Part shown: one piece after another, positions 1 through 64,000 of the stretch
How positions within the stretch are numbered: the first letter of the stretch is position 1
Layout of the letters: every line of letters starts with the position of its first letter
NCBI GenBank assembly: GCA_947467345.1
Contig: CANIHD010000007.1
Span: forward strand, 1-64,000
DNA from: Alphaproteobacteria bacterium
Lineage (GTDB): Bacteria; Pseudomonadota; Alphaproteobacteria; Micropepsales; Micropepsaceae
Length of the DNA stretch: 64,000 bases
Direction: 5' to 3'
Notes under the pieces: generated by a model
Told to the model about the DNA's origin: nothing
Seen by the model: only the letters and a program-made list of their open reading frames with translations
Database searches by the model: none
Made by a program: the position numbers and the translations under genes

Positions 1-85
1 CCCCCGTCGTCCCGCCTTGCGCTAGAATAATCTCGGCCTCGCGCAGCTTACCGATAATCTCCTCAGGCCCGTGCTTCTTGCCCAT
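1..85 (-). CDS. IS3-family transposase OrfA, N-terminal part (runs off window)
   Basis: The first 28 codons, starting MGKKHGPEEIIGKLREAE, match the beginning of OrfA of IS3/IS1400/IS407-type transposases, the helix-turn-helix DNA-binding subunit. In these elements OrfA is joined to the DDE catalytic OrfB by programmed frameshifting. A good ribosome-binding site, GAAGGAGAA, lies just upstream of the ATG. The rest of the gene is outside the window, so activity cannot be judged. Confidence 0.75.
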   Translation of the reverse strand, partial: MGKKHGPEEIIGKLREAEIILAQGGTTG

Positions 86-148
86 TTGTCTTCTCCTTCA
101 GGGTCCAGACTAAAATAGTCGATGGACCACTCTGAAGGGGGCAGATCA
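1..148 (-). mobile_element. IS3-family insertion sequence, terminal part
   Basis: This is the outer end of an insertion sequence that continues beyond the left edge of the window. It contains the start of a transposase OrfA, read leftwards, and a short leader. The end carries the G-rich run GAAGGGGGCAGATCA (about 134-148), which on the minus strand reads TGATCTGCCCCC. That resembles the terminal inverted repeats of the IS407-like branch of IS3 elements. The exact boundary is inferred from where the reading frame of the neighbouring cytochrome c gene begins to make sense; it could lie a few bases either side. The other end and the target duplication are outside the window. Confidence 0.7.
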
Positions 149-450
149 CTACAGCACTCGCGCAGAATGCGGCTCCCACTGCAGCGTCTGCCGCGCAAGG
201 CAAAGAAACCTTTCTCTCGGTCGGTTGTTGGGAATGCCACGGCACAGTGGGCCAGGGTGGCGCGGGTCCCGCGCTGGTGCCGCGTCTTCATCCCTTCGCG
301 GTGATCGAGACCTTTGTGCGCCAAGGCACAGCCGTGGGTATGCCCCCCTACACGCGCGCCGTCCTCACGGATGCGGAGCTGGCAAATATCTACGCCTATC
401 TGCAATCCCTTCCGCCGCCGCCGGACCCCGAGCTTTTGAAGGTTAAATAG
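149..450 (+). pseudogene. cytochrome c gene truncated at its 5' end by the IS element
   Basis: An open frame ending in TAG at 450 encodes the body of a small class I cytochrome c. It has a haem-attachment motif CWECH (226-240), then a GxGxxGPAL stretch, a likely distal methionine in VGMPPY, and the typical C-terminal helix DAELANIYAYLQSL. Upstream in the same frame is TALAQN, which looks like the end of a signal peptide. The frame then hits a stop at 133-135 inside the IS end, and no start codon remains in between. The natural start and most of the signal peptide are therefore gone, and the gene cannot make an exported cytochrome. The haem domain itself shows no further decay, which suggests a recent insertion. 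Confidence 0.7.
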
Positions 451-752
451 GCGGACGAGGGTCACCACATGTGGTGTTTTGGCGGCCGATACGCCGCTGG
501 AACGCCCCCCGAACGTAGTGAGTCCGAATCACCAACCCGCGATCGCATCAGGGTTTGTTCTCACGCAAGATTTGGGGTGAATCGCTCGTGGGCGCCACTA
601 GGCGTCCAGTTTGGCGCCATGTCTTGACACGAATTGTCCACAAGCGCGCCTTTCGCCTCCCTCATCCTAGATATTGATCGCTCGGCTAACGCCACCCTCG
701 CGACCGGCCCCCTGACATCGTAGAGTTCTGCTTCGTCGGGGGAGGGCAAGAC
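451..752. other. intergenic stretch with a small palindrome
   Basis: No gene is supported here. Directly after the cytochrome remnant, CACCACATGTGGTG (463-476) is a perfect 14-base palindrome followed by TTTT. It could act as a weak terminator or be a binding site. The remainder shows nothing recognisable until the ribosome-binding site GGGGGAGGG ahead of the gene at 753. Confidence 0.4.
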
Positions 753-1817
753 ATGCGCAAAATCTTGATGCGTGCGTGGGTGGCGGTGGCATTGAGCGCC
801 CTCGCATTATTGTCTGGAACACAATGGGCAAGCGCCGCCGCCGCGCCCGCCTATGGCATCGCCGCCAAACATCCGGTCATCGGCGCGTCATGCGCGACAT
901 GTCCATGGGGCGCGATCGCTGAAATTCTTCGCGTCGCGATGCGCCCCGAATATGAATTGCAGATTTGCTACAATTGCTCGCAGACGGAGAGCACGCGCAT
1001 TGTCTCCGCTGCACGCGTTCCACCTGCGCTAACATCGGCACAAATTGCGCGCAAACTTTTGCCGCCGCCGCAAGCGCCTGTCGATTTCGGCATCACAAAT
1101 GCGGTTCGTCTCTCGTGGGCCTATCACGGCCTCTACGACTATAAACATGTCCCGCAGAAAAATTTGCGCCTCATCGCTTTGATCGAGAATCCTACATTCA
1201 TCGTGGTGGCTGTGAAGCCTGCCACCGGGATCACCGATCTGAAGCAGATCGCCGAACGGCACATGAAGGTGAAGATCATCATTGACGGCAATGCGGGCAC
1301 GAGTGTTGCGCCTGTGTTGGACTATTACGGGCTGACCGAGCAGGCAGTGAAATCTTGGGGCGGCAGCATTGTCGGTGCGGAGCAAGAGAACCGCTCTGAT
1401 TTCGCCGTTATCGTCAGCACGCAAGGTTCGCTCGCCAATAATCCGGAAGCCAATCTTTGGTACGACGTCAGCCAGAAATTCGATCTCAGATATCTCGATC
1501 TGCCGGAAGACTTACTCGCAAAGCTCGCCGCGATGGATTTGGGCTTCGAGCGGGCCATTGTGCCGGAAGGCCTGGTGCGCGGGCTTGATCGTCCGATACC
1601 GACCGTGGCGCGCCCGGGCCATGCCATCTACGCCCGCGACAACACGCCCGAGGCGTTCGTCTATGCGGTTACCAAGGCGATGGACCAGCGCCGCGATCTG
1701 CTGAAATACGCGCTTATTCCCTTCACCTACGATTCCCGCCGGGTCTGGCAGTTTTCCAATATACCTCTGCATCCTGGCGCGGCCCGCTATTACCGGGAAG
1801 TGGGCTATATGCGCTGA
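753..1817 (+). CDS. TAXI-type TRAP transporter solute-binding protein
   Basis: This 354-residue protein has a Sec signal peptide (about residues 1-29, ending WASA-AAA). Its mature part resembles TAXI-family periplasmic receptors: an early region with cysteine pairs (CATCPWG, CYNCS), DFGITNAVRLSWAYHG in the ligand-binding region, and the conserved closing region with HPGAARYYREVGY. TAXI proteins deliver substrates to TRAP membrane subunits (DctQM fusions). No such permease lies nearby, so it is an orphan receptor or works with one elsewhere. The cysteine pairs near the N-terminus are unusual and could form disulfides. A GGGGGAGGG ribosome-binding site precedes the ATG. The substrate is unknown. 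Confidence 0.7.
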   Translation: MRKILMRAWVAVALSALALLSGTQWASAAAAPAYGIAAKHPVIGASCATCPWGAIAEILRVAMRPEYELQICYNCSQTESTRIVSAARVPPALTSAQIARKLLPPPQAPVDFGITNAVRLSWAYHGLYDYKHVPQKNLRLIALIENPTFIVVAVKPATGITDLKQIAERHMKVKIIIDGNAGTSVAPVLDYYGLTEQAVKSWGGSIVGAEQENRSDFAVIVSTQGSLANNPEANLWYDVSQKFDLRYLDLPEDLLAKLAAMDLGFERAIVPEGLVRGLDRPIPTVARPGHAIYARDNTPEAFVYAVTKAMDQRRDLLKYALIPFTYDSRRVWQFSNIPLHPGAARYYREVGYMR

Positions 1818-1864
1818 GCGCCTTCGGCCTCGAACGCGCCGGTCTCTGATGCTATGGCAGGCCC

Positions 1865-2875
1865 ATGAAGAGCGGTTTCGACATTGGCGGCGTCCGGATC
1901 GGCGGCCGCGTTCTCAATGCGCCCATGACAGGCGTGTCGGATTTGCCGTTCCGCCGCGCCGCCGCCAGGCTGGGCGCGGCCTATGTGGCGACCGAAATGG
2001 TTGCCTGTGACAGCTTCGCGCGCGGGCGCCCCGACGTGGTGCGTCGCGCGGCGGTGGGCGAAGGCCTGCCGCTGATGGTCATTCAATTGGTGGGCCGCGA
2101 TCCGCAGTGGATCGCGAAAGGCGCAAAGCTCGCCGAAGCCGCCGGCGCCGAGATCATCGATCTCAACATGGGGTGCCCGGCGAAAGAGGTTACCGGCGCG
2201 CTGTCCGGTTCGGCGCTGATGCGCGATCTCGATCTTGCCGAAAGCCTCATCCGCGCGGCGGTCGATGCAACGTCGCGACCCGTAACATTGAAGATGCGGC
2301 TCGGTTGGGACGAATGCAGCAAAAATGCGCCCGAGCTTGCGGCGCGGGCGGAAAGCGCCGGCGTGAAGGCGATCACGGTGCACGGACGCACGCGCGCGCA
2401 ATTCTACAACGGCGTTGCCGATTGGCGCGCGGTGGCCGAGGTGAAATCCGCCTGCACGCTGCCAATCATCGTAAACGGCGACATCGTTGATGCGCATTCG
2501 GCGCGCACCGCTCTGGCGCAATCGGGCGCTGACGCCATCATGATCGGGCGCGGCGCCTATGGGCGACCATGGATTGCCGCGGCTCTTTCACGCGCGCTGG
2601 AAAATGGCGGCGATGTGATTGAACCAAGCCTCGCGGAGCGCTTTGAGATTGTGCTGACACATTTCGAAGACACGCTTGCCTTCTACGGCGATGAGCACGG
2701 TGTTCGCATTTTCCGCAAACATCTCGGTTGGTATATCGACAATTCAAAGATGCCGACCGACGACGAAACGCGCCGTGCGGCGCGTTCGCGCCTGTGCCGC
2801 CCCACCAATCCGCAAGACATCATTTCCGGACTACGCGATCTGTGGTTTCAGGATGCGCTTGCCGACGCGGCCTAA
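1865..2875 (+). CDS. dusB: tRNA-dihydrouridine synthase (DusB-like)
   Basis: The product is a 336-residue flavoprotein that reduces uridine to dihydrouridine in the D-loop of tRNA, in the cytoplasm, using FMN and NAD(P)H. The TIM-barrel signatures are present in order: APMTGVSDLPFR near residue 19, the active-site NMGCPAKEV with catalytic Cys104, KMRLGWD near 151, TVHGRTRAQFY near 177, VNGDI, and the phosphate-binding IGRGAYGRPW. Length is typical of the DusB/NifR3 group. In many alphaproteobacteria this gene (nifR3) precedes ntrBC; here it does not, and it stands between a TAXI receptor and a convergent gene. Confidence 0.9.
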   Translation: MKSGFDIGGVRIGGRVLNAPMTGVSDLPFRRAAARLGAAYVATEMVACDSFARGRPDVVRRAAVGEGLPLMVIQLVGRDPQWIAKGAKLAEAAGAEIIDLNMGCPAKEVTGALSGSALMRDLDLAESLIRAAVDATSRPVTLKMRLGWDECSKNAPELAARAESAGVKAITVHGRTRAQFYNGVADWRAVAEVKSACTLPIIVNGDIVDAHSARTALAQSGADAIMIGRGAYGRPWIAAALSRALENGGDVIEPSLAERFEIVLTHFEDTLAFYGDEHGVRIFRKHLGWYIDNSKMPTDDETRRAARSRLCRPTNPQDIISGLRDLWFQDALADAA

Positions 2876-3468
2876 CCGCCGCCGCCAGCAGCGGGCGGCC
2901 TGCCGTCCGGGAAGGAATATTCATTGTCCTGGTAGCGCACGCTGCGTCCCTGCTCATCCATGATGTTCAGCGAGGCTTGGAACAGGAGCGGCGGCGGTTC
3001 ATCGTCCGGCGCGGTCGCTTCCAGAATGTAGAGGCGGTGCTTATGCAAATAGATGCTGGCATAAATGCGTTTTCCGTCCGGCAGCGTGACATGCAGAATC
3101 TGCCCGGGGATGGATTGCAGCTCGTTGTAAATGTCGGTGGTAACAATGCCCGTGCGCCGTATGGCTGTTGCTGCGTACTGAATGGCGCCGCGCAGCTCGC
3201 TGCCCTGACCGCCGGCGGGACGATCGGTGCGGTTCATATGCACGACGGTCATCACATATTTGCCGGTGCCATATATCGACGTGTAGCGCCTGGCCGGAAC
3301 GGTTGAGCCATATTCAGTCGTGTAGGTGAATGTGTCGATGGTTGGCGGTGCCGCGAAATCGACCGAGAAGAAGTCTTCCTTGGCGATGTAATCGGTCCAT
3401 TCCTGCGCGAGCGCGCTGCTCCCCAGCGTCACCGCCAAAAACGCCGGTGCAATAGCAGTCCATCGCAT
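2872..3468 (-). CDS. exported hypothetical protein
   Basis: This protein of about 198 residues begins with a clear signal peptide (MRWTAIAPAFLAVTLGSSALA-QE). The start at 3468 was chosen over an in-frame codon further upstream because GGGAGATT sits at ribosome-binding distance. The mature part contains a beta-rich region with DFAAPP, YGTGKYVMTVV and LPDGKRIYASIYLHKHRLYILEAT, reminiscent of small periplasmic proteins that follow a 'feature your sin by its spread' style of repeated beta-strands, but no named family can be assigned. It ends in a proline/glycine-rich tail. The last bases overlap the end of convergent dusB by 4 nt. Function unknown. Confidence 0.7.
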   Translation of the reverse strand: MRWTAIAPAFLAVTLGSSALAQEWTDYIAKEDFFSVDFAAPPTIDTFTYTTEYGSTVPARRYTSIYGTGKYVMTVVHMNRTDRPAGGQGSELRGAIQYAATAIRRTGIVTTDIYNELQSIPGQILHVTLPDGKRIYASIYLHKHRLYILEATAPDDEPPPLLFQASLNIMDEQGRSVRYQDNEYSFPDGRPPAAGGGG

Positions 3469-3546
3469 GGCCAATCTCCCAAAATGGTTCGTGAGCAAAT
3501 CATGCCATGAAAAACATACGGCTGTCGCGTGAGCCGGAAAAGGCGC

Positions 3547-4158
3547 TCAGCGGCGGTGAAAAATGACGGTCAGGTTGTTGGCCGGCATGATGACAATTTC
3601 TTCCAGGTCGAAGCCGTTTTTCTCCGCCAAGGGCAGAGCTTCGGTGTCGAGGCAGCGCACGCCCCAATCGCGATCGCGCGCCTTCAGATTCGCATCGAAC
3701 GATTCGTTCGAGGGCGCGGTGTGGAGACGATTGCGCTTGAATGGCCCATAAAGGATGAGTTTGGCGCCTGTGGAAAGCACACGCGCTGCGCCCGCGAACA
3801 AACCCTCCGCCGCTTCCCAAGGCGCGATATGAATCATATTGCAGCACAGAATGGCGTCGGCCCGTGCGATGGGCCAAGTCGTGTCGCGCACGTTCAGCAT
3901 GATAGCCGGCAAGATTCGCGGGCAGAGGCTAAGACGTGCGTGGCCGTCAATGTTGGCAAAGGCACCAGGATCGGCATCGGTCGGCTGCCACCGCCATGTC
4001 TCGGGCAAGCGCGGCATCATGAAGGCGGCGTGCTCACCGGTGCCGCTGGCGATTTCGAGCAGCAGGCCCGAGTCCGGAAGCGTGCGCGCGAGAACGGCGA
4101 GGATGGGTTCCCGATTGCGCGAAGTGGCCGGCGCTTGCCGCAATTCGTTCTCTACCAT
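3547..4158 (-). CDS. DUF938 family SAM-dependent methyltransferase-like protein
   Basis: The protein fits the DUF938 family throughout. It has an N-terminal APATSRNREPIL, the SAM-binding motif LEIASGTGEHA (about residues 34-44), WRWQPTDAD, CCNMIHIAPW, and the family-typical YGPF, APSNESFDANLKARD and WGVRCLD. Members look like class I methyltransferases but their substrate is not established. I chose the ATG at 4158 because family members start only a few residues before APAT. A TTG at 4194 would add 12 residues and cannot be excluded. It is probably a cytoplasmic single-gene unit, read divergently from uup. Confidence 0.85.
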   Translation of the reverse strand: MVENELRQAPATSRNREPILAVLARTLPDSGLLLEIASGTGEHAAFMMPRLPETWRWQPTDADPGAFANIDGHARLSLCPRILPAIMLNVRDTTWPIARADAILCCNMIHIAPWEAAEGLFAGAARVLSTGAKLILYGPFKRNRLHTAPSNESFDANLKARDRDWGVRCLDTEALPLAEKNGFDLEEIVIMPANNLTVIFHRR

Positions 4159-4231
4159 GGCGGCTAGCAGCGACGATTCGAACAAGCCTTGCAAGCGTGA
4201 CAGACCGGCGCCGGATCACTAGATAACCCCT

Positions 4232-6034
4232 ATGCCGCCACTTCTACTGCTTCAAGACCAACACCTTACCTTCGGGCGCACGCCGCTTTTGGAGGGCGCC
4301 GAGCTTTCTGTGGGCGAGGGCGAGCGCCTGTGCCTGGTGGGGCGCAATGGTTCGGGGAAATCGACCCTTCTGAAAATCGCGGCCGGATTGGTCGAGTCGG
4401 ATCGCGGCACGCGCTTTATGCAGCCGGGCGCGACGGTGCGGTATCTGCCGCAAGAGCCCAATTTCAACGGCTATGACACCGTGAAGGCTTTCGTCGAGGG
4501 CGGGCTGGAGGCGGGCGACGATGTAAGCCGCGCCTATGCGCTGCTCGGCCGGCTGGGCTTCACCGGCGACGAGACGACCGCCACGCTTTCGGGCGGTGAG
4601 GCGCGGCGCGCGGCGCTGGCCCGGACATTGGCTCCTGCGCCCGACATCGTTCTTCTCGACGAGCCCACCAACCATCTCGATCTTCCCGCCATCGAATGGC
4701 TGGAAGCCGAGCTCAAGGCGATGCGCTCGGCTTTGGTTCTGATCAGCCATGACCGCCGGTTTCTGGAAAATCTGGCGCGTTCTTGCGTGTGGCTGGATCG
4801 CGGCAAGACGTTCCGTTTGGATGCCGGTTTCTCCGAATTCGAGAAATGGCGCGACGATCTCCTCGAACAGGAAGAAAGCGAGCGTCATAAGCTCGATCGC
4901 AAAATCGCGCGCGAGGAAGATTGGGTACGCTACGGCGTCACGGCGCGGCGCAAGCGCAATGTGCGACGCATGGCGGAGCTCGGTACGCTGCGGCAGCAAG
5001 TGCGCGAAGCGCGAAAAGTTACAGGCGTTGTGAAGATCAGCGTTTCCGACGCGAAAAACGCGGCGGCGCGCGTGGTCGAGGTGCGCAACATTTCCAAATC
5101 CTACGAAGGGCGCGACATCGTCAAGGACGTGTCGGTGCGTATCGAGCGCGGCGATAGGGTGGGCGTTGTGGGCCGCAACGGCGCCGGAAAAACAACGCTG
5201 ATCAATCTTCTTACGGGACGCCTCGCGCCCGACAGCGGCGAGGTGATCCTTGGCGCCAATCTCACGATTGCGACTCTCGATCAAACGCGTTCGAGCCTGG
5301 ACCCCGAGGCCCGCGTCAGCGATGTCCTCACCGGTGGCTATGGCGACACGGTGGAGGTCGGCGGCCAGAAGCGGCATGTCGCCAGCTATTTGAAGGATTT
5401 TCTGTTCGCTCCAGAGCAGGCCCGCACGCCGGTGCGCGTGCTCTCGGGTGGCGAGCGGGCGCGGCTTTTGCTGGCGAAGACTTTGGCGACGCCCGCCACA
5501 TTACTGGTGCTGGACGAGCCGACAAACGATTTCGATTTGGAAACGCTCGATCTCTTGCAGGAGACGGTCGCGAACTACCCAGGCACCGTGCTGCTTGTCA
5601 GCCATGATCGCGATTTTCTCGACCGTGTGGTGACGTCGATCCTGATGGCGGAGGACGGCGGGAGCTTCACCGAATATGCCGGCGGCTATTCCGATATGTT
5701 GGCGCAGCGCGGGCAGGGCGTAAACGCGAAGGAAATTGCGCGCGCCTCGCAAAACAAGAAATCGACAACGCGCACAGCCGCCGAATCCAAGCGCAAACTC
5801 AGTTTCAAGGACAAGCACGCTCTGGAGACGCTTCCCGCCGACATGGCCAAGACGGAGCGGGAGATTGCGAAGCTGGAAAACGAATTGGCGACGGACGGGC
5901 TTTATGCGCGCGATCCTAAACGTTTCGCGACAGCCGCTGCTCGGCTCGATAAAGCACGTGGAGAATTGAAGAGCTTTGAGGAACGCTGGCTTGAACTCGA
6001 AATGCTGCGCGAAAACATCGAGAGCGGGGAGTAG
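4232..6034 (+). CDS. uup: ABC-F family ATPase Uup
   Basis: This 600-residue soluble protein has two ABC ATPase cassettes and no membrane segments. The first Walker A is GRNGSGKST (about 38-46), with signature LSGGEARR and Walker B VLLDEPTNHLD. The second Walker A is GRNGAGKTT (about 314-322), with signature LSGGERARLLLAKTL and LVLDEPTNDFDLETL. Between the cassettes lies the charged linker characteristic of ABC-F proteins. A C-terminal coiled coil (about 510-595), rich in Lys/Glu, marks the Uup subgroup, which acts on the ribosome or on branched nucleic acids and affects transposon excision. The order of motifs and length are normal. It ends 4 nt from a convergent gene. Confidence 0.92.
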   Translation: MPPLLLLQDQHLTFGRTPLLEGAELSVGEGERLCLVGRNGSGKSTLLKIAAGLVESDRGTRFMQPGATVRYLPQEPNFNGYDTVKAFVEGGLEAGDDVSRAYALLGRLGFTGDETTATLSGGEARRAALARTLAPAPDIVLLDEPTNHLDLPAIEWLEAELKAMRSALVLISHDRRFLENLARSCVWLDRGKTFRLDAGFSEFEKWRDDLLEQEESERHKLDRKIAREEDWVRYGVTARRKRNVRRMAELGTLRQQVREARKVTGVVKISVSDAKNAAARVVEVRNISKSYEGRDIVKDVSVRIERGDRVGVVGRNGAGKTTLINLLTGRLAPDSGEVILGANLTIATLDQTRSSLDPEARVSDVLTGGYGDTVEVGGQKRHVASYLKDFLFAPEQARTPVRVLSGGERARLLLAKTLATPATLLVLDEPTNDFDLETLDLLQETVANYPGTVLLVSHDRDFLDRVVTSILMAEDGGSFTEYAGGYSDMLAQRGQGVNAKEIARASQNKKSTTRTAAESKRKLSFKDKHALETLPADMAKTEREIAKLENELATDGLYARDPKRFATAAARLDKARGELKSFEERWLELEMLRENIESGE

Positions 6035-6038
6035 AATC

Positions 6039-7109
6039 TCATTCTTCCGGGGCCGGTCCGCATTTCGCTGGCCGGCGTGGTCCTGCATTGCTGCCGGCTC
6101 GTGGCGGCAACGCCATCGCGCATTCCAGCGTCTTGATGGTCGGACTATTGTCGAGCGCGTTCGCTTCGATGGCGGGACCGCGATGCTTCAAATGCGCGAA
6201 CACGGTGCGCACGCCGTCCAACATGGTTTCGTCGACGGGGCGAAATTGCTCGCCGGGTTCGCGCACGCCGGGAAGCAGCGTCATGCTGACCGAGCGGTGA
6301 ACATTGCCGCCGATGACGAAGATGTGTTTGCTGGCTTCGTCGATTTTCACAACGATATCGCAATGCGAGCGCGCGCCTTCGCCGAGGTTACGGCGCCGGT
6401 CCGCGATGGTGCGATAGTTCTGCCGCCGCCCGTTGCAGAGAAGATCGCCGGGTGACATCGGCATTTCGCCGGGATCGTAAGCAACGTAGGCCGCTTGAGC
6501 GGCGTTTCCATCGCGTGCGCGGATGGCTTGATCGATATAGATGCGGTGGGCGATGGAACGGTCGAACTGTGTTTTGTTGCCTAATCCGCCCTCGCACATC
6601 ACCCAAGATATAAAGGCCGCCGACCACGGTTGCTGCCAGGTGACGTCATCACCGCCAGGGCCATTCCAGGCGTTATTTTGCGCGGTAAGAATGGCATTCA
6701 CTTCGGGCGTTGCCGCCCAGTAGCCGCCGATCGTGGTCAACACACGCTCGGCGTCTTCATAAGCGCCAAGGCGCGGATAGCGAGGTTCAACGCGCGGCGC
6801 TTCAAGCCTCGGATTGACGGCATCGGCAACAATTCCTGGCGGCAGCAGACGTGTCTCTACATTCGTCTGATCGACAATGGGAAAACCGAAAAATCCCCAT
6901 TCCTGCTCGGCGACATTGACAATGCGCCGGCGTGTTTCATTGGTCGCCATGGCGGGGCAGGCGCGCGGCTGCGCCACCATTCCGCCGGGAACGCCGCGCA
7001 CGCGTGCCGATGGCGGTGTGACGTCGAACATCTCCGGCGACAGGCGGAAGAATCGTCCCTGCTGACCGGGCTGCGCTGTAGCCGAAGACGCGAGCGCGAC
7101 GAGGCCCAT
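6039..7109 (-). CDS. DUF2272 domain-containing exported protein
   Basis: This protein of about 356 residues is recognised by the DUF2272 region QQPWSAAFISWVMCEGG followed by IDQAIRARDG and SPGDLLCNGR. That fold resembles a CHAP/NlpC-like papain fold with a possible Cys/His centre (the C in WVMCEGG and later HCDIVVKI). The start is difficult. The ATG at 7109 gives only MGLVALASSATA as a signal peptide, lacking positive residues. The preceding in-frame codons would supply IKRRAALGIA, a perfect n-region, but they contain no ATG, GTG or TTG. The export signal may be intact with a rare start codon such as ATA. It is the last gene of the minus-strand set that begins with the PQQ dehydrogenase. Confidence 0.75.
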   Translation of the reverse strand: MGLVALASSATAQPGQQGRFFRLSPEMFDVTPPSARVRGVPGGMVAQPRACPAMATNETRRRIVNVAEQEWGFFGFPIVDQTNVETRLLPPGIVADAVNPRLEAPRVEPRYPRLGAYEDAERVLTTIGGYWAATPEVNAILTAQNNAWNGPGGDDVTWQQPWSAAFISWVMCEGGLGNKTQFDRSIAHRIYIDQAIRARDGNAAQAAYVAYDPGEMPMSPGDLLCNGRRQNYRTIADRRRNLGEGARSHCDIVVKIDEASKHIFVIGGNVHRSVSMTLLPGVREPGEQFRPVDETMLDGVRTVFAHLKHRGPAIEANALDNSPTIKTLECAMALPPRAGSNAGPRRPAKCGPAPEE

Positions 7110-7147
7110 GGCAATCCCCAGAGCAGCGCGTCGCTTTATCGGTAGGC

Positions 7148-7645
7148 CTATTGCGAGACGGCGTCTGCACCGACTTTGCAGACAACCGCATCTTGCGCGC
7201 CGGTACCGCCGCTGCATCCGATGGCGCCGATCAGACGCCCGCCGACGACAATGGGAATGCCGCCCGATGCCGTGACGATCTCCGGATCCAATGTCATCAC
7301 GTAAGGATGGCCGGTTTCCATCAGCTCGAAAAAGACCTGCGACTCGCGGCGGAAGCGCGCCGCGGTCCGCGCCTTCTTCGGCGCGATGTCGGCAGAGGCG
7401 AGCTGCGTGTCGTCCATCTTGAGATAATAGGTGAGATCGCCGGCGGGAGAGACGACCGCAATCGCCATTTTCCAATTGCGCCGAATCGCTTCGGCGTGCG
7501 CTGCATCGACGGCCTTCTTCGCCAACTCCATCGAGATCGGCATGCCATAGGGGATGTTGAACGGCATATCGACCGGAACCGGCGCAAGTGCCGCAGCGGA
7601 GCAAAGGAGTGCCGTCAGGGGCGCGAAAATATAACGAAAGCGCAT
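7148..7645 (-). CDS. exported GlcG/HbpS-like protein
   Basis: This 165-residue protein has a signal peptide (MRFRYIFAPLTALLCSAAALA) and a complete GlcG/HbpS domain: MELAKKAVDAAHAEAIRRNW, AIAVVSPAGDLTYYLKMDD, and the glycine-rich end GGIPIVVGGRLIGAIGCSGG. Family members bind haem or act as small exported sensors or chaperones next to redox enzymes; the biochemical role is often undefined. It lies 47 nt downstream of a diheme cytochrome c and upstream of the DUF2272 gene, all on one strand, so a link to periplasmic electron transfer is plausible. It is one of four such genes in this window. Confidence 0.85.
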   Translation of the reverse strand: MRFRYIFAPLTALLCSAAALAPVPVDMPFNIPYGMPISMELAKKAVDAAHAEAIRRNWKMAIAVVSPAGDLTYYLKMDDTQLASADIAPKKARTAARFRRESQVFFELMETGHPYVMTLDPEIVTASGGIPIVVGGRLIGAIGCSGGTGAQDAVVCKVGADAVSQ

Positions 7646-7692
7646 GGATCAATTCTCCCGATGGATTGCTAATAATTCATCACGAAAGACGG

Positions 7693-8301
7693 TTACTGCG
7701 ATGACACGTAATGCGCCAGTGCTTCCAGATCAGCGTCCGAAACGCCGGCCACCGCGGCGGTCATAAGCGAATCGCCGCCGGCGCGCTGGCTGTCGCGTAT
7801 CGCTTTCAGCGATTCCACCATGTAGTCGATCCGCTGTTTGGCGAGGCGCGGCATCTGATCGTGCCCCACAAAACTTGGCAAATGGCATGACGCACAATGC
7901 AAAGCCGCCACGCGCGCGCCGCCGCGTGCGGCAAGGCCGGGATCGATGGTCTCATCGCTCCGTTTTGCTTCCAATGCGCTGAAATGTTTCGCCAGTGCTT
8001 CGGCGTCCGCGTCCGTCAGATCCTTTACGAATGGCGTCATGATGGCGACCTCGCGCACGCCTTCGCGCATCAAGATCAATTGATTCAAAATAAAGAATTC
8101 CGGCTGACCTGCGAGCGACGGAATTTTCGGCGTTTGCGAATTGCCGTCCGCGCCATGGCATGTGGTGCATTGCCGTATGCGCGCGGCAACGCCCACCTCC
8201 GCCGCCACGGCGTGCGAAGCGAAAAGCGAAAGAACAACCGCGCCGAGAAGGGCGAGACTATTGTGCGTAAGAGATGCGGTAGATCGCGCCGTTGACTTCA
8301 T
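7693..8301 (-). CDS. diheme cytochrome c (c4-like)
   Basis: The protein has 202 residues, a signal peptide (about 1-34, ending AVAA) and two haem c attachment motifs, CTTCH (45-49) and CASCH (136-140), each starting one of two similar halves as in cytochromes c4. Likely axial methionines occur in IMTPF and DQMPRL or SLMTAA. It would carry electrons in the periplasm. The gene starts 44 nt inside the end of the PQQ dehydrogenase gene, which implies translational coupling and makes it the probable electron acceptor of that enzyme. No alternative start exists that would keep the signal peptide and avoid the overlap. Confidence 0.88.
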   Translation of the reverse strand: MKSTARSTASLTHNSLALLGAVVLSLFASHAVAAEVGVAARIRQCTTCHGADGNSQTPKIPSLAGQPEFFILNQLILMREGVREVAIMTPFVKDLTDADAEALAKHFSALEAKRSDETIDPGLAARGGARVAALHCASCHLPSFVGHDQMPRLAKQRIDYMVESLKAIRDSQRAGGDSLMTAAVAGVSDADLEALAHYVSSQ

Positions 8302-9505
8302 CCGACACCAAGAGTGAGCCGTCGGCCAGCTGATTCACATAAGCGGGCCGTCCATAGAATTCGTTTTTTGTTTGGTCCAACAATCCCGTCATGAACGGCT
8401 CGATGGTTGCTTTGCCGTCTGCCGTGGGGCGGGCAACGACGACGTCATAGCCGAACTTGTCGCTGCGATTCCACGAGCCGTGACGGGCGATGAACGCGAC
8501 ATTGCGATAATTCGCCGGGAACATGGTGCCCGTATAGAACTTGATCCCAAGTCCGGCAGCGTGCGGGCCGGTCAGCGCCGCAGGCATGACGACATTCGCG
8601 CAGGCGTTTGGCATTTTGATATCGGGATCCGGAATGCCTTGCGCGTGGCAATAGGGGAAGCCGAAGAACGCGCCGTCCTGGCCTGCGGGCAAGCGGTCCA
8701 ATTCATCTTGCGGTCCGTTGTCGCCGGCCCAGTCGCGGCCATTATCGGTGAACCACAACTCACGCGTAACCGGATGCCAGTCGAAACCGACCGTGTTGCG
8801 AATGCCGCGCGCCACGATCTCCATTCCGGTGCCGTCGGCATTGTAGCGGCGGATATGCGCGTGCGTGCCGTTATTGAGTTCGCAAATATTGCAGTTGGCG
8901 CCGACCTGAACGTAGAGCTTTCCGTCCGGTCCGAAGGCGACATATTTCCAATTGTGATGCCGCGTGGCGGGCAGATCGAACGCCGCCGTCATTTCCACCG
9001 GCTGTCCCGGCGCATCCAATTTGTCTTCGATATTGTCGTAGCGGAACACACGGTGGATGGCGAAGACGTAGAGCGCGCCATTGTGAATGACGAGACCGTT
9101 CGGCTCCTGCAATCCTTGGATGATGGTTTTCACCTCGCGCCGTCCGCCGCGATCGGTGATGGCATAGACGCGCCCGATGCCGCGGCTGCCGACGAAGAGC
9201 GTGCCTTTCGGTCCCATCACCATGGTCCGTCCGCCGGGATGGCCTTGCGACCAAATCTCGGCTTTGAACCCCGGCGGCAATTTCAAATGCGCGAGCGGAA
9301 TGCGCTCAGTCGGCGTCAAGGTTGGGGGAACGGGATGGCCGCTTAAGTTCGGATCTTGCGTGCTAGCAGCGGGATTGGATCGGTCGAGGGGGCTGGTCGC
9401 TTGCGGCGCAGGCGCCGTCACCTGGGCGACGAGCTGCGAAGCAGCGAATGCGGCGCCGACAGCGGCCAGCAGCAAACTGTTCCTAAGCATGCGCGTTTTG
9501 ATCAT
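8258..9505 (-). CDS. PQQ-dependent sugar dehydrogenase-like (sorbosone dehydrogenase type)
   Basis: This 415-residue exported protein starts with a signal peptide (MIKTRMLRNSLLLAAVGAAFAASQLVA). It then shows the six-bladed beta-propeller pattern of soluble aldose/sorbosone dehydrogenases: LPPGFKAEIWSQG, LFVGSRGIGRVY, ARGIRNTVGFDWHPVTRELWFTDNGRDW, and FIARHGSWNRSDKFGYDVV. These match the PQQ- and calcium-binding segments of the family, which oxidises sugars or alcohols in the periplasm. Cysteines occur in NCNICELNN. Gene order with the overlapping cytochrome c suggests that electrons pass straight to it. The substrate cannot be read from sequence. No PQQ synthesis genes are present in the window. 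Confidence 0.85.
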   Translation of the reverse strand: MIKTRMLRNSLLLAAVGAAFAASQLVAQVTAPAPQATSPLDRSNPAASTQDPNLSGHPVPPTLTPTERIPLAHLKLPPGFKAEIWSQGHPGGRTMVMGPKGTLFVGSRGIGRVYAITDRGGRREVKTIIQGLQEPNGLVIHNGALYVFAIHRVFRYDNIEDKLDAPGQPVEMTAAFDLPATRHHNWKYVAFGPDGKLYVQVGANCNICELNNGTHAHIRRYNADGTGMEIVARGIRNTVGFDWHPVTRELWFTDNGRDWAGDNGPQDELDRLPAGQDGAFFGFPYCHAQGIPDPDIKMPNACANVVMPAALTGPHAAGLGIKFYTGTMFPANYRNVAFIARHGSWNRSDKFGYDVVVARPTADGKATIEPFMTGLLDQTKNEFYGRPAYVNQLADGSLLVSDEVNGAIYRISYAQ

Positions 9506-9653
9506 CTGCGTCCCTCCCCGGGAATTGATCGCCGTCCGGCGTTGTTAAGGACATCATGCCGTGCGCGCGGGCGTCAGGGAAGCGGAGGTTTCGCCTCTTT
9601 CCGCCTTGAGTGATAGAAGCCGGTGCATAGGGTTCGAAGCAAAAGAGGTTTCC

Positions 9654-10412
9654 ATGTCCAAGGGACTGATAGCCATTGCGGCCTGTATTGCACTTCTGAG
9701 CCACGGCGCCCTGGCCGCTGAGATCAAGGTTTTGACCGCAGGCGCCATGCAGGACGTGGTGGTCGCGGCGGTCCCGGCGTTTGAACGCCAGAGTGGACAC
9801 AAGATCGTTATTGCCTATGACACGGCGGGCGCGCTCGCCAATCGAATCGCCCGCGGCGAAGCCTTCGACTTGGCGGTCCTCACCGAGGCAGGCGTTGACG
9901 ATCTGATCGCGAAGAATTTCACGGCAGCCGGTAGCCGGATGAACCTCGCGAAAGTCGGCGTCGGTGTGATGGTGAAGGCGGGTGCGCCGCGCCCCGACAT
10001 CTCCACGGTGGGCGCGTTCAAGCGCACACTCCTTACTGCCAGAACGGTGGGCTATATCGACCCTGCGTCGGGCGGCTCAAGCGGCATCTATTTCAACGGG
10101 CTGATCGATAAAATGGGCATTGGCGCCGAAATCCGCGCCAAGGCGAAATTGAAATTCGGCGGCGCGGTGGCGGATATGGTCGAGAGCGGCGAAGCCGCTA
10201 TCGGCATTCATCAGATCAGTGAAATTATTCCGCATAAGGGCGTAACGCTGATCGGCCCGCTGCCGGCGGACATACAGAGCTATACGGTCTATGCCGCAGG
10301 TATTGGCCGTGGCGCGCGCGACGCCGTGGCGGCAAAATCATTCATCACTGCGTTATCGTCGGTGAAAACGGGACAGCTTTATCGGGCGCGTGGCATGGAG
10401 CCGGCGCAATAA
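9654..10412 (+). CDS. ModA-like periplasmic substrate-binding protein
   Basis: The 252-residue protein has a signal peptide (MSKGLIAIAACIALLSHGALA-AEIKVL) and the layout of molybdate/sulfate-type binding proteins: VLTAGAMQDVV, VIAYDTAGALANRIARGEAFDLAVLTEAGVDDL, and a late VESGEAAIGIHQISEI. The ATG at 9654 is preceded by AAAGAGG at proper distance; an earlier TTG/GTG would only add an unrelated leader. No ABC permease or ATPase is next to it, so it is an orphan binding protein. Such orphan ModA-like proteins are common in soil alphaproteobacteria, and their ligand is often not molybdate. Confidence 0.75.
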   Translation: MSKGLIAIAACIALLSHGALAAEIKVLTAGAMQDVVVAAVPAFERQSGHKIVIAYDTAGALANRIARGEAFDLAVLTEAGVDDLIAKNFTAAGSRMNLAKVGVGVMVKAGAPRPDISTVGAFKRTLLTARTVGYIDPASGGSSGIYFNGLIDKMGIGAEIRAKAKLKFGGAVADMVESGEAAIGIHQISEIIPHKGVTLIGPLPADIQSYTVYAAGIGRGARDAVAAKSFITALSSVKTGQLYRARGMEPAQ

Positions 10413-10415
10413 TTC

Positions 10416-11395
10416 TTAGCCCCAGGTTTCCTGCACGCCTTGCCGACGCCCGGATCTGGCGACCTGCACGACGGGGGCATCCGGGGTCGCGGCGAGCGGC
10501 ATGCCGAAATGGCGGCCCTGGCCGTATTCGAAACCGAGACTCTTCGCGCGCGAGAACATGCTCTCGTTCTCGATCCATTCGGCGATGGAGGTAACTTCTA
10601 GACTTTCGCAGGTGCCGATCATGCTTTTCAGCAGCGCATCGTCGCGTTTGGATTGTCCCATGCGCTTGACTAGGCTGCCGTCGAATTTGACGAAATCGAC
10701 GATGAACGCGTGAATATATTGCAGCGATGCGGCGCCCGCGCCGAAATCATCCAGCCCGACGCGAAACCCCATCTTGCGCATCGTCTGAATCGCCTTGTCG
10801 GCGAATTCGAGATTTGTCATCTCCGCGCTTTCGGTGATTTCGATATGCACGCGCTTGGCGAATTGCTTGTTGCGCTCGAGCATGGCCGAGAACAGCGCGA
10901 AGGGCGCCGGCGTTCCAATGGTGCAGCCCGAGACGTTCAAGGCGATGGAGGCGCACGCCTTGGGTCCCGCCGCAACGGTCGCGAACACTTTGGACGCGAC
11001 GGCGATATCGAAGGCGCTGGCCATGCCCATTTCCTCCGCGAAGCCGATCAGCTCGCCCGGGCTTTGCCCCTCGACAAATCGCGTCAGAGCTTCGTAATGC
11101 GAAACCTCACCCGTTTTTAGATTTACGATCGGATCGAAGACGATGGCGAATGTGCCGTCACGAGGCGGCCGCCGGGATTGAGACTGCGCGAGAGCGACGT
11201 GAATTTTTTAGCAGCGTTCGGCGCGAAGAGCCGGCCGGCCATTTGCCCCCTAAGCGAGTCGGGCGTTTGGGTGGAAATGCCTTTGGTCGCCCCGGTCGCG
11301 AACAGGATTTTCCCTTCGCGGTCGGTTTCGAAGAGAAGGTCGGCGTTCGCAAACGCGAACCCGAGCAGGCGCACGGGATCGACCATTCCCCTCAA
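10416..11395 (-). pseudogene. PAS-EAL cyclic-di-GMP phosphodiesterase gene, frameshifted and internally deleted
   Basis: The first part (11395 down to about 11200) encodes a PAS-like start, LLGFAFANADLLFETDREG. It runs out of frame into a stop near 11123. The EAL domain is in another frame from about 11170 to 10416. All key EAL residues are present: EALTRF, NVSG, EITES, DDFGAG, VKFDGS, AEWIE and YGQG. In the EAL frame a TAA stop lies upstream near 11208, and there is no start codon before EALTRF; the first ATG (11030) falls after the EAL motif. Related proteins have about 150 more residues between the two parts, so a deletion with a frameshift is the simplest explanation. A truncated EAL protein from 11030 would lack the essential glutamate of EAL. 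Confidence 0.7.
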
Positions 11396-11502
11396 TATCC
11401 TCGACCGAAATCAGTTCCGAGAATGGTCGATAGAAATGAACAGCGCCTTAAATCTCGTTCTGCGTAAGCGATAATTGACGGCAAAAATGCTTTCGGCCGT
11501 CC

Positions 11503-11949
11503 TCAGGGGCGGGCGTAGGAATAGCCCTTCTCCTGAAGCTCCATCACACGCACGATTCCGGCCGGGACAATCTGAACGCCCGGGAGCGGAATGATTTCTT
11601 TGCCCTCGCGGGCCTCGGTACCGGCCTTGGAATTGGCGCACATGCTGAGCGTGATATCTGGAATGCTGGCGCGCGCTTCCACGATGCGCGCCTTCACGGG
11701 AGATGTATCGCTGCGAAGCATGGTGATGCCCGGGCCGTAGGTCACGATTTCCACGATGAATTTCTCGCCTTTGGAATCGTAGTATTTCTTGGCGTTCATC
11801 GCGTTGCCGAGCGCAACCGTCATGGCGCCCTCATCGGCCGATGAGACCTGAATGACGAGCTTATGCTCTGGCGCCTGCTGTGCCGACACAGGCGCGGCGA
11901 ACAGAAATGCAAGCGTGAGCGCGCTAAGAAGCGATAGAAGGCGTGACAT
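11503..11949 (-). CDS. periplasmic DsrE/DsrF-like protein
   Basis: The 148-residue protein has a signal peptide (MSRLLSLLSALTLAFLFAAPVSA) followed by a DsrE-like fold with family landmarks: HKLVIQVSSAD, VEIVTYGPGITMLRSDTSPVK, LSMCANSKAG, and the ending PAGIVRVMELQEKGYSYARP. Cytoplasmic DsrE proteins relay sulfur through a cysteine; exported relatives such as this keep one cysteine (MCANS) but their task is unknown. The start at 11949 follows GGGAGATT. It stands alone, divergent from the TTT transporter genes. Confidence 0.85.
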   Translation of the reverse strand: MSRLLSLLSALTLAFLFAAPVSAQQAPEHKLVIQVSSADEGAMTVALGNAMNAKKYYDSKGEKFIVEIVTYGPGITMLRSDTSPVKARIVEARASIPDITLSMCANSKAGTEAREGKEIIPLPGVQIVPAGIVRVMELQEKGYSYARP

Positions 11950-12102
11950 GGCGGAATCTCCCTGGCGAATTTTCAGCCACGCTAAGCGCCTGCACCGCAT
12001 TCCACAAGAAATTCTCGGGCATTTGCGGGGCCTAAGGCCTCTGCTAGCATCGCGATCGAACAAAGAGCGCGGGACTTAGATTCCGCCGATTGGGAGGCCG
12101 CC

Positions 12103-13080
12103 TTGCCGTCACGTCGTGAGCTGCTTGTGGCCGGGCTTGGATCGGCAGCCTTGGGCCTTGGTCTCGGCGGGGCCGGCGCGCAAACGGAGCCGTTACCGAA
12201 GCTGAACGTCATGGTGCCGTCGGGCCCCGGCGGCGGATGGGACCAGACGGCGCGCACCATGGAATTGGCTATGCGCACCGACAGGCTGGTGCGCGATTAC
12301 CGCGTCGAACACGTTTTGGGCGCAGGCGGCGCCATCGGCCTCACACGCTTTCTGGCAACGCGTAAAGGCAAAGGCGACGAAATGCTTGTCGCCGGCATGG
12401 TGATGCTGGGCGCTTTGGCAGCGAACAAATCACCGGCGAAACTCACCAACGCGACGCCGATTGCGCGCCTGACCGGTGAGTTCGAAGTTATCGCGGTGCC
12501 GGCGAATTCGCCGCTGAAGTCGATGCGCGATCTCGTTGCCATGTTCAACGCCGATCCCGGAAAGGTTTCGTGGGTCGGCGGGTCCGCCGGCGGCAGCGAC
12601 CACATTCTAGCCGGCATGATTGCGAAGGCGGTTGGAGGCGATGCGCGCCGCGTTGCCTATGTCGCCTATGCCGGAAGCGGGCAGGCTCTTGCATCGCTTC
12701 TCGGCGGACAAACGACATGCGGCGTTTCCGGCTGGGGTGAATTTGGTGAGCAGATCAAAGCCGGAAAATTGCACCCTTTGGCGTTGTCCTCCGACGTGCG
12801 GCAACCGGGCATCGATGTGCCGACGTTGAAAGAGCAGGGCATCGATGTGGAGCTGTTCAATTGGCGCGGCGTATTTGCGGCGCCCGGAATTACGCCGGCG
12901 CAACGCGCGGCGCTCGTCAGGTTGATCGAGCGCATGGTCAAAGGCCCAAGCTGGCAGGCCGAACTGAAGAAGAAGGATTGGACCGACATCTATTTGGCGG
13001 GCGATGCGTTCGGCAAATATGTCAGCGATGAAACGGCGCGCATTACCCACGTCGTTGCCGAGCTCGGCCTTACGAAGTGA
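12103..13080 (+). CDS. tctC: TTT transporter periplasmic binding protein TctC (copy 1)
   Basis: The 325-residue protein is a Bug/TctC-type extracytoplasmic receptor for a carboxylate. It starts at a TTG preceded by an excellent GGGAGG. The N-terminus has SRRELLVAGLGSAALGLGLGG, a twin-arginine-like signal, unlike the Sec signals of the other tctC genes here. The ligand loops are MVPSGPGGGWDQTARTM, with the conserved aspartate, and VLGAGGAIGLTRF. The C-terminal region follows the family pattern. Its stop overlaps the GTG of tctB by 4 nt, so the three genes form an operon that brings in an organic acid driven by the ion gradient. The ligand is unknown. Confidence 0.88.
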   Translation: MPSRRELLVAGLGSAALGLGLGGAGAQTEPLPKLNVMVPSGPGGGWDQTARTMELAMRTDRLVRDYRVEHVLGAGGAIGLTRFLATRKGKGDEMLVAGMVMLGALAANKSPAKLTNATPIARLTGEFEVIAVPANSPLKSMRDLVAMFNADPGKVSWVGGSAGGSDHILAGMIAKAVGGDARRVAYVAYAGSGQALASLLGGQTTCGVSGWGEFGEQIKAGKLHPLALSSDVRQPGIDVPTLKEQGIDVELFNWRGVFAAPGITPAQRAALVRLIERMVKGPSWQAELKKKDWTDIYLAGDAFGKYVSDETARITHVVAELGLTK

Positions 13081-13547
13081 ATTTGCGCGAATCTCGGAGC
13101 GGGCTTTTCGTCGGTTTAGGCATCATCGCGCTTGCAGCCGTTCTCGCCTGGCAAACAAGTCTTATCCCCAGCGAAGCTGCCTATGCCCAAGTTGGCCCCA
13201 CGGTGGTGCCGTGGCTTGTCACCGCGATGCTCGCGGTTCTCGGCGTGGCGTTGATATTTGAAACTTCCGGGGAACGCGACGCCGCCGAAGAGCCGCGCGG
13301 TGCTTTGGACCATCGCCCGCTGATGTGGGTGATTGCCGGTCTCGTCATCAATGTGACGACCATCACCTATCTCGGATTTATCATCGCCTCGACGGCATTG
13401 TTTGTGTGCGCCGCGCGTGGATTCGACAGCAAATCGCCCTTGCGCGATGCCGCGGTGGGCCTCGCCATCGCTGTAGTCGTCTATGTCGGATTCGACCGTG
13501 GCCTCGGCTACGAAATCGGCGACGGCCTGATCGAAAATCTCCTCTGA
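13077..13547 (+). CDS. tctB: TTT transporter small membrane subunit TctB (copy 1)
   Basis: A 156-residue membrane protein starting at a GTG that overlaps the tctC stop (GTGA). It has four hydrophobic segments (roughly residues 10-27, 42-60, 82-120 and 128-146), the normal topology for TctB. This family is poorly conserved, so identity rests on size, membrane pattern and position between tctC and tctA. Its last codon overlaps the ATG of tctA. Confidence 0.85.
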
Positions 13548-15040
13548 TGGAAACGCTGGGCTATCTAGCGCAAGGATTTGCCGTCGCGCTCACATGGGAC
13601 AAGCTCATGTGGTCCTTTGTCGGCGTCAGTGTGGGAACGGCGGTCGGCGTATTGCCCGGCCTCGGGCCTGCTCTGACCATCGCATTGCTTTTGCCGCTTA
13701 CCTATCAGGTCGATGCTGCATCTGTCTTCATGCTGTTTGCCGGAATTTACTACGGCGCCATGTATGGCGGATCGACGGCGTCCATTCTCCTCAACACGCC
13801 GGGCGAAACCGCCAGCATCGTCACCGCGCTCGAAGGCAATAAAATGGCGCGGAAGGGACGCGCGGGCGCGGCGCTGGCAACCGCGGCGATTGGTTCATTC
13901 GTCGCCGGCACTATCGGCACCATTGGCCTGACATTCCTCGCTGTGCCGGTGGTGGATTTCGCGCTGCGCTTCGGGCCGCCCGAATATTTCGCGTTGATGG
14001 TGGTGGCCTTCGCCACCGTATCTGCTGTGCTCGGCACATCGGTGATGCGTGGGTTCACGAGCCTCGGCGTAGGCATCTTTCTCGGCCTCATTGGCATCGA
14101 TCTGCAAACCGGGCAATCGCGCTTCACCTTCGGCGTGGAAGAACTTCTCGACGGCATCAATGTCATTATTGTTGCGGTCGGCCTCTTTGCGGTGGGCGAG
14201 ACGCTCTACCTCGCGGCGTACAAAGAGCTCCGCCGGATCGACACGATTGCGGTGAAGGATTCGATCTGGATGAGCGCCGCCGATTGGTCGCGCTCATGGA
14301 AGCCATGGCTGCGCGGCGCGTTGATCGGATTTCCGATTGGCGCCATGCCGGCCGGCGGCGCCGAAATACCGACGTTCCTTTCCTATTGGCTGGAAAAGCG
14401 CCTGTGCAAACACAAAGGCGAGTTCGGCCACGGCGCTATTGAAGGCGTTGCTGGTCCCGAGGCGGCAAACAATGCATCCGCGGCGGGCGTACTCGTGCCG
14501 ATGCTGGCGTTCGGTCTGCCGACTTCTGCGACCGCTGCGATTATGTTGTCCGCGTTTCAGAGCTACGGCATCACGCCAGGGCCGCAATTGCTGACCGATC
14601 AGCCGCAGCTTGTCTGGAGCCTGATCGCCAGCCTCTATATCGGCAACGTGATGCTCTTGATTCTGAATCTGCCGCTGGTCGGAATCTGGGTTCAGATTCT
14701 CAAAATTCCGCAATCCATGCTGTACGGCGCCATATTGGTGTTCGCGACCATCGGTACCTATGGCATCAGCCGTTCGGTGGTCGATCTCATATTGCTCTAC
14801 ATCATGGGCGCGATGGGATTTGCGATGCGGCGCTTCGATTTCCCGACCGCGCCGGTGATCATCGGGATGATTTTAGGCCCGTTGGCAGAGCAGGAATTTC
14901 GCCGCGCCATGACCATCAGCCAGGGCGATCTCACGATCTTCGTGACGCGTCCGCTATCGCTGACATTGTTGTCGGTTGCGGCGATCGCAATCTTAGCGCC
15001 GCCACTGTGGCGAATGACGAATATGTCTCGCGCGAGATGA
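13547..15040 (+). CDS. tctA: TTT transporter large membrane subunit TctA (copy 1)
   Basis: The 497-residue permease has about 12 membrane segments in two related halves. Each half carries the family glycine motif: [17 protein letters not shown] (about 35-51) in the first, and [17 protein letters not shown] in the second. Other TctA signatures are [15 protein letters not shown] and [27 protein letters not shown]. The ATG overlaps the tctB stop (TGATG). A 13-bp hairpin follows at 15053. The operon faces a two-component system on the other strand, which may control it as TctDE does in enterobacteria. Confidence 0.92.
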
Positions 15041-15052
15041 TTTGAGTTAGCT

Positions 15053-15095
15053 TTCGCACCGGCGGTTGGCGGGGGGCGTCTTCCGCCGGTGCGAA
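15053..15095. terminator. 13-bp perfect hairpin between convergent genes
   Basis: TTCGCACCGGCGG (15053-15065) and its exact complement (15083-15095) enclose a 17-base loop. The hairpin lies 13 nt after the tctA stop and before the end of the convergent kinase gene. There is no U-run on either side, so it may be a factor-dependent or mRNA-stabilising hairpin rather than a classical intrinsic terminator. Confidence 0.6.
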
Positions 15096-15250
15096 GCTCT
15101 GCTGGTGGAACAGCATGGTCAGGGATGACCCTGAGACCAGTCGGCGGTTCGTTCTGCCGAGTGCGGAACGCGACAAGGGGGAGCCCCGTCAGCACGTCCC
15201 ACCGACCGACAATCACAATAAACAAAAGCGCATCGGCCGGTACTTAAGTG

Positions 15251-15262
15251 ATGTTAAGTGAT
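15251..15262 (-). repeat. 12-base sequence shared by both flanks of the two-component genes
   Basis: ATGTTAAGTGAT here is the exact inverse of ATCACTTAACAT at 17479-17490, upstream of the response regulator gene. At this site TTAAGTGA occurs twice, 10 bases apart (15244-15261), overlapping the kinase stop codon. It could be a regulator-binding site facing the TTT operon or chance. Confidence 0.35.
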
Positions 15263-16594
15263 ATTGCGCGAGATCTTGCCATCGACGGGAAGAATGATGC
15301 GCGCAGCAAGTCCGCGCGGCATGTGTTCGAAGAGCTCTATCTTTCCGCCATGCGCGGCAATGAGATCGCGCGCAATGGAAAGTCCGATGCCGATGCCAAT
15401 CGGCGACAATGACGGGCAGAGCTGCTTGTCGCGTGAGGCAGGCGTGTCCGTGCCGCCATCGCTAACGCCGTTATCGGACACATCGATCTCTACGGGCTCT
15501 CCCGGTGGCGCATGCAGCGAGACAGTGAGTTTGGATCCGTATCGTGCCGTGCTTTCCAACACATTCGCCACTGCGCGCGAGAGGGAATGGGGCCGGCACG
15601 TATAGACGAAATGGCCGACGCCTTCGTAGCCGACCGCGCGGCCCTCATCGGAAAACTCCGCGCTGATGGTCTGCAACAGGCTGGGCAGATCGACCCGCTC
15701 GGCGCCCTCGGCCGCTCCGTTACCGCGTAGGAATTCCATCATGTCGGCTAAACGGTCGCCGGTTTTGCGCAAATCCGCCACTAGATATTCGCGTGCTGCG
15801 GATTCCGGCAGTCGTTCGCTCCGCAAAAGCGCCCGCGTCAGCGGCGTGCGTAGATCGTGGCTGATTCCCATCAGCATGGAGGTGCGCTCGTCCACCAAAT
15901 GCTGGATACGAAGCCGCATGTCGTTGAGCGCGCGCGCGGTTTGCGCGATTTCACGCGGGCCCCGCTCATTTAATGGCTGATTGTTCTTGAGCGTGCGGCC
16001 GAAATCATCCGCCGCCTCGGCGAAGGAGCGTAAAGGCGCGGTGATCCAGCGAACGGCATAAGCAGAAAGAACCAGCAGACTCAGCGTTGCGACGGTGAGC
16101 GTCGTCAAAGCTGGGCCATGCAATAGCGGCAAGGCTTCCGGCGAAGAAGGAATTCGAAAAACGAGCGCCTCCTCGGCGCCGCGATCGACGACGACGAATT
16201 CGCTGCCGCCATCATCCGGCTGCAACTTCAGCAGTTTAAGTCCGCGCTCGGCTGCCAATTTCTCGACGGCGCGTTTCAGAAAAGACGGCTCCTGCGGTAG
16301 CGACGGCGTGGCGACAAGCGACGACACGGAAGCATTCTCGACCCCAACGCCCATGGTTTTGGCACCGTCGAGAATATTCCAAAATTCATCGAGGGATTTG
16401 GCGCGGGTGAGAAGCTCGGCCAGCGTTACAATTTGCGCCGCGGCGCTTTCCGGGTGCGTGCCGCGTTCGTTGTGCCGGAACTGGTAGGTTGCAATCGCAA
16501 ATGTAAGCGCATTGCCAAGAAGCAGCGAGACAACGACAAGTCCGGTAATCTGCATCGCGACGGTGTTGGGGATCAACCGCCTCAACATGCTCAT
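15254..16594 (-). CDS. sensor histidine kinase with degenerate N and G1 boxes
   Basis: This 446-residue inner-membrane kinase has two transmembrane segments (about 13-35 and 162-182) around a periplasmic sensor region of some 125 residues, then a HAMP-like linker. The phosphorylation box is intact: GISHDLRTPLTR, with the histidine near residue 246. The ATP-binding part is odd. EnvZ-type kinases have NMVVNAARYG; here it is NVLESTARYG, so the second asparagine is Ser. The G1 box normally reads DxGxGI; here it is DNGVSDGG. The G2 glycines (GIGIGLSIARDL) are present. The gene overlaps the response regulator stop by 4 nt (ATGA). It may be a weak kinase that acts mainly as a phosphatase, and it likely controls the adjacent TTT operon. 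Confidence 0.85.
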   Translation of the reverse strand: MSMLRRLIPNTVAMQITGLVVVSLLLGNALTFAIATYQFRHNERGTHPESAAAQIVTLAELLTRAKSLDEFWNILDGAKTMGVGVENASVSSLVATPSLPQEPSFLKRAVEKLAAERGLKLLKLQPDDGGSEFVVVDRGAEEALVFRIPSSPEALPLLHGPALTTLTVATLSLLVLSAYAVRWITAPLRSFAEAADDFGRTLKNNQPLNERGPREIAQTARALNDMRLRIQHLVDERTSMLMGISHDLRTPLTRALLRSERLPESAAREYLVADLRKTGDRLADMMEFLRGNGAAEGAERVDLPSLLQTISAEFSDEGRAVGYEGVGHFVYTCRPHSLSRAVANVLESTARYGSKLTVSLHAPPGEPVEIDVSDNGVSDGGTDTPASRDKQLCPSLSPIGIGIGLSIARDLIAAHGGKIELFEHMPRGLAARIILPVDGKISRNIT

Positions 16595-17394
16595 TTTATG
16601 GTGACCACGGGCGTGAACATGTATCCGCCCAACCGGATGGTTTTGATGAACAGCGGATCGTGCGAGTCAATTTCGACTTTTTGCCGTACGCGGCTGACGT
16701 GAACGTCGATGCTGCGTTCGATAGGGCCGGCAAGACCGCTATGGGTCAGTTCCAGCAATTGCTCGCGCGATAAAATGCGATTGGGATTGCGGCAGAACGC
16801 AAGCAGAAGATCGAACTCCGCGCTGGTCAGCTGCACCTTCACATTACGGGGATCGCTCAATTGTCGCGTTGTCGGATTGATCGTCCAGCCTTCGAATTCG
16901 AGCGTGGCATTTTGTGGTTGGATCGATTTCTGATCCGGCGCCGCGCGGCGCAATAATGCCCTGATGCGCGCGATCAATTCGCGGGAGCTGAAGGGCTTGC
17001 TCATATAATCGTCGGCGCCGATTTCGAGTCCGACCACGCGGTCGACCTCTTCGCCAAGCGCCGTGAGCATGATGATCGGAATAGCCGAACCCGAGCGCAG
17101 GCGCCGACATACGCTGAAGCCATCTTCGCCCGGCAGCATCACATCGAGGATCACGAGATCGATTTGGGTGCGATCTAGGATCGCGTCCATCTCGGCGGCG
17201 GATGCAGCCCGCGAGGCGGCGAATCCGCATTCGATCAGCGTCTCCGCAAGAATGCGTGATATTTGCGGGTCGTCTTCAACCAGCAAAATATGCGGGATGG
17301 GATTCGACGCCGCGGCGACGTTCGGACCTAATCCGGGGACATACATGTCCTCAGCCGGTGCCATTCTTTTTTGAGAAGCGCTGGCAGATGTCAT
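16591..17394 (-). CDS. OmpR-family response regulator
   Basis: The receiver domain starts HILLVEDD, with phosphorylation aspartate about residue 84 (VILDVMLPGEDGF) and switch lysine about 133 (SKPFSSREL). A winged-helix DNA-binding domain follows, with LTSAEFDLLLAF and SIDVHVSRVRQKVE. The start is ambiguous: ATGs at 17394, 17364 and 17346 are all in frame. I chose 17394, which has a G-rich stretch upstream; all give a short unstructured leader before the receiver. It is cotranscribed with the kinase. Convergent placement with tctCBA suggests a TctD-like role, but no regulatory data exist. Confidence 0.88.
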   Translation of the reverse strand: MTSASASQKRMAPAEDMYVPGLGPNVAAASNPIPHILLVEDDPQISRILAETLIECGFAASRAASAAEMDAILDRTQIDLVILDVMLPGEDGFSVCRRLRSGSAIPIIMLTALGEEVDRVVGLEIGADDYMSKPFSSRELIARIRALLRRAAPDQKSIQPQNATLEFEGWTINPTTRQLSDPRNVKVQLTSAEFDLLLAFCRNPNRILSREQLLELTHSGLAGPIERSIDVHVSRVRQKVEIDSHDPLFIKTIRLGGYMFTPVVTIK

Positions 17395-17478
17395 TCGCCC
17401 CCGACATGTTGATGTTTGTGAAGTTCCTATTTCACCTACTTGCCGGGGAAAACCAAGGGCTGCGGTGTCATCCGCAAC

Positions 17479-17490
17479 ATCACTTAACAT
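17479..17490 (+). promoter_or_regulatory. possible regulator-binding site upstream of the response regulator
   Basis: ATCACTTAACAT lies about 85 nt upstream of the response-regulator start and recurs in inverted form at 15251-15262 at the far end of the kinase gene. A shared 12-mer at both ends of the locus is compatible with autoregulation, but nothing else supports it. Confidence 0.3.
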
Positions 17491-17543
17491 TACCTCTGGG
17501 TCACAATGCGCGGCGAAGTTGCTTTGTTCCGTTCCGAAACCAA

Positions 17544-17588
17544 TCCTCATGGTGAGGAGGTCACGAAGTGACCGTCTCAAACCATGAG
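17544..17588. repeat. palindromic intergenic repeat, copy 1
   Basis: An imperfect palindrome starts CCTCATGGTGAGGAGG and ends CTCAAACCATGAG. The two arms pair around a core TCACGAAGTGA. Very similar extragenic palindromes occur in Bradyrhizobium, Rhodopseudomonas and relatives. It may affect mRNA stability or be mobilised by a REP-type transposase; none is seen here. Confidence 0.7.
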
Positions 17589-17609
17589 CCCCTACCATCA
17601 CCTACAGCA

Positions 17610-17652
17610 CCTCATCCTTCGAGACGCGCCTTCGGCGCTCCTCAGGATGAGG
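17610..17652. repeat. palindromic intergenic repeat, copy 2
   Basis: CCTCATCCTTCGAGACGCGCC pairs with the following arm, which ends CTCCTCAGGATGAGG, around CTTCGG. It is the same repeat family as the copy 21 nt to the left but a different subtype (ATCCT instead of ATGGT). The pair in close tandem resembles the doublets formed by REP elements. Confidence 0.75.
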
Positions 17653-17694
17653 AAAATAGCTAATCCTCTGTGACCTTTTGCGGACGCGAAAGGA

Positions 17695-18903
17695 CTAACG
17701 CGCGGCTTTCGCCTCGGCTTCGCGCATAAGGCGAAGCACATTGCCGCTCCACAGTTTCTGCAGATCGGCTTCGTTGTAGCCGGCAGCGAGAAGGCGCTCG
17801 GTAATGCGCGGAATATCGGCGACATCTTCTAGACCTATGTCACCGCCGCCGCCGTCCCAATCGAGGCCGATGCCGACATGGTCCGGTCCCACCAATTTCA
17901 GCGCGTGCAGAACATGCGCCATGAAATCGTCCAGTCTCGCGCGCGGAATCGGGTAACGCGCTTCAATAGCGCCCCGCTCCGCCGCATACGCAGCGAGGCG
18001 CGCACCCTGCAATTGCCGGAATGGGCCGTAATTCATGGCCAGAGCGCGCATGGCCGCGTCCCGCTCCGGGTTTGGCGGCACGGTGATCAAATAGCCGCTC
18101 AGCGAATTCATTTGGATGACGCCGCCGGACGCAGCGAGGCGCTTCATGCGCTCATCGTCGATATTGCGGGGATGGTTGAAAATTGCGCGCGCGCCGGAAT
18201 GCGAGAGAATAATCGGTGTCGTGGACATCGCGATCATCTGATCAAGCACATCGTCTGAGGCATGGCTCGCGTCCAGGATCATGCCGAGCCGGTTTGCTTC
18301 CGCGACGAATTGCTTTCCCAGCGGGCTAAGGCCGTTCCATTCCTTGCCGCCCGGATCGGTGGCAGAATCGGCGAGATCGTTATTGGTGAAATGAACCGGG
18401 CTGATCATGTGCACGCCCAAATCGTAGAACGTCTTCATCAGCGAGAGGTCCCAACCGATCGGGTAGGCGTTCTCGATGCTTTGATAGACGATGCGTTTGC
18501 CCGAGGCGGCGATGCGCGCCGCATCATCGGCGCGGAAGGCAAGCTCGAACGCGCCTGAATTGCGGGCCACCATTTCGCGGATTTGCATGGCGCGTAGAAG
18601 CGCCGCGTCGCGCGCGGCGGCGTTGCCCGCCGGTGTGCGCGGTCCTTGCCCGGTGTAGATGACAAAGAACCCGCCATCGAGACCACCTTCGATCATGCGG
18701 GGCAGATCGACCTGGGAATAATCGCTGGGCCAGTCGTGCCTGTCGGTAATGGACCAGGCCGGCCGGCCGAAATTCGCCGGCGTGTCGAGATGGGTGTCTA
18801 GGGTGAGAAGGCGCTCATGGACGCTTTGTGCGTCGGCGGCCAGAGCCGGTGCTGCCGTCCAGGCCAATAGCGAAAACGCGGCGGCGATATAATGGCGCGG
18901 CAT
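17695..18903 (-). CDS. exported membrane dipeptidase (peptidase family M19)
   Basis: About 402 residues with a signal peptide (MPRHYIAAAFSLLAWTAAPALA). The family M19 metal ligands are visible: LDTHLDTP (HxD) near the start of the mature part, the bridging glutamate in YQSIENAYPIG, LDASHASDDV and ILSHSGARAIFNHPRN (histidines), and the late aspartate in HVGIGLDWDGGGG. The protein would be a binuclear zinc dipeptidase of the periplasm, acting on dipeptides or related amides. The start at 18903 was preferred because it begins the signal peptide; an upstream codon would add 40 residues of non-signal character. Single gene. Confidence 0.9.
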   Translation of the reverse strand: MPRHYIAAAFSLLAWTAAPALAADAQSVHERLLTLDTHLDTPANFGRPAWSITDRHDWPSDYSQVDLPRMIEGGLDGGFFVIYTGQGPRTPAGNAAARDAALLRAMQIREMVARNSGAFELAFRADDAARIAASGKRIVYQSIENAYPIGWDLSLMKTFYDLGVHMISPVHFTNNDLADSATDPGGKEWNGLSPLGKQFVAEANRLGMILDASHASDDVLDQMIAMSTTPIILSHSGARAIFNHPRNIDDERMKRLAASGGVIQMNSLSGYLITVPPNPERDAAMRALAMNYGPFRQLQGARLAAYAAERGAIEARYPIPRARLDDFMAHVLHALKLVGPDHVGIGLDWDGGGGDIGLEDVADIPRITERLLAAGYNEADLQKLWSGNVLRLMREAEAKAAR

Positions 18904-19070
18904 GGGAAGACCCAGAAAGAGGCGGCACGACACCCTAGCAGAAGCTAGGTCCTGCCTGGCGATAGTCTCACGGAATGTCTGGAACTTTGGTCTGCCTGGG
19001 TCGTCCGGCCGACCGGGTTCCACACGCAGATTGCCAAAAATTCACCACTTCGTGAGTCTAAGAATTCTCG

Positions 19071-22028
19071 GTGAATGACGCTATATTGCCTCTGCCAGCA
19101 GTGGACGGGTTGGCTCAGTCGGAGAGTGGTTTGACGGGATTTCATCGCCTGGCGGCGGGAACGCTGCTTGCCGGCTTTCTGCTGGCGTTGTTTCCGGGCG
19201 TCGCCTTGGCGGCGGACTCACCTGCCGTTGGAAAATGGGCCCACGAGACCAGCGATGTGCCGCCGGACCCCGCGGTCCGTTTCGGCCAGCTCGAAAACGG
19301 CATGCGGTTCGCAATCCTGCGCAATGTCACGCCACCCGGGCAGGTTTCATTGCGGTTGCGGATAGGCTCCGGCTCGCTTCAGGAAAGCGACGCACAGCAA
19401 GGCTTGGCGCATTTGCTGGAGCATATTGCCTTTCGCGGTTCCGCCCATGTGCCGGAGGGTGAACTTCAGCGCACGCTGGAACGTATCGGCCTTCGCATGG
19501 GTGCCGACACCAATGCCAGCACCTCGCAAACGCAGACCGCCTATCGCTTCGACCTGCCGAACAATCGCGCGGAGAGTGTCGATACCGGGCTCATGCTAAT
19601 GCGCGAAATCGCGTCGGAACTCACCATCACGCCGGAATTCGTCGACAAAGAACGGGGCGTGGTCGGCTCGGAAGAACGCTTGCGCGATACGCCGGGCGCG
19701 CGCTCGCGCGAGCAGCAATCGATTTTCCTGCTCAAGGACCAGTTCGCTACGCTGCGCATGCCGATCGGCAAAATGGAGATCGTGCGAACAGCGCCGGTGT
19801 CTGAGATATCGGCCTATTACCACGCCTATTACCGGCCCGAGCGCGCAACGCTTATTGTGACGGGCGACATCGATCCGGGTACGATGGCCGATAAAATTCG
19901 CCAGCGCTTCGGCGATTGGCAAGGCATGGGAACAAGCGGCGGCGATCCCGATCTCGGTATGCCATTGAAGCGCGGGACCGAAGCGAAACTCTTCGTGGAA
20001 GCTGGTGCGCCGCGTTACGTGTCGGTGTCGTGGGTCACGCCTTACGATGCTTCGCCCGATACCATGGCACGTCAGCGGCGCGACCGTGTCGACGCGCTTG
20101 CCTTCGCGATCCTCAACCAGCGTTTTCAACGGGCCGCGTCGGGAATTGATCCGCCCTTTCTGAGTGCCGGTGCCAGCCGGGGGAATATGTGGCGTTCGGC
20201 CCAAGCGGCGACTGTGACGGCAAGTTTCGACGGCACGAATTGGAGCAAGGCGCTAGAAGCCGCCGTGCGCATGCAACGGCAAATTGTGGCCGAAGGCGTG
20301 ACACAAGCTGAGATCGACCGCGAGGTTACCGCCTGGCTTACGCGTTCCGAAGCCGCCGTTCGGCGTTCCGGAACGCGCGCCACGCCCGGCCTTGCCGGCG
20401 GTCTTCTGGATGCCGTCGATTCCGATGACGTTTACACCAATCCGGCCATCGATCACGCCATCGCGACGGCGCAATTGAAATCCATCACCGAGGCCGAGAT
20501 CGAAGCGGTGCTTGGCGAGGCTTTCAACGGCAATGGCCCGCTTCTGTTTCTTTCCAGTTCCGAACCCGTCGAAGGGGGCGAGGCGGCGCTGATTGCCTCC
20601 TACATCGAAGCGCAATCGGGCGCCGTCGCGATGGCCGCCCCGCCGCCATCCATTCCATGGCCCTATACTTATTTCGGTACTCCGGGTGCTGTGACCGAAC
20701 AGCATGTCGTGGAAGCGCTGGGCATAACGATGGTGCGTTTCGCCAATGGCGTTCGGCTTCTCGTGAAGCCCACCAAATTCCGCGACGACCAGACGATGGT
20801 CTCGGTGCGATTTGGCAATGGCCGGCTTTCCTATCCGACGGATCGTCCGACGCTCGATTGGGCGGCGAACAGGGCCTTCGTGCAAGGCGGGCTCGACAGG
20901 CTGGACTTCCTCGACATACGCCGGGCGCTGCTCGGCAAGGTCTATAGTATCGGCTTCGGCAGCAGCGACGATTATTTCAATCTCAGCGGCACCACGCGCC
21001 CCGCTGATTTGACCACGCAGATGCAGCTTTTGACCGCCTATCTGACATCGCCGGGATGGCGGCCGGAGGCATTCACACGGGCGCAGAACGCGCTGGTGAG
21101 TCAGATGGCCGAGTTCGATTCCACGCCAGCCTCTGTCTACAGCTTGCGGGCCGGTGAGTTGTTGCGCGCCGGCGACGTGCGCTGGACGCTTCCCTCGGAA
21201 GAGATTGTGCGCGGCGCCCACGCCGAAGATTTGCGTACGTTCCTTGAACCGCATCTCACGGAGGGACCGCTGGAAGTCGTGGTGGTTGGAGACATCACCA
21301 TCGAAGCCGCCATCGACGCCGTGGCAAATACGTTCGGCGCATTGCCGCCGCGCCGCGAGGTGGCATTGCCTGATGCGCCAAGCCGCGAGGTGAAATTTCC
21401 GGCCGCAATACCGACGCCGATCGTGTTGGAACATGGCGGACGTTCCGACCAAGCCGTCGCGGTCATTGCCTGGCCGACAACGGATTCGTTTCGCGATCCG
21501 CGCGCCGGTCATACCCGCGAGGTGTTGACCGAGATCATCCGTCTACGGATTTCAGACCTTTTGCGCGCCACTGATGGGTCCACCTATTCGCCGCGCGCGG
21601 GCACGTCAGGATCGATGGTGTTCGAAAACTACGGTTATATTTTGCAATACGCGGAAATTCCGCCGGACAAGACCTCCGTATTCTTCGACAATGTCGCCGC
21701 CATCGTCGCCGATTTGCGCGACAACGGCCCGGCAGCCGACGAGCTCGAGCGGGTGCGCAATCCCTTTGTCAGCGGGATCGAGAACGAGCTGCAGACCAAC
21801 GGGGCGTGGCTAGGCGCGCTGACGCGCCCGCCCGACTCCGACTTGCGTGTCGGCTATTTGCATGATCTCGCCGTGGACATGGCGGCGGTGAGCGCCGCCA
21901 GCGTCCAGGAAGCCGCCCGGCAATATCTTGTGGATGCAAATGCTTGGTCGCTGACGATCCTACCCCGCAACCATGGTGCAGCGCCGCAAGCGTCCTTGCC
22001 GCCGGCCGGCGCGGTTACCCAGCCCTGA
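19071..22028 (+). CDS. exported zinc protease, peptidase family M16
   Basis: A protein of up to 985 residues with the inverted zinc motif HLLEH (about 115-119) and the downstream glutamate in VVGSEERL. The second, inactive-type M16 half follows, as in pitrilysin-type proteases that digest small proteins and peptides. A signal peptide precedes it: LAAGTLLAGFLLALFPGVALA. The GTG at 19071 has no clear ribosome-binding site. A TTG at 19131, preceded by GGAGAG, begins directly before the signal peptide and may be the true start. The length fits one-chain four-domain M16 proteins. No PqqF-type context is present despite the PQQ enzyme 10 kb away. Confidence 0.88.
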   Translation: MNDAILPLPAVDGLAQSESGLTGFHRLAAGTLLAGFLLALFPGVALAADSPAVGKWAHETSDVPPDPAVRFGQLENGMRFAILRNVTPPGQVSLRLRIGSGSLQESDAQQGLAHLLEHIAFRGSAHVPEGELQRTLERIGLRMGADTNASTSQTQTAYRFDLPNNRAESVDTGLMLMREIASELTITPEFVDKERGVVGSEERLRDTPGARSREQQSIFLLKDQFATLRMPIGKMEIVRTAPVSEISAYYHAYYRPERATLIVTGDIDPGTMADKIRQRFGDWQGMGTSGGDPDLGMPLKRGTEAKLFVEAGAPRYVSVSWVTPYDASPDTMARQRRDRVDALAFAILNQRFQRAASGIDPPFLSAGASRGNMWRSAQAATVTASFDGTNWSKALEAAVRMQRQIVAEGVTQAEIDREVTAWLTRSEAAVRRSGTRATPGLAGGLLDAVDSDDVYTNPAIDHAIATAQLKSITEAEIEAVLGEAFNGNGPLLFLSSSEPVEGGEAALIASYIEAQSGAVAMAAPPPSIPWPYTYFGTPGAVTEQHVVEALGITMVRFANGVRLLVKPTKFRDDQTMVSVRFGNGRLSYPTDRPTLDWAANRAFVQGGLDRLDFLDIRRALLGKVYSIGFGSSDDYFNLSGTTRPADLTTQMQLLTAYLTSPGWRPEAFTRAQNALVSQMAEFDSTPASVYSLRAGELLRAGDVRWTLPSEEIVRGAHAEDLRTFLEPHLTEGPLEVVVVGDITIEAAIDAVANTFGALPPRREVALPDAPSREVKFPAAIPTPIVLEHGGRSDQAVAVIAWPTTDSFRDPRAGHTREVLTEIIRLRISDLLRATDGSTYSPRAGTSGSMVFENYGYILQYAEIPPDKTSVFFDNVAAIVADLRDNGPAADELERVRNPFVSGIENELQTNGAWLGALTRPPDSDLRVGYLHDLAVDMAAVSAASVQEAARQYLVDANAWSLTILPRNHGAAPQASLPPAGAVTQP

Positions 22029-22197
22029 CTGCTTCCTGACCCTCACGTGACCAGCGCGCCACTTGACCGGAAAGGGCCTTTGCAGGCGAATAGCGTGCGC
22101 TGAACGGGGCGGGGCAGGCAAGGCTTCTTTCATCGCTCCCCGATTCGTATTGCCCGACGCGAGCAGCAGCGCGACCAACCAGGACGACACACACCGC

Positions 22198-22845
22198 ATG
22201 AGTCAGAAACAGCCGCCGGCGACGAAGCAAACAGCGGCGATGAATCAGAAAGCTGCCACTTACTGGGCCTTTGCCATCGCAGGGTGGTCCGGCTTTTACG
22301 TCATGTTGGTCGAGCTTCTCAGCGGCCGGCTGATCGCCCCCTATTTCGGAAACAATATCTATATCTGGGGCTCGATTATTTTCATTTTCATGTTCGGCTT
22401 GGCGGTCGGATATCTCTTGGGCGGCATCTATTCGCGGCACAATCCCAGTGTGTCGCGCTTGGCGATGATTCTCTGGGTTTCGGCGGCGACGACGCTGCCG
22501 ACCGTGCTTTTGGGCGACCAGTTTCTCAGCTGGATGTTCGACCATTTGACGGATCCCCGTTATGGCTCGCTGGTCACCTGCGCCTTCCTGTATTTTCTCC
22601 CCACGATGTTCGCCGGTATGGTTTCGCCCTATGCCATCCGCATTATCGTTACGAACCGGGAATCAAGCGGCTACGACGCGGGTTATCTCTATTTCGTGTC
22701 GACCATCGGATCGAGCGCGGGAACGCTTCTCACCTCGTTCTTCCTGGTTCTGTGGTTTGAGGTGAACACCATCCTTTACGTCGCTATGTCCATCTCGTTT
22801 TTGCTTGGCGGTCTCGCAATGCTGGCGGAAAGAAAAAGACAATGA
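22198..22845 (+). CDS. membrane protein related to the membrane half of fused spermidine synthases
   Basis: This protein of about 215 residues has six or so hydrophobic segments, starting YWAFAIAGWSGFYVMLVELLSGRLIAPYFGNNIYIWGSIIF-type sequence (quoted only in part by family resemblance). Characteristic pieces are LSGRLIAPYFG, GLAVGYLLGG, FLPTMFAGMVSPYAIRI and YFVSTIGSSAGTL. These match the N-terminal membrane region of proteins in which a transporter-like part is fused to a spermidine-synthase domain. Here that domain is a separate gene starting 4 nt before this gene ends. The ATG at 22198 was chosen; a start at 22237 is possible. The two proteins probably form a complex. Function unknown. 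Confidence 0.75.
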   Translation: MSQKQPPATKQTAAMNQKAATYWAFAIAGWSGFYVMLVELLSGRLIAPYFGNNIYIWGSIIFIFMFGLAVGYLLGGIYSRHNPSVSRLAMILWVSAATTLPTVLLGDQFLSWMFDHLTDPRYGSLVTCAFLYFLPTMFAGMVSPYAIRIIVTNRESSGYDAGYLYFVSTIGSSAGTLLTSFFLVLWFEVNTILYVAMSISFLLGGLAMLAERKRQ

Positions 22846-23753
22846 ACATTCGCGCAATTTTGGGCACAGGCGCCCTTCTTGCTTTGACGGCGTTGGCGGT
22901 TCCGGCCGCAGCGGCGGAGCAACGCATCATCCATAAGGAGCGTTCGCTCTATCGTAACATCAGCGTGGCCGAGATGGGCGACGAGCGCTGCATGCTGTTC
23001 CGCGCGCGGCGCGGACTTGGCCGCGAATCCTGCATGCGGATTTCGGATCCGGACCATCTGGTGTTCGAATACGCCCCGATGATGTTGTCGTCGCTGTTCC
23101 TGAACCCACAGCCGCCGGCGCGTATTCTCATCATCGGGCAGGGCGGCGGAACGTTGCCCATGGCTTTGCAAAAAATGGCGCCCCAAGCCGCGATCGACGT
23201 GGTTGAAATCGATCCGGCGGTTGATCGTATCGCGCGGCGCTATTTCGGTTTTGTGCCCGGCCCGAAAACCAAGGTCTATATCGAAGATGGCCGCGTGTTC
23301 GTGAAGCGGGCGCAGCGCCAGGGTCAAAAATACGATCTCGTCATGCTCGACGCCTTCGAGGCGGACTATATCCCCGAGCATTTGCTGACTCAGGAATATT
23401 TGCAGGAAGTGAAGTCTATCATGGGGCCGAATGCTGCTTTGGCTTCGAACACGTTTTCTTCCAGCGCGCTCTACGACCACGAATCCACCACCTATGCCTC
23501 GGTGTTCGGTACTTTCTTCAATTTGAAGCTGGGCAATCGGATTATCCTCACGCGCCTCGGCACCCTGCCCAATGCGCAGGAAATTCGCACCAATGCGGCT
23601 GCCTATGATGCCGCGTTCCGCCGGCGCGGCGGCGACCCGACCTACATATTCACGCTGATGAGCACCGGTGCCGATTGGAACCGCACAGCGCGCATTCTCA
23701 CCGACCAATATTCCCCGTCAAACGTGCTCAACACGATGCCGCGCGGTAACTGA
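22842..23753 (+). CDS. exported spermidine-synthase-like protein
   Basis: The 303-residue protein carries a convincing signal peptide (MNIRAILGTGALLALTALAVPAAAA), followed by a Rossmann-type aminopropyltransferase-like domain. It has a glycine motif LIIGQGGGTLP (about 92-102), the acidic end of the next strand VVEIDPAVD, EDGRVFVKR, and LDAFEADYIPEHLLTQEYL. Cytoplasmic spermidine synthases have no signal peptide. Export implies a periplasmic SAM-like-fold protein, where decarboxylated SAM is not known to be available, so classical spermidine synthesis is unlikely. It overlaps the membrane-protein gene by 4 nt (ATGA), and so is translationally coupled to it. Confidence 0.78.
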   Translation: MNIRAILGTGALLALTALAVPAAAAEQRIIHKERSLYRNISVAEMGDERCMLFRARRGLGRESCMRISDPDHLVFEYAPMMLSSLFLNPQPPARILIIGQGGGTLPMALQKMAPQAAIDVVEIDPAVDRIARRYFGFVPGPKTKVYIEDGRVFVKRAQRQGQKYDLVMLDAFEADYIPEHLLTQEYLQEVKSIMGPNAALASNTFSSSALYDHESTTYASVFGTFFNLKLGNRIILTRLGTLPNAQEIRTNAAAYDAAFRRRGGDPTYIFTLMSTGADWNRTARILTDQYSPSNVLNTMPRGN

Positions 23754-23794
23754 CGTAAGCATCGTCGCATCTACTCATATTGGAGAATTCTGAC

Positions 23795-24595
23795 ATGGCC
23801 GATGGTACGTTCCGCACCGCAGACGGGGCGACGATCTCCTATACGGTAGACGCCCGTCCTGGCGCGCCGCGCGTCGCGCTGTTGCATAGCTTAGCGCTGG
23901 ATCGTTCAATCTGGGACGGCGTCGTCGAGCGCCTTGGCAAACACGCGGAAATTCTGACCTTTGATTTTCGCGGTCATGGGCGCTCCGAACAGCGCGCCGG
24001 CGACTACACGGCGGAAGGTTTTGCGGATGATCTCGCCCAGCTTCTGGATCATATTGACTGGAAATCGGCGACCATTGCCGGCTGCTCCATGGGTGGCTGC
24101 GTGGCATTGGCCTTTGCTGCGCGGCATGCTGCCCGCGTCGATGCGCTTGGCTTGATCGACACCACCGCCTGGTACGGCGCCGAGGCGCCCAAGCAGTTTG
24201 GCGAACGCGCTGCCGCCGCCAAGGCGAAGGGTATGCGCAGCCTGATCGATTTTCAGCTGACCCGCTGGTTCAGCGACAAATACCGCGCCGAGAATCCAGA
24301 CGTACTGGAGCGCATCTTCGGTATTTTCGTGGCTGGCGATGTCGATTGCTACGCGTCGTCCTGCGCCCTTCTAGGTGCTGCAGATATTCGCGGCGCGCTT
24401 GCCGGTTTCCGTATGCCGGTGGCCATCGTTGTGGGTGAAGAGGATTACGCCACGCCTATCGCCATGTCACAGGCGATGAAGGATGCGATCCCGCAAGCGA
24501 CGATGAAAATCCTTATGAGCGGAAGGCATTTAACGCCGATCCAATGCCCTGATGAAATCGCGGCTGAGCTGGTGGATTTGCTCGGGCGCAGATAA
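23795..24595 (+). CDS. alpha/beta hydrolase, 3-oxoadipate enol-lactonase-like
   Basis: A cytoplasmic protein of 266 residues with the alpha/beta hydrolase fold: LHSLALDRSIWD, FDFRGHGRSE, nucleophile elbow GCSMGG, a late acid in VVGEEDYATP and a histidine in SGRHLTPI. The pattern LALDRSIWD...RGHGRS...TPI is close to PcaD-type enol-lactonases of the beta-ketoadipate pathway. No pca genes are adjacent, so the substrate is only inferred. The ATG at 23795 has GGAG upstream; the TTG at 23780 would lie within that binding site. The gene is convergent with the next, 6 nt apart. Confidence 0.8.
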   Translation: MADGTFRTADGATISYTVDARPGAPRVALLHSLALDRSIWDGVVERLGKHAEILTFDFRGHGRSEQRAGDYTAEGFADDLAQLLDHIDWKSATIAGCSMGGCVALAFAARHAARVDALGLIDTTAWYGAEAPKQFGERAAAAKAKGMRSLIDFQLTRWFSDKYRAENPDVLERIFGIFVAGDVDCYASSCALLGAADIRGALAGFRMPVAIVVGEEDYATPIAMSQAMKDAIPQATMKILMSGRHLTPIQCPDEIAAELVDLLGRR

Positions 24596-24601
24596 TTCGC
24601 G

Positions 24602-26131
24602 TTAGCGCGCGAGGTAATTCTCCGCATTGTCCCAGAGATATCCCGCGTCCTCGAGCATCGGCGGTTCGTCTTCGGCGAGCAGAAATCCTTGTTGCACCAA
24701 GGGCCGCAACGCCTGACGATAGAGCGTGAGATATCTGTCCTTCGTCCCGTATTTCGCGGTTAGCTCCGCCTTTGTGAAGGGCTGAAACCCGCCGCGATTG
24801 CCGCAGGTTGCGTCTATCGAGGCAGTGCTCACGGGCGCGATGGAAACGGGAAATGGTTTGCCGAGCGGATGTAAAGATTCCGGGAAGCGCACGCCGCCGA
24901 CAGGCATCGCGTTCGCGTCTACTTCCGGCACCTGCAGAACCGTGCCGGGCAACGGATTGAAATTCGCAGTCGAGGCCAGCGCGGCGCCAAGTTTGAACAC
25001 TGTGCTGGGTGGAAGCGAGACGGCGTTCTGCGCCGTTTTCACGCCGATGGCTTTCTCTGCACCCAGCAATTGCGCACGGACATAAGGCGACATGGAGATC
25101 GGATTGAGCGGAATTGCCCTGCCATTGTTGCAATCGTCAAAGGCGCCTTGCCCGATGGGCGGTGTCGCGGGTGCGTGCGCCGTCGGAATATCGTAACGGC
25201 GATATTTTGCAGTCGTTATCGCGGCATCGCTTAAACTCGCGCGCAAACGATAGAAATCGGTATAGGCGGCGGTATCGATCAGCAGCGGGTCGCTTGCCGG
25301 CCTTATAAGAAGAGCCGCCGCCGCCAGCGGTTTCTCGTTGGGACCGATATAGGGCGCCTGCGGGATGCCGTGTTTGGCGGCGAGAGTGTTCAGCGCCATC
25401 CAATGGCCGAGCCCATCCACGGCGAGCGCCGCTTGAAAAATGCCCTTGCCGGTTGTGGGTTCGACATTGAAGCCTTCCGCCACAAACACATTCACGAACC
25501 ACGCGCTCTGCGATTTGCCCCCGAGAATGAGTTTTCCGTAAGCGGCGTCATTGTAACCGGCGGGTCTCTCCGTGTGACCGGCCAGCATGCGGGCGAAATC
25601 GCGCATGATGACGAGACCAATCCCTTGCGCGGTTGCGGGAACGCCTTTGGAAATATTGGTTTGCCATTGCACGCGCGCGTAAGATGTTGCGTAGCGTTGC
25701 AGAAACCCGTTGCCGATACCTTCGCGGTAGACTGCGCGCGACGGCGGCCCCGCCACGCCTGCTTCATTAAGAAGATTGAGCATGACGGCGCCGCCGCGAT
25801 TCTCCGCGTCGATAAAGATGACCTCATTGTTGAGTTCACCGACGGAAGGTTCGATGATCTCGAATTCGCTGGAATAGGAATATTGCCCCTGTGCATTCTT
25901 CGGTAACGCACCGAGGCCCACTACATCCTCGCGTCCGTCGACGACGCCTTCTATCGCGCCCGCAATGCGGGTGTACGCGACGCCGTTGAATGTCCCCACC
26001 GGTTGCGTGTCCCAAATCCGCATCGCAATGACACGCGATTGTGTTGCCGGATCCGGCGCCGCTTGCGCGGATGCAATACCGACGCTCGCCAGCAGGGCAG
26101 AGCCAAAAGCTGCGGCGCGAATTCTCTTCAT
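24602..26131 (-). CDS. exported alpha/beta hydrolase domain protein
   Basis: The protein has 509 residues and a signal peptide (about 1-24). It fits the large secreted 'alpha/beta hydrolase domain' family (Abhydrolase_10 type). Recognisable pieces are EVIFIDAENRGGAVMLNLLNEAG, split here as family landmarks, GNGFLQRYATSYARVQWQ, GLVIMRDFARML, the possible nucleophile region LGGKSQSAWF, and FDDCNNGRAIPLN. These proteins are frequent in genomes that degrade xenobiotics, but the reaction is unknown. It sits between a lactonase-like hydrolase and an MFS symporter; the latter is divergently transcribed. Confidence 0.75.
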   Translation of the reverse strand: MKRIRAAAFGSALLASVGIASAQAAPDPATQSRVIAMRIWDTQPVGTFNGVAYTRIAGAIEGVVDGREDVVGLGALPKNAQGQYSYSSEFEIIEPSVGELNNEVIFIDAENRGGAVMLNLLNEAGVAGPPSRAVYREGIGNGFLQRYATSYARVQWQTNISKGVPATAQGIGLVIMRDFARMLAGHTERPAGYNDAAYGKLILGGKSQSAWFVNVFVAEGFNVEPTTGKGIFQAALAVDGLGHWMALNTLAAKHGIPQAPYIGPNEKPLAAAALLIRPASDPLLIDTAAYTDFYRLRASLSDAAITTAKYRRYDIPTAHAPATPPIGQGAFDDCNNGRAIPLNPISMSPYVRAQLLGAEKAIGVKTAQNAVSLPPSTVFKLGAALASTANFNPLPGTVLQVPEVDANAMPVGGVRFPESLHPLGKPFPVSIAPVSTASIDATCGNRGGFQPFTKAELTAKYGTKDRYLTLYRQALRPLVQQGFLLAEDEPPMLEDAGYLWDNAENYLAR

Positions 26132-26275
26132 GAACGGCGTCTCCGGACTGTGTCGCGCACATCGTAGCGCACATGCCGCGTCCTTCGAAAGGTAAGGATC
26201 CTTGCCTTGCCAGTCTTGTGCGCTTCAGCGCAGACTTCGCGTCAAACAAACCCTCCGGCACACCGGAAGGGGCGC

Positions 26276-27646
26276 ATGCGGGGGGATTGGGTGGCCAGCA
26301 GCTACGGCGCGGATTCGACCGCATTGATCGCGCGCATCGAGAGCGTGCCCTTTTCCGGCTGGCATGTGCGCCCGCGTATCGTGGTGGGCAGCGCCACCTT
26401 CTTCGATGCCTTCGATGCACTGCAATTGGCCTCCGTGCTGGTTGTGCTCCGGCCGGCCTGGCATCTCGGTTTCGACGATATCGCCTGGCTGATTTCCGCC
26501 TCCTATATCGGGCAGATATTCGGCGCGCTTCTGTTCGGCCGCCTTGCTGAAAAATATGGCCGCATCCCTTCGATCACGGGCGCCGTCGTGCTGATGAGCG
26601 TGATGAGCCTGGTCTGTGCGTTCACGGGGAATTTCGCGCAGCTATTCGCGTGCCGTCTGGTTCAAGGAATCGGCGTCGGCGGCGAGATGCCGGTGGCCGC
26701 TGCCTATGTCAGTGAGCTTTCCAAAGCCCGCGGTCGCGGGAAATTTTTTCTCGCCTATGAATTGATCTTCCCGGTCGGATTACTGGCGACGGGTCTTATG
26801 GGCGCTTTTCTGGTTCCGCGTTTCGGCTGGCAGAGCATGTTCATCATGGGCGGCATTCCCGGCCTCATCATCGCGGCCATGATGCTGCGCCTGCCGGAGA
26901 GTCCGCGCTGGCTGATCAATAAAGGCCGCTTCAAAGAGGCCGAAAAAATCATCGCTGAAATGGAGGCGAGCACCGAAAAGCGCATCGCGCCCGTGGGTCC
27001 GCCACCGCCGCCGATATCGGATACGCCGCAGCGGACGCGCTGGCGGGAATTGCTTTCGCCCGTCTATCTCAATCGGACGCTGATTGTTTGGGTTCTGTGG
27101 GCGACGGCCTATTTCGTCACCAACGGCCTCAACAATTGGATGCCGATCTTCTACCGCGAGGTCTACAACCTCAATCTGCAGAACTCGTTGCTGGCGGCGC
27201 CGCTCACCAACGCTACTCAAGTTGCGCTGCTGCTGGTCTGCGTTTTTGTTATCGATCGTGTCGGGCGCCGGTCGTGGATGGTGACATGCCTCACAGCAGG
27301 CGCTGCGCTTCTGGCTGTGCTCGCCTTTTTCGGATCGGGAAGTTTCCTCGCCACCATTGTGCTGGCGACTTTGGCTTATGGCCTCATCGGTTCGGTCAAC
27401 GCCGTGCTCTATCTCTATACGCCGGAGATTTACCCGACACGTATGCGTGCCGCTGCCACCGGCGCCGCCACATGTTGGTTGCGCGTGGCTTCAGCCGTGG
27501 TGCCCCAGATCGTGGCGTGGCTGGTGGACGAAGAGGGTATCTCTGCCGTGTTCCTGGCATTCTCGGTCATTGCGATTATTGGCGCAGGTGCGTCCACGCG
27601 GATGCTGGAAACGAGGAACCGGCCTTTGGAAGAGATAGCACCCTAA
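26276..27646 (+). CDS. MFS transporter, aromatic acid/sugar proton symporter type
   Basis: This protein of about 456 residues has 12 membrane segments. Major facilitator signatures are GRLAEKYGRIP between helices 2 and 3, GIGVGGEMPVAAAYVSEL in helix 4, LPESPRWLINKGR after helix 6, a cytoplasmic loop of about 60 residues, DRVGRRSWM after helix 8, and YTPEIYPTRMR. The loop and PESPRWL motif point to the metabolite:H+ symporter group that takes up organic acids or sugars. The ATG at 26276 follows AAGGGG. No regulator is adjacent. Confidence 0.88.
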   Translation: MRGDWVASSYGADSTALIARIESVPFSGWHVRPRIVVGSATFFDAFDALQLASVLVVLRPAWHLGFDDIAWLISASYIGQIFGALLFGRLAEKYGRIPSITGAVVLMSVMSLVCAFTGNFAQLFACRLVQGIGVGGEMPVAAAYVSELSKARGRGKFFLAYELIFPVGLLATGLMGAFLVPRFGWQSMFIMGGIPGLIIAAMMLRLPESPRWLINKGRFKEAEKIIAEMEASTEKRIAPVGPPPPPISDTPQRTRWRELLSPVYLNRTLIVWVLWATAYFVTNGLNNWMPIFYREVYNLNLQNSLLAAPLTNATQVALLLVCVFVIDRVGRRSWMVTCLTAGAALLAVLAFFGSGSFLATIVLATLAYGLIGSVNAVLYLYTPEIYPTRMRAAATGAATCWLRVASAVVPQIVAWLVDEEGISAVFLAFSVIAIIGAGASTRMLETRNRPLEEIAP

Positions 27647-27974
27647 GCCGAAGCCGGAGACAGAATCCCAACTCACGAGACGGCATCCTCAAAGCGGTTC
27701 ATTGTGCAGTGCACCGCAAAAGAATTTTTTGCGTGGACTCAACCGCCCGCCTAAATCTGGGTGTCCGCGCTTTAAGCGGAAAATCCGCTACCGCCGTAGA
27801 CTTTATGTTGGATTTTTCCACGGCGCATTCAGGCTCCCGCGCGAGGGGGAAATCTGCCTATTTTCCTGTCCTTGACATAGAATACGCCGACATGGGACGG
27901 GTCTTTCCGTCCCCCGTCCGCTGGGCAGAATGCCCGCGCGGGGTTTCCTTGATTACGTAACCGGGAGAACGCCA
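27647..27974. other. intergenic region before the cupin genes
   Basis: No gene is supported. Two small inverted repeats are visible: CGCAAAAGAATTTTTTGCG (27715-27733), and AGCGG/CCGCT around AAAAT near 27776-27790. TTGACA at 27872-27877 looks like a -35 box, but no convincing -10 box lies 17 nt downstream. This region probably contains the promoter for the block that starts with the cupin at 27975, preceded by GGGAGAA. Confidence 0.4.
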
Positions 27975-28589
27975 GTGGCTGATAGCGATCAACTGAACCG
28001 TAACGGAGGTGCCGAAGGCGGCGCTGGTCCGGGACATAATAGCGGCGCCGCCGGCGAAGAGCCTGTGGTGTGGGAACGTTGGACGAAGAAACGCACCTTC
28101 GTCCGCGCTCTCGAAGGTACCTATGGCGAGCTCTACCAGGAGCTCTTCACGCAGCCGCGCGTCTACCGCTCCAAAGATTGGAAGTGGAAGGGCGGACCGC
28201 AGAATTTCGGTAAGAAGATCATCAACCCGGGCTCCGGCCGCGTCACCCAGTGCATCGAAGTGCATCTGGATTGCTTCGCGCCCGGCGGTTACGGCCAGCG
28301 TCACGGCCACATGAACAGCGCCGTGTTCTATGTCCTTAAGGGCAAGGGCCACGACATTCATGACCGCCGCCGCATCGACTGGGAAGCCGGCGATGCGCTC
28401 ATCGTCGAAAACGGTTGCGTGCATCAGCATTTGAACGACGACCCGAATGAAGAAGCGATCGTGCTTGTCGCCAAGGCGAAGCCGCTTTTCCTGTTCATGC
28501 ACCTGATCTTCCAGAAGGTCGCCATGTACCCGCCAACAGAGGCGCTGTCGGAAAAGCAACGCCTTTACGTTCCGCCGACGGAAATCTAA
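27975..28589 (+). CDS. cupin-domain protein A, split ring-cleavage-like
   Basis: This protein of about 204 residues starts at a GTG with GGGAGAA upstream. After an N-terminal part of some 100 residues (WTKKRTFVRALEGTYGELYQELF) it has a cupin barrel. Motif 1 reads QRHGHMNSAVFYVLKGKG, with two histidines but Ala where the usual glutamate would be. Motif 2 is WEAGDALIVENGCVHQH, with its histidine. A metal site with three histidines is therefore still possible. The C-terminus (FMHLIFQKVAMYPPTE) has no known counterpart. It precedes a second cupin gene by 104 nt. Together they resemble the two halves of a bicupin dioxygenase such as gentisate 1,2-dioxygenase, but this is inference. Confidence 0.75.
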   Translation: MADSDQLNRNGGAEGGAGPGHNSGAAGEEPVVWERWTKKRTFVRALEGTYGELYQELFTQPRVYRSKDWKWKGGPQNFGKKIINPGSGRVTQCIEVHLDCFAPGGYGQRHGHMNSAVFYVLKGKGHDIHDRRRIDWEAGDALIVENGCVHQHLNDDPNEEAIVLVAKAKPLFLFMHLIFQKVAMYPPTEALSEKQRLYVPPTEI

Positions 28590-28693
28590 CGCGCAAATTG
28601 GAACGGGGCGTGCGCCTCGTTCTACCCCGCGCCATCGTGAAATTCCGTGTCGGCCGCGAAGCGGCCGCCGCGATCTGAGCAGAGGAATTTGGA

Positions 28694-29251
28694 ATGAGCA
28701 GAGTTGTCGATCCGCGCGAACGCGAGGGTTCCCATGCCGACACCGGCTATGTGAATTTTTATGAGGAAGCATTGAAGGCGTCGGAAGAATTCCGCTCCGA
28801 CTATTTCAATCGCCTGAACGTGGTGAAGTCGGCGCAGATGCCGCTGGAGCGTTCACGCCATGGCTTGATCAAGCACATCATCAACGAGCGCATGAACACC
28901 AAGGAATGCTGCCTCGACATGTATATGCAATTTCTGCCGCCGGGTAAGGCGAGTGGAAAGCATCGCCATCTGTCCGAGGAAGTCATGTATGTGGTCGAAG
29001 GCACCGGCTACGATTTGCACTGGGACGTCCGCTTCGACTGCGACCATGAAATGGAATTCACTTGGGATGCGGAGCCGAAGAAGTACGAATGGTCGCAAGG
29101 CGATTTCATCTATGTCCCGCCTTATTGCGCACACAAGCATTTCAACAGCGATCCGAAGAACGAAGCTCGCATCATCGTCATCAATAGCCGCATTCTGAAA
29201 CCGATGGGCTTCGATTGGTACGAGCAGTTAGAGGACGCTGAAGGTTATTAA
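28694..29251 (+). CDS. cupin-domain protein B
   Basis: The 185-residue protein follows AGAGGAA at binding-site distance. The cupin motif 1 is complete: GKHRHLSEEVMYVVEGTGYDLHWD, with HxH and glutamate (about residues 90-96). Motif 2 is WSQGDFIYVPPYCAHKHFN. The mononuclear metal site (three His, one Glu) is thus intact, in contrast to cupin A. The N-terminal region contains SRHGLIKHIINERMNTKECCLDMYMQF, in pieces reminiscent of long-N-terminal cupins. No signal peptide. Both cupins lie directly ahead of the TTT transport genes and may process the transported compound. No substrate can be named. Confidence 0.78.
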   Translation: MSRVVDPREREGSHADTGYVNFYEEALKASEEFRSDYFNRLNVVKSAQMPLERSRHGLIKHIINERMNTKECCLDMYMQFLPPGKASGKHRHLSEEVMYVVEGTGYDLHWDVRFDCDHEMEFTWDAEPKKYEWSQGDFIYVPPYCAHKHFNSDPKNEARIIVINSRILKPMGFDWYEQLEDAEGY

Positions 29252-29384
29252 TTCGGTGCCGGTGTGAATGTCCCGGCAGCGCGTCCGCGCTGCCGTTAGG
29301 ACACCCTGCCGGGAGCAGAAGCGAAATGTCTCTGGCCACCCGCGCGGTATAAACCGCGCGGTGTCGGCGGAGGGAGAGCGCCGG

Positions 29385-30407
29385 ATGTCGAAGGCATTTC
29401 TGACGCTTTTGGCGGGCTTGGTGCTGTTGTTGTCAGCGCCGCCCGCAAGCGCTGCCGGTTCGCATGATCCGGATTTGTCGCTCTATAACGGCAAGACCAT
29501 CACCTACATTGTGGCGACCGGCCCGGGCGGCGGCTACGGCACCTATGCGCGGCTGATCGGCCGCTTCATGCAGAAGCATCTGCCCGGTTCACGCATTCTT
29601 GTTCGCAACGTCCCTGGCGCCGGACACATCGTCGGTGCCAACACGCTTTACGCGTCGCGTGGGGATGGTCTGACCATTGGCATGTTCAACACCGGGCTGA
29701 TTTACGATCAGCTTTTGAAACGCCAGGGGGCGAAGTTCGACCTTTCCAAAATGAGTTGGATTGGCAGCGCGGCGCATGATGTTCGGGTTCTGGTCCTCTC
29801 CAAGCGTTCCGGCTATGGCAGTTTTCAGGAACTCTATGAGTCCAAAAAGCCGTTCAAATTGGCGGCCGCCGGCATCGGTTCCGCCGCTTACAACGACACG
29901 CGGATTGTTGCTGCTACACTGCAGCTCCCGATCCAGATCATTACGGGCTTTAATGGCACTGAAGGCGAATTAAGCATGATGCGCCGTGAGGTCATCGCCC
30001 AGCTCGGCGCGGCCAGCTCATTCGAGAATTTTGTTAGGACCGGTAATGGGTTCTACGCACTTGCCGTCAGTGGTGACACACGAGCAATCCCTGGTGTTCC
30101 GCAGGCACGTACTTACGTCAAAGATGCGCGCGGCGGACAATTGCTCGGTCTGATCGAGGCGCTTTCGGATCTGTGACGCCTGACGGCCGGCCCGCCCGGA
30201 ATTCCGCCGCAATTGCTGGCTACCCTTCGGGAGGCCCATCGTTTGGCCTTAACCGATCCGGCGCTGCTTGCCGAAGCCAAGAAGATCAAACTGCCTATCG
30301 ATGTTGCCATCGGGGAAGAGGTTGAAGCCGAGATCCGGACAGCCTTAGCCCAGCCCCCAGCAGCCATTAAGTTGTTGCGGCAAGCGACCTCGGTTGATAC
30401 GCATTGA
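29385..30407 (+). pseudogene. tctC: tctC copy with an in-frame stop
   Basis: This gene encodes a TctC-type binding protein with signal peptide (MSKAFLTLLAGLVLLLSAPPASA), preceded by GGAGGGAGAG. It is closely related to its downstream neighbour: they share TITYIVATGPGGGY and LPGSRILVRNVPGAGHI. After SDL the codon TGA (30174-30176) replaces the glycine codon found in the neighbour (SDLGRLT). The remaining 77 codons continue in the same frame, RLTAGPPGIP to the true stop at 30407, with no further damage. The binding-loop aspartate (YDTY in the intact copy) is Gly here (YGTY). A single recent nonsense mutation in an already diverging duplicate is the simplest reading. Confidence 0.82.
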
Positions 30408-30474
30408 GCCGACAGGCAATGATAATTTCCCGCCAAGCAAAGCCGGGCGTGCCCCTGTGGAGGAGACGAGAATC

Positions 30475-31482
30475 TTGAATCGATTTTTGACGATGGTTGC
30501 CGGCGCCGCCATGGCGCTCGTGGTCGCGGGCCCTGCCTCCGCTGCCGCCGATGCCAACTATTATAAAGGCAAGACCATCACCTATATCGTCGCGACCGGC
30601 CCCGGCGGCGGCTACGACACTTATGGCCGTTTGATCGCGCGCTTCATGCAGAAGCAATTGCCGGGCTCGCGCATTCTGGTTCGCAACGTTCCGGGTGCAG
30701 GCCACATCATCGGCGCCAATACGATCTACGCGGCGCGTCCCGATGGCTTGACCATCGGCATGTTCAACACAGGGTTGATCTACAACCAGCTGATGTCGCT
30801 GCCGGGCGTGAAGTTCGACCTCACCAAGATGAGCTGGATCGGCAAGGCCTCGAACGAAATCCGCGTCGTGGTTGTGTCGACTAAGTCTGGTTACAAGACC
30901 ATCGACGACATGCTGAAGGCGAAAGGCCCGGTTCGTTTCGCGGCCGCCGGCGTCGGCTCCGCAGCCTATCTCGATACACGCATTCTCGACTTCATGTTGC
31001 CTATCGATATCCAGACCGTATCGGGCTTCGACGGCGCCGAAGGCGAACTCAGCATGATGCGCGGCGAAGTGGTTGCCCAAGTCGGCATCGCCAGCTCGTT
31101 CGAACAATTCGTGAGGAACAAGAACGGTTTCTACGCCCTGGCGATGAGCCCGGCCGCGCACGCTATTCTGCCCAACGTTCCGCAAGCCGACGCTTATGTA
31201 CATGACGAAAAGTCCCGGAAGCTGCTGACGCTTCTTGAAGCGCTCTCCGACCTTGGCCGTTTGACCTCGGGCCCGCCGGGCATTCCCGCCGATGTGCTCG
31301 CCGTTTTGCGCGAGGCACATTTGAAGGCCGTTCAGGATCCCGCGTTGCTCGTGGAAGCCAAGAAGCTGGCGATCCCGATCGATTTCGGTACGGCTGATTT
31401 TGTGACTCGCCGCATTAAAGAGGCGCTCAACCAGACGCCGGAAACGATTGCACTTCTGAAGCAAGCCGCAGCGGCACAATAG
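30475..31482 (+). CDS. tctC: TTT transporter periplasmic binding protein TctC (copy 2, intact)
   Basis: A 335-residue protein starting at a TTG with GGAGGAG upstream. It has a signal peptide (LNRFLTMVAGAAMALVVAGPASA) and the Bug/TctC ligand loop ATGPGGGYDTYGR, with the conserved aspartate, followed by NVPGAGHIIGANTIYAARPDG. It would catch a carboxylate in the periplasm and hand it to the TctA/TctB permease encoded 60 nt downstream. It is the functional partner of the broken duplicate just upstream. An ATG at 30493 is an alternative start but would shorten the signal peptide. Confidence 0.88.
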   Translation: MNRFLTMVAGAAMALVVAGPASAAADANYYKGKTITYIVATGPGGGYDTYGRLIARFMQKQLPGSRILVRNVPGAGHIIGANTIYAARPDGLTIGMFNTGLIYNQLMSLPGVKFDLTKMSWIGKASNEIRVVVVSTKSGYKTIDDMLKAKGPVRFAAAGVGSAAYLDTRILDFMLPIDIQTVSGFDGAEGELSMMRGEVVAQVGIASSFEQFVRNKNGFYALAMSPAAHAILPNVPQADAYVHDEKSRKLLTLLEALSDLGRLTSGPPGIPADVLAVLREAHLKAVQDPALLVEAKKLAIPIDFGTADFVTRRIKEALNQTPETIALLKQAAAAQ

Positions 31483-31541
31483 ATCACAGCGTACGGGAGG
31501 GGTTGCGCGCGCAGCCCCTCCGCGTTTAGGGGGATCGCGCA

Positions 31542-33044
31542 ATGGATGCCGCTGTAGCTTTTTCTGCCTTAGTCGGGCTTGTGACCACGCCTTACATCGT
31601 CTTCCTCATGTTGGTGGGCGTGCTGGTTGGTATTTTCATGGGCATTGCCCCCGGCGTGGGCGGCAAGCTCGGGCTCGTGCTGCTGATCCCGTTCGTTTAC
31701 GGCATGGATCCGCTGGCCGGCGCCGTCTTCCTTCTGTCCATGCATGCGGTGGTGCACACCGCAGGCGCGGTGACCTCCATTTTGCTCGGTGTTCCAGGGG
31801 AAGGCGCCACCGCGGCAACGGTGCTCGACGGTTACGCCATGACCAAACGAGGCGAGGCGGGGCGGGCCCTCGGCGCCAGTTTCGGTGCTTCGCTGGCGGG
31901 TAGCACGTCGGGCGCCATCGTCCTCGGCGCGTCGCTCGGCCTGCTCGAACCCATCATCCTAAACTTTCATCCGTCCGAATTTTTCCTGCTTTCGCTCCTC
32001 GGCATCACCTTCATCGCCACGCTTAGCGGCAAGAGCGTCGTAAAAGGCCTTAGCGTCGGCTTCTTCGGCCTCATGGTGTCCTTCATTGGCCAGGACCCCT
32101 CGACCGGCATTGCACGCTTCACCGGTGGGCACCTCTTCCTCTTGGACGGCGTGGACATCATCACCGCCATCCTGGCGATGTTCGCCATTCCGGAAATGAT
32201 CTCGCTGGGCGTCGAGCGCCAGGCGCTGGCCTCCGGCGTCGCGCAGCGGCAACGCATTGACTACCGACAGGTCATTCAGGGTCTGGGAGACGTCGTCACC
32301 CATCGCTGGCTGGTTTTGCGGGTGTCCCTCCTCGTGGCGGCCATCGGCATCATTCCGGGCCTCGGCGGCGACGCGGCGTCCTGGATGGCGTACGGCCATA
32401 CCGTCCAATCCTCGAAAAACCCCGAGACGTTCGGCACCGGCCGCGTCGAAGGCGTGATCGGTGCCGAAACCGGCACCTGCGCCAAAGAAGGCGGCTCGCT
32501 TATTCCGACCCTTTTCTTCGGCGTGCCGGGTTCCTCGGGTATGGCGATCATGCTCGGCGCCTTCCTGATGCTCGGTCTGCAGCCCGGCCCGCAGATGCTC
32601 ACCGAGCATCTGGACGTGGTCTGGGCGCTGATTTGGTCGCTGGCCCTCGCAAATCTGTTGTGCGTCGGCATTCTCCTGGTTGCGGCGCCGTGGATCACCA
32701 ACATCGCCTATATCAAGACCAGCCTGATGGTTCCGATCGTGCTCGTCTTCGCCATCCTCGGGTCCTATATCGGACAGGGCCACTGGGAAAATCTCATCCT
32801 CATCTTCTTCATGGGCGGGTTCGGATATTTCTTGAAGCGCCATGACTGGCCGCGCGCGCCGTTCGTGATCGGCGTCATCCTGGGAAAGATCGCCGAGGAT
32901 GCGCTGCTCAAGGCGCTGGCGATCGATGGCTATTGGTTCTTCATGAAGCCGATTTCTCTCATCTTGATCGCCATGATCATCGGCAGCATCGGCTTCTGGT
33001 TCTACAAGATGCGAACCGGCAAAGTGGAGATCGCCCATGGTTGA
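31542..33044 (+). CDS. tctA: TTT transporter large membrane subunit TctA (copy 2)
   Basis: The 500-residue permease has two homologous halves of about six membrane segments each. Their motifs are GIAPGVGGKLGLVLLIP near residue 35 and GIIPGLGGDAASWMAYGH near 270. Other signatures are GVPGEGATAATVLDGY and EGVIGAETGTCAKEGGSLIPTLFFGVPGSSG, given in pieces. It is complete and serves as the reference for the broken copy at 34182. It overlaps tctB by 8 nt. Confidence 0.92.
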   Translation: MDAAVAFSALVGLVTTPYIVFLMLVGVLVGIFMGIAPGVGGKLGLVLLIPFVYGMDPLAGAVFLLSMHAVVHTAGAVTSILLGVPGEGATAATVLDGYAMTKRGEAGRALGASFGASLAGSTSGAIVLGASLGLLEPIILNFHPSEFFLLSLLGITFIATLSGKSVVKGLSVGFFGLMVSFIGQDPSTGIARFTGGHLFLLDGVDIITAILAMFAIPEMISLGVERQALASGVAQRQRIDYRQVIQGLGDVVTHRWLVLRVSLLVAAIGIIPGLGGDAASWMAYGHTVQSSKNPETFGTGRVEGVIGAETGTCAKEGGSLIPTLFFGVPGSSGMAIMLGAFLMLGLQPGPQMLTEHLDVVWALIWSLALANLLCVGILLVAAPWITNIAYIKTSLMVPIVLVFAILGSYIGQGHWENLILIFFMGGFGYFLKRHDWPRAPFVIGVILGKIAEDALLKALAIDGYWFFMKPISLILIAMIIGSIGFWFYKMRTGKVEIAHG

Positions 33045-33474
33045 CGGTCGTATTCTCACCGCCGGTATCATGTTCGCGATTTTCGCGACCTTTGTCGGCG
33101 TATCGTTCGCCTATCCAGTTGAAGCGCGCTTCACGCCGCTCGTCATCGGTATCCCGGGGCTCATTCTTTCGCTCATTCAGCTTATCTCCGAATTACGCAA
33201 CAAGACGGCGCGGGTGATCGGATCGGAAGAGCGCAGCCGCGAATACCGGATGTTCGGATGGTTCGCGTTCTTCATTGGGGGCATCATTCTGTTCGGGTTC
33301 CCCTATGCAGGGCCGGTCGTGGTCGCCGCTTACCTGCATTTTTCCTGGCATGAGAAATGGTACACGTCCCTGGGCGCCGCGTTCTTCTCCTGGGTCGTTC
33401 TCCATTATCTGTTCGGAGACATACTCGGACTTCCCCTGTTCGAGGGGCTTATCATTGAATGGCTCACCTACTGA
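33037..33474 (+). CDS. tctB: TTT transporter small membrane subunit TctB (copy 2)
   Basis: A 145-residue membrane protein with four hydrophobic segments (about 5-26, 30-46, 70-98 and 105-138). It starts within the end of tctA with GTGGAGA upstream. The internal phrase RFTPLVIGIPGLILSLIQL is shared almost exactly with the TctB at 35683, so the two cassettes are duplicates. It is the last gene of an intact tctC-tctA-tctB set (note the order CAB, versus CBA in copy 1). Confidence 0.88.
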   Translation: MVDGRILTAGIMFAIFATFVGVSFAYPVEARFTPLVIGIPGLILSLIQLISELRNKTARVIGSEERSREYRMFGWFAFFIGGIILFGFPYAGPVVVAAYLHFSWHEKWYTSLGAAFFSWVVLHYLFGDILGLPLFEGLIIEWLTY

Positions 33475-33488
33475 GCATGGAGTGAAAT

Positions 33489-33884
33489 ATGTGCGGCGAA
33501 CTGGAAGAAGAAGACACACGCCAGCAGGATATTTACGGCCGTTTTCAAGCCCACGCCCATTCCTTCCTGGCGGCGATGAAAAACAAACAGAGCGGCGATT
33601 CCGTGAACGCCTATCTGGACGGTCTCTTTCGCGAACTTCTGCTGAAGGCTGCCGATCACAACGAGGCGCCGGCCGATGTCGATGTCTATGAGCGCTTTGC
33701 CATGGAGCCGTTGGTGTTCGCGCGGCTTGCCGGTTTCATGGCGGCGCATATGCCGCTCAACACCGATCCCTTGCGCTCGCTCATCGATGCGCTGATGACC
33801 GGCTATTCCGAGGGCGAAATTTTGCTTCCCTCGCACGACCATGATCACGACCATGAGCATGGACAGGGACATCATCATCATTAA
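33489..33884 (+). CDS. small protein with histidine-rich tail
   Basis: This 131-residue, soluble, acidic protein begins only 14 nt after tctB with GGAGTGAAAT upstream, so it is probably in the same operon. The body is predicted helical (FLAAMKNKQSGDSVNAYLDGLF, quoted in part; FARLAGFMAAHM; LRSLIDALMTGY). It ends in SHDHDHDHEHGQGHHHH (about 115-131), a strong metal-binding tail of the kind found in nickel/zinc-handling chaperones. The body does not match any family I know. A role as metal chaperone for the metal-dependent cupins is a testable guess. Confidence 0.75.
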   Translation: MCGELEEEDTRQQDIYGRFQAHAHSFLAAMKNKQSGDSVNAYLDGLFRELLLKAADHNEAPADVDVYERFAMEPLVFARLAGFMAAHMPLNTDPLRSLIDALMTGYSEGEILLPSHDHDHDHEHGQGHHHH

Positions 33885-34181
33885 CGAATGCGCAGCATTC
33901 CACGCATGACTCGCGGGAATGTGAAGTTGCAAGGTTTTGGTTAGAGTCGCGCAATGTGCGACTTCGCATGCGGCGGCGCGTCGCAAATCATTCTCCGTCA
34001 TCTGCAGAAATTGCAGCTCTTACAGCGCGTATTCGAAGCTCGCGCATTTGTGAGTCAAAATTAAACGTGCTCGTCCCAGGGTTGAGTCTCGCGAACTCGT
34101 GACTCCGAGTGCACATCGGCCAGCGTAAGAAGCGTCAATGGCGGGATCACTCCCGCCATTTCTTATGTTTGTGATCGACGC
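33885..34181. other. intergenic stretch between the two TTT cassettes
   Basis: No gene or tctC remnant is recognisable, although a tctC would be expected before the second tctA. A short hairpin GTCGC/GCGAC lies at 33946-33962, and a stronger hairpin at 34137-34160 is listed separately. The sequence is less GC-rich than its surroundings. Confidence 0.5.
34137..34164 (+). terminator. terminator-like hairpin
   Basis: AATGGCGGGA (34137-34146), loop TCAC, then the exact complement TCCCGCCATT (34151-34160), followed by TCTT and a T-rich stretch. A 10-bp perfect stem with a 4-base loop would be stable. It lies 18 nt before the ATG of the broken tctA, so it separates that cassette from the genes upstream. 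Confidence 0.65.
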
Positions 34182-35693
34182 ATGCATATCGATGTTGCCG
34201 CTTCGACTTTGTTTTAACTTCTGACGGATCCGCAGCTTGTCTTCCTGATGGTCCTCGCAATTCCGATTGGCGCGTTTTTCGGCGCGCTGCCCGGACTTGG
34301 TGGCAAGCTTGGTATCGTTCTGCTTCTGCCTTTCGTGTTCGGCATGGAGCCCATTCCAGGCGCGGTGTTTCTGCTCGCGATGCATTCGGTGGTTCACACC
34401 GGCGGTTCAATTCCTTCCATTCTCTTCGGTGTTCCGGGTGACGGTCCCACCGCTGCGACGGTGCTTGATGGTTATGCACTCGCGAAAAAAGGGCGGGCGG
34501 GACGCGCACTGGGCGCCAGTTTCGCCGCATCCGGAATCGGCGGACTGATTGGTGCGGTGTTTCTCGGGCTCATGCTGCCGCTGCTCGAACCCGTCATTCT
34601 CGCGTTCAGCCCGGCCGAATTCTTCCTCGTCGCCATTCTCGGCATCACCTTCATCGCGGTGCTTTCCGGCGACTCGCTGATGAAAGGTCTCTCGGTCGGC
34701 ATGTTCGGATTGATGCTCGCTTTTGTCGGCCTCGATCCGACCACCGGCGGCGAGCGCTACACATTCGGACAATTGTTCCTGTGGGATGGGCTCGACATCA
34801 TCACCGCCGTGCTCGCGATGTTCGCGATTCCTGAAATGATCGCGCTCGGCGTTCGGCGCGAAGCGCTCGCTCCGATCACGCCCGGCGCGAAATTGAAAAT
34901 CGATGGGCGCTAAGTGTGGGACGGCGTCCTTGATGTGTTCCGCCATTGGGGCCTGACCGTTCGCACCTCGCTGTTCGGTGCGGTGGTCGGTCTTTGCCCC
35001 GGTCTCGGCGGCGATGCGGCGTCATGGCTCTGCTACGGTCACGCGCAGCAATCTTCCAAAACGCCAGAACTTTTCGGAAAGGGCGCAGTTGAGGGCGTCA
35101 TCGCGCCGGAAACGGCGAACAACTCCAAAGAAGGTGGCTCGCTCGTTCCGACGCTGTTGTTCGGCGTGCCAGGTTCCTCCGGTATGGCCATTCTTCTCGG
35201 CGCGTTTCTAACGCTCGGTATTCAGCCCGGCCCCACGATCATCAACGACAACCTGCCGCTGGTGTGGTCGCTTATCTGGGCTCTTGCGGTCGCCAATGTG
35301 TTGTGCGCGATCGTGTTGATCTTCGCCGCGCCATGGCTTTCCGCGCTCGCCTATATGAAGGCGAGCTTGATGCTTCCGTTCGTGCTGGTGCTGGCGCTAC
35401 TTGGCTGTTTCCTCGCGGCCGGCGCGTGGGAAAATCTGCTGCTTTTGGTCGTGCTAGGCGGCATCGGCTACATGCTGAAGCGGCATCATTGGCCGCGCCC
35501 GCCTTTCGTTATCGGCGTGATCCTGGGACCGATTGCCGGGGATTCCTTGCTGAAATCTCTGGCCATCGGCGGCCCCGCCTATTTCCTGCGTCCCATCTCG
35601 CTCGTGCTGATGTTCATGATCTTCGCGAGCATCGCTTTCTACATTTGGCGTTCGCGTAAACCGAGAACTTTGGTGCTGATCGATGAGCATTGA
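34182..35693 (+). pseudogene. tctA: tctA copy 3 with two in-frame stops (two half-proteins possible)
   Basis: The frame from ATG 34182 to 35693 aligns with intact TctA (copy 2) throughout. It starts MHIDVAASTLF-stop-LLTDPQLVFLM against MDAAVAFSALVGLVTTPYIVFLM of the intact copy. The first stop is TAA at 34215. The second, TAA at 34911-34913, lies where the intact copy has Gln in the loop between the two homologous halves. A GTG follows the second stop directly and in frame, and an ATG lies at 34248 in helix 1. Two half-size permeases, each with its own PGLGG motif, could therefore still be translated. Everything else is undamaged. Simple decay remains the more cautious reading. Confidence 0.75.
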
Positions 35694-36123
35694 CGGAAGA
35701 CTATTTACCTCCGGCATGATGGTGACGATTTTCGCCGCCATGGTGCTGATGGCCCTAACCTTCGCGCCCGGTGCGCGCACGTTGCCGCTGGTTATCGGCA
35801 TCCCCGGACTGATTGTGACGTTGATTCAGTTCGTGGCGGAGCTGCGCGAGAAGAACCCGGAGAAGATCGACGAGGAAACGCGTCGGCGGGAAATCTCCAT
35901 GTTCGGCTGGTTCGTCTTGTTCACTCCCGGCATTTTGCTGTTCGGCTTCATCTATGCTGGGCCGTTGCTGCTGGCGTTGTATTTGCGAGTGTCGTGGAAG
36001 GAGAGCTGGCTCACCATCGGCATTTCCGCGGTGCTGCTATGGGCTATCCTCGATGGCATCTTCCAACGCGCGCTTGGCCTCGCCGTTTTCGAGGGCCTTA
36101 TCACCCAGTTGATCCTCTACTGA
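35683..36123 (+). CDS. tctB: TTT transporter small membrane subunit TctB (copy 3)
   Basis: This 146-residue, four-helix membrane protein begins within the end of the tctA pseudogene. It shares RTLPLVIGIPGLIVTLIQF and the C-terminal FEGLITQLILY with the TctB of copy 2, showing duplication of the cassette. The frame is intact although its tctA is damaged. That could mean the damage is recent or that the halves still function. Confidence 0.85.
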   Translation: MSIDGRLFTSGMMVTIFAAMVLMALTFAPGARTLPLVIGIPGLIVTLIQFVAELREKNPEKIDEETRRREISMFGWFVLFTPGILLFGFIYAGPLLLALYLRVSWKESWLTIGISAVLLWAILDGIFQRALGLAVFEGLITQLILY

Positions 36124-36426
36124 GTACGTGGCGCGGCTTGAGAGCGCCCGAAAACCGTTTAATTTCGACGTCTTGCACGATTTATTGCTATGCAGCGTGA
36201 TGTAGTCCTACAGGGGCGGAAAGTCGCGCCCCAGAGGCGCCTGAAACCCCTGGACAGGGGCGAAAGTGCTGCCTATAGCCTGTCCACAAAATGGGGCCCA
36301 AAAAGCGTTTTCGCTTTGAGCGCCGCTGAGATTTCTGATCCTCAGTGGTGATCGCATGAACCACCCCAAGGTTCGGTCATAAATTTGCGCTGCGGCATGG
36401 GCCGCAGCCGCGCATGGGAGATTTTT
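36124..36426. other. structured leader region before the ThDP enzyme gene
   Basis: No gene is supported. The region is rich in inverted repeats: GGGGCG/CGCCCC (36213-36232), GGACAGG/CCTGTCC (36252-36285), AAAGCG/CGCTTT (36302-36317), CTGAG/CTCAG near 36326-36345, and GCGGC/GCCGC near 36391-36406. Together they could form a structured mRNA leader controlling the next gene. No known riboswitch is recognised. Confidence 0.45.
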
Positions 36427-38211
36427 ATGGAAAAGAAAAAAACAGAAAAGACGGTTCGCGACAGACCGCTGCCGAAGCTCGGCTGGCAATCTGACGTCAT
36501 CGCCGATCTGATCAAACTCTACGATTTTCCTTACATCCCGCTGAATCCTGGCGCGTCGTATCGCGGCCTGCATGACAGCCTGGTGAATCACAACGACAAC
36601 AACCCGCCGATGATGGTGTGTCAGCACGAGAAGATCGCGGTGCAGATCGGCCATGGCTACGCCAAGGCTTGCGGCGAACCTCTCGCCGTCATCGTGCATA
36701 ACGTCGTCGGATTGCTGCATTCGGTCATGGGAGTTTATTACGCTTATATCGATCGCTGCCCGATCTTCATCATCGGCGCCACTGGCCCGATGGACGAAAA
36801 GAAGCGCCGTCCGCGCGTTGACTGGGATCACACCGCCAACGTGCAAGGCACTGCAGTGCGCGATTTCGTGAAATGGGATTATCAGCCGGGCGGCATTCAC
36901 GGCGTGCCCGACAGTTTTGCGCGCGCGTATTCGGTGATGATGACGCAGCCGCAAGGCCCGATCTACATGTGCTACGATGCGTGGCTGCAGGAAGCCGAGC
37001 TGGAAGAGCCGGTCGTGCTGCCGCCCAAGACGCAGCAACGCTCGCCGTCGAAATTCGCACCCGATCAGACCGCGCTCGGCAAAATCGCCGATCGTCTTGT
37101 CGAGGCCGATTGGCCGGTGCTGATGCCGCAATATGTCGGACGCGTAGAGTCCGGCATGTCGGACATGGTGGCTTTGGCTGAAACGCTTGGTGCGCCAGTT
37201 TCCGACGTGCAGTCGCGTCTCAACTTCCCGACCAATCATCCACTCGACTGCCGCCTGAATCCGAAAATCTTCAACGACGCGGATGTCATCCTCACGCTCG
37301 ACTGCCGCGACTGGGAAGGCCGCACGCATAAGAACGACCGCGTCAACCGCACGATGACGCCGCATTACCCGGAAAAATGCGATTGGCTCGACATCGGCTT
37401 CGCCGACATCGACATTTCGAAATGGGCGATGGGCTACCAGAAGTTCCCGCCGGCCTCGCAGCGTGTTCTGGCCGACACCGAACTGGCCATCCCACTGCTC
37501 ACGCAGATGCTGAAAGACCGCATCGGTAAAGATTCGAAATTGGCGAAGGGGGTTAAAGAGCGCGCCGCCGCCGTGAAAGAAATTCACGACAAGCAACGCG
37601 CCAAATGGGCGGAAGAGGCCAAGGCCGCTTGGGACCTCAGCCCGATTTCGCTGCCGCGCCTTGCCGCTGAAGTCTTCAGCGTCATCAAGAACGAAGACTG
37701 GGTCATCACCACCAACGCGTTCGAAGATTGGGCGATCAAGACCTGGGACATCGACAAGGGCTATCGTTGGCCGGGTAAGGCGCTCGGGACCGGTACACAA
37801 ATCGGTATCGGCCTCGGCGTTGCGCTCGCGCATCGCGGCAAAGGCCGCCTGGTTGTGGACTGCCAGACGGACGGCGATCTGATGTTCGACGTCGGCGCGC
37901 TCTGGACCGCCACCAAGCACAACATTCCGATGCTCGCGGTCATGCATAACAACCGCGCCTACTATAATGACTGGGAGCACCAGATCACCATCGCGGAACA
38001 GCGTGGCACGGACGTGAACAAGGCCCATATCGGCATGGACATTTTCGGACCGAACGTGGACTTCGCGTCGATCGCGCGTGGCTTCGGCTGGTATGCCGAA
38101 GGTCCGATCGAGGATCCCAAGGAAATCGCCGGTGCCGTGCGCCGCGCGATGGAAAAAGTGAAGCAGGGCATTCCGGCGCTGGTCGATACCATCACCCAGC
38201 ACGAAGGCTAA
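36427..38211 (+). CDS. thiamine-diphosphate-dependent enzyme (acetolactate synthase superfamily)
   Basis: A protein of about 594 residues with the three-domain build of ThDP enzymes. The cofactor-activating glutamate is in VCQHEKIAVQIGHGYAKA (Glu68). The second domain spans about 195-330. The ThDP/Mg motif is TDGDLMFDVGALWTATKHN...HNN (about 480-510). Having this glutamate excludes glyoxylate carboligase, which lacks it. The sequence MDEKKRRPRVDWDHTANVQG and the loop HNNRAYYNDWEHQ are shared with a poorly studied group often annotated simply as ThDP-requiring enzymes. Substrate unknown; probably a 2-keto acid. GGGAGA precedes the ATG. It probably works with the beta-hydroxyacid dehydrogenase just downstream. 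Confidence 0.85.
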   Translation: MEKKKTEKTVRDRPLPKLGWQSDVIADLIKLYDFPYIPLNPGASYRGLHDSLVNHNDNNPPMMVCQHEKIAVQIGHGYAKACGEPLAVIVHNVVGLLHSVMGVYYAYIDRCPIFIIGATGPMDEKKRRPRVDWDHTANVQGTAVRDFVKWDYQPGGIHGVPDSFARAYSVMMTQPQGPIYMCYDAWLQEAELEEPVVLPPKTQQRSPSKFAPDQTALGKIADRLVEADWPVLMPQYVGRVESGMSDMVALAETLGAPVSDVQSRLNFPTNHPLDCRLNPKIFNDADVILTLDCRDWEGRTHKNDRVNRTMTPHYPEKCDWLDIGFADIDISKWAMGYQKFPPASQRVLADTELAIPLLTQMLKDRIGKDSKLAKGVKERAAAVKEIHDKQRAKWAEEAKAAWDLSPISLPRLAAEVFSVIKNEDWVITTNAFEDWAIKTWDIDKGYRWPGKALGTGTQIGIGLGVALAHRGKGRLVVDCQTDGDLMFDVGALWTATKHNIPMLAVMHNNRAYYNDWEHQITIAEQRGTDVNKAHIGMDIFGPNVDFASIARGFGWYAEGPIEDPKEIAGAVRRAMEKVKQGIPALVDTITQHEG

Positions 38212-38236
38212 AATCCCGTGTTGGGATATTAAGATC

Positions 38237-38276
38237 AACGGCACCGTACGCCATGCGTTCGGTGCCGTTTCTTTTT
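38237..38276 (+). terminator. intrinsic terminator after the ThDP enzyme gene
   Basis: AACGGCACCG (38237-38246) pairs perfectly with CGGTGCCGTT (38260-38269) across a 13-base loop. TCTTTTTG follows. The T-run and 10-bp GC-rich stem make this the clearest intrinsic terminator in the window. The next gene begins 19 nt later, so it is either partly attenuated or has its own promoter. Confidence 0.8.
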
Positions 38277-38294
38277 GAACGGAAAGGACATGTC

Positions 38295-39155
38295 ATGAAA
38301 GTCGCAGTCATCGGTATCGGCGAAATGGGTTTCCCGATGGCCGGATTTTTGAAAAAGGCCGGCCACGACGTTGCGGTGTTCGACATCGATTCTAGCCGCA
38401 TGGCGACGGCCGCGGAGCATGGCTTTGAGATTGCGGCGAACCTGAAGGAGCTTGCCGGCAAGGCGGAGATTTTCATCGCCGTCGTCAACACCGATCAGCA
38501 ATCTATCGATGTCACGGAAGTCATCTCCGCGAACGCGGCCAAGGGTTCGATCATCGTCATTTCGGCGACGAACAATCCTTTGACCATGCGCGACCTCGGC
38601 AAGCTCTGCGCCACTCGCGGCATCGGCTTCATCGATTCACCGGTCGTGTATGGCGCCTCGGGCGCCAAGAAGGGCACGCTGCTTTGCCTGGTGGGCGGCG
38701 AAACGGATGTGATCGAAAAAGCGCGCCCGGTTCTTATGGCGTATAGCCGCGATGTCATGCATGTCGGTCCGATCGGTTCGGGCCAACTTGCCAAGGCCTG
38801 CAACAACCTTCTGCACTGGGTGCATTGCGTTTCCAACTACGAGACGCTGCTGCTAGCCAAGCGCTGGGGCATCGACGCCCAGCGCATGCGCGAAGTGCTG
38901 CTGAAATGCCCGGCCTATAACGGCACACTCGACCGCTGGGACACCACCAAGTTCACTTGGCAGGAAAAGGACATGGACGTGACCATGGATCTTGCGCAGC
39001 TGGCAGGCCTGATGCTGCCGATGGCGGGTCTCACGGATCAGCTGGTGAAGACCCTCAAGGCGAAGAATGTGAGCGAGCTGCTTTACGGCGCGGAGTGCGA
39101 TTACATGGGCGTTCACGTGATGCCCCTGACGGCGGAAGAGGGCGGCTTGGCTTAA
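38295..39155 (+). CDS. NAD(P)-dependent beta-hydroxyacid dehydrogenase family protein
   Basis: This protein of 286 residues belongs to the 3-hydroxyisobutyrate/tartronate-semialdehyde reductase family. It has the nucleotide-binding start MKVAVIGIGEMGFPMAGFL, the substrate motif FIDSPVVYGASGAKKGTL and the catalytic lysine in GSGQLAKACNNLL. The length is normal. GAAAGGA precedes the ATG. Pairing of a ThDP carboligase-type enzyme with such a reductase recalls gcl-glxR (glyoxylate to glycerate), but the ThDP partner here is of a different type. The two may therefore run an analogous route for another aldehyde/keto acid. Confidence 0.85.
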   Translation: MKVAVIGIGEMGFPMAGFLKKAGHDVAVFDIDSSRMATAAEHGFEIAANLKELAGKAEIFIAVVNTDQQSIDVTEVISANAAKGSIIVISATNNPLTMRDLGKLCATRGIGFIDSPVVYGASGAKKGTLLCLVGGETDVIEKARPVLMAYSRDVMHVGPIGSGQLAKACNNLLHWVHCVSNYETLLLAKRWGIDAQRMREVLLKCPAYNGTLDRWDTTKFTWQEKDMDVTMDLAQLAGLMLPMAGLTDQLVKTLKAKNVSELLYGAECDYMGVHVMPLTAEEGGLA

Positions 39156-39256
39156 GGCCAAACCCCGCCGGAACCTTGCCTGACTTTCACCTTTCGGCTC
39201 TTGCGCGAGGCCGGTTTTCCTCGGCAAGCTCCGGTCCAACATTATGGAGGACACAT

Positions 39257-39742
39257 ATGAGAACACAGCTTCTCGCGACAGCCATAGCGCTTGTCGCGTT
39301 CGGAACGGTCGGCGCATCGGTCTACGACGCCGCGCTTGCGGCGGACGCCGCCGCGCCCGCCACCACGGCTTCGGGCCGCACGGCGTCTCCCGCCAGCGCC
39401 AAGGTTTATTTCATCAATCTGCAAAACGGCGCTCATGTGAAGAGCCCGGTGACGGTGCAGTTCGGATTGACCGGCATGGGCGTTGCGCCGTTCGGCCTCG
39501 TTGGCCCGGGCACGCAGAACACCGGCCATCATCATCTGATCGTTGACGCGCCGACGCCGGCTCTCGACGTGCCGATTCCCGCCGACATGACCCATGTCCA
39601 TTACGGACGCGGACAGACGGAAGCGACCGTCGCGCTGACGCCGGGCCAGCACACGTTGCAGCTCGTGCTCGCCGACGCGGCACATATTCCGCACGATCCG
39701 GCAGTGATGAGCGACCGCATCACCATCACGGTTGACCCATAA
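39257..39742 (+). CDS. exported DUF4399 protein
   Basis: The 161-residue protein has a signal peptide (MRTQLLATAIALVAFGTVGASVYDAALA). The rest is a DUF4399 domain: VYFINLQNGAHVKSPVTVQFGL, in pieces, MGVAP, NTGHHHLIVD, HVHYGRGQTEATV, and PGQHTLQLVLADAAHIPHDP. The many histidines suggest metal binding. TGGAGGACA precedes the ATG. Function unknown; such proteins are found singly in many proteobacterial periplasms. Confidence 0.88.
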   Translation: MRTQLLATAIALVAFGTVGASVYDAALAADAAAPATTASGRTASPASAKVYFINLQNGAHVKSPVTVQFGLTGMGVAPFGLVGPGTQNTGHHHLIVDAPTPALDVPIPADMTHVHYGRGQTEATVALTPGQHTLQLVLADAAHIPHDPAVMSDRITITVDP

Positions 39743-39763
39743 GGCGTCCATTCATCGATATAG

Positions 39764-39798
39764 CGGTGTAAACATAAACCACTTATCGGTGTAAACAT
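39764..39798 (+). promoter_or_regulatory. two direct repeats upstream of the gene at 39830
   Basis: CGGTGTAAACAT occurs exactly twice, at 39764-39775 and 39787-39798, with a period of 23 bases, i.e. about two helical turns. The copies sit 32-66 nt before the next start codon and resemble an operator for a dimeric or tandem-binding regulator. The match is exact over 12 bases and extends slightly with mismatches. Confidence 0.5.
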
Positions 39799-39829
39799 GT
39801 ATTTGGGAGACGTTCAGGAGATATAGACC

Positions 39830-40456
39830 ATGCGCATATCGCTGTTTTGCGTGCTCGTTGTGTCCGTCGCCTGTTCGTCTTTCCAAACATCCGCCGCCGA
39901 AAATCCGAACGCCGAGTATTGCGTGCTCGTCGCATCGTTCAACGACCAGCGCCTGACTATGCGCGATCAATTCGATGCTTGGGCACAAATGCAGAAGCTG
40001 AATGTCGAGATGGTCGACCCGCAGCTTTCCGTCTACCGCGATGCGGCGAATAGCTACGCCATCAACCTTCGGATCAATCTCGGGCGACGCGGTGTGCTGG
40101 TGGCTCTCGCGCCCAGCGCGGCGCTCGCGGTGCTGGGCTTACGGTCGATCATCGAAGACAATGTCTGGCTGAACCAGGCGTTGCTGCAATGGATGGGTAC
40201 GTCGCCGACGCCATGGAAAATCGATGGCGAAATGGGCGATTTGTCGGGCGATAGGCTCGGCCCAGCCCCGCTTCTGACTTATGCGCGTTACGATTTGGTG
40301 CTGAAGCAAGAATGGGTGAAGAAAGAGCTGGATTTGACGATTACCCGCGAAATTCTGGCATCGTTCTGCGCCATTGATGTGCCTGAAATTGCCCATGATC
40401 TGTTAGAACTCGGCCGCACCGCCGCAAAGAAACAGGTGCAACCCGAACATCTTTGA
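39830..40456 (+). CDS. exported protein resembling only the C-terminal part of a patatin-like phospholipase
   Basis: This 208-residue protein has a signal peptide or lipoprotein-like start (MRISLFCVLVVSVACSSF). From about residue 90 on it resembles the C-terminal region of bacterial patatin-like acylhydrolases: LRSIIEDNVWLNQALLQWMG, split; SPTPWKIDGEMGDLSGD; LTYARYDLVL; LELGRTAAKKQVQPEHL. The catalytic core (GGGxRG, GxSxG and the DGG aspartate) is absent; the N-terminal third is unrelated. It therefore cannot be an esterase of that type. It may be a remnant placed behind a signal peptide or a non-catalytic binding protein. The resemblance is from memory of the family and needs a profile search. 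Confidence 0.55.
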   Translation: MRISLFCVLVVSVACSSFQTSAAENPNAEYCVLVASFNDQRLTMRDQFDAWAQMQKLNVEMVDPQLSVYRDAANSYAINLRINLGRRGVLVALAPSAALAVLGLRSIIEDNVWLNQALLQWMGTSPTPWKIDGEMGDLSGDRLGPAPLLTYARYDLVLKQEWVKKELDLTITREILASFCAIDVPEIAHDLLELGRTAAKKQVQPEHL

Positions 40457-40512
40457 CATCTTACCGCGCTACCATTTAGGTGCGTCGTAAATCGCTTCCA
40501 GGAAAGCACCCA

Positions 40513-41037
40513 ATGTTACGAAGACTTTCGTTCTCCATGGCCTTAACGCTTGTGGTGTCGGGAATGTGTTCCGTCTCCGCGTCTGCGCAAACACGGATGA
40601 TTCCGACCATCACTTCGGTGGCCGCGATGACCGGCGCCGAAGCTTGTGAAAAACTTGCCGCCGCGCGCGGCTGGAAGATGAGCATCTATGTTCTCGATAC
40701 GACCGGCATGACGCTTTACATGCACCGCATGAACGGCGCCTCCGAGGCAAGCGCGCGTGCCGCGCTGTTGAAAGCGAGAACGAGTTGGCAGCAAGGCGGT
40801 CCGACCAGCGAAATGGAAGCGCGCATCGCCGCTAACAATGTCGGTCAGACGGCCGTCATGGCCATGCAGCTCGGCAATATTCCGGCGCGGGGCGGCCGGG
40901 CGATCCTTCTCGACAACGCGGTCGAACGCGGCGGCAAGGCCACGGCGGGATCTATCGGCGTTGCGGGCGGAACGCCCGAGGCTGATGAAGAATGCGCCGC
41001 GGTCGCGCAGGACGCTTTGACAAAGGTTCGCCCATGA
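40513..41037 (+). CDS. exported GlcG/HbpS-like protein (2)
   Basis: A protein of about 174 residues with a signal peptide (MLRRLSFSMALTLVVSGMCSVSASA) and the GlcG fold: AACEKLAAARGWKMSIYVLDTTG-type core (cited in pieces: EKLAAARGWKMSIYVLD), MALGN-like QLGNIPARGGRAILLD, and a C-terminal SIGVAGGTPEADEECA. AGGAAAG precedes the ATG. Its stop overlaps the next GlcG gene by 4 nt (ATGA), so the two are co-translated and may form a heteromer. It is more diverged than the others. Confidence 0.8.
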   Translation: MLRRLSFSMALTLVVSGMCSVSASAQTRMIPTITSVAAMTGAEACEKLAAARGWKMSIYVLDTTGMTLYMHRMNGASEASARAALLKARTSWQQGGPTSEMEARIAANNVGQTAVMAMQLGNIPARGGRAILLDNAVERGGKATAGSIGVAGGTPEADEECAAVAQDALTKVRP

Positions 41038-41519
41038 AAACCGTTTCAGTTTTTCTCTCTCTCGCCGCGCTCGCGGCTCTGACAAGTTTTGCGCAGGCAC
41101 AAACCATATCCGTGACGACTCTGGATTCCGATGCCGCGAAACGCGCCGCCGAGGCCTGTCTTGCGCATGCGGAGAAGAATGGTTGGCGTTCGACGGTCTC
41201 GGTGGTTAACGCGGCTGGCGAACTGATCTATGCGCGGCGGATGGACGGGGCGCCCATCCTTTCAGTCGAACCGTCGCGCATGAAAGCCCAAACCGCGTTG
41301 CAACGTGGCGAACCCAGCCAGAATATGATCGCGCCGCTCAACGCCACGGCAGACAACCAGCTGATACTTGCCATGCAGATGAATGATTTTCCCGCTTCGG
41401 GCGGGGTCCCCATCCGCGTCGGCGGTCAGATCGTTGGTTCCATCGGTGTTGGCGGTGGCCCGCCGGGCACTGATCATCAATGCGCCAACGTCGGCATTGC
41501 CGCCATCGGCGCGAACTGA
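41034..41519 (+). CDS. exported GlcG/HbpS-like protein (3)
   Basis: This 161-residue protein has a signal peptide (MKTVSVFLSLAALAALTSFAQA). The GlcG/HbpS domain shows AKRAAEACLAHAEKNGW, SVVNAAGELIYARRMDGAP, and the glycine-rich ending SGGVPIRVGGQIVGSIGVGG. It is translationally coupled to the gene before it. Conserved small exported haem-binding or sensory role presumed from the family; nothing in the operon shows the partner. Confidence 0.85.
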   Translation: MKTVSVFLSLAALAALTSFAQAQTISVTTLDSDAAKRAAEACLAHAEKNGWRSTVSVVNAAGELIYARRMDGAPILSVEPSRMKAQTALQRGEPSQNMIAPLNATADNQLILAMQMNDFPASGGVPIRVGGQIVGSIGVGGGPPGTDHQCANVGIAAIGAN

Positions 41520-41521
41520 AC

Positions 41522-42160
41522 TTAGGGCGCGAAATCCACCAAATCGCTGCGCGTCAGCAGCGAGAAATTCTCGGTGGTGAAAACGCCTTCGATGGCGATC
41601 TGCCAGATCGCAGATTGCTCCTGATAGGCAGTTTCTGCCGGCATGGTGTCAATCGGCACGATCACTTTAAAGCCGCGGAGCGCCGCGCCGGTCGCGGTCA
41701 ACAAGAGGCCGCCATTGGCGCTTGTTCCCGTCATCAGAATGGTGTCGACGCCGCGCGCCTTCAGATCTTCCGCAAGCTTGTTGTTGTGAAACTTGTCTTC
41801 CTCGCCGCCGAAAACGATTTCGCTGCCGATGGGCTTCAGCTCGGGCACGAAATCCGCCGGAGTCATGCGCCGCGTGTGCGTCATGACGATAATCATATTG
41901 TGCGCGCGCGCCTGATCGAGCAGGCGCTTTACATGCGGAATGGCCGCGTGGCAGCGCGGGCGAACCGAGGGAATACAATTGTTCTTGTTGAAACTGATGG
42001 CGAAGAATGCCGTGCGCTTGGGATCGATCGTCACCTTCTGAATGGAAGGTGCCGGCGGCGGGCGAATGCTGTCCCATTCTTTTAGAATGTCGGGCGCATC
42101 AGCGGCGAAGGCGGGAGCGCACATACACAGCGCAAATGCGGTGGCAAACAGAATGCGCAT
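41522..42160 (-). CDS. exported isochorismatase-like protein lacking the catalytic cysteine
   Basis: A 212-residue protein with a signal peptide (MRILFATAFALCMCAPAFA). It has the isochorismatase/cysteine hydrolase fold: FFAISFNKNNC at strand 1, where active enzymes have an aspartate; IVMTHTRR; the lysine region GGEEDKFHNNKL; and TILMTGTSANGGLLLTATGAALRG at the nucleophile elbow, where the usual cysteine is Gly. It thus misses two of the three catalytic residues (Asp-Lys-Cys). Export and loss of the centre suggest a binding or structural role. It is convergent with the GlcG pair, 2 nt apart. Confidence 0.75.
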   Translation of the reverse strand: MRILFATAFALCMCAPAFAADAPDILKEWDSIRPPPAPSIQKVTIDPKRTAFFAISFNKNNCIPSVRPRCHAAIPHVKRLLDQARAHNMIIVMTHTRRMTPADFVPELKPIGSEIVFGGEEDKFHNNKLAEDLKARGVDTILMTGTSANGGLLLTATGAALRGFKVIVPIDTMPAETAYQEQSAIWQIAIEGVFTTENFSLLTRSDLVDFAP

Positions 42161-42172
42161 GCGGTGCTCCGT

Positions 42173-42973
42173 TCAAGTCTTGCCGGATGTGGGCCTTATA
42201 TCGATGCCGAGCATGCTGACCGAACCGAGATCGAGGGAATCAGTGAAGAAGCGTGCAGTGTCATCGTCGTTCTGCGCTGCCAATACATAGAGCAAGGGAA
42301 GAAAATGTTCCGGCGTCGGTACAGCCATGGCGGCGTCCGGGCCAAGGCCCCGGTAATTGATCAAGAGGTCATGGTTGCGCGTGGACACGGCGTGTTTGAC
42401 GATGTCGTTGAACCGCGACGCCCACTCATAGGGCGCAATGCCGTTCTGCCGTTGCATCAGCCGCAGATTGTGGACCACGTCGCCAGAACCCGCGATCAAA
42501 ACGCCTTCCTTGCGAAGTGGTGCCAGAGCCTTGCCCAGTTGATAGTGAAAATCGGCGGACTTGGTGCGGTCGATGCTGAGTTGAAGAATGGGCACATCGG
42601 CATCGGGCCAAACGTGAGCTGCTACCGACCATGTGCCGTGATCCAGCCCCCATTCCTGATCTAGCCGCACCGGCAGCGGTGCAAGCATCGCCGCAATTCT
42701 CTCCACCAATGTTTCGTCGCCTGGTGCGTTGTACTGGACTTCGTAAAGCTCTTTCGGAAAGCCGTAGAAATCATAGATGGTGCGCGGGCGCGCCATTGCG
42801 GTGACGGCGGTCTCGGGCACGAACCAATGCGCCGAAATCATCAGGATGGCTTTGGGGCGCGGCAATGTTTTGCCGAGCGCACGCCATGCGTCGGCGTAAG
42901 GCCCGCCCAACGCGTTCATCGGGCTTCCGTGCCCGAAGAATATGGCTGGCATTGTTTCGGCGGAATTGTTCAT
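42173..42973 (-). CDS. LigB-type extradiol dioxygenase, 4,5-DOPA dioxygenase family
   Basis: The 266-residue cytoplasmic protein matches the YgiD/DODA group of class III extradiol dioxygenases: PAIFFGHGSPMNAL with the first metal histidine, ILMISAHW with the second, LDHGTWSVAAHVWPDADVPILQLSID, and LIAGSGDVVHNLR. These enzymes use Fe(II) or Zn to open catechol rings such as DOPA or protocatechuate derivatives. No ribosome-binding site is obvious; an alternative ATG 21 nt downstream begins directly at MPAIFFGHG. It lies just upstream of and in the same direction as the isochorismatase-like gene. Confidence 0.85.
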   Translation of the reverse strand: MNNSAETMPAIFFGHGSPMNALGGPYADAWRALGKTLPRPKAILMISAHWFVPETAVTAMARPRTIYDFYGFPKELYEVQYNAPGDETLVERIAAMLAPLPVRLDQEWGLDHGTWSVAAHVWPDADVPILQLSIDRTKSADFHYQLGKALAPLRKEGVLIAGSGDVVHNLRLMQRQNGIAPYEWASRFNDIVKHAVSTRNHDLLINYRGLGPDAAMAVPTPEHFLPLLYVLAAQNDDDTARFFTDSLDLGSVSMLGIDIRPTSGKT

Positions 42974-43028
42974 GGCGGCAGTCGGGAGGAGGGCGGAGCT
43001 TTCACGCTCCGCCCATGTGCCTAATCGT

Positions 43029-43967
43029 TCACGCAGGCTTCAGCGAGCGGTAAATCACCCGCATGAAATTGCCGGCCTGCATGTCGTTTGCATTGTATTT
43101 CGCGTCGTAATCGGCATTCGGTTTGGCTGCGACCACTTCAGCTTCGGTCTTGCCTTCGGCGATCAGCTTTTGAACGCGTTCGCGCGATGTCATCAGCATC
43201 TGGCGATATTCCATCAGCGTGGCTTTGTTGCCGAGCGGGCCGTGCCCCGGAATGATTTTGGTTTGGTCGTTCGTGAGCTGAAGGTAGGTCTCCGTCGCCG
43301 TGACCATCCCATTGATGCCGCCGCCATTGGCGAAATCGATATTGGGATAGCGTCCGAAAGTGACGGTATCGCCGGTGGCGAGAACATTGGCGTCCTCCAG
43401 ACGTACATAGGAATCGCCGTCGGTGTGCGCGTTCAACGGATGTCCGACAACCGCGGTGCGCCCGCCGACGCGCACCATGGTGCGTTCCGGATAGGTGTCT
43501 TTCGGCAAGGCATCCGCCGCGACGGGCGCCGCACGCGCGCCGCTCAGCCCGTTCACCGTGCCTTCGGCGAGGCGCTTGCGCACATTCTCATGCGCCACAA
43601 TGGTAGCGCCGGCTGCGAAAGCCGCATTGCCGCCGGTGTGGTCGCCGTGGAAATGCGTGTTGATCAGGAACTTGATCGGCAACGGCGAAACCGCCGCCAC
43701 TGCGGCTTTGATCTTGTCGGCCATCGGCGCGAAATTTGAATCCACCATGATGATGCAGTCGGTGCCGACAACGGCAGCCACATTGCCGCCCATCTGGCCG
43801 TTGGGTCCCACCATCTCCAGCCAATAGGTTTTGTTACCGAGATCGGTGGTGTGCACTGTCACTTGCGAGAAGTCCTGCGCCGGTGCCGGCGCGGGTTGCT
43901 GCATGGCCATGGCGGCGCCTGCGGCAAGAAACGCTGCGGTCGCGACGGCCGCTTTCAAAAAGATCAT
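43029..43967 (-). CDS. exported metallo-beta-lactamase fold hydrolase
   Basis: A 312-residue protein with a signal peptide (about 1-23). The binuclear zinc motif is intact: INTHFHGDHTGGN (about 103-113), then GHPLNAHTDGDSYVRLEDANVLATGDTV and IIPGHGPL provide the further histidines and the aspartate. It resembles quinoprotein-relative SoxH-type and 'MBL fold metallo-hydrolase' proteins, whose substrates vary. Codon use is ordinary. It could be transcribed together with the DODA-type gene, 56 nt downstream. Confidence 0.85.
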   Translation of the reverse strand: MIFLKAAVATAAFLAAGAAMAMQQPAPAPAQDFSQVTVHTTDLGNKTYWLEMVGPNGQMGGNVAAVVGTDCIIMVDSNFAPMADKIKAAVAAVSPLPIKFLINTHFHGDHTGGNAAFAAGATIVAHENVRKRLAEGTVNGLSGARAAPVAADALPKDTYPERTMVRVGGRTAVVGHPLNAHTDGDSYVRLEDANVLATGDTVTFGRYPNIDFANGGGINGMVTATETYLQLTNDQTKIIPGHGPLGNKATLMEYRQMLMTSRERVQKLIAEGKTEAEVVAAKPNADYDAKYNANDMQAGNFMRVIYRSLKPA

Positions 43968-44063
43968 TTTTTCCTCCCAGAATCTGAGCCCGTTCGGGCG
44001 TCTGCGCCATCATGCGCTCAAGGCTGCGTTCCTGCCAACTTTCCAAATTTATCGAAATGATTT

Positions 44064-44142
44064 GCCCCCTCCGTGCCTGCTGCGCAGGCCCACCTCCCCC
44101 GTGAACACAGGGGGAGGTGCCGACGCAGTCGGCGGAGGGGGC
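44064..44142. repeat. large GC-rich inverted repeat
   Basis: GCCCCCTCCG at 44064-44073 pairs with CGGAGGGGGC at 44133-44142. Inside, CACCTCCCCC (44091-44100) pairs with GGGGGAGGTG (44110-44119). GCCTGCTGCGCAGGC and CCGACGCAGTCGG form side hairpins, giving a cruciform-like structure. The stop codon of the MFS gene at 44142 lies at its edge. Such GC-rich palindromes are a common intergenic repeat class in alphaproteobacteria. It may terminate transcription from both sides. Confidence 0.75.
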
Positions 44143-45353
44143 TATACCCGCGTCTTAGCTTTCAGGCGCCGAAGGCTGGAATACGACAAAGCCGCCGCCA
44201 AGAGGCAGCCGAGACCGCCGATGGTAAGGGCGAATGGAACCCCAAAATGATCGGCCAAATAGCCGAGCATCAGCGCGCCCAAAGGCTGGGAGCCGAGCGC
44301 GCCCATGGCGTAGAACGACATCACCCGGCCGCGCATCTCGTCCGCCGCGAGAAGCTGGATCTGGCTGTTATTCGTGACGGCCATCAGCAGCCAGCTGAGG
44401 CCGGCGGGAAAGATGAAGGCCAGCGCCAGCCAGAGCGAGGTGACATTGGCGAAGAACAATAGCGTGGTGCCGACCATGGCCGCGGCAATTGTCGGCAACC
44501 AGAAAAGATAATGCTCACTCACACGCCCGGCGATCGCCGCGCCCAAAAGCGCGCCGAGGCCGAAAGCGCTGACGGTGAGGCCAAGCGCCTCGGAACCCAT
44601 ATGCAGCACGTCGCCGGCATAGGCCGGCATCAGCGCCATGAACGACATGCCGAAGAAGCCTGTGGTGCCGGAAAGAATAATGGCGGTGCGAATTTCGGCA
44701 TGATGCGTCACGTAAGAGAAGCCGCGTTTGATATCCTCCCAAGGATCGCTTTCCTTGATCGGTTCGCGCTTTTCCAGCTTCATCGCCAACAGGCTGCCGA
44801 TGACGGCGGCGTAGCTGATCGTATTGATGAGGAAACACCACGCTTCGCCGAAGGCGGCCACCAAAATACCGCCGACGGCGGGGCCAAGCGTGCGGGCCAT
44901 GTTGAACATGATGGCGTTGTAGGAAATGGCCTGCCGCAAATCCTCGCGCCCCACCATTTCGATGGTAAAGCTTTGCCGCGCCGGCGCTTCCACCGCCTGC
45001 ACGATACCGCCGCACAGCGACAGAAAAATCAGGATTTCGATGGTGATGAGGCCAGTGAAGGTCAGGACGGTGAGAATCGCCATCTGCAGCATGTTCAGCG
45101 CTTGCGTAGTGGCGAAGACCCGGCGCTTCTCGAAGCGGTCGGCGATGACGCCGACAAAGGGGGAGGCGAAAAACATCGGCGATTGCGCCGCGAAGGTCAC
45201 CACGCCCAGCATGAAGGGAGAATTGCTGAGCTTGTAGGCGAGCCAACCCATGGCAACCGAGCGCAGCCAGGTGCCGGTCAGGGAAATAAACTGCCCGGCG
45301 AAAAATATCCGGTAATTGCGATGCTGAAAGACGCGTGGGGCTTTAAATATCAT
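44142..45353 (-). CDS. MFS exporter (EntS/DHA3-like, MFS_3)
   Basis: This 403-residue protein has 12 membrane segments. It begins with the signature of the MFS_3 group: FQHRNYRIFFAGQFISLTGTWL, then SPFVGVIADRFEKRRV between helices 2 and 3, ARQSFTIEMVGREDLRQAISYNA, and RTLGPAVGGILVA. This group contains the enterobactin exporter EntS and macrolide or multidrug exporters. No siderophore genes are near. Single gene; the stop is within a large inverted repeat. Confidence 0.88.
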   Translation of the reverse strand: MIFKAPRVFQHRNYRIFFAGQFISLTGTWLRSVAMGWLAYKLSNSPFMLGVVTFAAQSPMFFASPFVGVIADRFEKRRVFATTQALNMLQMAILTVLTFTGLITIEILIFLSLCGGIVQAVEAPARQSFTIEMVGREDLRQAISYNAIMFNMARTLGPAVGGILVAAFGEAWCFLINTISYAAVIGSLLAMKLEKREPIKESDPWEDIKRGFSYVTHHAEIRTAIILSGTTGFFGMSFMALMPAYAGDVLHMGSEALGLTVSAFGLGALLGAAIAGRVSEHYLFWLPTIAAAMVGTTLLFFANVTSLWLALAFIFPAGLSWLLMAVTNNSQIQLLAADEMRGRVMSFYAMGALGSQPLGALMLGYLADHFGVPFALTIGGLGCLLAAALSYSSLRRLKAKTRV

Positions 45354-45503
45354 ATCGCTTTGGAGGCCGGCCGGTCTCAGGCAGGCGCTTCGGTCAGCCC
45401 TGTCTTATGATAGATTGGGTGGAGCCATAGAGGCCAAATCGACGCGTCGTCGCCCAAAGCCTCGCGACGCGCCTGTCGGAACAAACTGGGGAGAGAGATT
45501 CAG

Positions 45504-46016
45504 ATGAAATTCGCAACACTGGGAATAAGGGTTGCCGCGATCCTTGCCTCGTCTGTAATGTCAGCGTCAGCACAGCAAAATCTGTTGGCTGACCGCAAAG
45601 TGGTTACCAGCTTCGCGGCGCGTAAAATGGCCGAAGTCTGCATGGAATTCGCCGCGACCCGTAAGATCGACGTGTCGCTTGCGGTAGTCGATCCTGCCGG
45701 CAATCTCCTGGCGTTTCTGGCAGCCGAAAATGCCACCGAAACCAGCATCCTCACGGCGCAGTTGAAGGCGAAGACGGCGGCGCGCTGGCGGCGCCCCACG
45801 GCGGAATTGTTCGATCGCGTGAACAAGCAGATCAACCGCGCGCCGGAATTTGTCGGTGATTTTCCGCAAGGCGGCGGTTTTCCGCTTTTCATCAATGGTG
45901 AACTGGTGGGCGCAGTAGGCGCCGGCGGTGGTGGTGGCGGAACCATGGACGATGATTGCGCCAAGCTCGCCATCACGACTGTGTTCGGCGCGGCGGCCAT
46001 GCAAGCGAGGCCGTAA
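45504..46016 (+). CDS. exported GlcG/HbpS-like protein (4)
   Basis: A 170-residue protein with a signal peptide (MKFATLGIRVAAILASSVMSASA). The GlcG domain contains AARKMAEVCMEFAATRKIDVSLAVVDPAGNLLAFL, given in pieces, and ends GGGFPLFINGELVGAVGAGGGGGG. GGGGAGAGAGA precedes the ATG. It stands alone, divergent from the MFS exporter and convergent with lutC. It differs clearly from the other three, so these are diverged paralogues and not a fresh duplication. Confidence 0.85.
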   Translation: MKFATLGIRVAAILASSVMSASAQQNLLADRKVVTSFAARKMAEVCMEFAATRKIDVSLAVVDPAGNLLAFLAAENATETSILTAQLKAKTAARWRRPTAELFDRVNKQINRAPEFVGDFPQGGGFPLFINGELVGAVGAGGGGGGTMDDDCAKLAITTVFGAAAMQARP

Positions 46017-46068
46017 ACCGAAAGCGAGCGACGCGGCACAAGAGATGATGACGCGTCGCAACGCTTCT

Positions 46069-46662
46069 TTATGGCAGTAGGAGAATGTGGATTTCGCGCG
46101 GGCCATGCGCGCCGCGTTCCATCGTTTGTTCAATATCGCCGGTGCGCGATGGTCCCGTCACCAGATTCAGTGTTGCCGGCATGGCGTCGAGTTTGGCGAA
46201 CATCTCTTCGAGCGTGCCGACCAGCTGCGAGCGCCGCACCAGCACGATTTCTCGCCCCGAAAGAAAATGCCACGAGGACGGACGCGCTTTACCCGATAAA
46301 AAAGCGACGGTTCCGGTTTCGGCGATGGCGCAATCGGCTTCTGATGCTGAACTGTCTTCACCGGAAGGCGGCGTCATCGCTATTTCCAGAAGTGGTGCGG
46401 CGGACCAATTGAGGGAAAGCAAGTTCGATCCTTCCGGCAGATGCAGCCGCATCCTGGCATTAGCTCCGGCGAGAATCGCGGCAATCGCGCTCGGCACTTC
46501 TTTATCCGAGGCGAGTTCATGCACGATGGCGTAGCTGTGTTTGGCGTTGGCCACGAAGGTTTCGGCCAAGGACTCAAAACGCGGCGGTGCGTAGCCGGTA
46601 GGTGCACGGCGCGTTCCGCCGCCTTTACGCACAGCAGCGAGAATCTCCTTGCGCGCGCTCAT
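46069..46662 (-). CDS. lutC: lactate utilisation protein LutC
   Basis: The protein of about 197 residues is an LUD-domain (YkgG) subunit of the LutABC L-lactate oxidase complex. It has EADCAIAETGTVAFLSG-type signature (short form AIAETGTVAFLSG), HFLSGREIVLVRRSQLVG, and a conserved ending GPSRTGDIEQTMERGAHGP. The start at 46662 overlaps the lutB stop (ATGA); an ATG 15 nt earlier is also in frame. Cytoplasmic. Confidence 0.88.
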   Translation of the reverse strand: MSARKEILAAVRKGGGTRRAPTGYAPPRFESLAETFVANAKHSYAIVHELASDKEVPSAIAAILAGANARMRLHLPEGSNLLSLNWSAAPLLEIAMTPPSGEDSSASEADCAIAETGTVAFLSGKARPSSWHFLSGREIVLVRRSQLVGTLEEMFAKLDAMPATLNLVTGPSRTGDIEQTMERGAHGPREIHILLLP

Positions 46663-48071
46663 CGTTTGGCTTTCCATTGTGCTTGGAAACTCGCCTTCGC
46701 CGGTCGCGGCAGATCGCGGGCGCCGAACCAGCCTTGCAAATAGGGAAGCTTGGCGAGAGATCCTTTCCGACCGGCGATAAGCCGCAAAGCGATGCGCGCC
46801 ACACGCGACGACAAGCGATAGAAAACCGGATGCTCGGCAAGATAGGCCCAGAGGCGAAGCCCGCGTACTATAGCAGGCGAGCCGAGGCCTTGCTGGAACG
46901 CTTCATTGCGCCAATGGCGCATGGTTCGCGTCAGCGGAATTTTCACCGGGCACACTTCGTCGCAGCGTCCGCAAAAGCTTGACGCTTGCGGTAGGTCCGG
47001 ATGTTTAGCCGCGCCCTCAAGCCCCGGATTGAGCGCAGCACCTATTGGTCCTGGGTACACAGCTCCGTACGCGTGGCCGCCGACCGCGCCATAGACCGGG
47101 CAATGATTGAGACAGGCGCCGCAGCGAATGCATTTCAGGACTTCCCACACCGGGCTGGCCAGCAGGCGCGAGCGGCCATTATCGACAAGCACAACGTGAA
47201 ACTCTGAGGGGCCATCAGCGTCTTCAGATTTGCGCGGCGAAGAAGAGAAGGTCACGTAGGACGTGATGTCCTGGCCGGTGGCGGCGCGGGTGAGAAGACG
47301 CAGCAACACCGACGCATAACCGAGGGTGGGAACGACCTTCTCAATTCCCGTCACCACAATATGTAGCTTGGGCAAAAGGCGTGTTAAATCGCCGTTGCCT
47401 TCATTGGTGACAACGATGGCGGTGCCGGATTCCGCGACCAGGAAATTTGCGCCCGTGATTCCGGCATCGGCCGCTTCGAAATGGTGCCGCATGATCCCGC
47501 GCGCTTCCGCCACCAATGCTGAGCGCTCGCTTAAGGCGCGGCCTGCATCCAATTCTGTGTGCGCGGCGCGGAAACTTTCCTCGACATCCTGCCGGCGCAA
47601 ATGGAAGGCCGGCGCCACGATATGGCTGGGAGGCTCATTCCGCAGCTGAATGATATATTCGCCGAGATCGGTCTCGACGGGCGTAATGCCGAGCGTGTTC
47701 AAATAGGGATTGAGCTCAATTTCCTCGCTCACCATGGACTTGCCTTTGGTGACGGTCTTGACGCCGCGATCTTTCAGGAGTTTTCCAATGAGCGTGCGCG
47801 CTTCATCCGCATCGCGGGCCCAATGCACATGGCCGCCGGATTTTTGCACGCTGGCTTCAAACTGTTCCAGCAAATCGCCCAGCCGCGCCAGTGCGTCTTC
47901 CCGGATGGCGGCGCCTGCTTCGCGCAAACCATGCGGATCGGGCAGGGCGGCCATAGCGTGCGCACGCTTAACCTGAAACCCTTGCTTCAAATTGGTAAGC
48001 GCGGTTTGCAGACCAACATCCTCAAGCGCTGCACGCGCAGCATCGGGAAAGTTTTTTGCGGGTCCGCTCAC
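46659..48071 (-). CDS. lutB: iron-sulfur lactate oxidation protein LutB
   Basis: The 470-residue protein has an N-terminal LUD domain and two C-terminal [4Fe-4S] ferredoxin motifs: CIRCGACLNHCPVYG and CGRCDEVCPVKIP. TKGKSMVSEEIELNPYL and ESGTAIVVTNEGNGDL are LutB hallmarks. It starts at a GTG overlapping the lutA stop (GTGA). With LutA and LutC it oxidises L-lactate to pyruvate; electrons go to an unidentified acceptor. Confidence 0.92.
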   Translation of the reverse strand: MSGPAKNFPDAARAALEDVGLQTALTNLKQGFQVKRAHAMAALPDPHGLREAGAAIREDALARLGDLLEQFEASVQKSGGHVHWARDADEARTLIGKLLKDRGVKTVTKGKSMVSEEIELNPYLNTLGITPVETDLGEYIIQLRNEPPSHIVAPAFHLRRQDVEESFRAAHTELDAGRALSERSALVAEARGIMRHHFEAADAGITGANFLVAESGTAIVVTNEGNGDLTRLLPKLHIVVTGIEKVVPTLGYASVLLRLLTRAATGQDITSYVTFSSSPRKSEDADGPSEFHVVLVDNGRSRLLASPVWEVLKCIRCGACLNHCPVYGAVGGHAYGAVYPGPIGAALNPGLEGAAKHPDLPQASSFCGRCDEVCPVKIPLTRTMRHWRNEAFQQGLGSPAIVRGLRLWAYLAEHPVFYRLSSRVARIALRLIAGRKGSLAKLPYLQGWFGARDLPRPAKASFQAQWKAKR

Positions 48072-48826
48072 GATTTGCCTTTGCCGATGGCGGGTTCGTC
48101 GGTAAGCCCCGCAAGAATTTCGGCGCTGTGACGAATGTCGATCTTATCGCCACGCCTGCTTGCGCGGCCCGCGAGATGTAACAGGCAGCCGAGGTCACCA
48201 CCCACCAGCATGTTCGCGCCTTTGCTTTTGGCGGCGGCGAGCTTGTCGTCCGCCATGCGCGCCGAGATTTCGGGATATTTGACCGAGAACAAACCGCCGA
48301 AACCGCAGCAGGTGTCCGTTTCAGGAATGTCGCGCAACGCGAGACCTTTAACTGAGGCGAGGAGGGTACGCGGTTCGTGCTTCACATTCATCTCGCGTAA
48401 CGACGAACAGGAATCGTGACACGCCGCGATACCGGAACAGGACGCGTCCACGCTTGTCAGCCCGCGAATATTCACCAGGAATGAGAACAGCTCATGTGTT
48501 TTGGCAGCCAGCCCTTTTGCGCGGGCTCCCCATAAGGGATCGTCCTGCAAGAGAAGTGGATAGTGAACCTTGAGCATTCCGGCGCAAGAGCCGGATGGCG
48601 CCACGACGTAATCGAAGGTCTCGAACTCGGCGATGACGTTGCGGGCGAGCGCTGCGGCGTCGTCTTTGTCGCCCCCATTGTAAGCGGGCTGTCCGCAGCA
48701 GGTTTGCACCGGGACTGAAACATCGCAACCCGCCTGCTCCAGTAATTTGGCAGCAGCGAATCCCACTTGCGGACGGAAAAAATCCACGAGGCAGGTTGCG
48801 AAGAGAGCGACGGAGGGGCGAGCCAC
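48068..48826 (-). CDS. lutA: lactate oxidation protein LutA
   Basis: A 252-residue CCG-domain protein (YkgE/GlcF-like). The two CCG motifs are VQTCCGQPAYN and TDTCCGFGGLFS, with further cysteines in ALFATCLVD, SGSCAGM and CHDSCSSLRE; these hold an iron-sulfur cluster. It starts at GTG, 6 nt after the acyltransferase stop, and the gene order lutA-lutB-lutC is the usual one. No lactate permease or LutR-type regulator is adjacent. Confidence 0.9.
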   Translation of the reverse strand: MARPSVALFATCLVDFFRPQVGFAAAKLLEQAGCDVSVPVQTCCGQPAYNGGDKDDAAALARNVIAEFETFDYVVAPSGSCAGMLKVHYPLLLQDDPLWGARAKGLAAKTHELFSFLVNIRGLTSVDASCSGIAACHDSCSSLREMNVKHEPRTLLASVKGLALRDIPETDTCCGFGGLFSVKYPEISARMADDKLAAAKSKGANMLVGGDLGCLLHLAGRASRRGDKIDIRHSAEILAGLTDEPAIGKGKS

Positions 48827-48832
48827 GCTGAT

Positions 48833-49678
48833 CTAACGCCGCCTGCGGGGTGGAATCGCGTTCCCCAACGCGAGAGTGGTGGCGCGCAGATGATCCATCA
48901 GTTTTTTCCGATCCAGCCGCTCAAGCTGCTCATAGGGAATGACATCGCCGATCCGCCCCCGAATTTCGCTGCCTATTCTGTCGTAAACCTCTTTGAAGAA
49001 CAGCGACAGGCGCAACGTCATGCTGATGTGGCTGGCGATTTGAAAAAGACGGCTGTTCTGCCCGTCGAAATAGATCGGCATGACCGGCGCTCTCGCTTGG
49101 GTGATGAGGCGCGCCGTGGTTGGCTTCCATTCGAGATCGGTTGCGCGCCGGCTCCATAGCTTCGGCGTTGTCGCGGCGCCGCCGGCCGGGAAGATCACCA
49201 GGCAGCCGCCCGCCAAAAGATGGTTCTTAGCCTCGGTGCGCGATTTCAAATTTGTGTTCAGCGCGTCCTTAGTCTCGGCAAAGTCGATGGGCAGGAGAAA
49301 AGAACGGATCTCCTCGGCGCGGTACAAAACGCTGTTGGTGAGCACGCGAAAATCGCTCCGCGCTTTGGAGGTGAGGTAGCTGATGACGAGCCCATCCAGA
49401 ACTCCGAATGGATGATTGGCGACAATGACCAAAGGGCCGGTCTTCGGGATGCGCGCCAGGGCGTCCTCGTTAAAGTCTATGCGCAATTCGAGCTGGCGAA
49501 TGGCAGCGTCCCAGAAGCTTTCTCCCGCACGCGGTTCCTGACGGTGCCGGTCGTACAGCTTCTTCAGCTGCGGCTGACCCGTCATGGTCTCAATGATGCG
49601 GATGACGAGGCGCTTCAGGCGCGGATCGTCCGGCGTGGCATAAGAGAAATTGTCGGGCTCGTGAGCGTCGAGGGCCAT
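48833..49678 (-). CDS. lysophospholipid acyltransferase family protein
   Basis: The 281-residue protein has the PlsC-type acyltransferase motifs: VANHPFGVLDG (the NHx4D block), then FAETKDALNTN, FPAGGAATTP (FPEG-like block with Ala for Glu) and APVMPIYFDGQNS. It would transfer an acyl group at the inner face of the membrane. The group with NHPFGVLDG is often described as hemolysin-like or ornithine-lipid-type acyltransferases. It forms part of a minus-strand series with the glycosyltransferase upstream and lutA downstream. Confidence 0.82.
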   Translation of the reverse strand: MALDAHEPDNFSYATPDDPRLKRLVIRIIETMTGQPQLKKLYDRHRQEPRAGESFWDAAIRQLELRIDFNEDALARIPKTGPLVIVANHPFGVLDGLVISYLTSKARSDFRVLTNSVLYRAEEIRSFLLPIDFAETKDALNTNLKSRTEAKNHLLAGGCLVIFPAGGAATTPKLWSRRATDLEWKPTTARLITQARAPVMPIYFDGQNSRLFQIASHISMTLRLSLFFKEVYDRIGSEIRGRIGDVIPYEQLERLDRKKLMDHLRATTLALGNAIPPRRRR

Positions 49679-49740
49679 CCGGTGAAATTACAGGATTGCC
49701 GGCCCGCTTGAAGCCCTGATGAAAGGTAAATGCATGAAAA

Positions 49741-50727
49741 TCATCGCTGAGCCGCTGCCAGAATTCGCTTCGGCTCCGAAATGCGCTGGAGAATGCCCGC
49801 CGCCACAAGGGCGCTGACCTTCTTGTCGTCCTCTATCGCTAGGCGTTGGCGGTAGAACGCCTTGGCGGCATCGCGGTCTCCTTTCGCCACCACGTCGCGC
49901 GCCTGCAAATGGAATGGACCGATAGACGCGACGATGTCATAGGCGTTCCACCATTGGTCGGGGAAGCGGCCGAGCGTCACATATTTGGTCCAGAAATTTT
50001 CGAAGCCGCAGCACGCGTAATGAAGGATGAAATGCCGTGTGCTGTGTGTTCCAGGATAATGGCCATCGGCGCGGATGAAATCGTGAACGCCCATGGGCCG
50101 CATGTCTTTCGCGGCCAAGCGCACTGCTGATTTTCCCGACGCATAGAAATGAAAGAAATTGGGCAGGAGTTGCGGTGTCGCCTGCAACAGGCGGATCGCC
50201 GCGGGCGAGAAGCGCGTGAGATGGGCAGGCGGCTTGAAGAGGTCGATCTCGCGGAAAACATCGCCGATGTCATCCTGCTCCGGCACCGCCTCGAAATTCG
50301 GATAGTTCATCGTATCGAAATTCTGTCCCGACAGCGACGCGAAATGTTCGGTCGCCGATTGATGCGGCGAGTAAAACAATTCGTCGGAATCGATATGCAG
50401 CAGCCAATCGAAACTCATGTCGCGTGCTTTGCCCATGGCCAATTCTGCATTCAGAACCTGACGCGCCATCACTTCGCGGTCGATGAACGCACCTTGCGTT
50501 TCATACTGTGACAGTGCCTTCCAGCTCTCGCGCAAACTCTCATTGTGGGCAAAAGCGGTGACGGAGGGATGGGCGCGCATGCGTGGCAGATCGGGATCGG
50601 CCGGGTCGTCGAAGAAAAGAAAGATATGCGAAAAGCCGATGGCGAGATGATAGGCGATGAACGAATCCAGCATCCGCCCGGCATTCCGCAAGGTGGTGAC
50701 AATCGCGATGTTCGGCGTGTTCGCCAA
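49741..50727 (-). CDS. glycosyltransferase, GT2/GT92-like
   Basis: A 328-residue protein beginning at a TTG with GGAACGGG upstream. The GT-A fold shows IVTTLRNAGRMLDSFIAYHLAIGFSHIFLFFDD-type start (pieces: TTLRNAG, GFSHIFLFFDD), the DxD-type motif LLHIDSDELF, and later HFILHYACCGFENFWTKY with a conserved histidine. It fits the Gly_transf_2_4/DUF23-like group that modifies surface glycans or lipids. Position next to an acyltransferase suggests envelope lipid or glycan modification. No membrane segments. Confidence 0.8.
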   Translation of the reverse strand: MANTPNIAIVTTLRNAGRMLDSFIAYHLAIGFSHIFLFFDDPADPDLPRMRAHPSVTAFAHNESLRESWKALSQYETQGAFIDREVMARQVLNAELAMGKARDMSFDWLLHIDSDELFYSPHQSATEHFASLSGQNFDTMNYPNFEAVPEQDDIGDVFREIDLFKPPAHLTRFSPAAIRLLQATPQLLPNFFHFYASGKSAVRLAAKDMRPMGVHDFIRADGHYPGTHSTRHFILHYACCGFENFWTKYVTLGRFPDQWWNAYDIVASIGPFHLQARDVVAKGDRDAAKAFYRQRLAIEDDKKVSALVAAGILQRISEPKRILAAAQR

Positions 50728-50885
50728 CCCGTTCCACTCGTGAAGTCATGCGGCCACTTCGACTGGCGCACCCTCCTTGCTAATGCGATTGCAGGCGGTC
50801 GAAAAGGGCGATGTTGGAGGGGCGGGTTTGAACTCGGCGTTTGCCGGTGCCATGGTGCCGCCCGCAACATAAAACCTCAGCTTTC

Positions 50886-51662
50886 GTGACATCTTTCGCC
50901 ACCTCGCCGGACGGCCTTGCCATCGCCTATGACGCGCTGGGCGAGGGCCCGCCCGTCGTTCTGATTCACGGCTTTGCCGCCAGCCGCGCCATCACGTGGA
51001 AGGGCACGCTTTGGTATGACTGGCTGGTTCGGGCCGGGCATAAAGTGATTGCGCTTGATTGCCGGGGCCACGGCGAAAGCGATAAGCCGCACGACAGTGC
51101 CGCCTATGACGACACCAAGATGCTGGCCGATATCGTCGCCGTGATGAGCGCGGAGGGCGTCGAGCGCGCCGATGTCATGGGCTACTCGATGGGCGGATAT
51201 CTGACCATCAATCTGGCGCATGAGCAGCCGGAGCGCATAAACCGCGCCGTCATCGCGGGCGTCGGTGAAAACTATTTCACCTTCTGGTCGACGCGCGACA
51301 AAATCATCGCCGACGGGCTTGTGGCGAAGGATGAGGCGGATGTCACCGACAGGCTGGCGCAGGAATTTCGTACCTTTGCTGCGCGCGGGAATAACGACAT
51401 GGAGGCGCTGGCCGCTTGCATGCGGCGCAAGCGCCTTTCCTTCACCGCCGAGGAACTGAAGACCATCTCAACGCCGGCTCTGGTTGTGTCCGGTGAGGTG
51501 GACAACATCGCGGGCCGACCCGAGAAGCTTGCTGCCACGCTCGGCAATGCTACGCCTTTGCTGCTGCCGCGGCGCAATCATCACTCCGCCGTTGGCGATC
51601 TCGTTTACAAAAAGGCCGTCAGAGATTTTCTCCAATCGGCGGGAGAAACTGACGCCCAATGA
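50886..51662 (+). CDS. alpha/beta hydrolase
   Basis: A protein of 258 residues with the standard elements: [29 protein letters not shown], nucleophile MGYSMGGYL, acid in SGEVDNIAG, and histidine in [10 protein letters not shown]. The GTG at 50886 begins directly at the domain, but no good ribosome-binding site is seen. It overlaps the acyl-CoA dehydrogenase gene by 4 nt (ATGA). This suggests a joint role, perhaps releasing or trimming an acyl thioester or lactone. Confidence 0.85.
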
Positions 51663-52837
51663 CCGCGCGCGCCCACTTCGATTGGACCGATCCGCTATTG
51701 CTGGAAGCGGAGTTGAGCGACGAAGAGCGCATGGTCCGTGAGTCCGCGCGGCGCTTCTGCCAGCAGGAATTGGCGCCGCGCGTGCGCGACGATTTTCGCC
51801 ATGAGCGCACCGAACCGGCGCTGATGCGCGCCATGGGCGCGGTGGGTTTTCTCGGTGCCACGGTTCCGGCAGAAGAGGGCGGGGCAGGTCTCAGCCATGT
51901 CGGCTATGGGCTGATCGCGCGTGAAATCGAGCGCATCGATTCCGGCTATCGCTCGATGATGAGCGTGCAGTCGGCGCTGGTGATCCATCCCATTCGCAGC
52001 TTTGGTAGCGCGGCGCAGCGCAGCCGCTTTTTACCGGGCCTTATGGCAGGATCGCTGATCGGGTGTTTCGGCTTGACCGAACCCGATCACGGCTCTGACC
52101 CCGGTGCGATGGCGACGCGCGCGCGGAAGGTACCCGGCGGTTATCGCCTGAGCGGCGCCAAGACCTGGATCAGCAATGCGCCGATCGCGGACATTGCCAT
52201 TGTCTGGGCGAAGACCGAGGACGGAATCATCCGCGGCTTTATCGTCGAGCGCGGAGCCGAAGGATTTTCAACGCCCAAGATCGAAGGTAAGTTTTCGCTG
52301 CGCGCGTCGCCGACCGGCGAAATCGTGCTCGCGGACTGTTTTGTGCCCGATGAAAACGTGCTGCCCGATGCGCAAGGGCTTTCGGCACCGTTTGCCTGCC
52401 TTAACAAAGCTCGCTTCGGCATCATTTGGGGCGTGATGGGCGCGGCGGAATTCTGCTGGCATGCGGCGCGCGACTATGCTCTGCAGCGGCACCAATTCGG
52501 CCAACCGCTTGCCGGAAAGCAATTGGTCCAGAAAAAGCTCGCGGACATGCAGACCGAAATCACGTTGGGCCTAGCGGGCGCCTTGCGGCTTGGCCGGTTG
52601 ATGGACCAAAACCTTGCCGCTTCCGAAGCTATCTCCCTGATGAAGCGCAACAATTGCGGTAAGGCGCTCGATATCGCCCGAGCCGCGCGCGACATCCATG
52701 GCGGCAACGGTATCTCGGACGAATATGGCGTTATCCGCCATGTCCTCAATCTCGAAACCGTGAACACCTATGAAGGCACACACGATATTCACGCGCTTGT
52801 CTTGGGGCGGGCGCAGACTGGTATTGCGGCGTTCTGA
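51659..52837 (+). CDS. gcdH: glutaryl-CoA dehydrogenase-like acyl-CoA dehydrogenase
   Basis: The 392-residue flavoenzyme has FAD-binding signatures [19 protein letters not shown] and [18 protein letters not shown], and the catalytic base in [17 protein letters not shown] (glutamate about residue 375). The start [20 protein letters not shown] and [15 protein letters not shown] place it in the glutaryl-CoA dehydrogenase group, which oxidises and decarboxylates glutaryl-CoA to crotonyl-CoA in lysine/aromatic catabolism. No LysR regulator or CoA-transferase accompanies it here. Confidence 0.88.
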
Positions 52838-52928
52838 AGCCGTTCCGTGCGGGCTCTGAGGCTGCTAAGCTTTCCGCCAACAGGATAGGTGCCGCTGCCG
52901 GCGGCGCGCTTTGGCGGGGGCCAAGATC

Positions 52929-54866
52929 ATGTCTCGATTGGTAAAATTTGCCGTTGTGGGTTGTGCCTTGTTGTCGATGGGGGCGGCGGCCCCGCCTGCT
53001 GATTTGGCAGCCGTATTTGCCGCGGCTCCCGCCTATTCAGATGCCGCGCTCTCGCCGGACGGTAAACACCTCGCACTCGTCTCGCCGAACGATGCTGGCG
53101 ACAGGCTGGCGATTTTCGAGATCGGATCGGCAGCGCCGCCCGTCGTCGCGACACTTAACGAGTCTGAAGTGGCAAACGTCGCGTGGGCAAAAAACGACCG
53201 GGTTGTTGTCGCCGTGTCACGCCGGAAACTGGACGATGTGAACCGGTTTCATCGGCTTGCGGATCGGGCGTTGGCTATTAGTGTCGATGGCAAAAATACT
53301 GCGACTCTGCTTTCCAATACAGAGCTGCAGGCCACCTCAAGCTCTACGCAGGAGATCGCCGATCTCAATCCCACCGATCCCAACTATATCTTTATGCCGG
53401 CCTATTTTTATCGCGCGCAGCTCCGGGCAGATTTTATGCCGGGAGATTATGAGTACAATCTTTACCGCGTGAATCTCACCAACGGTGGGGCGGCGCGTGC
53501 TTGCGTGGGAACGCGCGATACCGCCCAATGGATCATGGACTGCACCGGAAATCTGGTTGCGCGAATCGAAACGGAACGGGGAAAGGGTGATCGCATTCTC
53601 CTTCCGGATGGCAATGACTATCGCGAGATTGCTCGCATCAATGACCGCCCCGACAATAAAGGACAGATTGCAGGCCTTACCGAAGATGGCTTGTCGCTCG
53701 CGGTGATTGCCCAGCGGGAAGGAAATCGCAAAGGCCTCTATCGGTTTGATCTCGCCACCGGAAAATGGGGGGAGACGCTCTACTACGATCCGCTGGTTGA
53801 TGTCGTAGGCGGCTTCGAGGACGAGAATAGTCAGCGCGTTGCAGGCGTCGTGTACCTCGACGGTGGCTTGAGCAAATGGAAATATTTCTCGCCTGAGCGA
53901 GAGGCTGTTACATCGAGATTGCAACGCGGCTTTCCTGGACGGAATATTTTGTTTGTTTCCTGGAGCGCCGATCGAGCAAACGCATTGTTCGAAGTCTCTG
54001 ACGGTATGGCGCCGACGGTTCTCTACCATATCGACACGCGCACAAACCGCGTCGCATCGGTGGCAGGCAAGCAACAGCAAATAGATCGCCTTCCCGTTCC
54101 CACAAGGGAGGAACTGACCTATCCGGGGAGTGACAATGCTGCGCTGAAAGGAATGTTGGTTTTACCTCCGGGCCGGGAACCTAAAGCGCTGCCGCTGATC
54201 GTAATGACAGGCGAAAGCTACGGCGGACCATATTGGATTCGCGATTTCCTCAGCCAAAAAGGTTACGCCGCTTTTTACGCGGGGAGGCGAGCACACAAGG
54301 AATTGGGCGACCTTTCCGGTATGGGCGAGCTTGGCACCTGGATGACGGAATTTCAGGAAGATATCCGGATCGGCGTCAAACATTTGGTCGATAAGGGCAT
54401 CGTCGATCCAAAGCGTGTCTGCGTCTTTGGACAAGGTATGGACGGATATGCTGCGCTTTCGACTGGAGCGTTTTCGGCTGACACGATTTCCTGCACGATC
54501 AGCATTCATGGCTATTCTGAGCTCAAACCGCTGGTTGAAGACCAAACATATGCGCGGTCGTTTGGCCAATCTCTCTTCAGCTCGGAGCTGGTCAGAAATA
54601 GCGGAAACTATTCCGTCGAGGATCTCGAACGATTCTAACCCGCCAGCCATGCCGAGGCCTTTTCCGGCCCTGTGCTTTTGATCGATGGCGAGGAACGGGG
54701 TTGACTCTCGCAGAGCGAGCATATGGAGGCATTTCTGCGCCGGGCCAACAAGCCGGTTACATATGTCGAGATCGAAGACGAATGGGGTGATCTCGGAACC
54801 GTCGCGAAGCGCAAACGTGTGCTCGACGAAATCGATCGCTTCCTAGCTACCAGCATCGGGCCGTAG
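52929..54866 (+). pseudogene. decayed S9 prolyl-oligopeptidase-type gene
   Basis: A signal peptide (MSRLVKFAVVGCALLSMGAA) leads into a beta-propeller (YSDAALSPDGKHLALVS, WSADRANALFEV) and an S9 peptidase domain. At the nucleophile elbow, VCVFGQGMDGYAAL stands where active enzymes have GxSxGG, so the serine is Gly. The frame ends at TAA 54636-54638, but related sequence goes on in the same frame: FSGPVLLIDGEERG, a second stop TGA at 54702-54704, then NKPVTYVEIEDEWG to a stop at 54866. The acid and histidine region is thus lost too. Loss of the serine together with two stops shows long-standing decay. The codon choice is also less biased than in neighbours. Confidence 0.8.
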
Positions 54867-54869
54867 GAA

Positions 54870-55637
54870 TTATCCGCGCGGGCGGAAGAGCGCGAAGCCA
54901 AGCCATCCGAGTGCACCCGACATGAATACTGCGACCAGGCCGTAGCTGAACGGTGCTTCGTTCGAAAAATCATAAAGCTCGCGCTCGAATCCAGTCTTAT
55001 CGACAAAGAGCGGCGTCGATTGCGCGCTCACAACGGTGCCGCCGTGAAAGAGATAGACCTCGGCGCGGTATTCGCCGGAGGGCACTGTCGATGGCACTGG
55101 AATGCGCGCGCGGAACAGCGAGCGGCTGAGAAATTCAATGGAATTGGTGTTCTCCCAATAGAGCTGCTCGCGCGTCAGCGTTCGCACCGTGGCGGCGTGA
55201 AACTGCGCGATTTCCTCGGGGCTTGCGGGCACGTCGGTGTCAGCCGTCAGCCGCGAGGGGCCAAGCTCGAAGCGTTCCAGCGTGTCGGCAGACGCCACCA
55301 AATCCAGCGGTCGCGTACTGGCGATGAAATAATAGCCCGGCAGGCCGGTGAACGGAATTTGCCGACGCGTTACCCATAGGCCGAACACGCGGTCGCGGCG
55401 GCGCACCACGCGCGGAACTTCCGGTCCGCGAATGACGACGACGATGTCCCGGTCTTCAGCCGGCGTTCCGGGATCGAAGGTTTCGATGGCGCCGAAGACG
55501 ACGATATCGGTCCCGGTAAAATCCGAGCGAATTTGAATGAGGTCGGTTGAGAGACCCGATACGAGGTCTTCCGCCGCGTGCGCCGGCATCGCAGCCAGCG
55601 TGAGCAACAGCAAAAGAAGCGTGGGGATACGCCTCAT
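54870..55637 (-). CDS. TIGR02186 family membrane-anchored protein
   Basis: A 255-residue protein with a signal peptide (MRRIPTLLLLLLTLAAMPAHA) and a C-terminal membrane segment (about 228-250). The exported middle part has IQIRSDFTGTDIVVFGAIE and RSLFRARIPVPSTVPSGEYRAEVYLFHGG, given as family landmarks in pieces, matching TIGR02186. This family is nearly always found next to a TauE/SafE permease, as here; the two genes overlap by 4 nt (ATGA). It presumably acts as partner of that permease in sulfur-compound or other anion transport. Confidence 0.85.
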   Translation of the reverse strand: MRRIPTLLLLLLTLAAMPAHAAEDLVSGLSTDLIQIRSDFTGTDIVVFGAIETFDPGTPAEDRDIVVVIRGPEVPRVVRRRDRVFGLWVTRRQIPFTGLPGYYFIASTRPLDLVASADTLERFELGPSRLTADTDVPASPEEIAQFHAATVRTLTREQLYWENTNSIEFLSRSLFRARIPVPSTVPSGEYRAEVYLFHGGTVVSAQSTPLFVDKTGFERELYDFSNEAPFSYGLVAVFMSGALGWLGFALFRPRG

Positions 55638-56554
55638 GGCACGCCCACCACAACGGAATAAATATCGTCTGGCGTTGCGACCAGGCCGAATAGAAGGCGC
55701 AGCGCGACCGCTACAACCAAAATTCCCAGCAGCGCGCGAAGTTCTTCGCCGCGAAGTTTTGAGCCCACGCGAACGCCGAACTGAACACCGAAGGCGGCAC
55801 CCATCACCAGGAGCCATGCCAAAACCAAATCCACCGTATGATTGGTGATGGCATGCAGGATGGTGGTTACTGCGGTGACGAAGAGAATCTGAAATTGCGA
55901 CGTGCCGACAACGGCACCGGTCGGCATACGCAAAATATAAATCATCGCCGGCACCAGTACGAAGCCGCCGCCGACACCTAAAATCGCCGTCAGGATGCCG
56001 ACCAGCGTCCCCAATGCGAGTGGTGGAATGACGCTGATATAGAGCTTGGAATGCCGGAAACGCATTTTCAGCGGTAGGCGCAAGATCCATGAATGCTGCA
56101 CATGGCGTGTAAGTTGGGGCGGATCGCCACGCCGCCGGGCCCGAATGGCGCGCACGCTTTCGTTCAGCATGAGGCCGCCGATCGAACTCAGCAGCAGCAC
56201 GTAGCCGGCGGTGACGGTGAATTCCACTTGTCCGGTTTGCTGCAAAATGCGGAACAGCTGGACACCGAGAATCGAGCCCACCAATCCGCCGACAGCGAGG
56301 ACCCCACCCATCACGAAATCGATGCCGTTGCGGCGCCAATGTGTGAGAGCGCCCGAAACGGAAGATGCGGTGATGTGGCAAGCCTGCGTGGCAACGGCAA
56401 CGCCCGGCGGAATGCCGTAGAACACCAGAAGCGGCGTCAGCAGAAAACCACCGCCCACGCCGAAAACGCCGGACAGGAATCCGACCGCCGCGCCCATGCC
56501 GACGATCATGATCCAATTGACCGAGATCTCGGCAATGGGAAGATAAATTTCCAT
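55634..56554 (-). CDS. TauE/SafE (TSUP) family anion permease
   Basis: The 306-residue protein has about eight membrane segments in two repeats, each with the glycine motif: GFLSGVFGVGGGFLLTPLL near residue 25 and GILTAILGVGGGFVLVPAM near 192. It probably exports or imports a sulfur-containing anion such as sulfite or sulfoacetate. The ATG at 56554 has TGGGAAGAT upstream. Coupled to the TIGR02186 gene. Confidence 0.88.
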   Translation of the reverse strand: MEIYLPIAEISVNWIMIVGMGAAVGFLSGVFGVGGGFLLTPLLVFYGIPPGVAVATQACHITASSVSGALTHWRRNGIDFVMGGVLAVGGLVGSILGVQLFRILQQTGQVEFTVTAGYVLLLSSIGGLMLNESVRAIRARRRGDPPQLTRHVQHSWILRLPLKMRFRHSKLYISVIPPLALGTLVGILTAILGVGGGFVLVPAMIYILRMPTGAVVGTSQFQILFVTAVTTILHAITNHTVDLVLAWLLVMGAAFGVQFGVRVGSKLRGEELRALLGILVVAVALRLLFGLVATPDDIYSVVVGVP

Positions 56555-56663
56555 ATCAGACTGACGGCATCAGGAATAAACCGGTCCCCGGGAAAATCAT
56601 CATTTTCCGATCCCGTGACACTGTCACCAATTTCCTAAGGTTCGGCGAACCCGCCTGAGCGGA

Positions 56664-59393
56664 CTACGGCGCGGCTTGCGCCATCGTCGGCGGCGTATTA
56701 GCGCGCGCGTTCAATGCCCGTGTTCTGAACCCGGCTGCCGCGCATTCGATGGTTTCGCGTTGCGCCGGTTGAAGCTGCGTCCCTAGGGCCTCCACGCGCG
56801 CCTTCGATTCAGCGTCGCCCTGGGTGCCCGCGATAACATACCAGCGATAGGCCTCGGTCAGAGATGCCGCGACGCCTAACTCGCGCTCATAGAGCACGGC
56901 CAAATTGAACTGCGAATCGATCAAGCCGGTTTCGGCGGCCTCTTTGAACCAGCGTGCCGCTTCGGCGAGGTTCTTTTCGGTTCCGGTGCCGTCGGCATAA
57001 GCGACAGCGAGATTGTGCATGGCTTTCTGGTTGCCAGCCCTCGCGGCCTGTCCGTAAAACGTCACCGCCTGACGCGGGTCCGCCACAACACCGCGGCCGC
57101 GCTCATAGAGCATTCCCATGCGGTATTGCGCCAACGGCTCGCCTTGCTCGGCGGCGCGGCGCATCCAACGGAGGCCTTCGGCGTCATTTACCGCAACGCC
57201 GTCGCCGTCCAGATATTTCAATCCCGCAAGCAGGGCCGCGGTTGCAGACCCGCTGCGGGCGCTTGCAAGCAATCTGTCCATCGGAGCAACAGGTGCGGCT
57301 GCGGTTCCTACGGCCGGCGGCACATTCGTTTGAGGAGCCGGCGCTTGCGGAGCTGGCGTGGCGAGAGCAGGAGGCGTTGCCTCAGCCGGCGTCGGCAAAG
57401 AGGCCGCGGGGTCTGCCGGTACGATCTGTGGCCCCTGGACCGGCGGCAATGAAGTTTGAGCATTTGCCGGAGCGCCGGGCGCCGGAACGATGGGGCCTGG
57501 CTTGGGCGCGATTTGGCGGGTGACCACAACGCCGACGATGGCGGCCAAAATGATCAGCAGCACAATCAGTAATACCGGCGAAAGCATCCGGCGCTTGTCG
57601 ATGTTCGTGTCGCGCGTCGGTTCGCGTTCGTGCCGCATATTGGTGAAGGGGTGGCGGGACTTGCCACGTACTTCGGTTTGGGCCGCGACTTGCGCCGCGC
57701 GTCGTGCCGCCGAAATATAATCCAATGGCGCTGATGGCGGCGCGTCGGCACGTTCGGTCCGGAAAATCTCGGTGTCGGAGAGCGCCATCGGCTCTTCCAA
57801 AATGTCTTCCTGCACCTCGAGGTCGGGCGTGCCGAAATCATATTCGTGTTCGGCTGTGAAAGACTCCGATTCCACGGCAACGGGAGGTTCTTCTTCTACG
57901 AGTTCCTCTTCCACGAAATCGGTCTTCGCGAAATCCGTTTTTCCGAAATCAGATTGCCCAAAATCGGCTGGGGCAAAATTAGAGGGCGCCTTCGCACCAA
58001 ATTCATACGGCGGATCTTCGACGACCGGAGGCGGCTCGAACGCTTCGAGCTCTTCTTCCGCCTCTGCGAATGATGGGAGAGGCGGCGGAGGCGGTTCGAA
58101 CGCGGCTACGGACGACGGAGTTTGGAGCGCAGCCCGGACCGGTAGAGGTTGGAACGCGGGCTGAACCGGCGGCGGCGCGAGCGGCGCCATCATCGACATG
58201 TCCATCGGAGCATCGCTCTCCAACAGGTCGAAACGCTTATTCATCTCCGTCAGCGTGGCGCGAATATCCGTCAGCGTGCTGCCGTTCTGCTGTTCATTGG
58301 CGTCGAAGCGCCTATTAAGCGTCTGTGCAATTTCGCCGATAGAGCTCACGGTTTCGTCGCGCATGCGCTCGGCCTGTTCCAGGCGGGCGGCAATATTGTC
58401 GTGATTCCGCTCAATCGCTGCGAGATGGCGGCTGAGCGCGTCCTGCACGCGTTCTTCCACGATCGCCAAACGCTGGCCGACGCGTTCTTCCGAGGTGTTC
58501 AACAATTCTTCGGCGCGGCCGATTCGTTCCGACACCGCGTTCAACCGCGTTTCGACGACGGTGCTCAGATGCGTTTCAAAATTCTGTGCAAGGCTCGAGC
58601 TTCCATCGCGCGTGGCAGAAATTTCGCTGCCGAGAGTTTGAATTTTGCGATTTGCTTCGTCCTGCGCCGCGGAGAATTTTGCGGCGAGATCGTTCACCAA
58701 ACGAGCCGCTTCGTCGCGCCCGTCCTGAATTCTGTCCGCGAGTTCCTGCGCGGCGGCGCTGGCTTCTTCGCGCGTTCCCATAACATTGGCGGCGAGCGTG
58801 TCGAGATTGCCGGCGACAACATCGACCTGTCCCGACGTTTCGCCGGCTGTCTTGGTAATCTGTTCGGCAAGGCGCGACAGGCCTTGATGCAGGCCGCGCA
58901 CGGCATCGCGCAAACCGGCGGTATCGTTTTGGCGTTCGACGGTATCGATACGCTGTGTCAGATGGACAAAGGCCTGAGACTGATCGCGCGCTGCGGCGTT
59001 GATTTCTTCCGCTGCCGCGCTCATCGATTTTTCAGCGTCGCTTTGTGCGCGCTCAGCCGCTTCGATGCGCTTGCCCAGACCTTTCAATGTTTCTTCGATG
59101 CGCCGGAAAGCGGCGGTGGTTTCGGCTTCGCTGCGCGAAAGATGCTGGACCAGCTGCTCGTGATCGCGCCTGGCGTCGGAATCGATCGAGGGACGTGGCT
59201 CGGGCGCGCGTTCGCGGGCAAGAGGGGCGATTTCGCGGCGTGGTTCGCCGGCCGGACGAAGGCCGCTTTCGCTATAGATTCGGCGGGTCAACCAATCGCC
59301 GACCGACAGGCCTTCACGAGACGCAGCCGCGCGCGCTGCTTCACGCGCTTCCGGCGGAATACCCATCACGTTCCAGGGCAGCGATTGCTTCAT
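56664..59393 (-). CDS. PodJ-like polar protein with coiled coils and Sel1 repeats
   Basis: About 909 residues. The N-terminus (PWNVMGIPPEAREAARAAASREGLSVGDWL) is the signature shared by alphaproteobacterial PodJ-like and SpmX/localisation-factor-type proteins. It is followed by about 350 residues of coiled coil (about 70-420), a Pro/Glu-rich segment with repeats FGQSDFGKTDFAKTDF, a single transmembrane helix (about 606-626), a proline-rich linker and a periplasmic domain of at least four Sel1 repeats (for example DGDGVAVNDAEGLRWMRRAAEQG, AYADGTGTEKNLAEAARWFKEAAE). PodJ organises the new cell pole. Unlike Caulobacter PodJ, no peptidoglycan-binding domain follows the Sel1 repeats. Start at 59393 lies just before the conserved part. 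Confidence 0.8.
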   Translation of the reverse strand: MKQSLPWNVMGIPPEAREAARAAASREGLSVGDWLTRRIYSESGLRPAGEPRREIAPLARERAPEPRPSIDSDARRDHEQLVQHLSRSEAETTAAFRRIEETLKGLGKRIEAAERAQSDAEKSMSAAAEEINAAARDQSQAFVHLTQRIDTVERQNDTAGLRDAVRGLHQGLSRLAEQITKTAGETSGQVDVVAGNLDTLAANVMGTREEASAAAQELADRIQDGRDEAARLVNDLAAKFSAAQDEANRKIQTLGSEISATRDGSSSLAQNFETHLSTVVETRLNAVSERIGRAEELLNTSEERVGQRLAIVEERVQDALSRHLAAIERNHDNIAARLEQAERMRDETVSSIGEIAQTLNRRFDANEQQNGSTLTDIRATLTEMNKRFDLLESDAPMDMSMMAPLAPPPVQPAFQPLPVRAALQTPSSVAAFEPPPPPLPSFAEAEEELEAFEPPPVVEDPPYEFGAKAPSNFAPADFGQSDFGKTDFAKTDFVEEELVEEEPPVAVESESFTAEHEYDFGTPDLEVQEDILEEPMALSDTEIFRTERADAPPSAPLDYISAARRAAQVAAQTEVRGKSRHPFTNMRHEREPTRDTNIDKRRMLSPVLLIVLLIILAAIVGVVVTRQIAPKPGPIVPAPGAPANAQTSLPPVQGPQIVPADPAASLPTPAEATPPALATPAPQAPAPQTNVPPAVGTAAAPVAPMDRLLASARSGSATAALLAGLKYLDGDGVAVNDAEGLRWMRRAAEQGEPLAQYRMGMLYERGRGVVADPRQAVTFYGQAARAGNQKAMHNLAVAYADGTGTEKNLAEAARWFKEAAETGLIDSQFNLAVLYERELGVAASLTEAYRWYVIAGTQGDAESKARVEALGTQLQPAQRETIECAAAGFRTRALNARANTPPTMAQAAP

Positions 59394-59534
59394 TTCGTCA
59401 TTTCGGTACGCAAAGGCCCTAACGAAGGTAGTGAGCCCGACATATTGTGTAAAGAAATAACGGCCTGACAATCCATGAAAATCTGGGGAAAAGCTAGGCC
59501 AATCAAACCTTCCCAGATCAAGGTTAAGACCTGG

Positions 59535-59891
59535 TTAGTCCTGTTTGGTAATTCTTTCCACCCCTGCGCGCTGAAGCTCGGGCCCCAGCCGGCCAATCAT
59601 CCACAGCCCCGTCATCCTCAAATCCGCACCGAGGGACCATAGAGGGTAGCGCAGTGTGGCGGGGCGATTGCGCTCGATCAGAAGATGCGCCGCCCAGGCA
59701 GGAGCGTAACCCAGCACCAGCGCTGCGAGCAGCATAAGCGGCTGACCGGCGAAAAGAGCAGCTACCAAAGCGAGGGCGGCGAGGGTGGTGCCGGCGATGT
59801 GGATGGCTCGTGTCGCGCCGCGCGCGTGCTCCCGCAAGTAATAAGGCCAAAACTCACTGAAGCGCTTGATAGCGTTCGGTTGCACGGTCAC
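59535..59891 (-). CDS. Mpo1-like (DUF962) membrane protein
   Basis: A 118-residue protein starting at GTG. It has two to three hydrophobic segments and the family pattern FWPYYLREHARGATRAIHIAGTT, with H-x3-T-x-x-H-like histidines, YAPAWAAHLLIERNRPATLRYPLWSL and DLRMTGLWM. Eukaryotic relative Mpo1 is an Fe-dependent dioxygenase acting on 2-hydroxy fatty acids; bacterial DUF962 proteins may act likewise. It overlaps the end of the CAP-domain gene by one base, so the two are probably co-transcribed. Confidence 0.85.
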   Translation of the reverse strand: MTVQPNAIKRFSEFWPYYLREHARGATRAIHIAGTTLAALALVAALFAGQPLMLLAALVLGYAPAWAAHLLIERNRPATLRYPLWSLGADLRMTGLWMIGRLGPELQRAGVERITKQD

Positions 59892-60508
59892 TACCTGGTC
59901 GGAAGGCCAAGATCCGTTGCGAATAATTGGGCGGCGTAGATCTGATTGCCGGTGATGGCGAGGCCGATTCCGGTCCGTTCGAATCCCCGGAAGATGATGT
60001 TGTGCTTATGCGCCTCACTCTTCATCCAGATGTCCATGAAGATGCGCGCCACTGATTCGGCGTCGATGCCCTGATCCGGGTTGAAATATTGCATCGCAAT
60101 GTTCTCGCCGACATAGCCCTGGAATTTGTCGTTCGCCATCAGATGCTGCATGGCGATGTTGTAGTCGGCGACGCCGACGTCGAACTTTCTTTGCTTGGCC
60201 AAAGCCTCGCTATGGGCCTGGGCCGCCGCGACCAGCGCTGGATCGATCGTCAGCGCTTTCGCAGAGCCCGCCAGCTGCATCCGTTCCAAACCGGAATAGG
60301 CGTAGAGGCGCGCCCGAACATCAGCCAATTGTTCGCGAATGAAAGGCGATTGCTCGATCGGCGCAGTTGCGCAACCGGTCAAAAATACGAGCAAGACAAT
60401 GGCAAAAGGCGATGCATAGAGATTCCGATACCGGTTGAATTGTCCAAATTTCCCACGCTGGGCCAAATAGCGCCAGGAGATGGGGTGGCGCCAGGATATT
60501 AGACCCAT
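59891..60508 (-). CDS. CAP-domain lipoprotein
   Basis: The protein of up to 205 residues has a lipobox LTGCATAP preceded by a hydrophobic stretch (FAIVLLVFL), so it is a lipoprotein. The mature part is a CAP/SCP domain: HSEALAKQRKFD, YVGENIAMQYF, IFMDIWMKSEAHKHNIIFRGFERTGIGLAI (in pieces), as in YkwD-like proteins. The ATG at 60508 leaves an unusually long 36-residue n-region before the hydrophobic stretch, so the start may be a downstream rare codon. Function of bacterial CAP proteins is mostly unknown. Divergent from the aldo/keto reductase. Confidence 0.8.
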   Translation of the reverse strand: MGLISWRHPISWRYLAQRGKFGQFNRYRNLYASPFAIVLLVFLTGCATAPIEQSPFIREQLADVRARLYAYSGLERMQLAGSAKALTIDPALVAAAQAHSEALAKQRKFDVGVADYNIAMQHLMANDKFQGYVGENIAMQYFNPDQGIDAESVARIFMDIWMKSEAHKHNIIFRGFERTGIGLAITGNQIYAAQLFATDLGLPTR

Positions 60509-60574
60509 CGGTAAGAATGCGTTTACCCTATTGGCGGACCCTCGCACGGGAAAATATTTGTCCGGGGGAGAATC

Positions 60575-61510
60575 ATGCCAGGCACGCGGCCAGCCCCATT
60601 GGTGGTTGGATCGGTTCAGCTTGGCTTGACCTACGGGGCGGCCAACCGCTCCGGCAAACCCAATTTGGAAACCGCTTTGCGCCTGGTGCGCGCAGCAGCC
60701 GATGCCGGAATCACGCAATTCGATAGGGCGCGCGCCTATGGCGACGCTGAGGCACGGCTGGGCCAAGCCTTTGCCGGCCGTAACGATGTGCGCACCGTAA
60801 CGAAACTCAGTCCGCTCAGCGGCCTTACCGAGGACGCGCCGATAGAAGCGGTGCATGCGGCTGTCGATGAAAGCGTTGCGGCGTCGCTTGCGGCGCTGCG
60901 CTCGGTCCGGCTCGATTGCCTGTTGCTCCATCGCGCTAGCCATTTGACCGATTTCCGGGGAAATGTGTGGCGGCGCCTTCTGGAACATCAGAGGCAAGGA
61001 ACACTCGAATCGCTTGGTGTCTCGGTTCAATCGCCGGAAGAAGCTCTGGCGGCGCTGAAAATTCCCGAAATGCGGCACATGCAGCTTCCGTTCAATCTGT
61101 TCGATTGGCGCTGGCACGAGGCTGGCGTGATTGATGCCTTGCGCGCGCGCGGTGACGTGACGGTGCATGCGCGCAGCGTATTTCTGCAAGGCATTCTCGC
61201 GGCGGACGATGTGTCTGTATGGCCCGCGATCAAAGGCGTCGATACGGCCTATTTGGTTCGCTGGCTTCGTGAAACCGCACTTGTTTTCGGACGTGAAAGC
61301 CCGGCCGTTCTTTGCCTCGCCTTCGCGCGTGGACAGGATTGGATCGACGGTGTTGTGATCGGCATGGAGACAGAGGATCAATTGGCGCTGAATTTGCGCT
61401 TGTCGGCATGCCGCCCGCTCGAACCTGAGGATTGCACAATCATTGAAGAGACGCGGCCGCGCGTCAGCGATACGCTTCTCAATCCGGCAAAATGGCCTGC
61501 AAAAAGATGA
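60575..61510 (+). CDS. aldo/keto reductase
   Basis: A 311-residue TIM-barrel oxidoreductase: VGSVQLGLTYG at the start, the catalytic aspartate/tyrosine region ITQFDRARAYGDAEARLG, lysine in TVTKLSPL, LDCLLLHRAS, and SVFLQGILA. GGGGAGAAT precedes the ATG. The short variant with LGLTYG is often found in surface-polysaccharide clusters. It overlaps the following SDR gene by 4 nt (ATGA). Confidence 0.85.
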   Translation: MPGTRPAPLVVGSVQLGLTYGAANRSGKPNLETALRLVRAAADAGITQFDRARAYGDAEARLGQAFAGRNDVRTVTKLSPLSGLTEDAPIEAVHAAVDESVAASLAALRSVRLDCLLLHRASHLTDFRGNVWRRLLEHQRQGTLESLGVSVQSPEEALAALKIPEMRHMQLPFNLFDWRWHEAGVIDALRARGDVTVHARSVFLQGILAADDVSVWPAIKGVDTAYLVRWLRETALVFGRESPAVLCLAFARGQDWIDGVVIGMETEDQLALNLRLSACRPLEPEDCTIIEETRPRVSDTLLNPAKWPAKR

Positions 61511-62304
61511 GCCGAGTCTCCCTCGCGAATTTTCGCCTCGACGGCAAAACCGCTTTCATCTCCGGAGCGGCCGGTCATTTGGGGCGTCAGATGGCGCTCG
61601 CGCTGGGTCGCGCCGGCGCGCATATCATTGCCAATGGGCGCGACGCGGCGAAGCTTGCCGCATTCGCAAATGAATTGAAGGCGGAAGGAATTTCCACCGA
61701 GACTGCAGCCTTCGACGTCATGGATTTGCCGACATTGCGTGCATATTTCGAGCGCCTGACGCATCTCGATATTTTGATCAACAACGCCGTGACCATGCGC
61801 CCCAATGCCTTCGCCGCCGTGACGCCGGAGGATTTCGACACCGCCTACCGCAGTGCGGTGGTCGCGGCGTTTGAAGCGGCGCGCAGCGCCCGTCCGACCC
61901 TTGCCCGCGCCGTGGCCGAACGCGGTGACGCCAGCGTGATCAATATTGCTTCCATGTATGGGACGGTAAGTCCCGACATGCGGCTGTATAATTCGCCCGC
62001 CCAAATGAGCCCGCCGCATTATGGCGCCGCGAAGGCCGCATTGATTCAACTTACGCGGCATCTGGCATCTGAGCTGGGACCGGAAGGCATTCGCGCGAAT
62101 GCGCTTTGTCCCGGTCCCTTTCCGCGCGATGCCGTCACGCAACAGGATCCCGAATTCGCAGGCCGACTCGCCGCGCGTACAATGCTGTGTCGCGTCGGAT
62201 CTGCCTCCGAGATCGGCGGCCCAGTGCTCTTCCTCGCCAGCCCGGCCGCAAGCTTCGTGACCGGTTCGGTTCTTATGGCCGATGGTGGCTGGACCGCGTG
62301 GTGA
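61507..62304 (+). CDS. short-chain dehydrogenase/reductase (SDR)
   Basis: The 265-residue protein has the SDR cofactor motif FISGAAGHLGRQMA, the structural NNAVT, active-site serine IASMYG, catalytic YGAAK, and CPGPFPRDAV. The C-terminus FVTGSVLMADGGWTAW is typical of the classical FabG/gluconate-5-dehydrogenase-like group. The start at ATG 61507 overlaps the aldo/keto reductase stop. The two probably act on the same sugar or polyol intermediate. Confidence 0.88.
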   Translation: MSRVSLANFRLDGKTAFISGAAGHLGRQMALALGRAGAHIIANGRDAAKLAAFANELKAEGISTETAAFDVMDLPTLRAYFERLTHLDILINNAVTMRPNAFAAVTPEDFDTAYRSAVVAAFEAARSARPTLARAVAERGDASVINIASMYGTVSPDMRLYNSPAQMSPPHYGAAKAALIQLTRHLASELGPEGIRANALCPGPFPRDAVTQQDPEFAGRLAARTMLCRVGSASEIGGPVLFLASPAASFVTGSVLMADGGWTAW

Positions 62305-62328
62305 GGAGGGAATACACGCATTCGCAAC

Positions 62329-64000
62329 ATGGACCTCGGCGAACCTGAAATTCTGGGCGGCGACGATTTTCCCGAATCATTGCGGGTGCGGCTGCGCGGT
62401 TTCGTATTGCTTGAAGACGTGGGCGAGCCCGCACTAAGGCGCCTTTTGGCGGAGGCCGATTGGTTTGGCCTTCCGGGTGGCACGCAGCTTTCGCGCGACG
62501 GCGAAAATGATCGCGCGGTTTTTCTGGTCGTAACGGGCAGCCTCGGCGTCTTCGTCGACGAGGATCGCGGCCCGCGCCGTCTGGTCGCGACAATTCCCGC
62601 CGGCGAGACGGTCGGCGAGATGTCGCTTCTGACGGGCGAAGCGCACTCCGCGACATTGGTGGCCTTACGCGACACGGAATTGCTGCGCTTGGCGCCCAAA
62701 TCCTTCGACATGCTTTTGAACCGCTATCCGCGGGTCATGCTCAATCTCTTGAAAATCGTTGCGCGCCGACTGCGTGAAACGACGCGCCGCGGCAGCCAGC
62801 GCGCGCGACCGAAAACATTTGCCGTCATTCCGCTGCAGCAGGGCGTCAATCACACCGAAGTGACGCAGGCGCTCGTGAAAACATTGTCGGAGATGGGCGC
62901 GCGAACCGCCGCGCTGGATGCCACCACCGAGAATCAGACGACCGAGTGGTACAACAAGCTCGAAGCCGCGCATGATCTTGTCTTTTACCAAGGCGACGCG
63001 CCGGATAGCGCCTGGTCGCATTTCTGCTTGCGGCAAGCTGACCGCGTGCTTCTGGTCGCCAATGCCGATCAGGCGATGCCGCTGCATCCTTTCGAACGGC
63101 GCTTCTTCAAGCGCGACATGGGCGCCGCGCCTGAGCTGCTGCTTATTCATACCGGCGCTGTGGCCGGCGGTGTACCCGGACATATCGAACTGCGCAGCGA
63201 TCTGTACGGCAGCCACCACCATTTGCGTTTGGGGCAGCGCGAAGACATCAAACGATTAGCGCGGTTTCTCTCGGGATCGGCGGTGAGCATTGTGCTCGCC
63301 GGCGGCGGCGCGCGCGGTTTCGCTCATTTCGGCGTGCTCAAGGCGTTGCGGCAATCGGGCGTGCCGTTCGATTATCTTGCCGGAACCAGCATGGGCGGCA
63401 TCATTGCCGCCGGCATGGCGATGGATTGGACCATTGAAGATTGCATCGAACGCGTGCGCGGATCCTTCGTTACGGTCAACCCGCTTTCCGATTTCACGCT
63501 GCCGCTGATTGCGCTGTTTCGCGGCGCCAAAGTCAGCGCGCTTCTGCGCCACCATTTCGGCGACACGCGCATTGAAGATATGCCAAAGCCCTATTTCTGC
63601 GTGTCGTCCGATCTGACGACTGGGCGCGATTACGTCCACCGATTTGGACCGCTATGGCGCGCACTGCGCGCCAGCGTCGCGCTGCCGGGTATTTTGCCCC
63701 CCGTTACTGTGGAAGGCGGTCATCTTCTGGTCGATGGCGGCGTGATGAACAATCTGCCGGTCGATATCATGGCAACCGAAACACGCGGTCCGATCATCGC
63801 TGTCGATGTTGCGGGCGAAATCGATTTGCGCGCCTTTGATCCAAAGTATGGCGAGCGTTCGATCTGGTCGCTGATCGCGCAGCGTATGCGCGGTTCGCCT
63901 TCGATTATTTCCATCCTCATGCGTGCAGGCACGGTGGGCTCTGACGCTCAGCGCCGCATTGTGCGTGAGCAAGCGGATTTTCTATTCGAGCCGCCGCTTG
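62329..64000 (+). CDS. NTE-type patatin phospholipase with cyclic-nucleotide-binding domain (runs off window)
   Basis: At least 557 residues are present. A cNMP-binding-like domain (about 20-145) has FLVVTGSLGVFVDED, IPAGETVGEMSLLTGEAHSATLVALRD. A middle region of about 150 residues follows, with FAVIPLQQGVNHTEV, recalling the dinucleotide/P-loop-like part of NTE proteins. Then comes the patatin domain: glycine-rich VLAGGGARGFAHFGVL, nucleophile GTSMGG (serine near residue 355) and the catalytic aspartate in VDGGVMNNLPVD. It is thus a membrane-peripheral lysophospholipase-like enzyme. GAGGAGGG lies 18 nt upstream of the ATG; an in-frame ATT 9 nt earlier would fit the spacing better. Confidence 0.88.
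   Translation, partial: MDLGEPEILGGDDFPESLRVRLRGFVLLEDVGEPALRRLLAEADWFGLPGGTQLSRDGENDRAVFLVVTGSLGVFVDEDRGPRRLVATIPAGETVGEMSLLTGEAHSATLVALRDTELLRLAPKSFDMLLNRYPRVMLNLLKIVARRLRETTRRGSQRARPKTFAVIPLQQGVNHTEVTQALVKTLSEMGARTAALDATTENQTTEWYNKLEAAHDLVFYQGDAPDSAWSHFCLRQADRVLLVANADQAMPLHPFERRFFKRDMGAAPELLLIHTGAVAGGVPGHIELRSDLYGSHHHLRLGQREDIKRLARFLSGSAVSIVLAGGGARGFAHFGVLKALRQSGVPFDYLAGTSMGGIIAAGMAMDWTIEDCIERVRGSFVTVNPLSDFTLPLIALFRGAKVSALLRHHFGDTRIEDMPKPYFCVSSDLTTGRDYVHRFGPLWRALRASVALPGILPPVTVEGGHLLVDGGVMNNLPVDIMATETRGPIIAVDVAGEIDLRAFDPKYGERSIWSLIAQRMRGSPSIISILMRAGTVGSDAQRRIVREQADFLFEPPL

Follow-up and report, generated by a model that had tools for sequence, protein, structure and literature searches.

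Within the window (the whole 64,000-nucleotide stretch of DNA that was analysed), a freshwater-type alphaproteobacterium carries genes for two cupins (cup1 and cup2), a tripartite tricarboxylate transporter (TTT), a small His-tailed protein (HisT), a ThDP enzyme and a beta-hydroxyacid dehydrogenase (HIB) at 27975–39155, all on the + strand. These are the parts and the one-strand layout described in the initial annotation, and they raise the question of whether the genes serve one pathway and, if so, which acid it consumes. Large − strand open reading frames overlapping the block genes are taken as antisense shadows, and no Rfam RNA families were found in the window. The features are as follows.

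27975–28589, +, cup1, monocupin of 204 aa (Cupin_2, 1.9e-11)
28694–29251, +, cup2, monocupin of 185 aa and paralogue of cup1 (Cupin_2, 9e-11)
29385–30407, +, TctC copy a, substrate-binding protein, pseudogene with an in-frame TGA at 30174–30176
30475–31482, +, TctC copy b (TctCb), substrate-binding protein, intact (PF03401, 5.5e-14)
31542–33044, +, TctA1, TTT large membrane subunit (PF01970, 3.8e-117)
33037–33474, +, TctB1, small membrane subunit, overlapping TctA1 (PF07331, 4.6e-10)
33489–33884, +, HisT, small His-tailed protein, no Pfam or NCBIfam family
34137–34160, +, terminator-like hairpin, 10-bp stem followed by a T-rich tail (−16.5 kcal/mol)
34221–35696, +, TctA copy 2, pseudogene with a TAA at 34911–34913 and a second stop at the 5′ end
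35683–36123, +, TctB copy 2, intact ORF (PF07331, 3.5e-9)
36427–38211, +, ThDP enzyme, decarboxylase/lyase superfamily (TPP_enzyme_N/C)
38295–39155, +, HIB, beta-hydroxyacid dehydrogenase (HIBADH-like; NAD_binding_2, 1e-34)

In genus relatives the operon has eight genes in the order cup1-cup2-TctC-TctA-TctB-HisT-ThDP-HIB, and loci L017 and L018 contain the same eight genes in this order with gaps of ~65 bp or less. Because this order is retained, and because cup1, cup2, TctCb, TctA1, ThDP and HIB are under purifying selection relative to the genus relatives (dN/dS ~0.1–0.24; 0.12–0.17 for cup1 and 0.10–0.14 for cup2), the block is more than a chance arrangement. Of the 20 genomes that encode this ThDP enzyme, 16 have the cup1 family, which is absent from all 347 other Proteobacteria compared (Fisher p ~1e-24), and a background survey of 348 random genomes for ThDP and cup1 gave matches in the source genome alone. 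A search for the same set in other genomes, with absence of co-occurrence as the refuting outcome, had been proposed at the outset; co-occurrence was found.

Of the 80 loci retrieved, many truncated, 18 hold ThDP, HIB, cup1 and cup2 together as a core, and they include Betaproteobacteria, Acidobacteria and Acidimicrobiia MAGs. In Betaproteobacteria, where the cup1-cup2 pair is often directly 3′ of ThDP-HIB, and in some other classes the core is accompanied by other transporters, such that the transporter type varies (TTT, ABC with a periplasmic binding protein, or small permeases) around a constant set of enzymes. This exchange of transporters points to uptake plus metabolism, and the proposal of a functional block for carboxylate uptake and metabolism is borne out by the order and strand kept across the genus and by the core co-occurring in several classes. 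The ThDP enzyme occurs without cup1 in four Rhizobiaceae-type genomes, and many ThDP relatives (e.g. L030–L034, L047, L065) have neither HIB nor cup1 nearby; the ThDP step thus does not strictly depend on the cupins. No match to cup1 was found on plasmids.

Two TTT cassettes are represented in the block. The intact one has the full receptor and the large and small membrane subunits of tripartite tricarboxylate transporters (TctCAB, Bug receptors), with scores above the Pfam gathering thresholds for TctA (391.9 vs 28.9 bits), TctB (40.2 vs 29.1) and TctC (52.8 vs 27), and TctCb is 82% identical to its L018 counterpart. Unlike in those transporters, there is a second cassette that is decaying: the TGA at 30174–30176 interrupts an otherwise open frame in TctC copy a, which has an intact counterpart in L016, and both TctC copy a and TctA copy 2 are ~62% identical to the intact copies. 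The stop codons together with this identity indicate an old duplicate.

The hairpin at 34137–34160 sits in the gap between HisT and TctA copy 2. A terminator scan found 8 sites overall vs 13.6 in shuffled sequence, and this 10-bp hairpin alone stands out, for its length and its location in an intergenic gap; a promoter scan found fewer sites than in shuffles and is uninformative for this organism. The hairpin and the decaying TTT insertion probably split the block here into cup1 to HisT and ThDP-HIB transcription units, whereas in L017 and L018 the genes form a single tight operon. The hairpin, the insertion and the 336- and 303-bp gaps within the block could also indicate separate operons that are neighbours only by coincidence, but this is very improbable and already contradicted by the compact gene order of L017 and L018 and by the co-occurrence in 16 of 20 vs 0 of 347 genomes.

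The two cupins have different predicted metal sites. The cup1 family has a conserved HGHxNxA...CVHQH site, with Ala where the Glu ligand is usual, whereas cup2 has a canonical 3-His/Glu site (HRHxxEE...HKHFN). Gentisate-type dioxygenases have a 3-His metal site without the Glu ligand, and cup1 has this type of site (HxH...Ala...H); the best PDB sequence match of both cupins is the gentisate dioxygenase 3bu7 (~1e-9). Neither classifies as a gentisate 1,2-dioxygenase or a related 3-His bicupin of the 5-aminosalicylate type, however, as the cupins score 19–30 bits against cut-offs of 442–650 (19.4 vs 442.1 for cup1 with TIGR02272), and cup1 (204 aa) and cup2 (185 aa) each have one domain and a gene of their own. 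We also considered that they are split halves of a gentisate dioxygenase; this is disfavoured, since profile comparison pairs cup1 with cup2 (99.7%), and each is closer to the other than to the halves of the gentisate-dioxygenase-like bicupin encoded in the same genome.

An alternative role for the cupins, as small-molecule sensors or transporter accessories with ThDP-HIB as the pathway proper, would account for cup1-cup2 often adjoining TTT or ABC transporter genes, including away from ThDP (L069, L077, L086, L121, L123), and for ThDP-bearing Rhizobiaceae-type genomes that lack cup1. We regard it as unlikely, given that metal-ligand residues are conserved in both cupin families, that the domain search found no DNA-binding domain, and that the pair often directly follows ThDP-HIB in Betaproteobacteria.

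The ThDP enzyme belongs to the ThDP-dependent decarboxylase/lyase superfamily (PF02776, 9e-15; PF02775, 5e-17), in which, judged by its sequence, it is a divergent decarboxylase/lyase-type family. Glu68, D482-G483-D484 and N508-N509 are invariant in the family (Glu68 in 25 sequences), corresponding to the catalytic Glu and the DGD...NN cofactor motif, and His91 is at the position of benzoylformate decarboxylase His70. The predicted model is nearest to benzoylformate-decarboxylase-type structures (Z 36.4–35, rmsd 2.6–2.9, ~500 aligned residues), although the top fold matches tie with others to within 1, and the active-site His position is also aligned in the profile match to 4q9d. The apparent likeness covers fold, tied with others, and the positions of His70 and the catalytic Glu, whereas the enzyme is ~20% identical to the benzoylformate decarboxylase type and ~60 residues longer, has a family-specific RRPxxDWxH...KWDxQP block, and scores 122.4 bits against a cut-off of 493 (NF005485). 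A family of ThDP enzymes bearing Tat-type signals was also seen, most of them with c-type cytochrome genes after them.

HIB has the N-terminal GxGxMG dinucleotide fold (GIGEMG) and the catalytic Lys in GxxxK..NN (GQLAKACNN) that define the beta-hydroxyacid dehydrogenase superfamily (PF03446, 1e-34; PF14833, 1e-13). The catalytic Lys is retained, and VYG stands in place of the SGG motif that binds the substrate. HIB scores well under the cut-offs for tartronate semialdehyde reductase (GlxR; TIGR01505, 131 vs 340.75 bits) and 3-hydroxyisobutyrate dehydrogenase (TIGR01692, 151.4 vs 291.6). A ThDP C-C enzyme adjoining a beta-hydroxyacid dehydrogenase recalls gcl-glxR, as the initial annotation remarked, but the resemblance is a loose analogy at most. 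In glyoxylate carboligase (Gcl) the catalytic Glu is replaced by Val; the ThDP enzyme keeps Glu68 and reaches 52 bits where the cut-off is 791 (NF008431). The bit scores, the catalytic Glu and the changed substrate motif rule out gcl-glxR membership, and the block differs further in having cupin and transporter genes as frequent partners.

The same adjacency underlies a second view of the substrate, that the operon acts on a small aliphatic hydroxy-, oxo- or sulfo-carboxylate through a gcl-glxR-like ThDP carboligase or decarboxylase and an aldehyde reductase; the cupins would then be isomerases, lyases or sulfur dioxygenases. Tartronate semialdehyde and 3-sulfolactaldehyde reductases are among the structures closest to HIB, and a Na_sulph_symp/CitMHS-type carboxylate transporter is downstream in L017, both in keeping with this view. 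It is possible but doubtful, as the ThDP enzyme is far from glyoxylate carboligase, HIB has an altered substrate motif, cup1 has a ring-cleaver-type 3-His site, and aromatic neighbours are enriched.

Aromatic-type genes are present in 19 of 46 long loci, and UbiD is near 4 of 20 loci where 0.52 are expected (P 0.002). Other such neighbours include a UbiX-type flavoprotein, LigX-type Rieske, protocatechuate 3,4-dioxygenase, Amidohydro_2 and RraA; genes for the last two and an alcohol dehydrogenase adjoin ThDP-HIB in Phyllobacterium and cup1-cup2 in Marinobacter. The window's genome encodes 5 UbiD and a protocatechuate 4,5-cleavage cluster (LigA, LigB, LigJ-type amidohydrolase, LigK). No aromatic genes were found within the window block, those elsewhere are near a minority of loci only, and the co-localisation may reflect catabolic islands generally. 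Given the neighbouring genes and the cleavage cluster, our best guess is a route for an aromatic acid; of the 'aromatic or hydroxy acids' first suggested, aromatics gain support, from neighbouring genes only.

The reading we favour, tentatively, is that a conserved operon serves the catabolism of a single carboxylic acid, which is most likely either aromatic or the product of cleaving an aromatic acid's ring. The genes, motifs, order, purifying selection and co-occurrence were observed, and we infer the pathway steps as follows. The TctCb/TctA1/TctB1 transporter would import the acid, and the cup1/cup2 pair would be a metal oxygenase, probably Fe(II), in which cup1 supplies the 3-His site typical of gentisate-type ring-cleaving dioxygenases and cup2 is the 3-His/Glu partner. 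The ThDP enzyme would then decarboxylate or cleave the product, a 2-oxo acid, and HIB would convert between the aldehyde so formed and the alcohol, in a position adjacent to a carboxylate. HisT has an invariant MCG start, a FARLAG core and a His-rich tail that may supply or buffer metal for the cupins; its predicted four-helix model is of low confidence (pLDDT 56 from 8 sequences) and too weak for a fold search.

More specifically, and with rather low confidence, this could be an aerobic aromatic-acid route without prior description: a cup1-cup2 hetero-oligomeric oxygenase would yield a 2-oxo acid for a new ThDP decarboxylase/lyase family, the aldehyde would pass to a likewise new subfamily of beta-hydroxyacid dehydrogenases, and HisT would be the route's own metal protein. 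Each part is of a familiar kind, and the combined gene set is conserved yet uncharacterised; no described pathway combining it was found in the open-access literature searched, and within that scope the earlier statement to this effect held. Four or five poorly named families, at present annotated as 'cupin', 'thiamine pyrophosphate-binding protein' and 'NAD(P)-dependent oxidoreductase', are thereby grouped into one testable pathway across several bacterial classes. The hosts are lake, soil and root-nodule bacteria, and solving one member would aid the annotation of all.

The block is as follows, all genes lying on the + strand over 11 kb.

27975-39155, + strand: cup1, cup2, TctC copy a, TctC copy b, TctA1, TctB1, HisT, TctA copy 2, TctB copy 2, ThDP, HIB
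34137-34160: terminator-like hairpin (stem of 10 bp) separating HisT from TctA copy 2
36427-38211, + strand: ThDP, the ThDP enzyme
38295-39155, + strand: HIB, the beta-hydroxyacid dehydrogenase

The gene inventory of the initial annotation is right, with all of the named parts present on one strand: two monocupins (cup1, cup2), the tripartite tricarboxylate transporter (TTT) genes, a small His-tailed protein of 131 aa (HisT), ThDP and HIB. The window covers the initial 64 kb of contig C7; the genome has a size of 2.49 Mb and is 96% complete. The closest gene sets are those of genus mates matching uncultured Alphaproteobacteria (several from lakes) and of one Micropepsaceae MAG. In two genus relatives (L017 and L018) the order is cup1-cup2-TctC-TctA-TctB-HisT-ThDP-HIB with gaps of ~65 bp or less, and the window layout corresponds to this operon, with HisT and ThDP separated by a decaying TctA-TctB copy. 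TctC copy a is interrupted by one TGA, the frame being otherwise open with 62% identity to copy b, and its counterpart is intact in a related operon (L016) where no TctA was found; TctA copy 2 has a TAA mid-gene and a second at its 5' end. Because of these stops we regard the second TTT cassette as an old duplicate in decay. The earlier proposal of a single unit fits the tight operon order in the relatives, but the hairpin and the decaying TTT copy indicate that the block in this genome is probably split into two transcription units. Some 4 kb upstream of the block (22063-23753) a gene for a small membrane protein is paired with a spermidine-synthase-like gene; in L017, L018 and L020 this pair is directly downstream of HIB.

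Co-occurrence elsewhere, which the initial annotation had set as a test, was found beyond the genus. Of 212 ThDP relatives 80 loci were retained; 24 have both cupins and 18 have HIB with both cupins, many loci being truncated by contig ends. Betaproteobacteria, and some MAGs of Acidobacteria or Acidimicrobiia, have the order ThDP-HIB-cup1-cup2, often with an ABC transporter replacing TTT. At the genome level cup1 is present in 16 of 20 ThDP-bearing genomes versus none of 347 other Proteobacteria sampled, a plain contrast for which the p-value (~1e-24) is a guide only, as the 20 are non-independent draws, some chosen for long loci. The dN/dS values of ~0.1-0.24 for cup1, cup2, TctC copy b, TctA1, ThDP and HIB, rough because synonymous sites are far diverged, correspond to purifying selection.

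The cupins are paralogues of one another. The cup1 site has HGH, an Ala at the position of the usual cupin Glu ligand, and then CVHQH, which is the gentisate-dioxygenase pattern; cup2 has a full 3-His/Glu site (HRHxxEE and HxHFN). An assignment of either as a gentisate dioxygenase is ruled out by the defining architecture of those enzymes. Elsewhere in this genome (G000:C3:145116-146403, L122:9116-10402) there is another cup1-cup2 pair, 60% and 50% identical, which has no adjoining transporter or ThDP gene. Two further proteins, a bicupin of ~379 aa and one resembling EutA (PF06277), are repeatedly encoded close to ThDP or cupin genes across many genomes (L021, L023, L027, L036, L073, L088, L121, L123 and others). 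HisT has an invariant MCG start, a FARLAG core and a His-rich tail, is also present in Marinobacter and another alphaproteobacterium, and may act in metal supply; a CobW-type metal GTPase is near the cupins in L118 and, judged by sequence, L119.

ThDP has N and C TPP domains, an invariant catalytic Glu68 and a DGD...NN motif, and reaches no cut-off among NCBIfam models. The nearest folds to its predicted model (pLDDT 85) are M. smegmatis 4q9d and benzoylformate decarboxylases, with tied scores (Z 36.4-35, rmsd 2.6-2.9), and by profile match the invariant His91 aligns with the active-site His (His70) of the benzoylformate decarboxylase-type group. HIB retains the superfamily features and catalytic Lys; since the SGG substrate motif is replaced by VYG in the window protein and by CRG in betaproteobacterial members, its substrate is probably other than 3-hydroxyisobutyrate or tartronate semialdehyde.

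The initial annotation had likened the block to gcl-glxR (glyoxylate carboligase and tartronate semialdehyde reductase), a pathway to which it does not belong, and we found no described pathway with the combined gene set in the open-access literature, a weak negative. The transporter type varies (TTT, ABC, small permeases) around a constant enzyme core, as would be typical of a catabolic module, and the block looks to work like a small-acid catabolic operon. Of 46 long loci, 19 have flanking aromatic-type genes (UbiD, UbiX-type flavoprotein, LigX-type Rieske oxygenase, protocatechuate 3,4-dioxygenase, Amidohydro_2, RraA), with UbiD enriched (4 loci observed versus 0.52 expected from how often it occurs in those genomes, P 0.002). 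Amidohydro_2, RraA and alcohol dehydrogenase genes adjoin ThDP-HIB in Phyllobacterium zundukense and cup1-cup2 in Marinobacter algicola, which links the two parts of the set to the same type of pathway. The organism itself very likely degrades aromatics, because its genome encodes protocatechuate 4,5-dioxygenase (LigA, LigB), a LigJ-type amidohydrolase, LigK, five UbiD and a gentisate-dioxygenase-like bicupin scoring below the equivalog cut-off. Our best guess for the operon substrate, from gene content, is an aromatic acid or its ring-cleavage product. The protocatechuate 4,5-cleavage genes (LigA, LigB, LigJ-type, LigK) cluster at G000:C22:22700-28600, and four of the UbiD genes at G000:C24:11900-28300.

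This small genome has TctA at seven places. One is a TctC-TctA pair (window 12103-16594) adjoining a HAMP/HATPase sensor kinase on the opposite strand. A second module, related to the block (G000:C7:97515-106500; L010:13515-19600, L011:742-2499), contains TctA, TctC, a ThDP (54% identical), a dehydrogenase (35%) and a further ThDP enzyme (34%).

More distant ThDP paralogues in the same genome and genus (34-38% identical to that of the window) have Tat-type signal-like N-termini, with RRxFL and a hydrophobic stretch.

G000:C1:118118-125311 (L013:118-2178, 2815-4800, 5290-7311): Tat-type ThDP paralogues
G000:C2 (L014:14675-16705): Tat-type ThDP paralogue
L097, L105, L108, L110, L111, L114: further loci with Tat-type ThDP paralogues

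In most cases the gene directly after it encodes a small c-type cytochrome (CxxCH, Cytochrome_CBB3), and a Caballeronia plasmid also carries an annotated pair of this kind; a single search of the open-access literature found no report of an exported ThDP enzyme/cytochrome c pair. The Tat-like signals and adjoining cytochrome genes suggest exported enzymes that would pass electrons to cytochrome c, and these pairs, although outside the original finding, may be the more surprising item.
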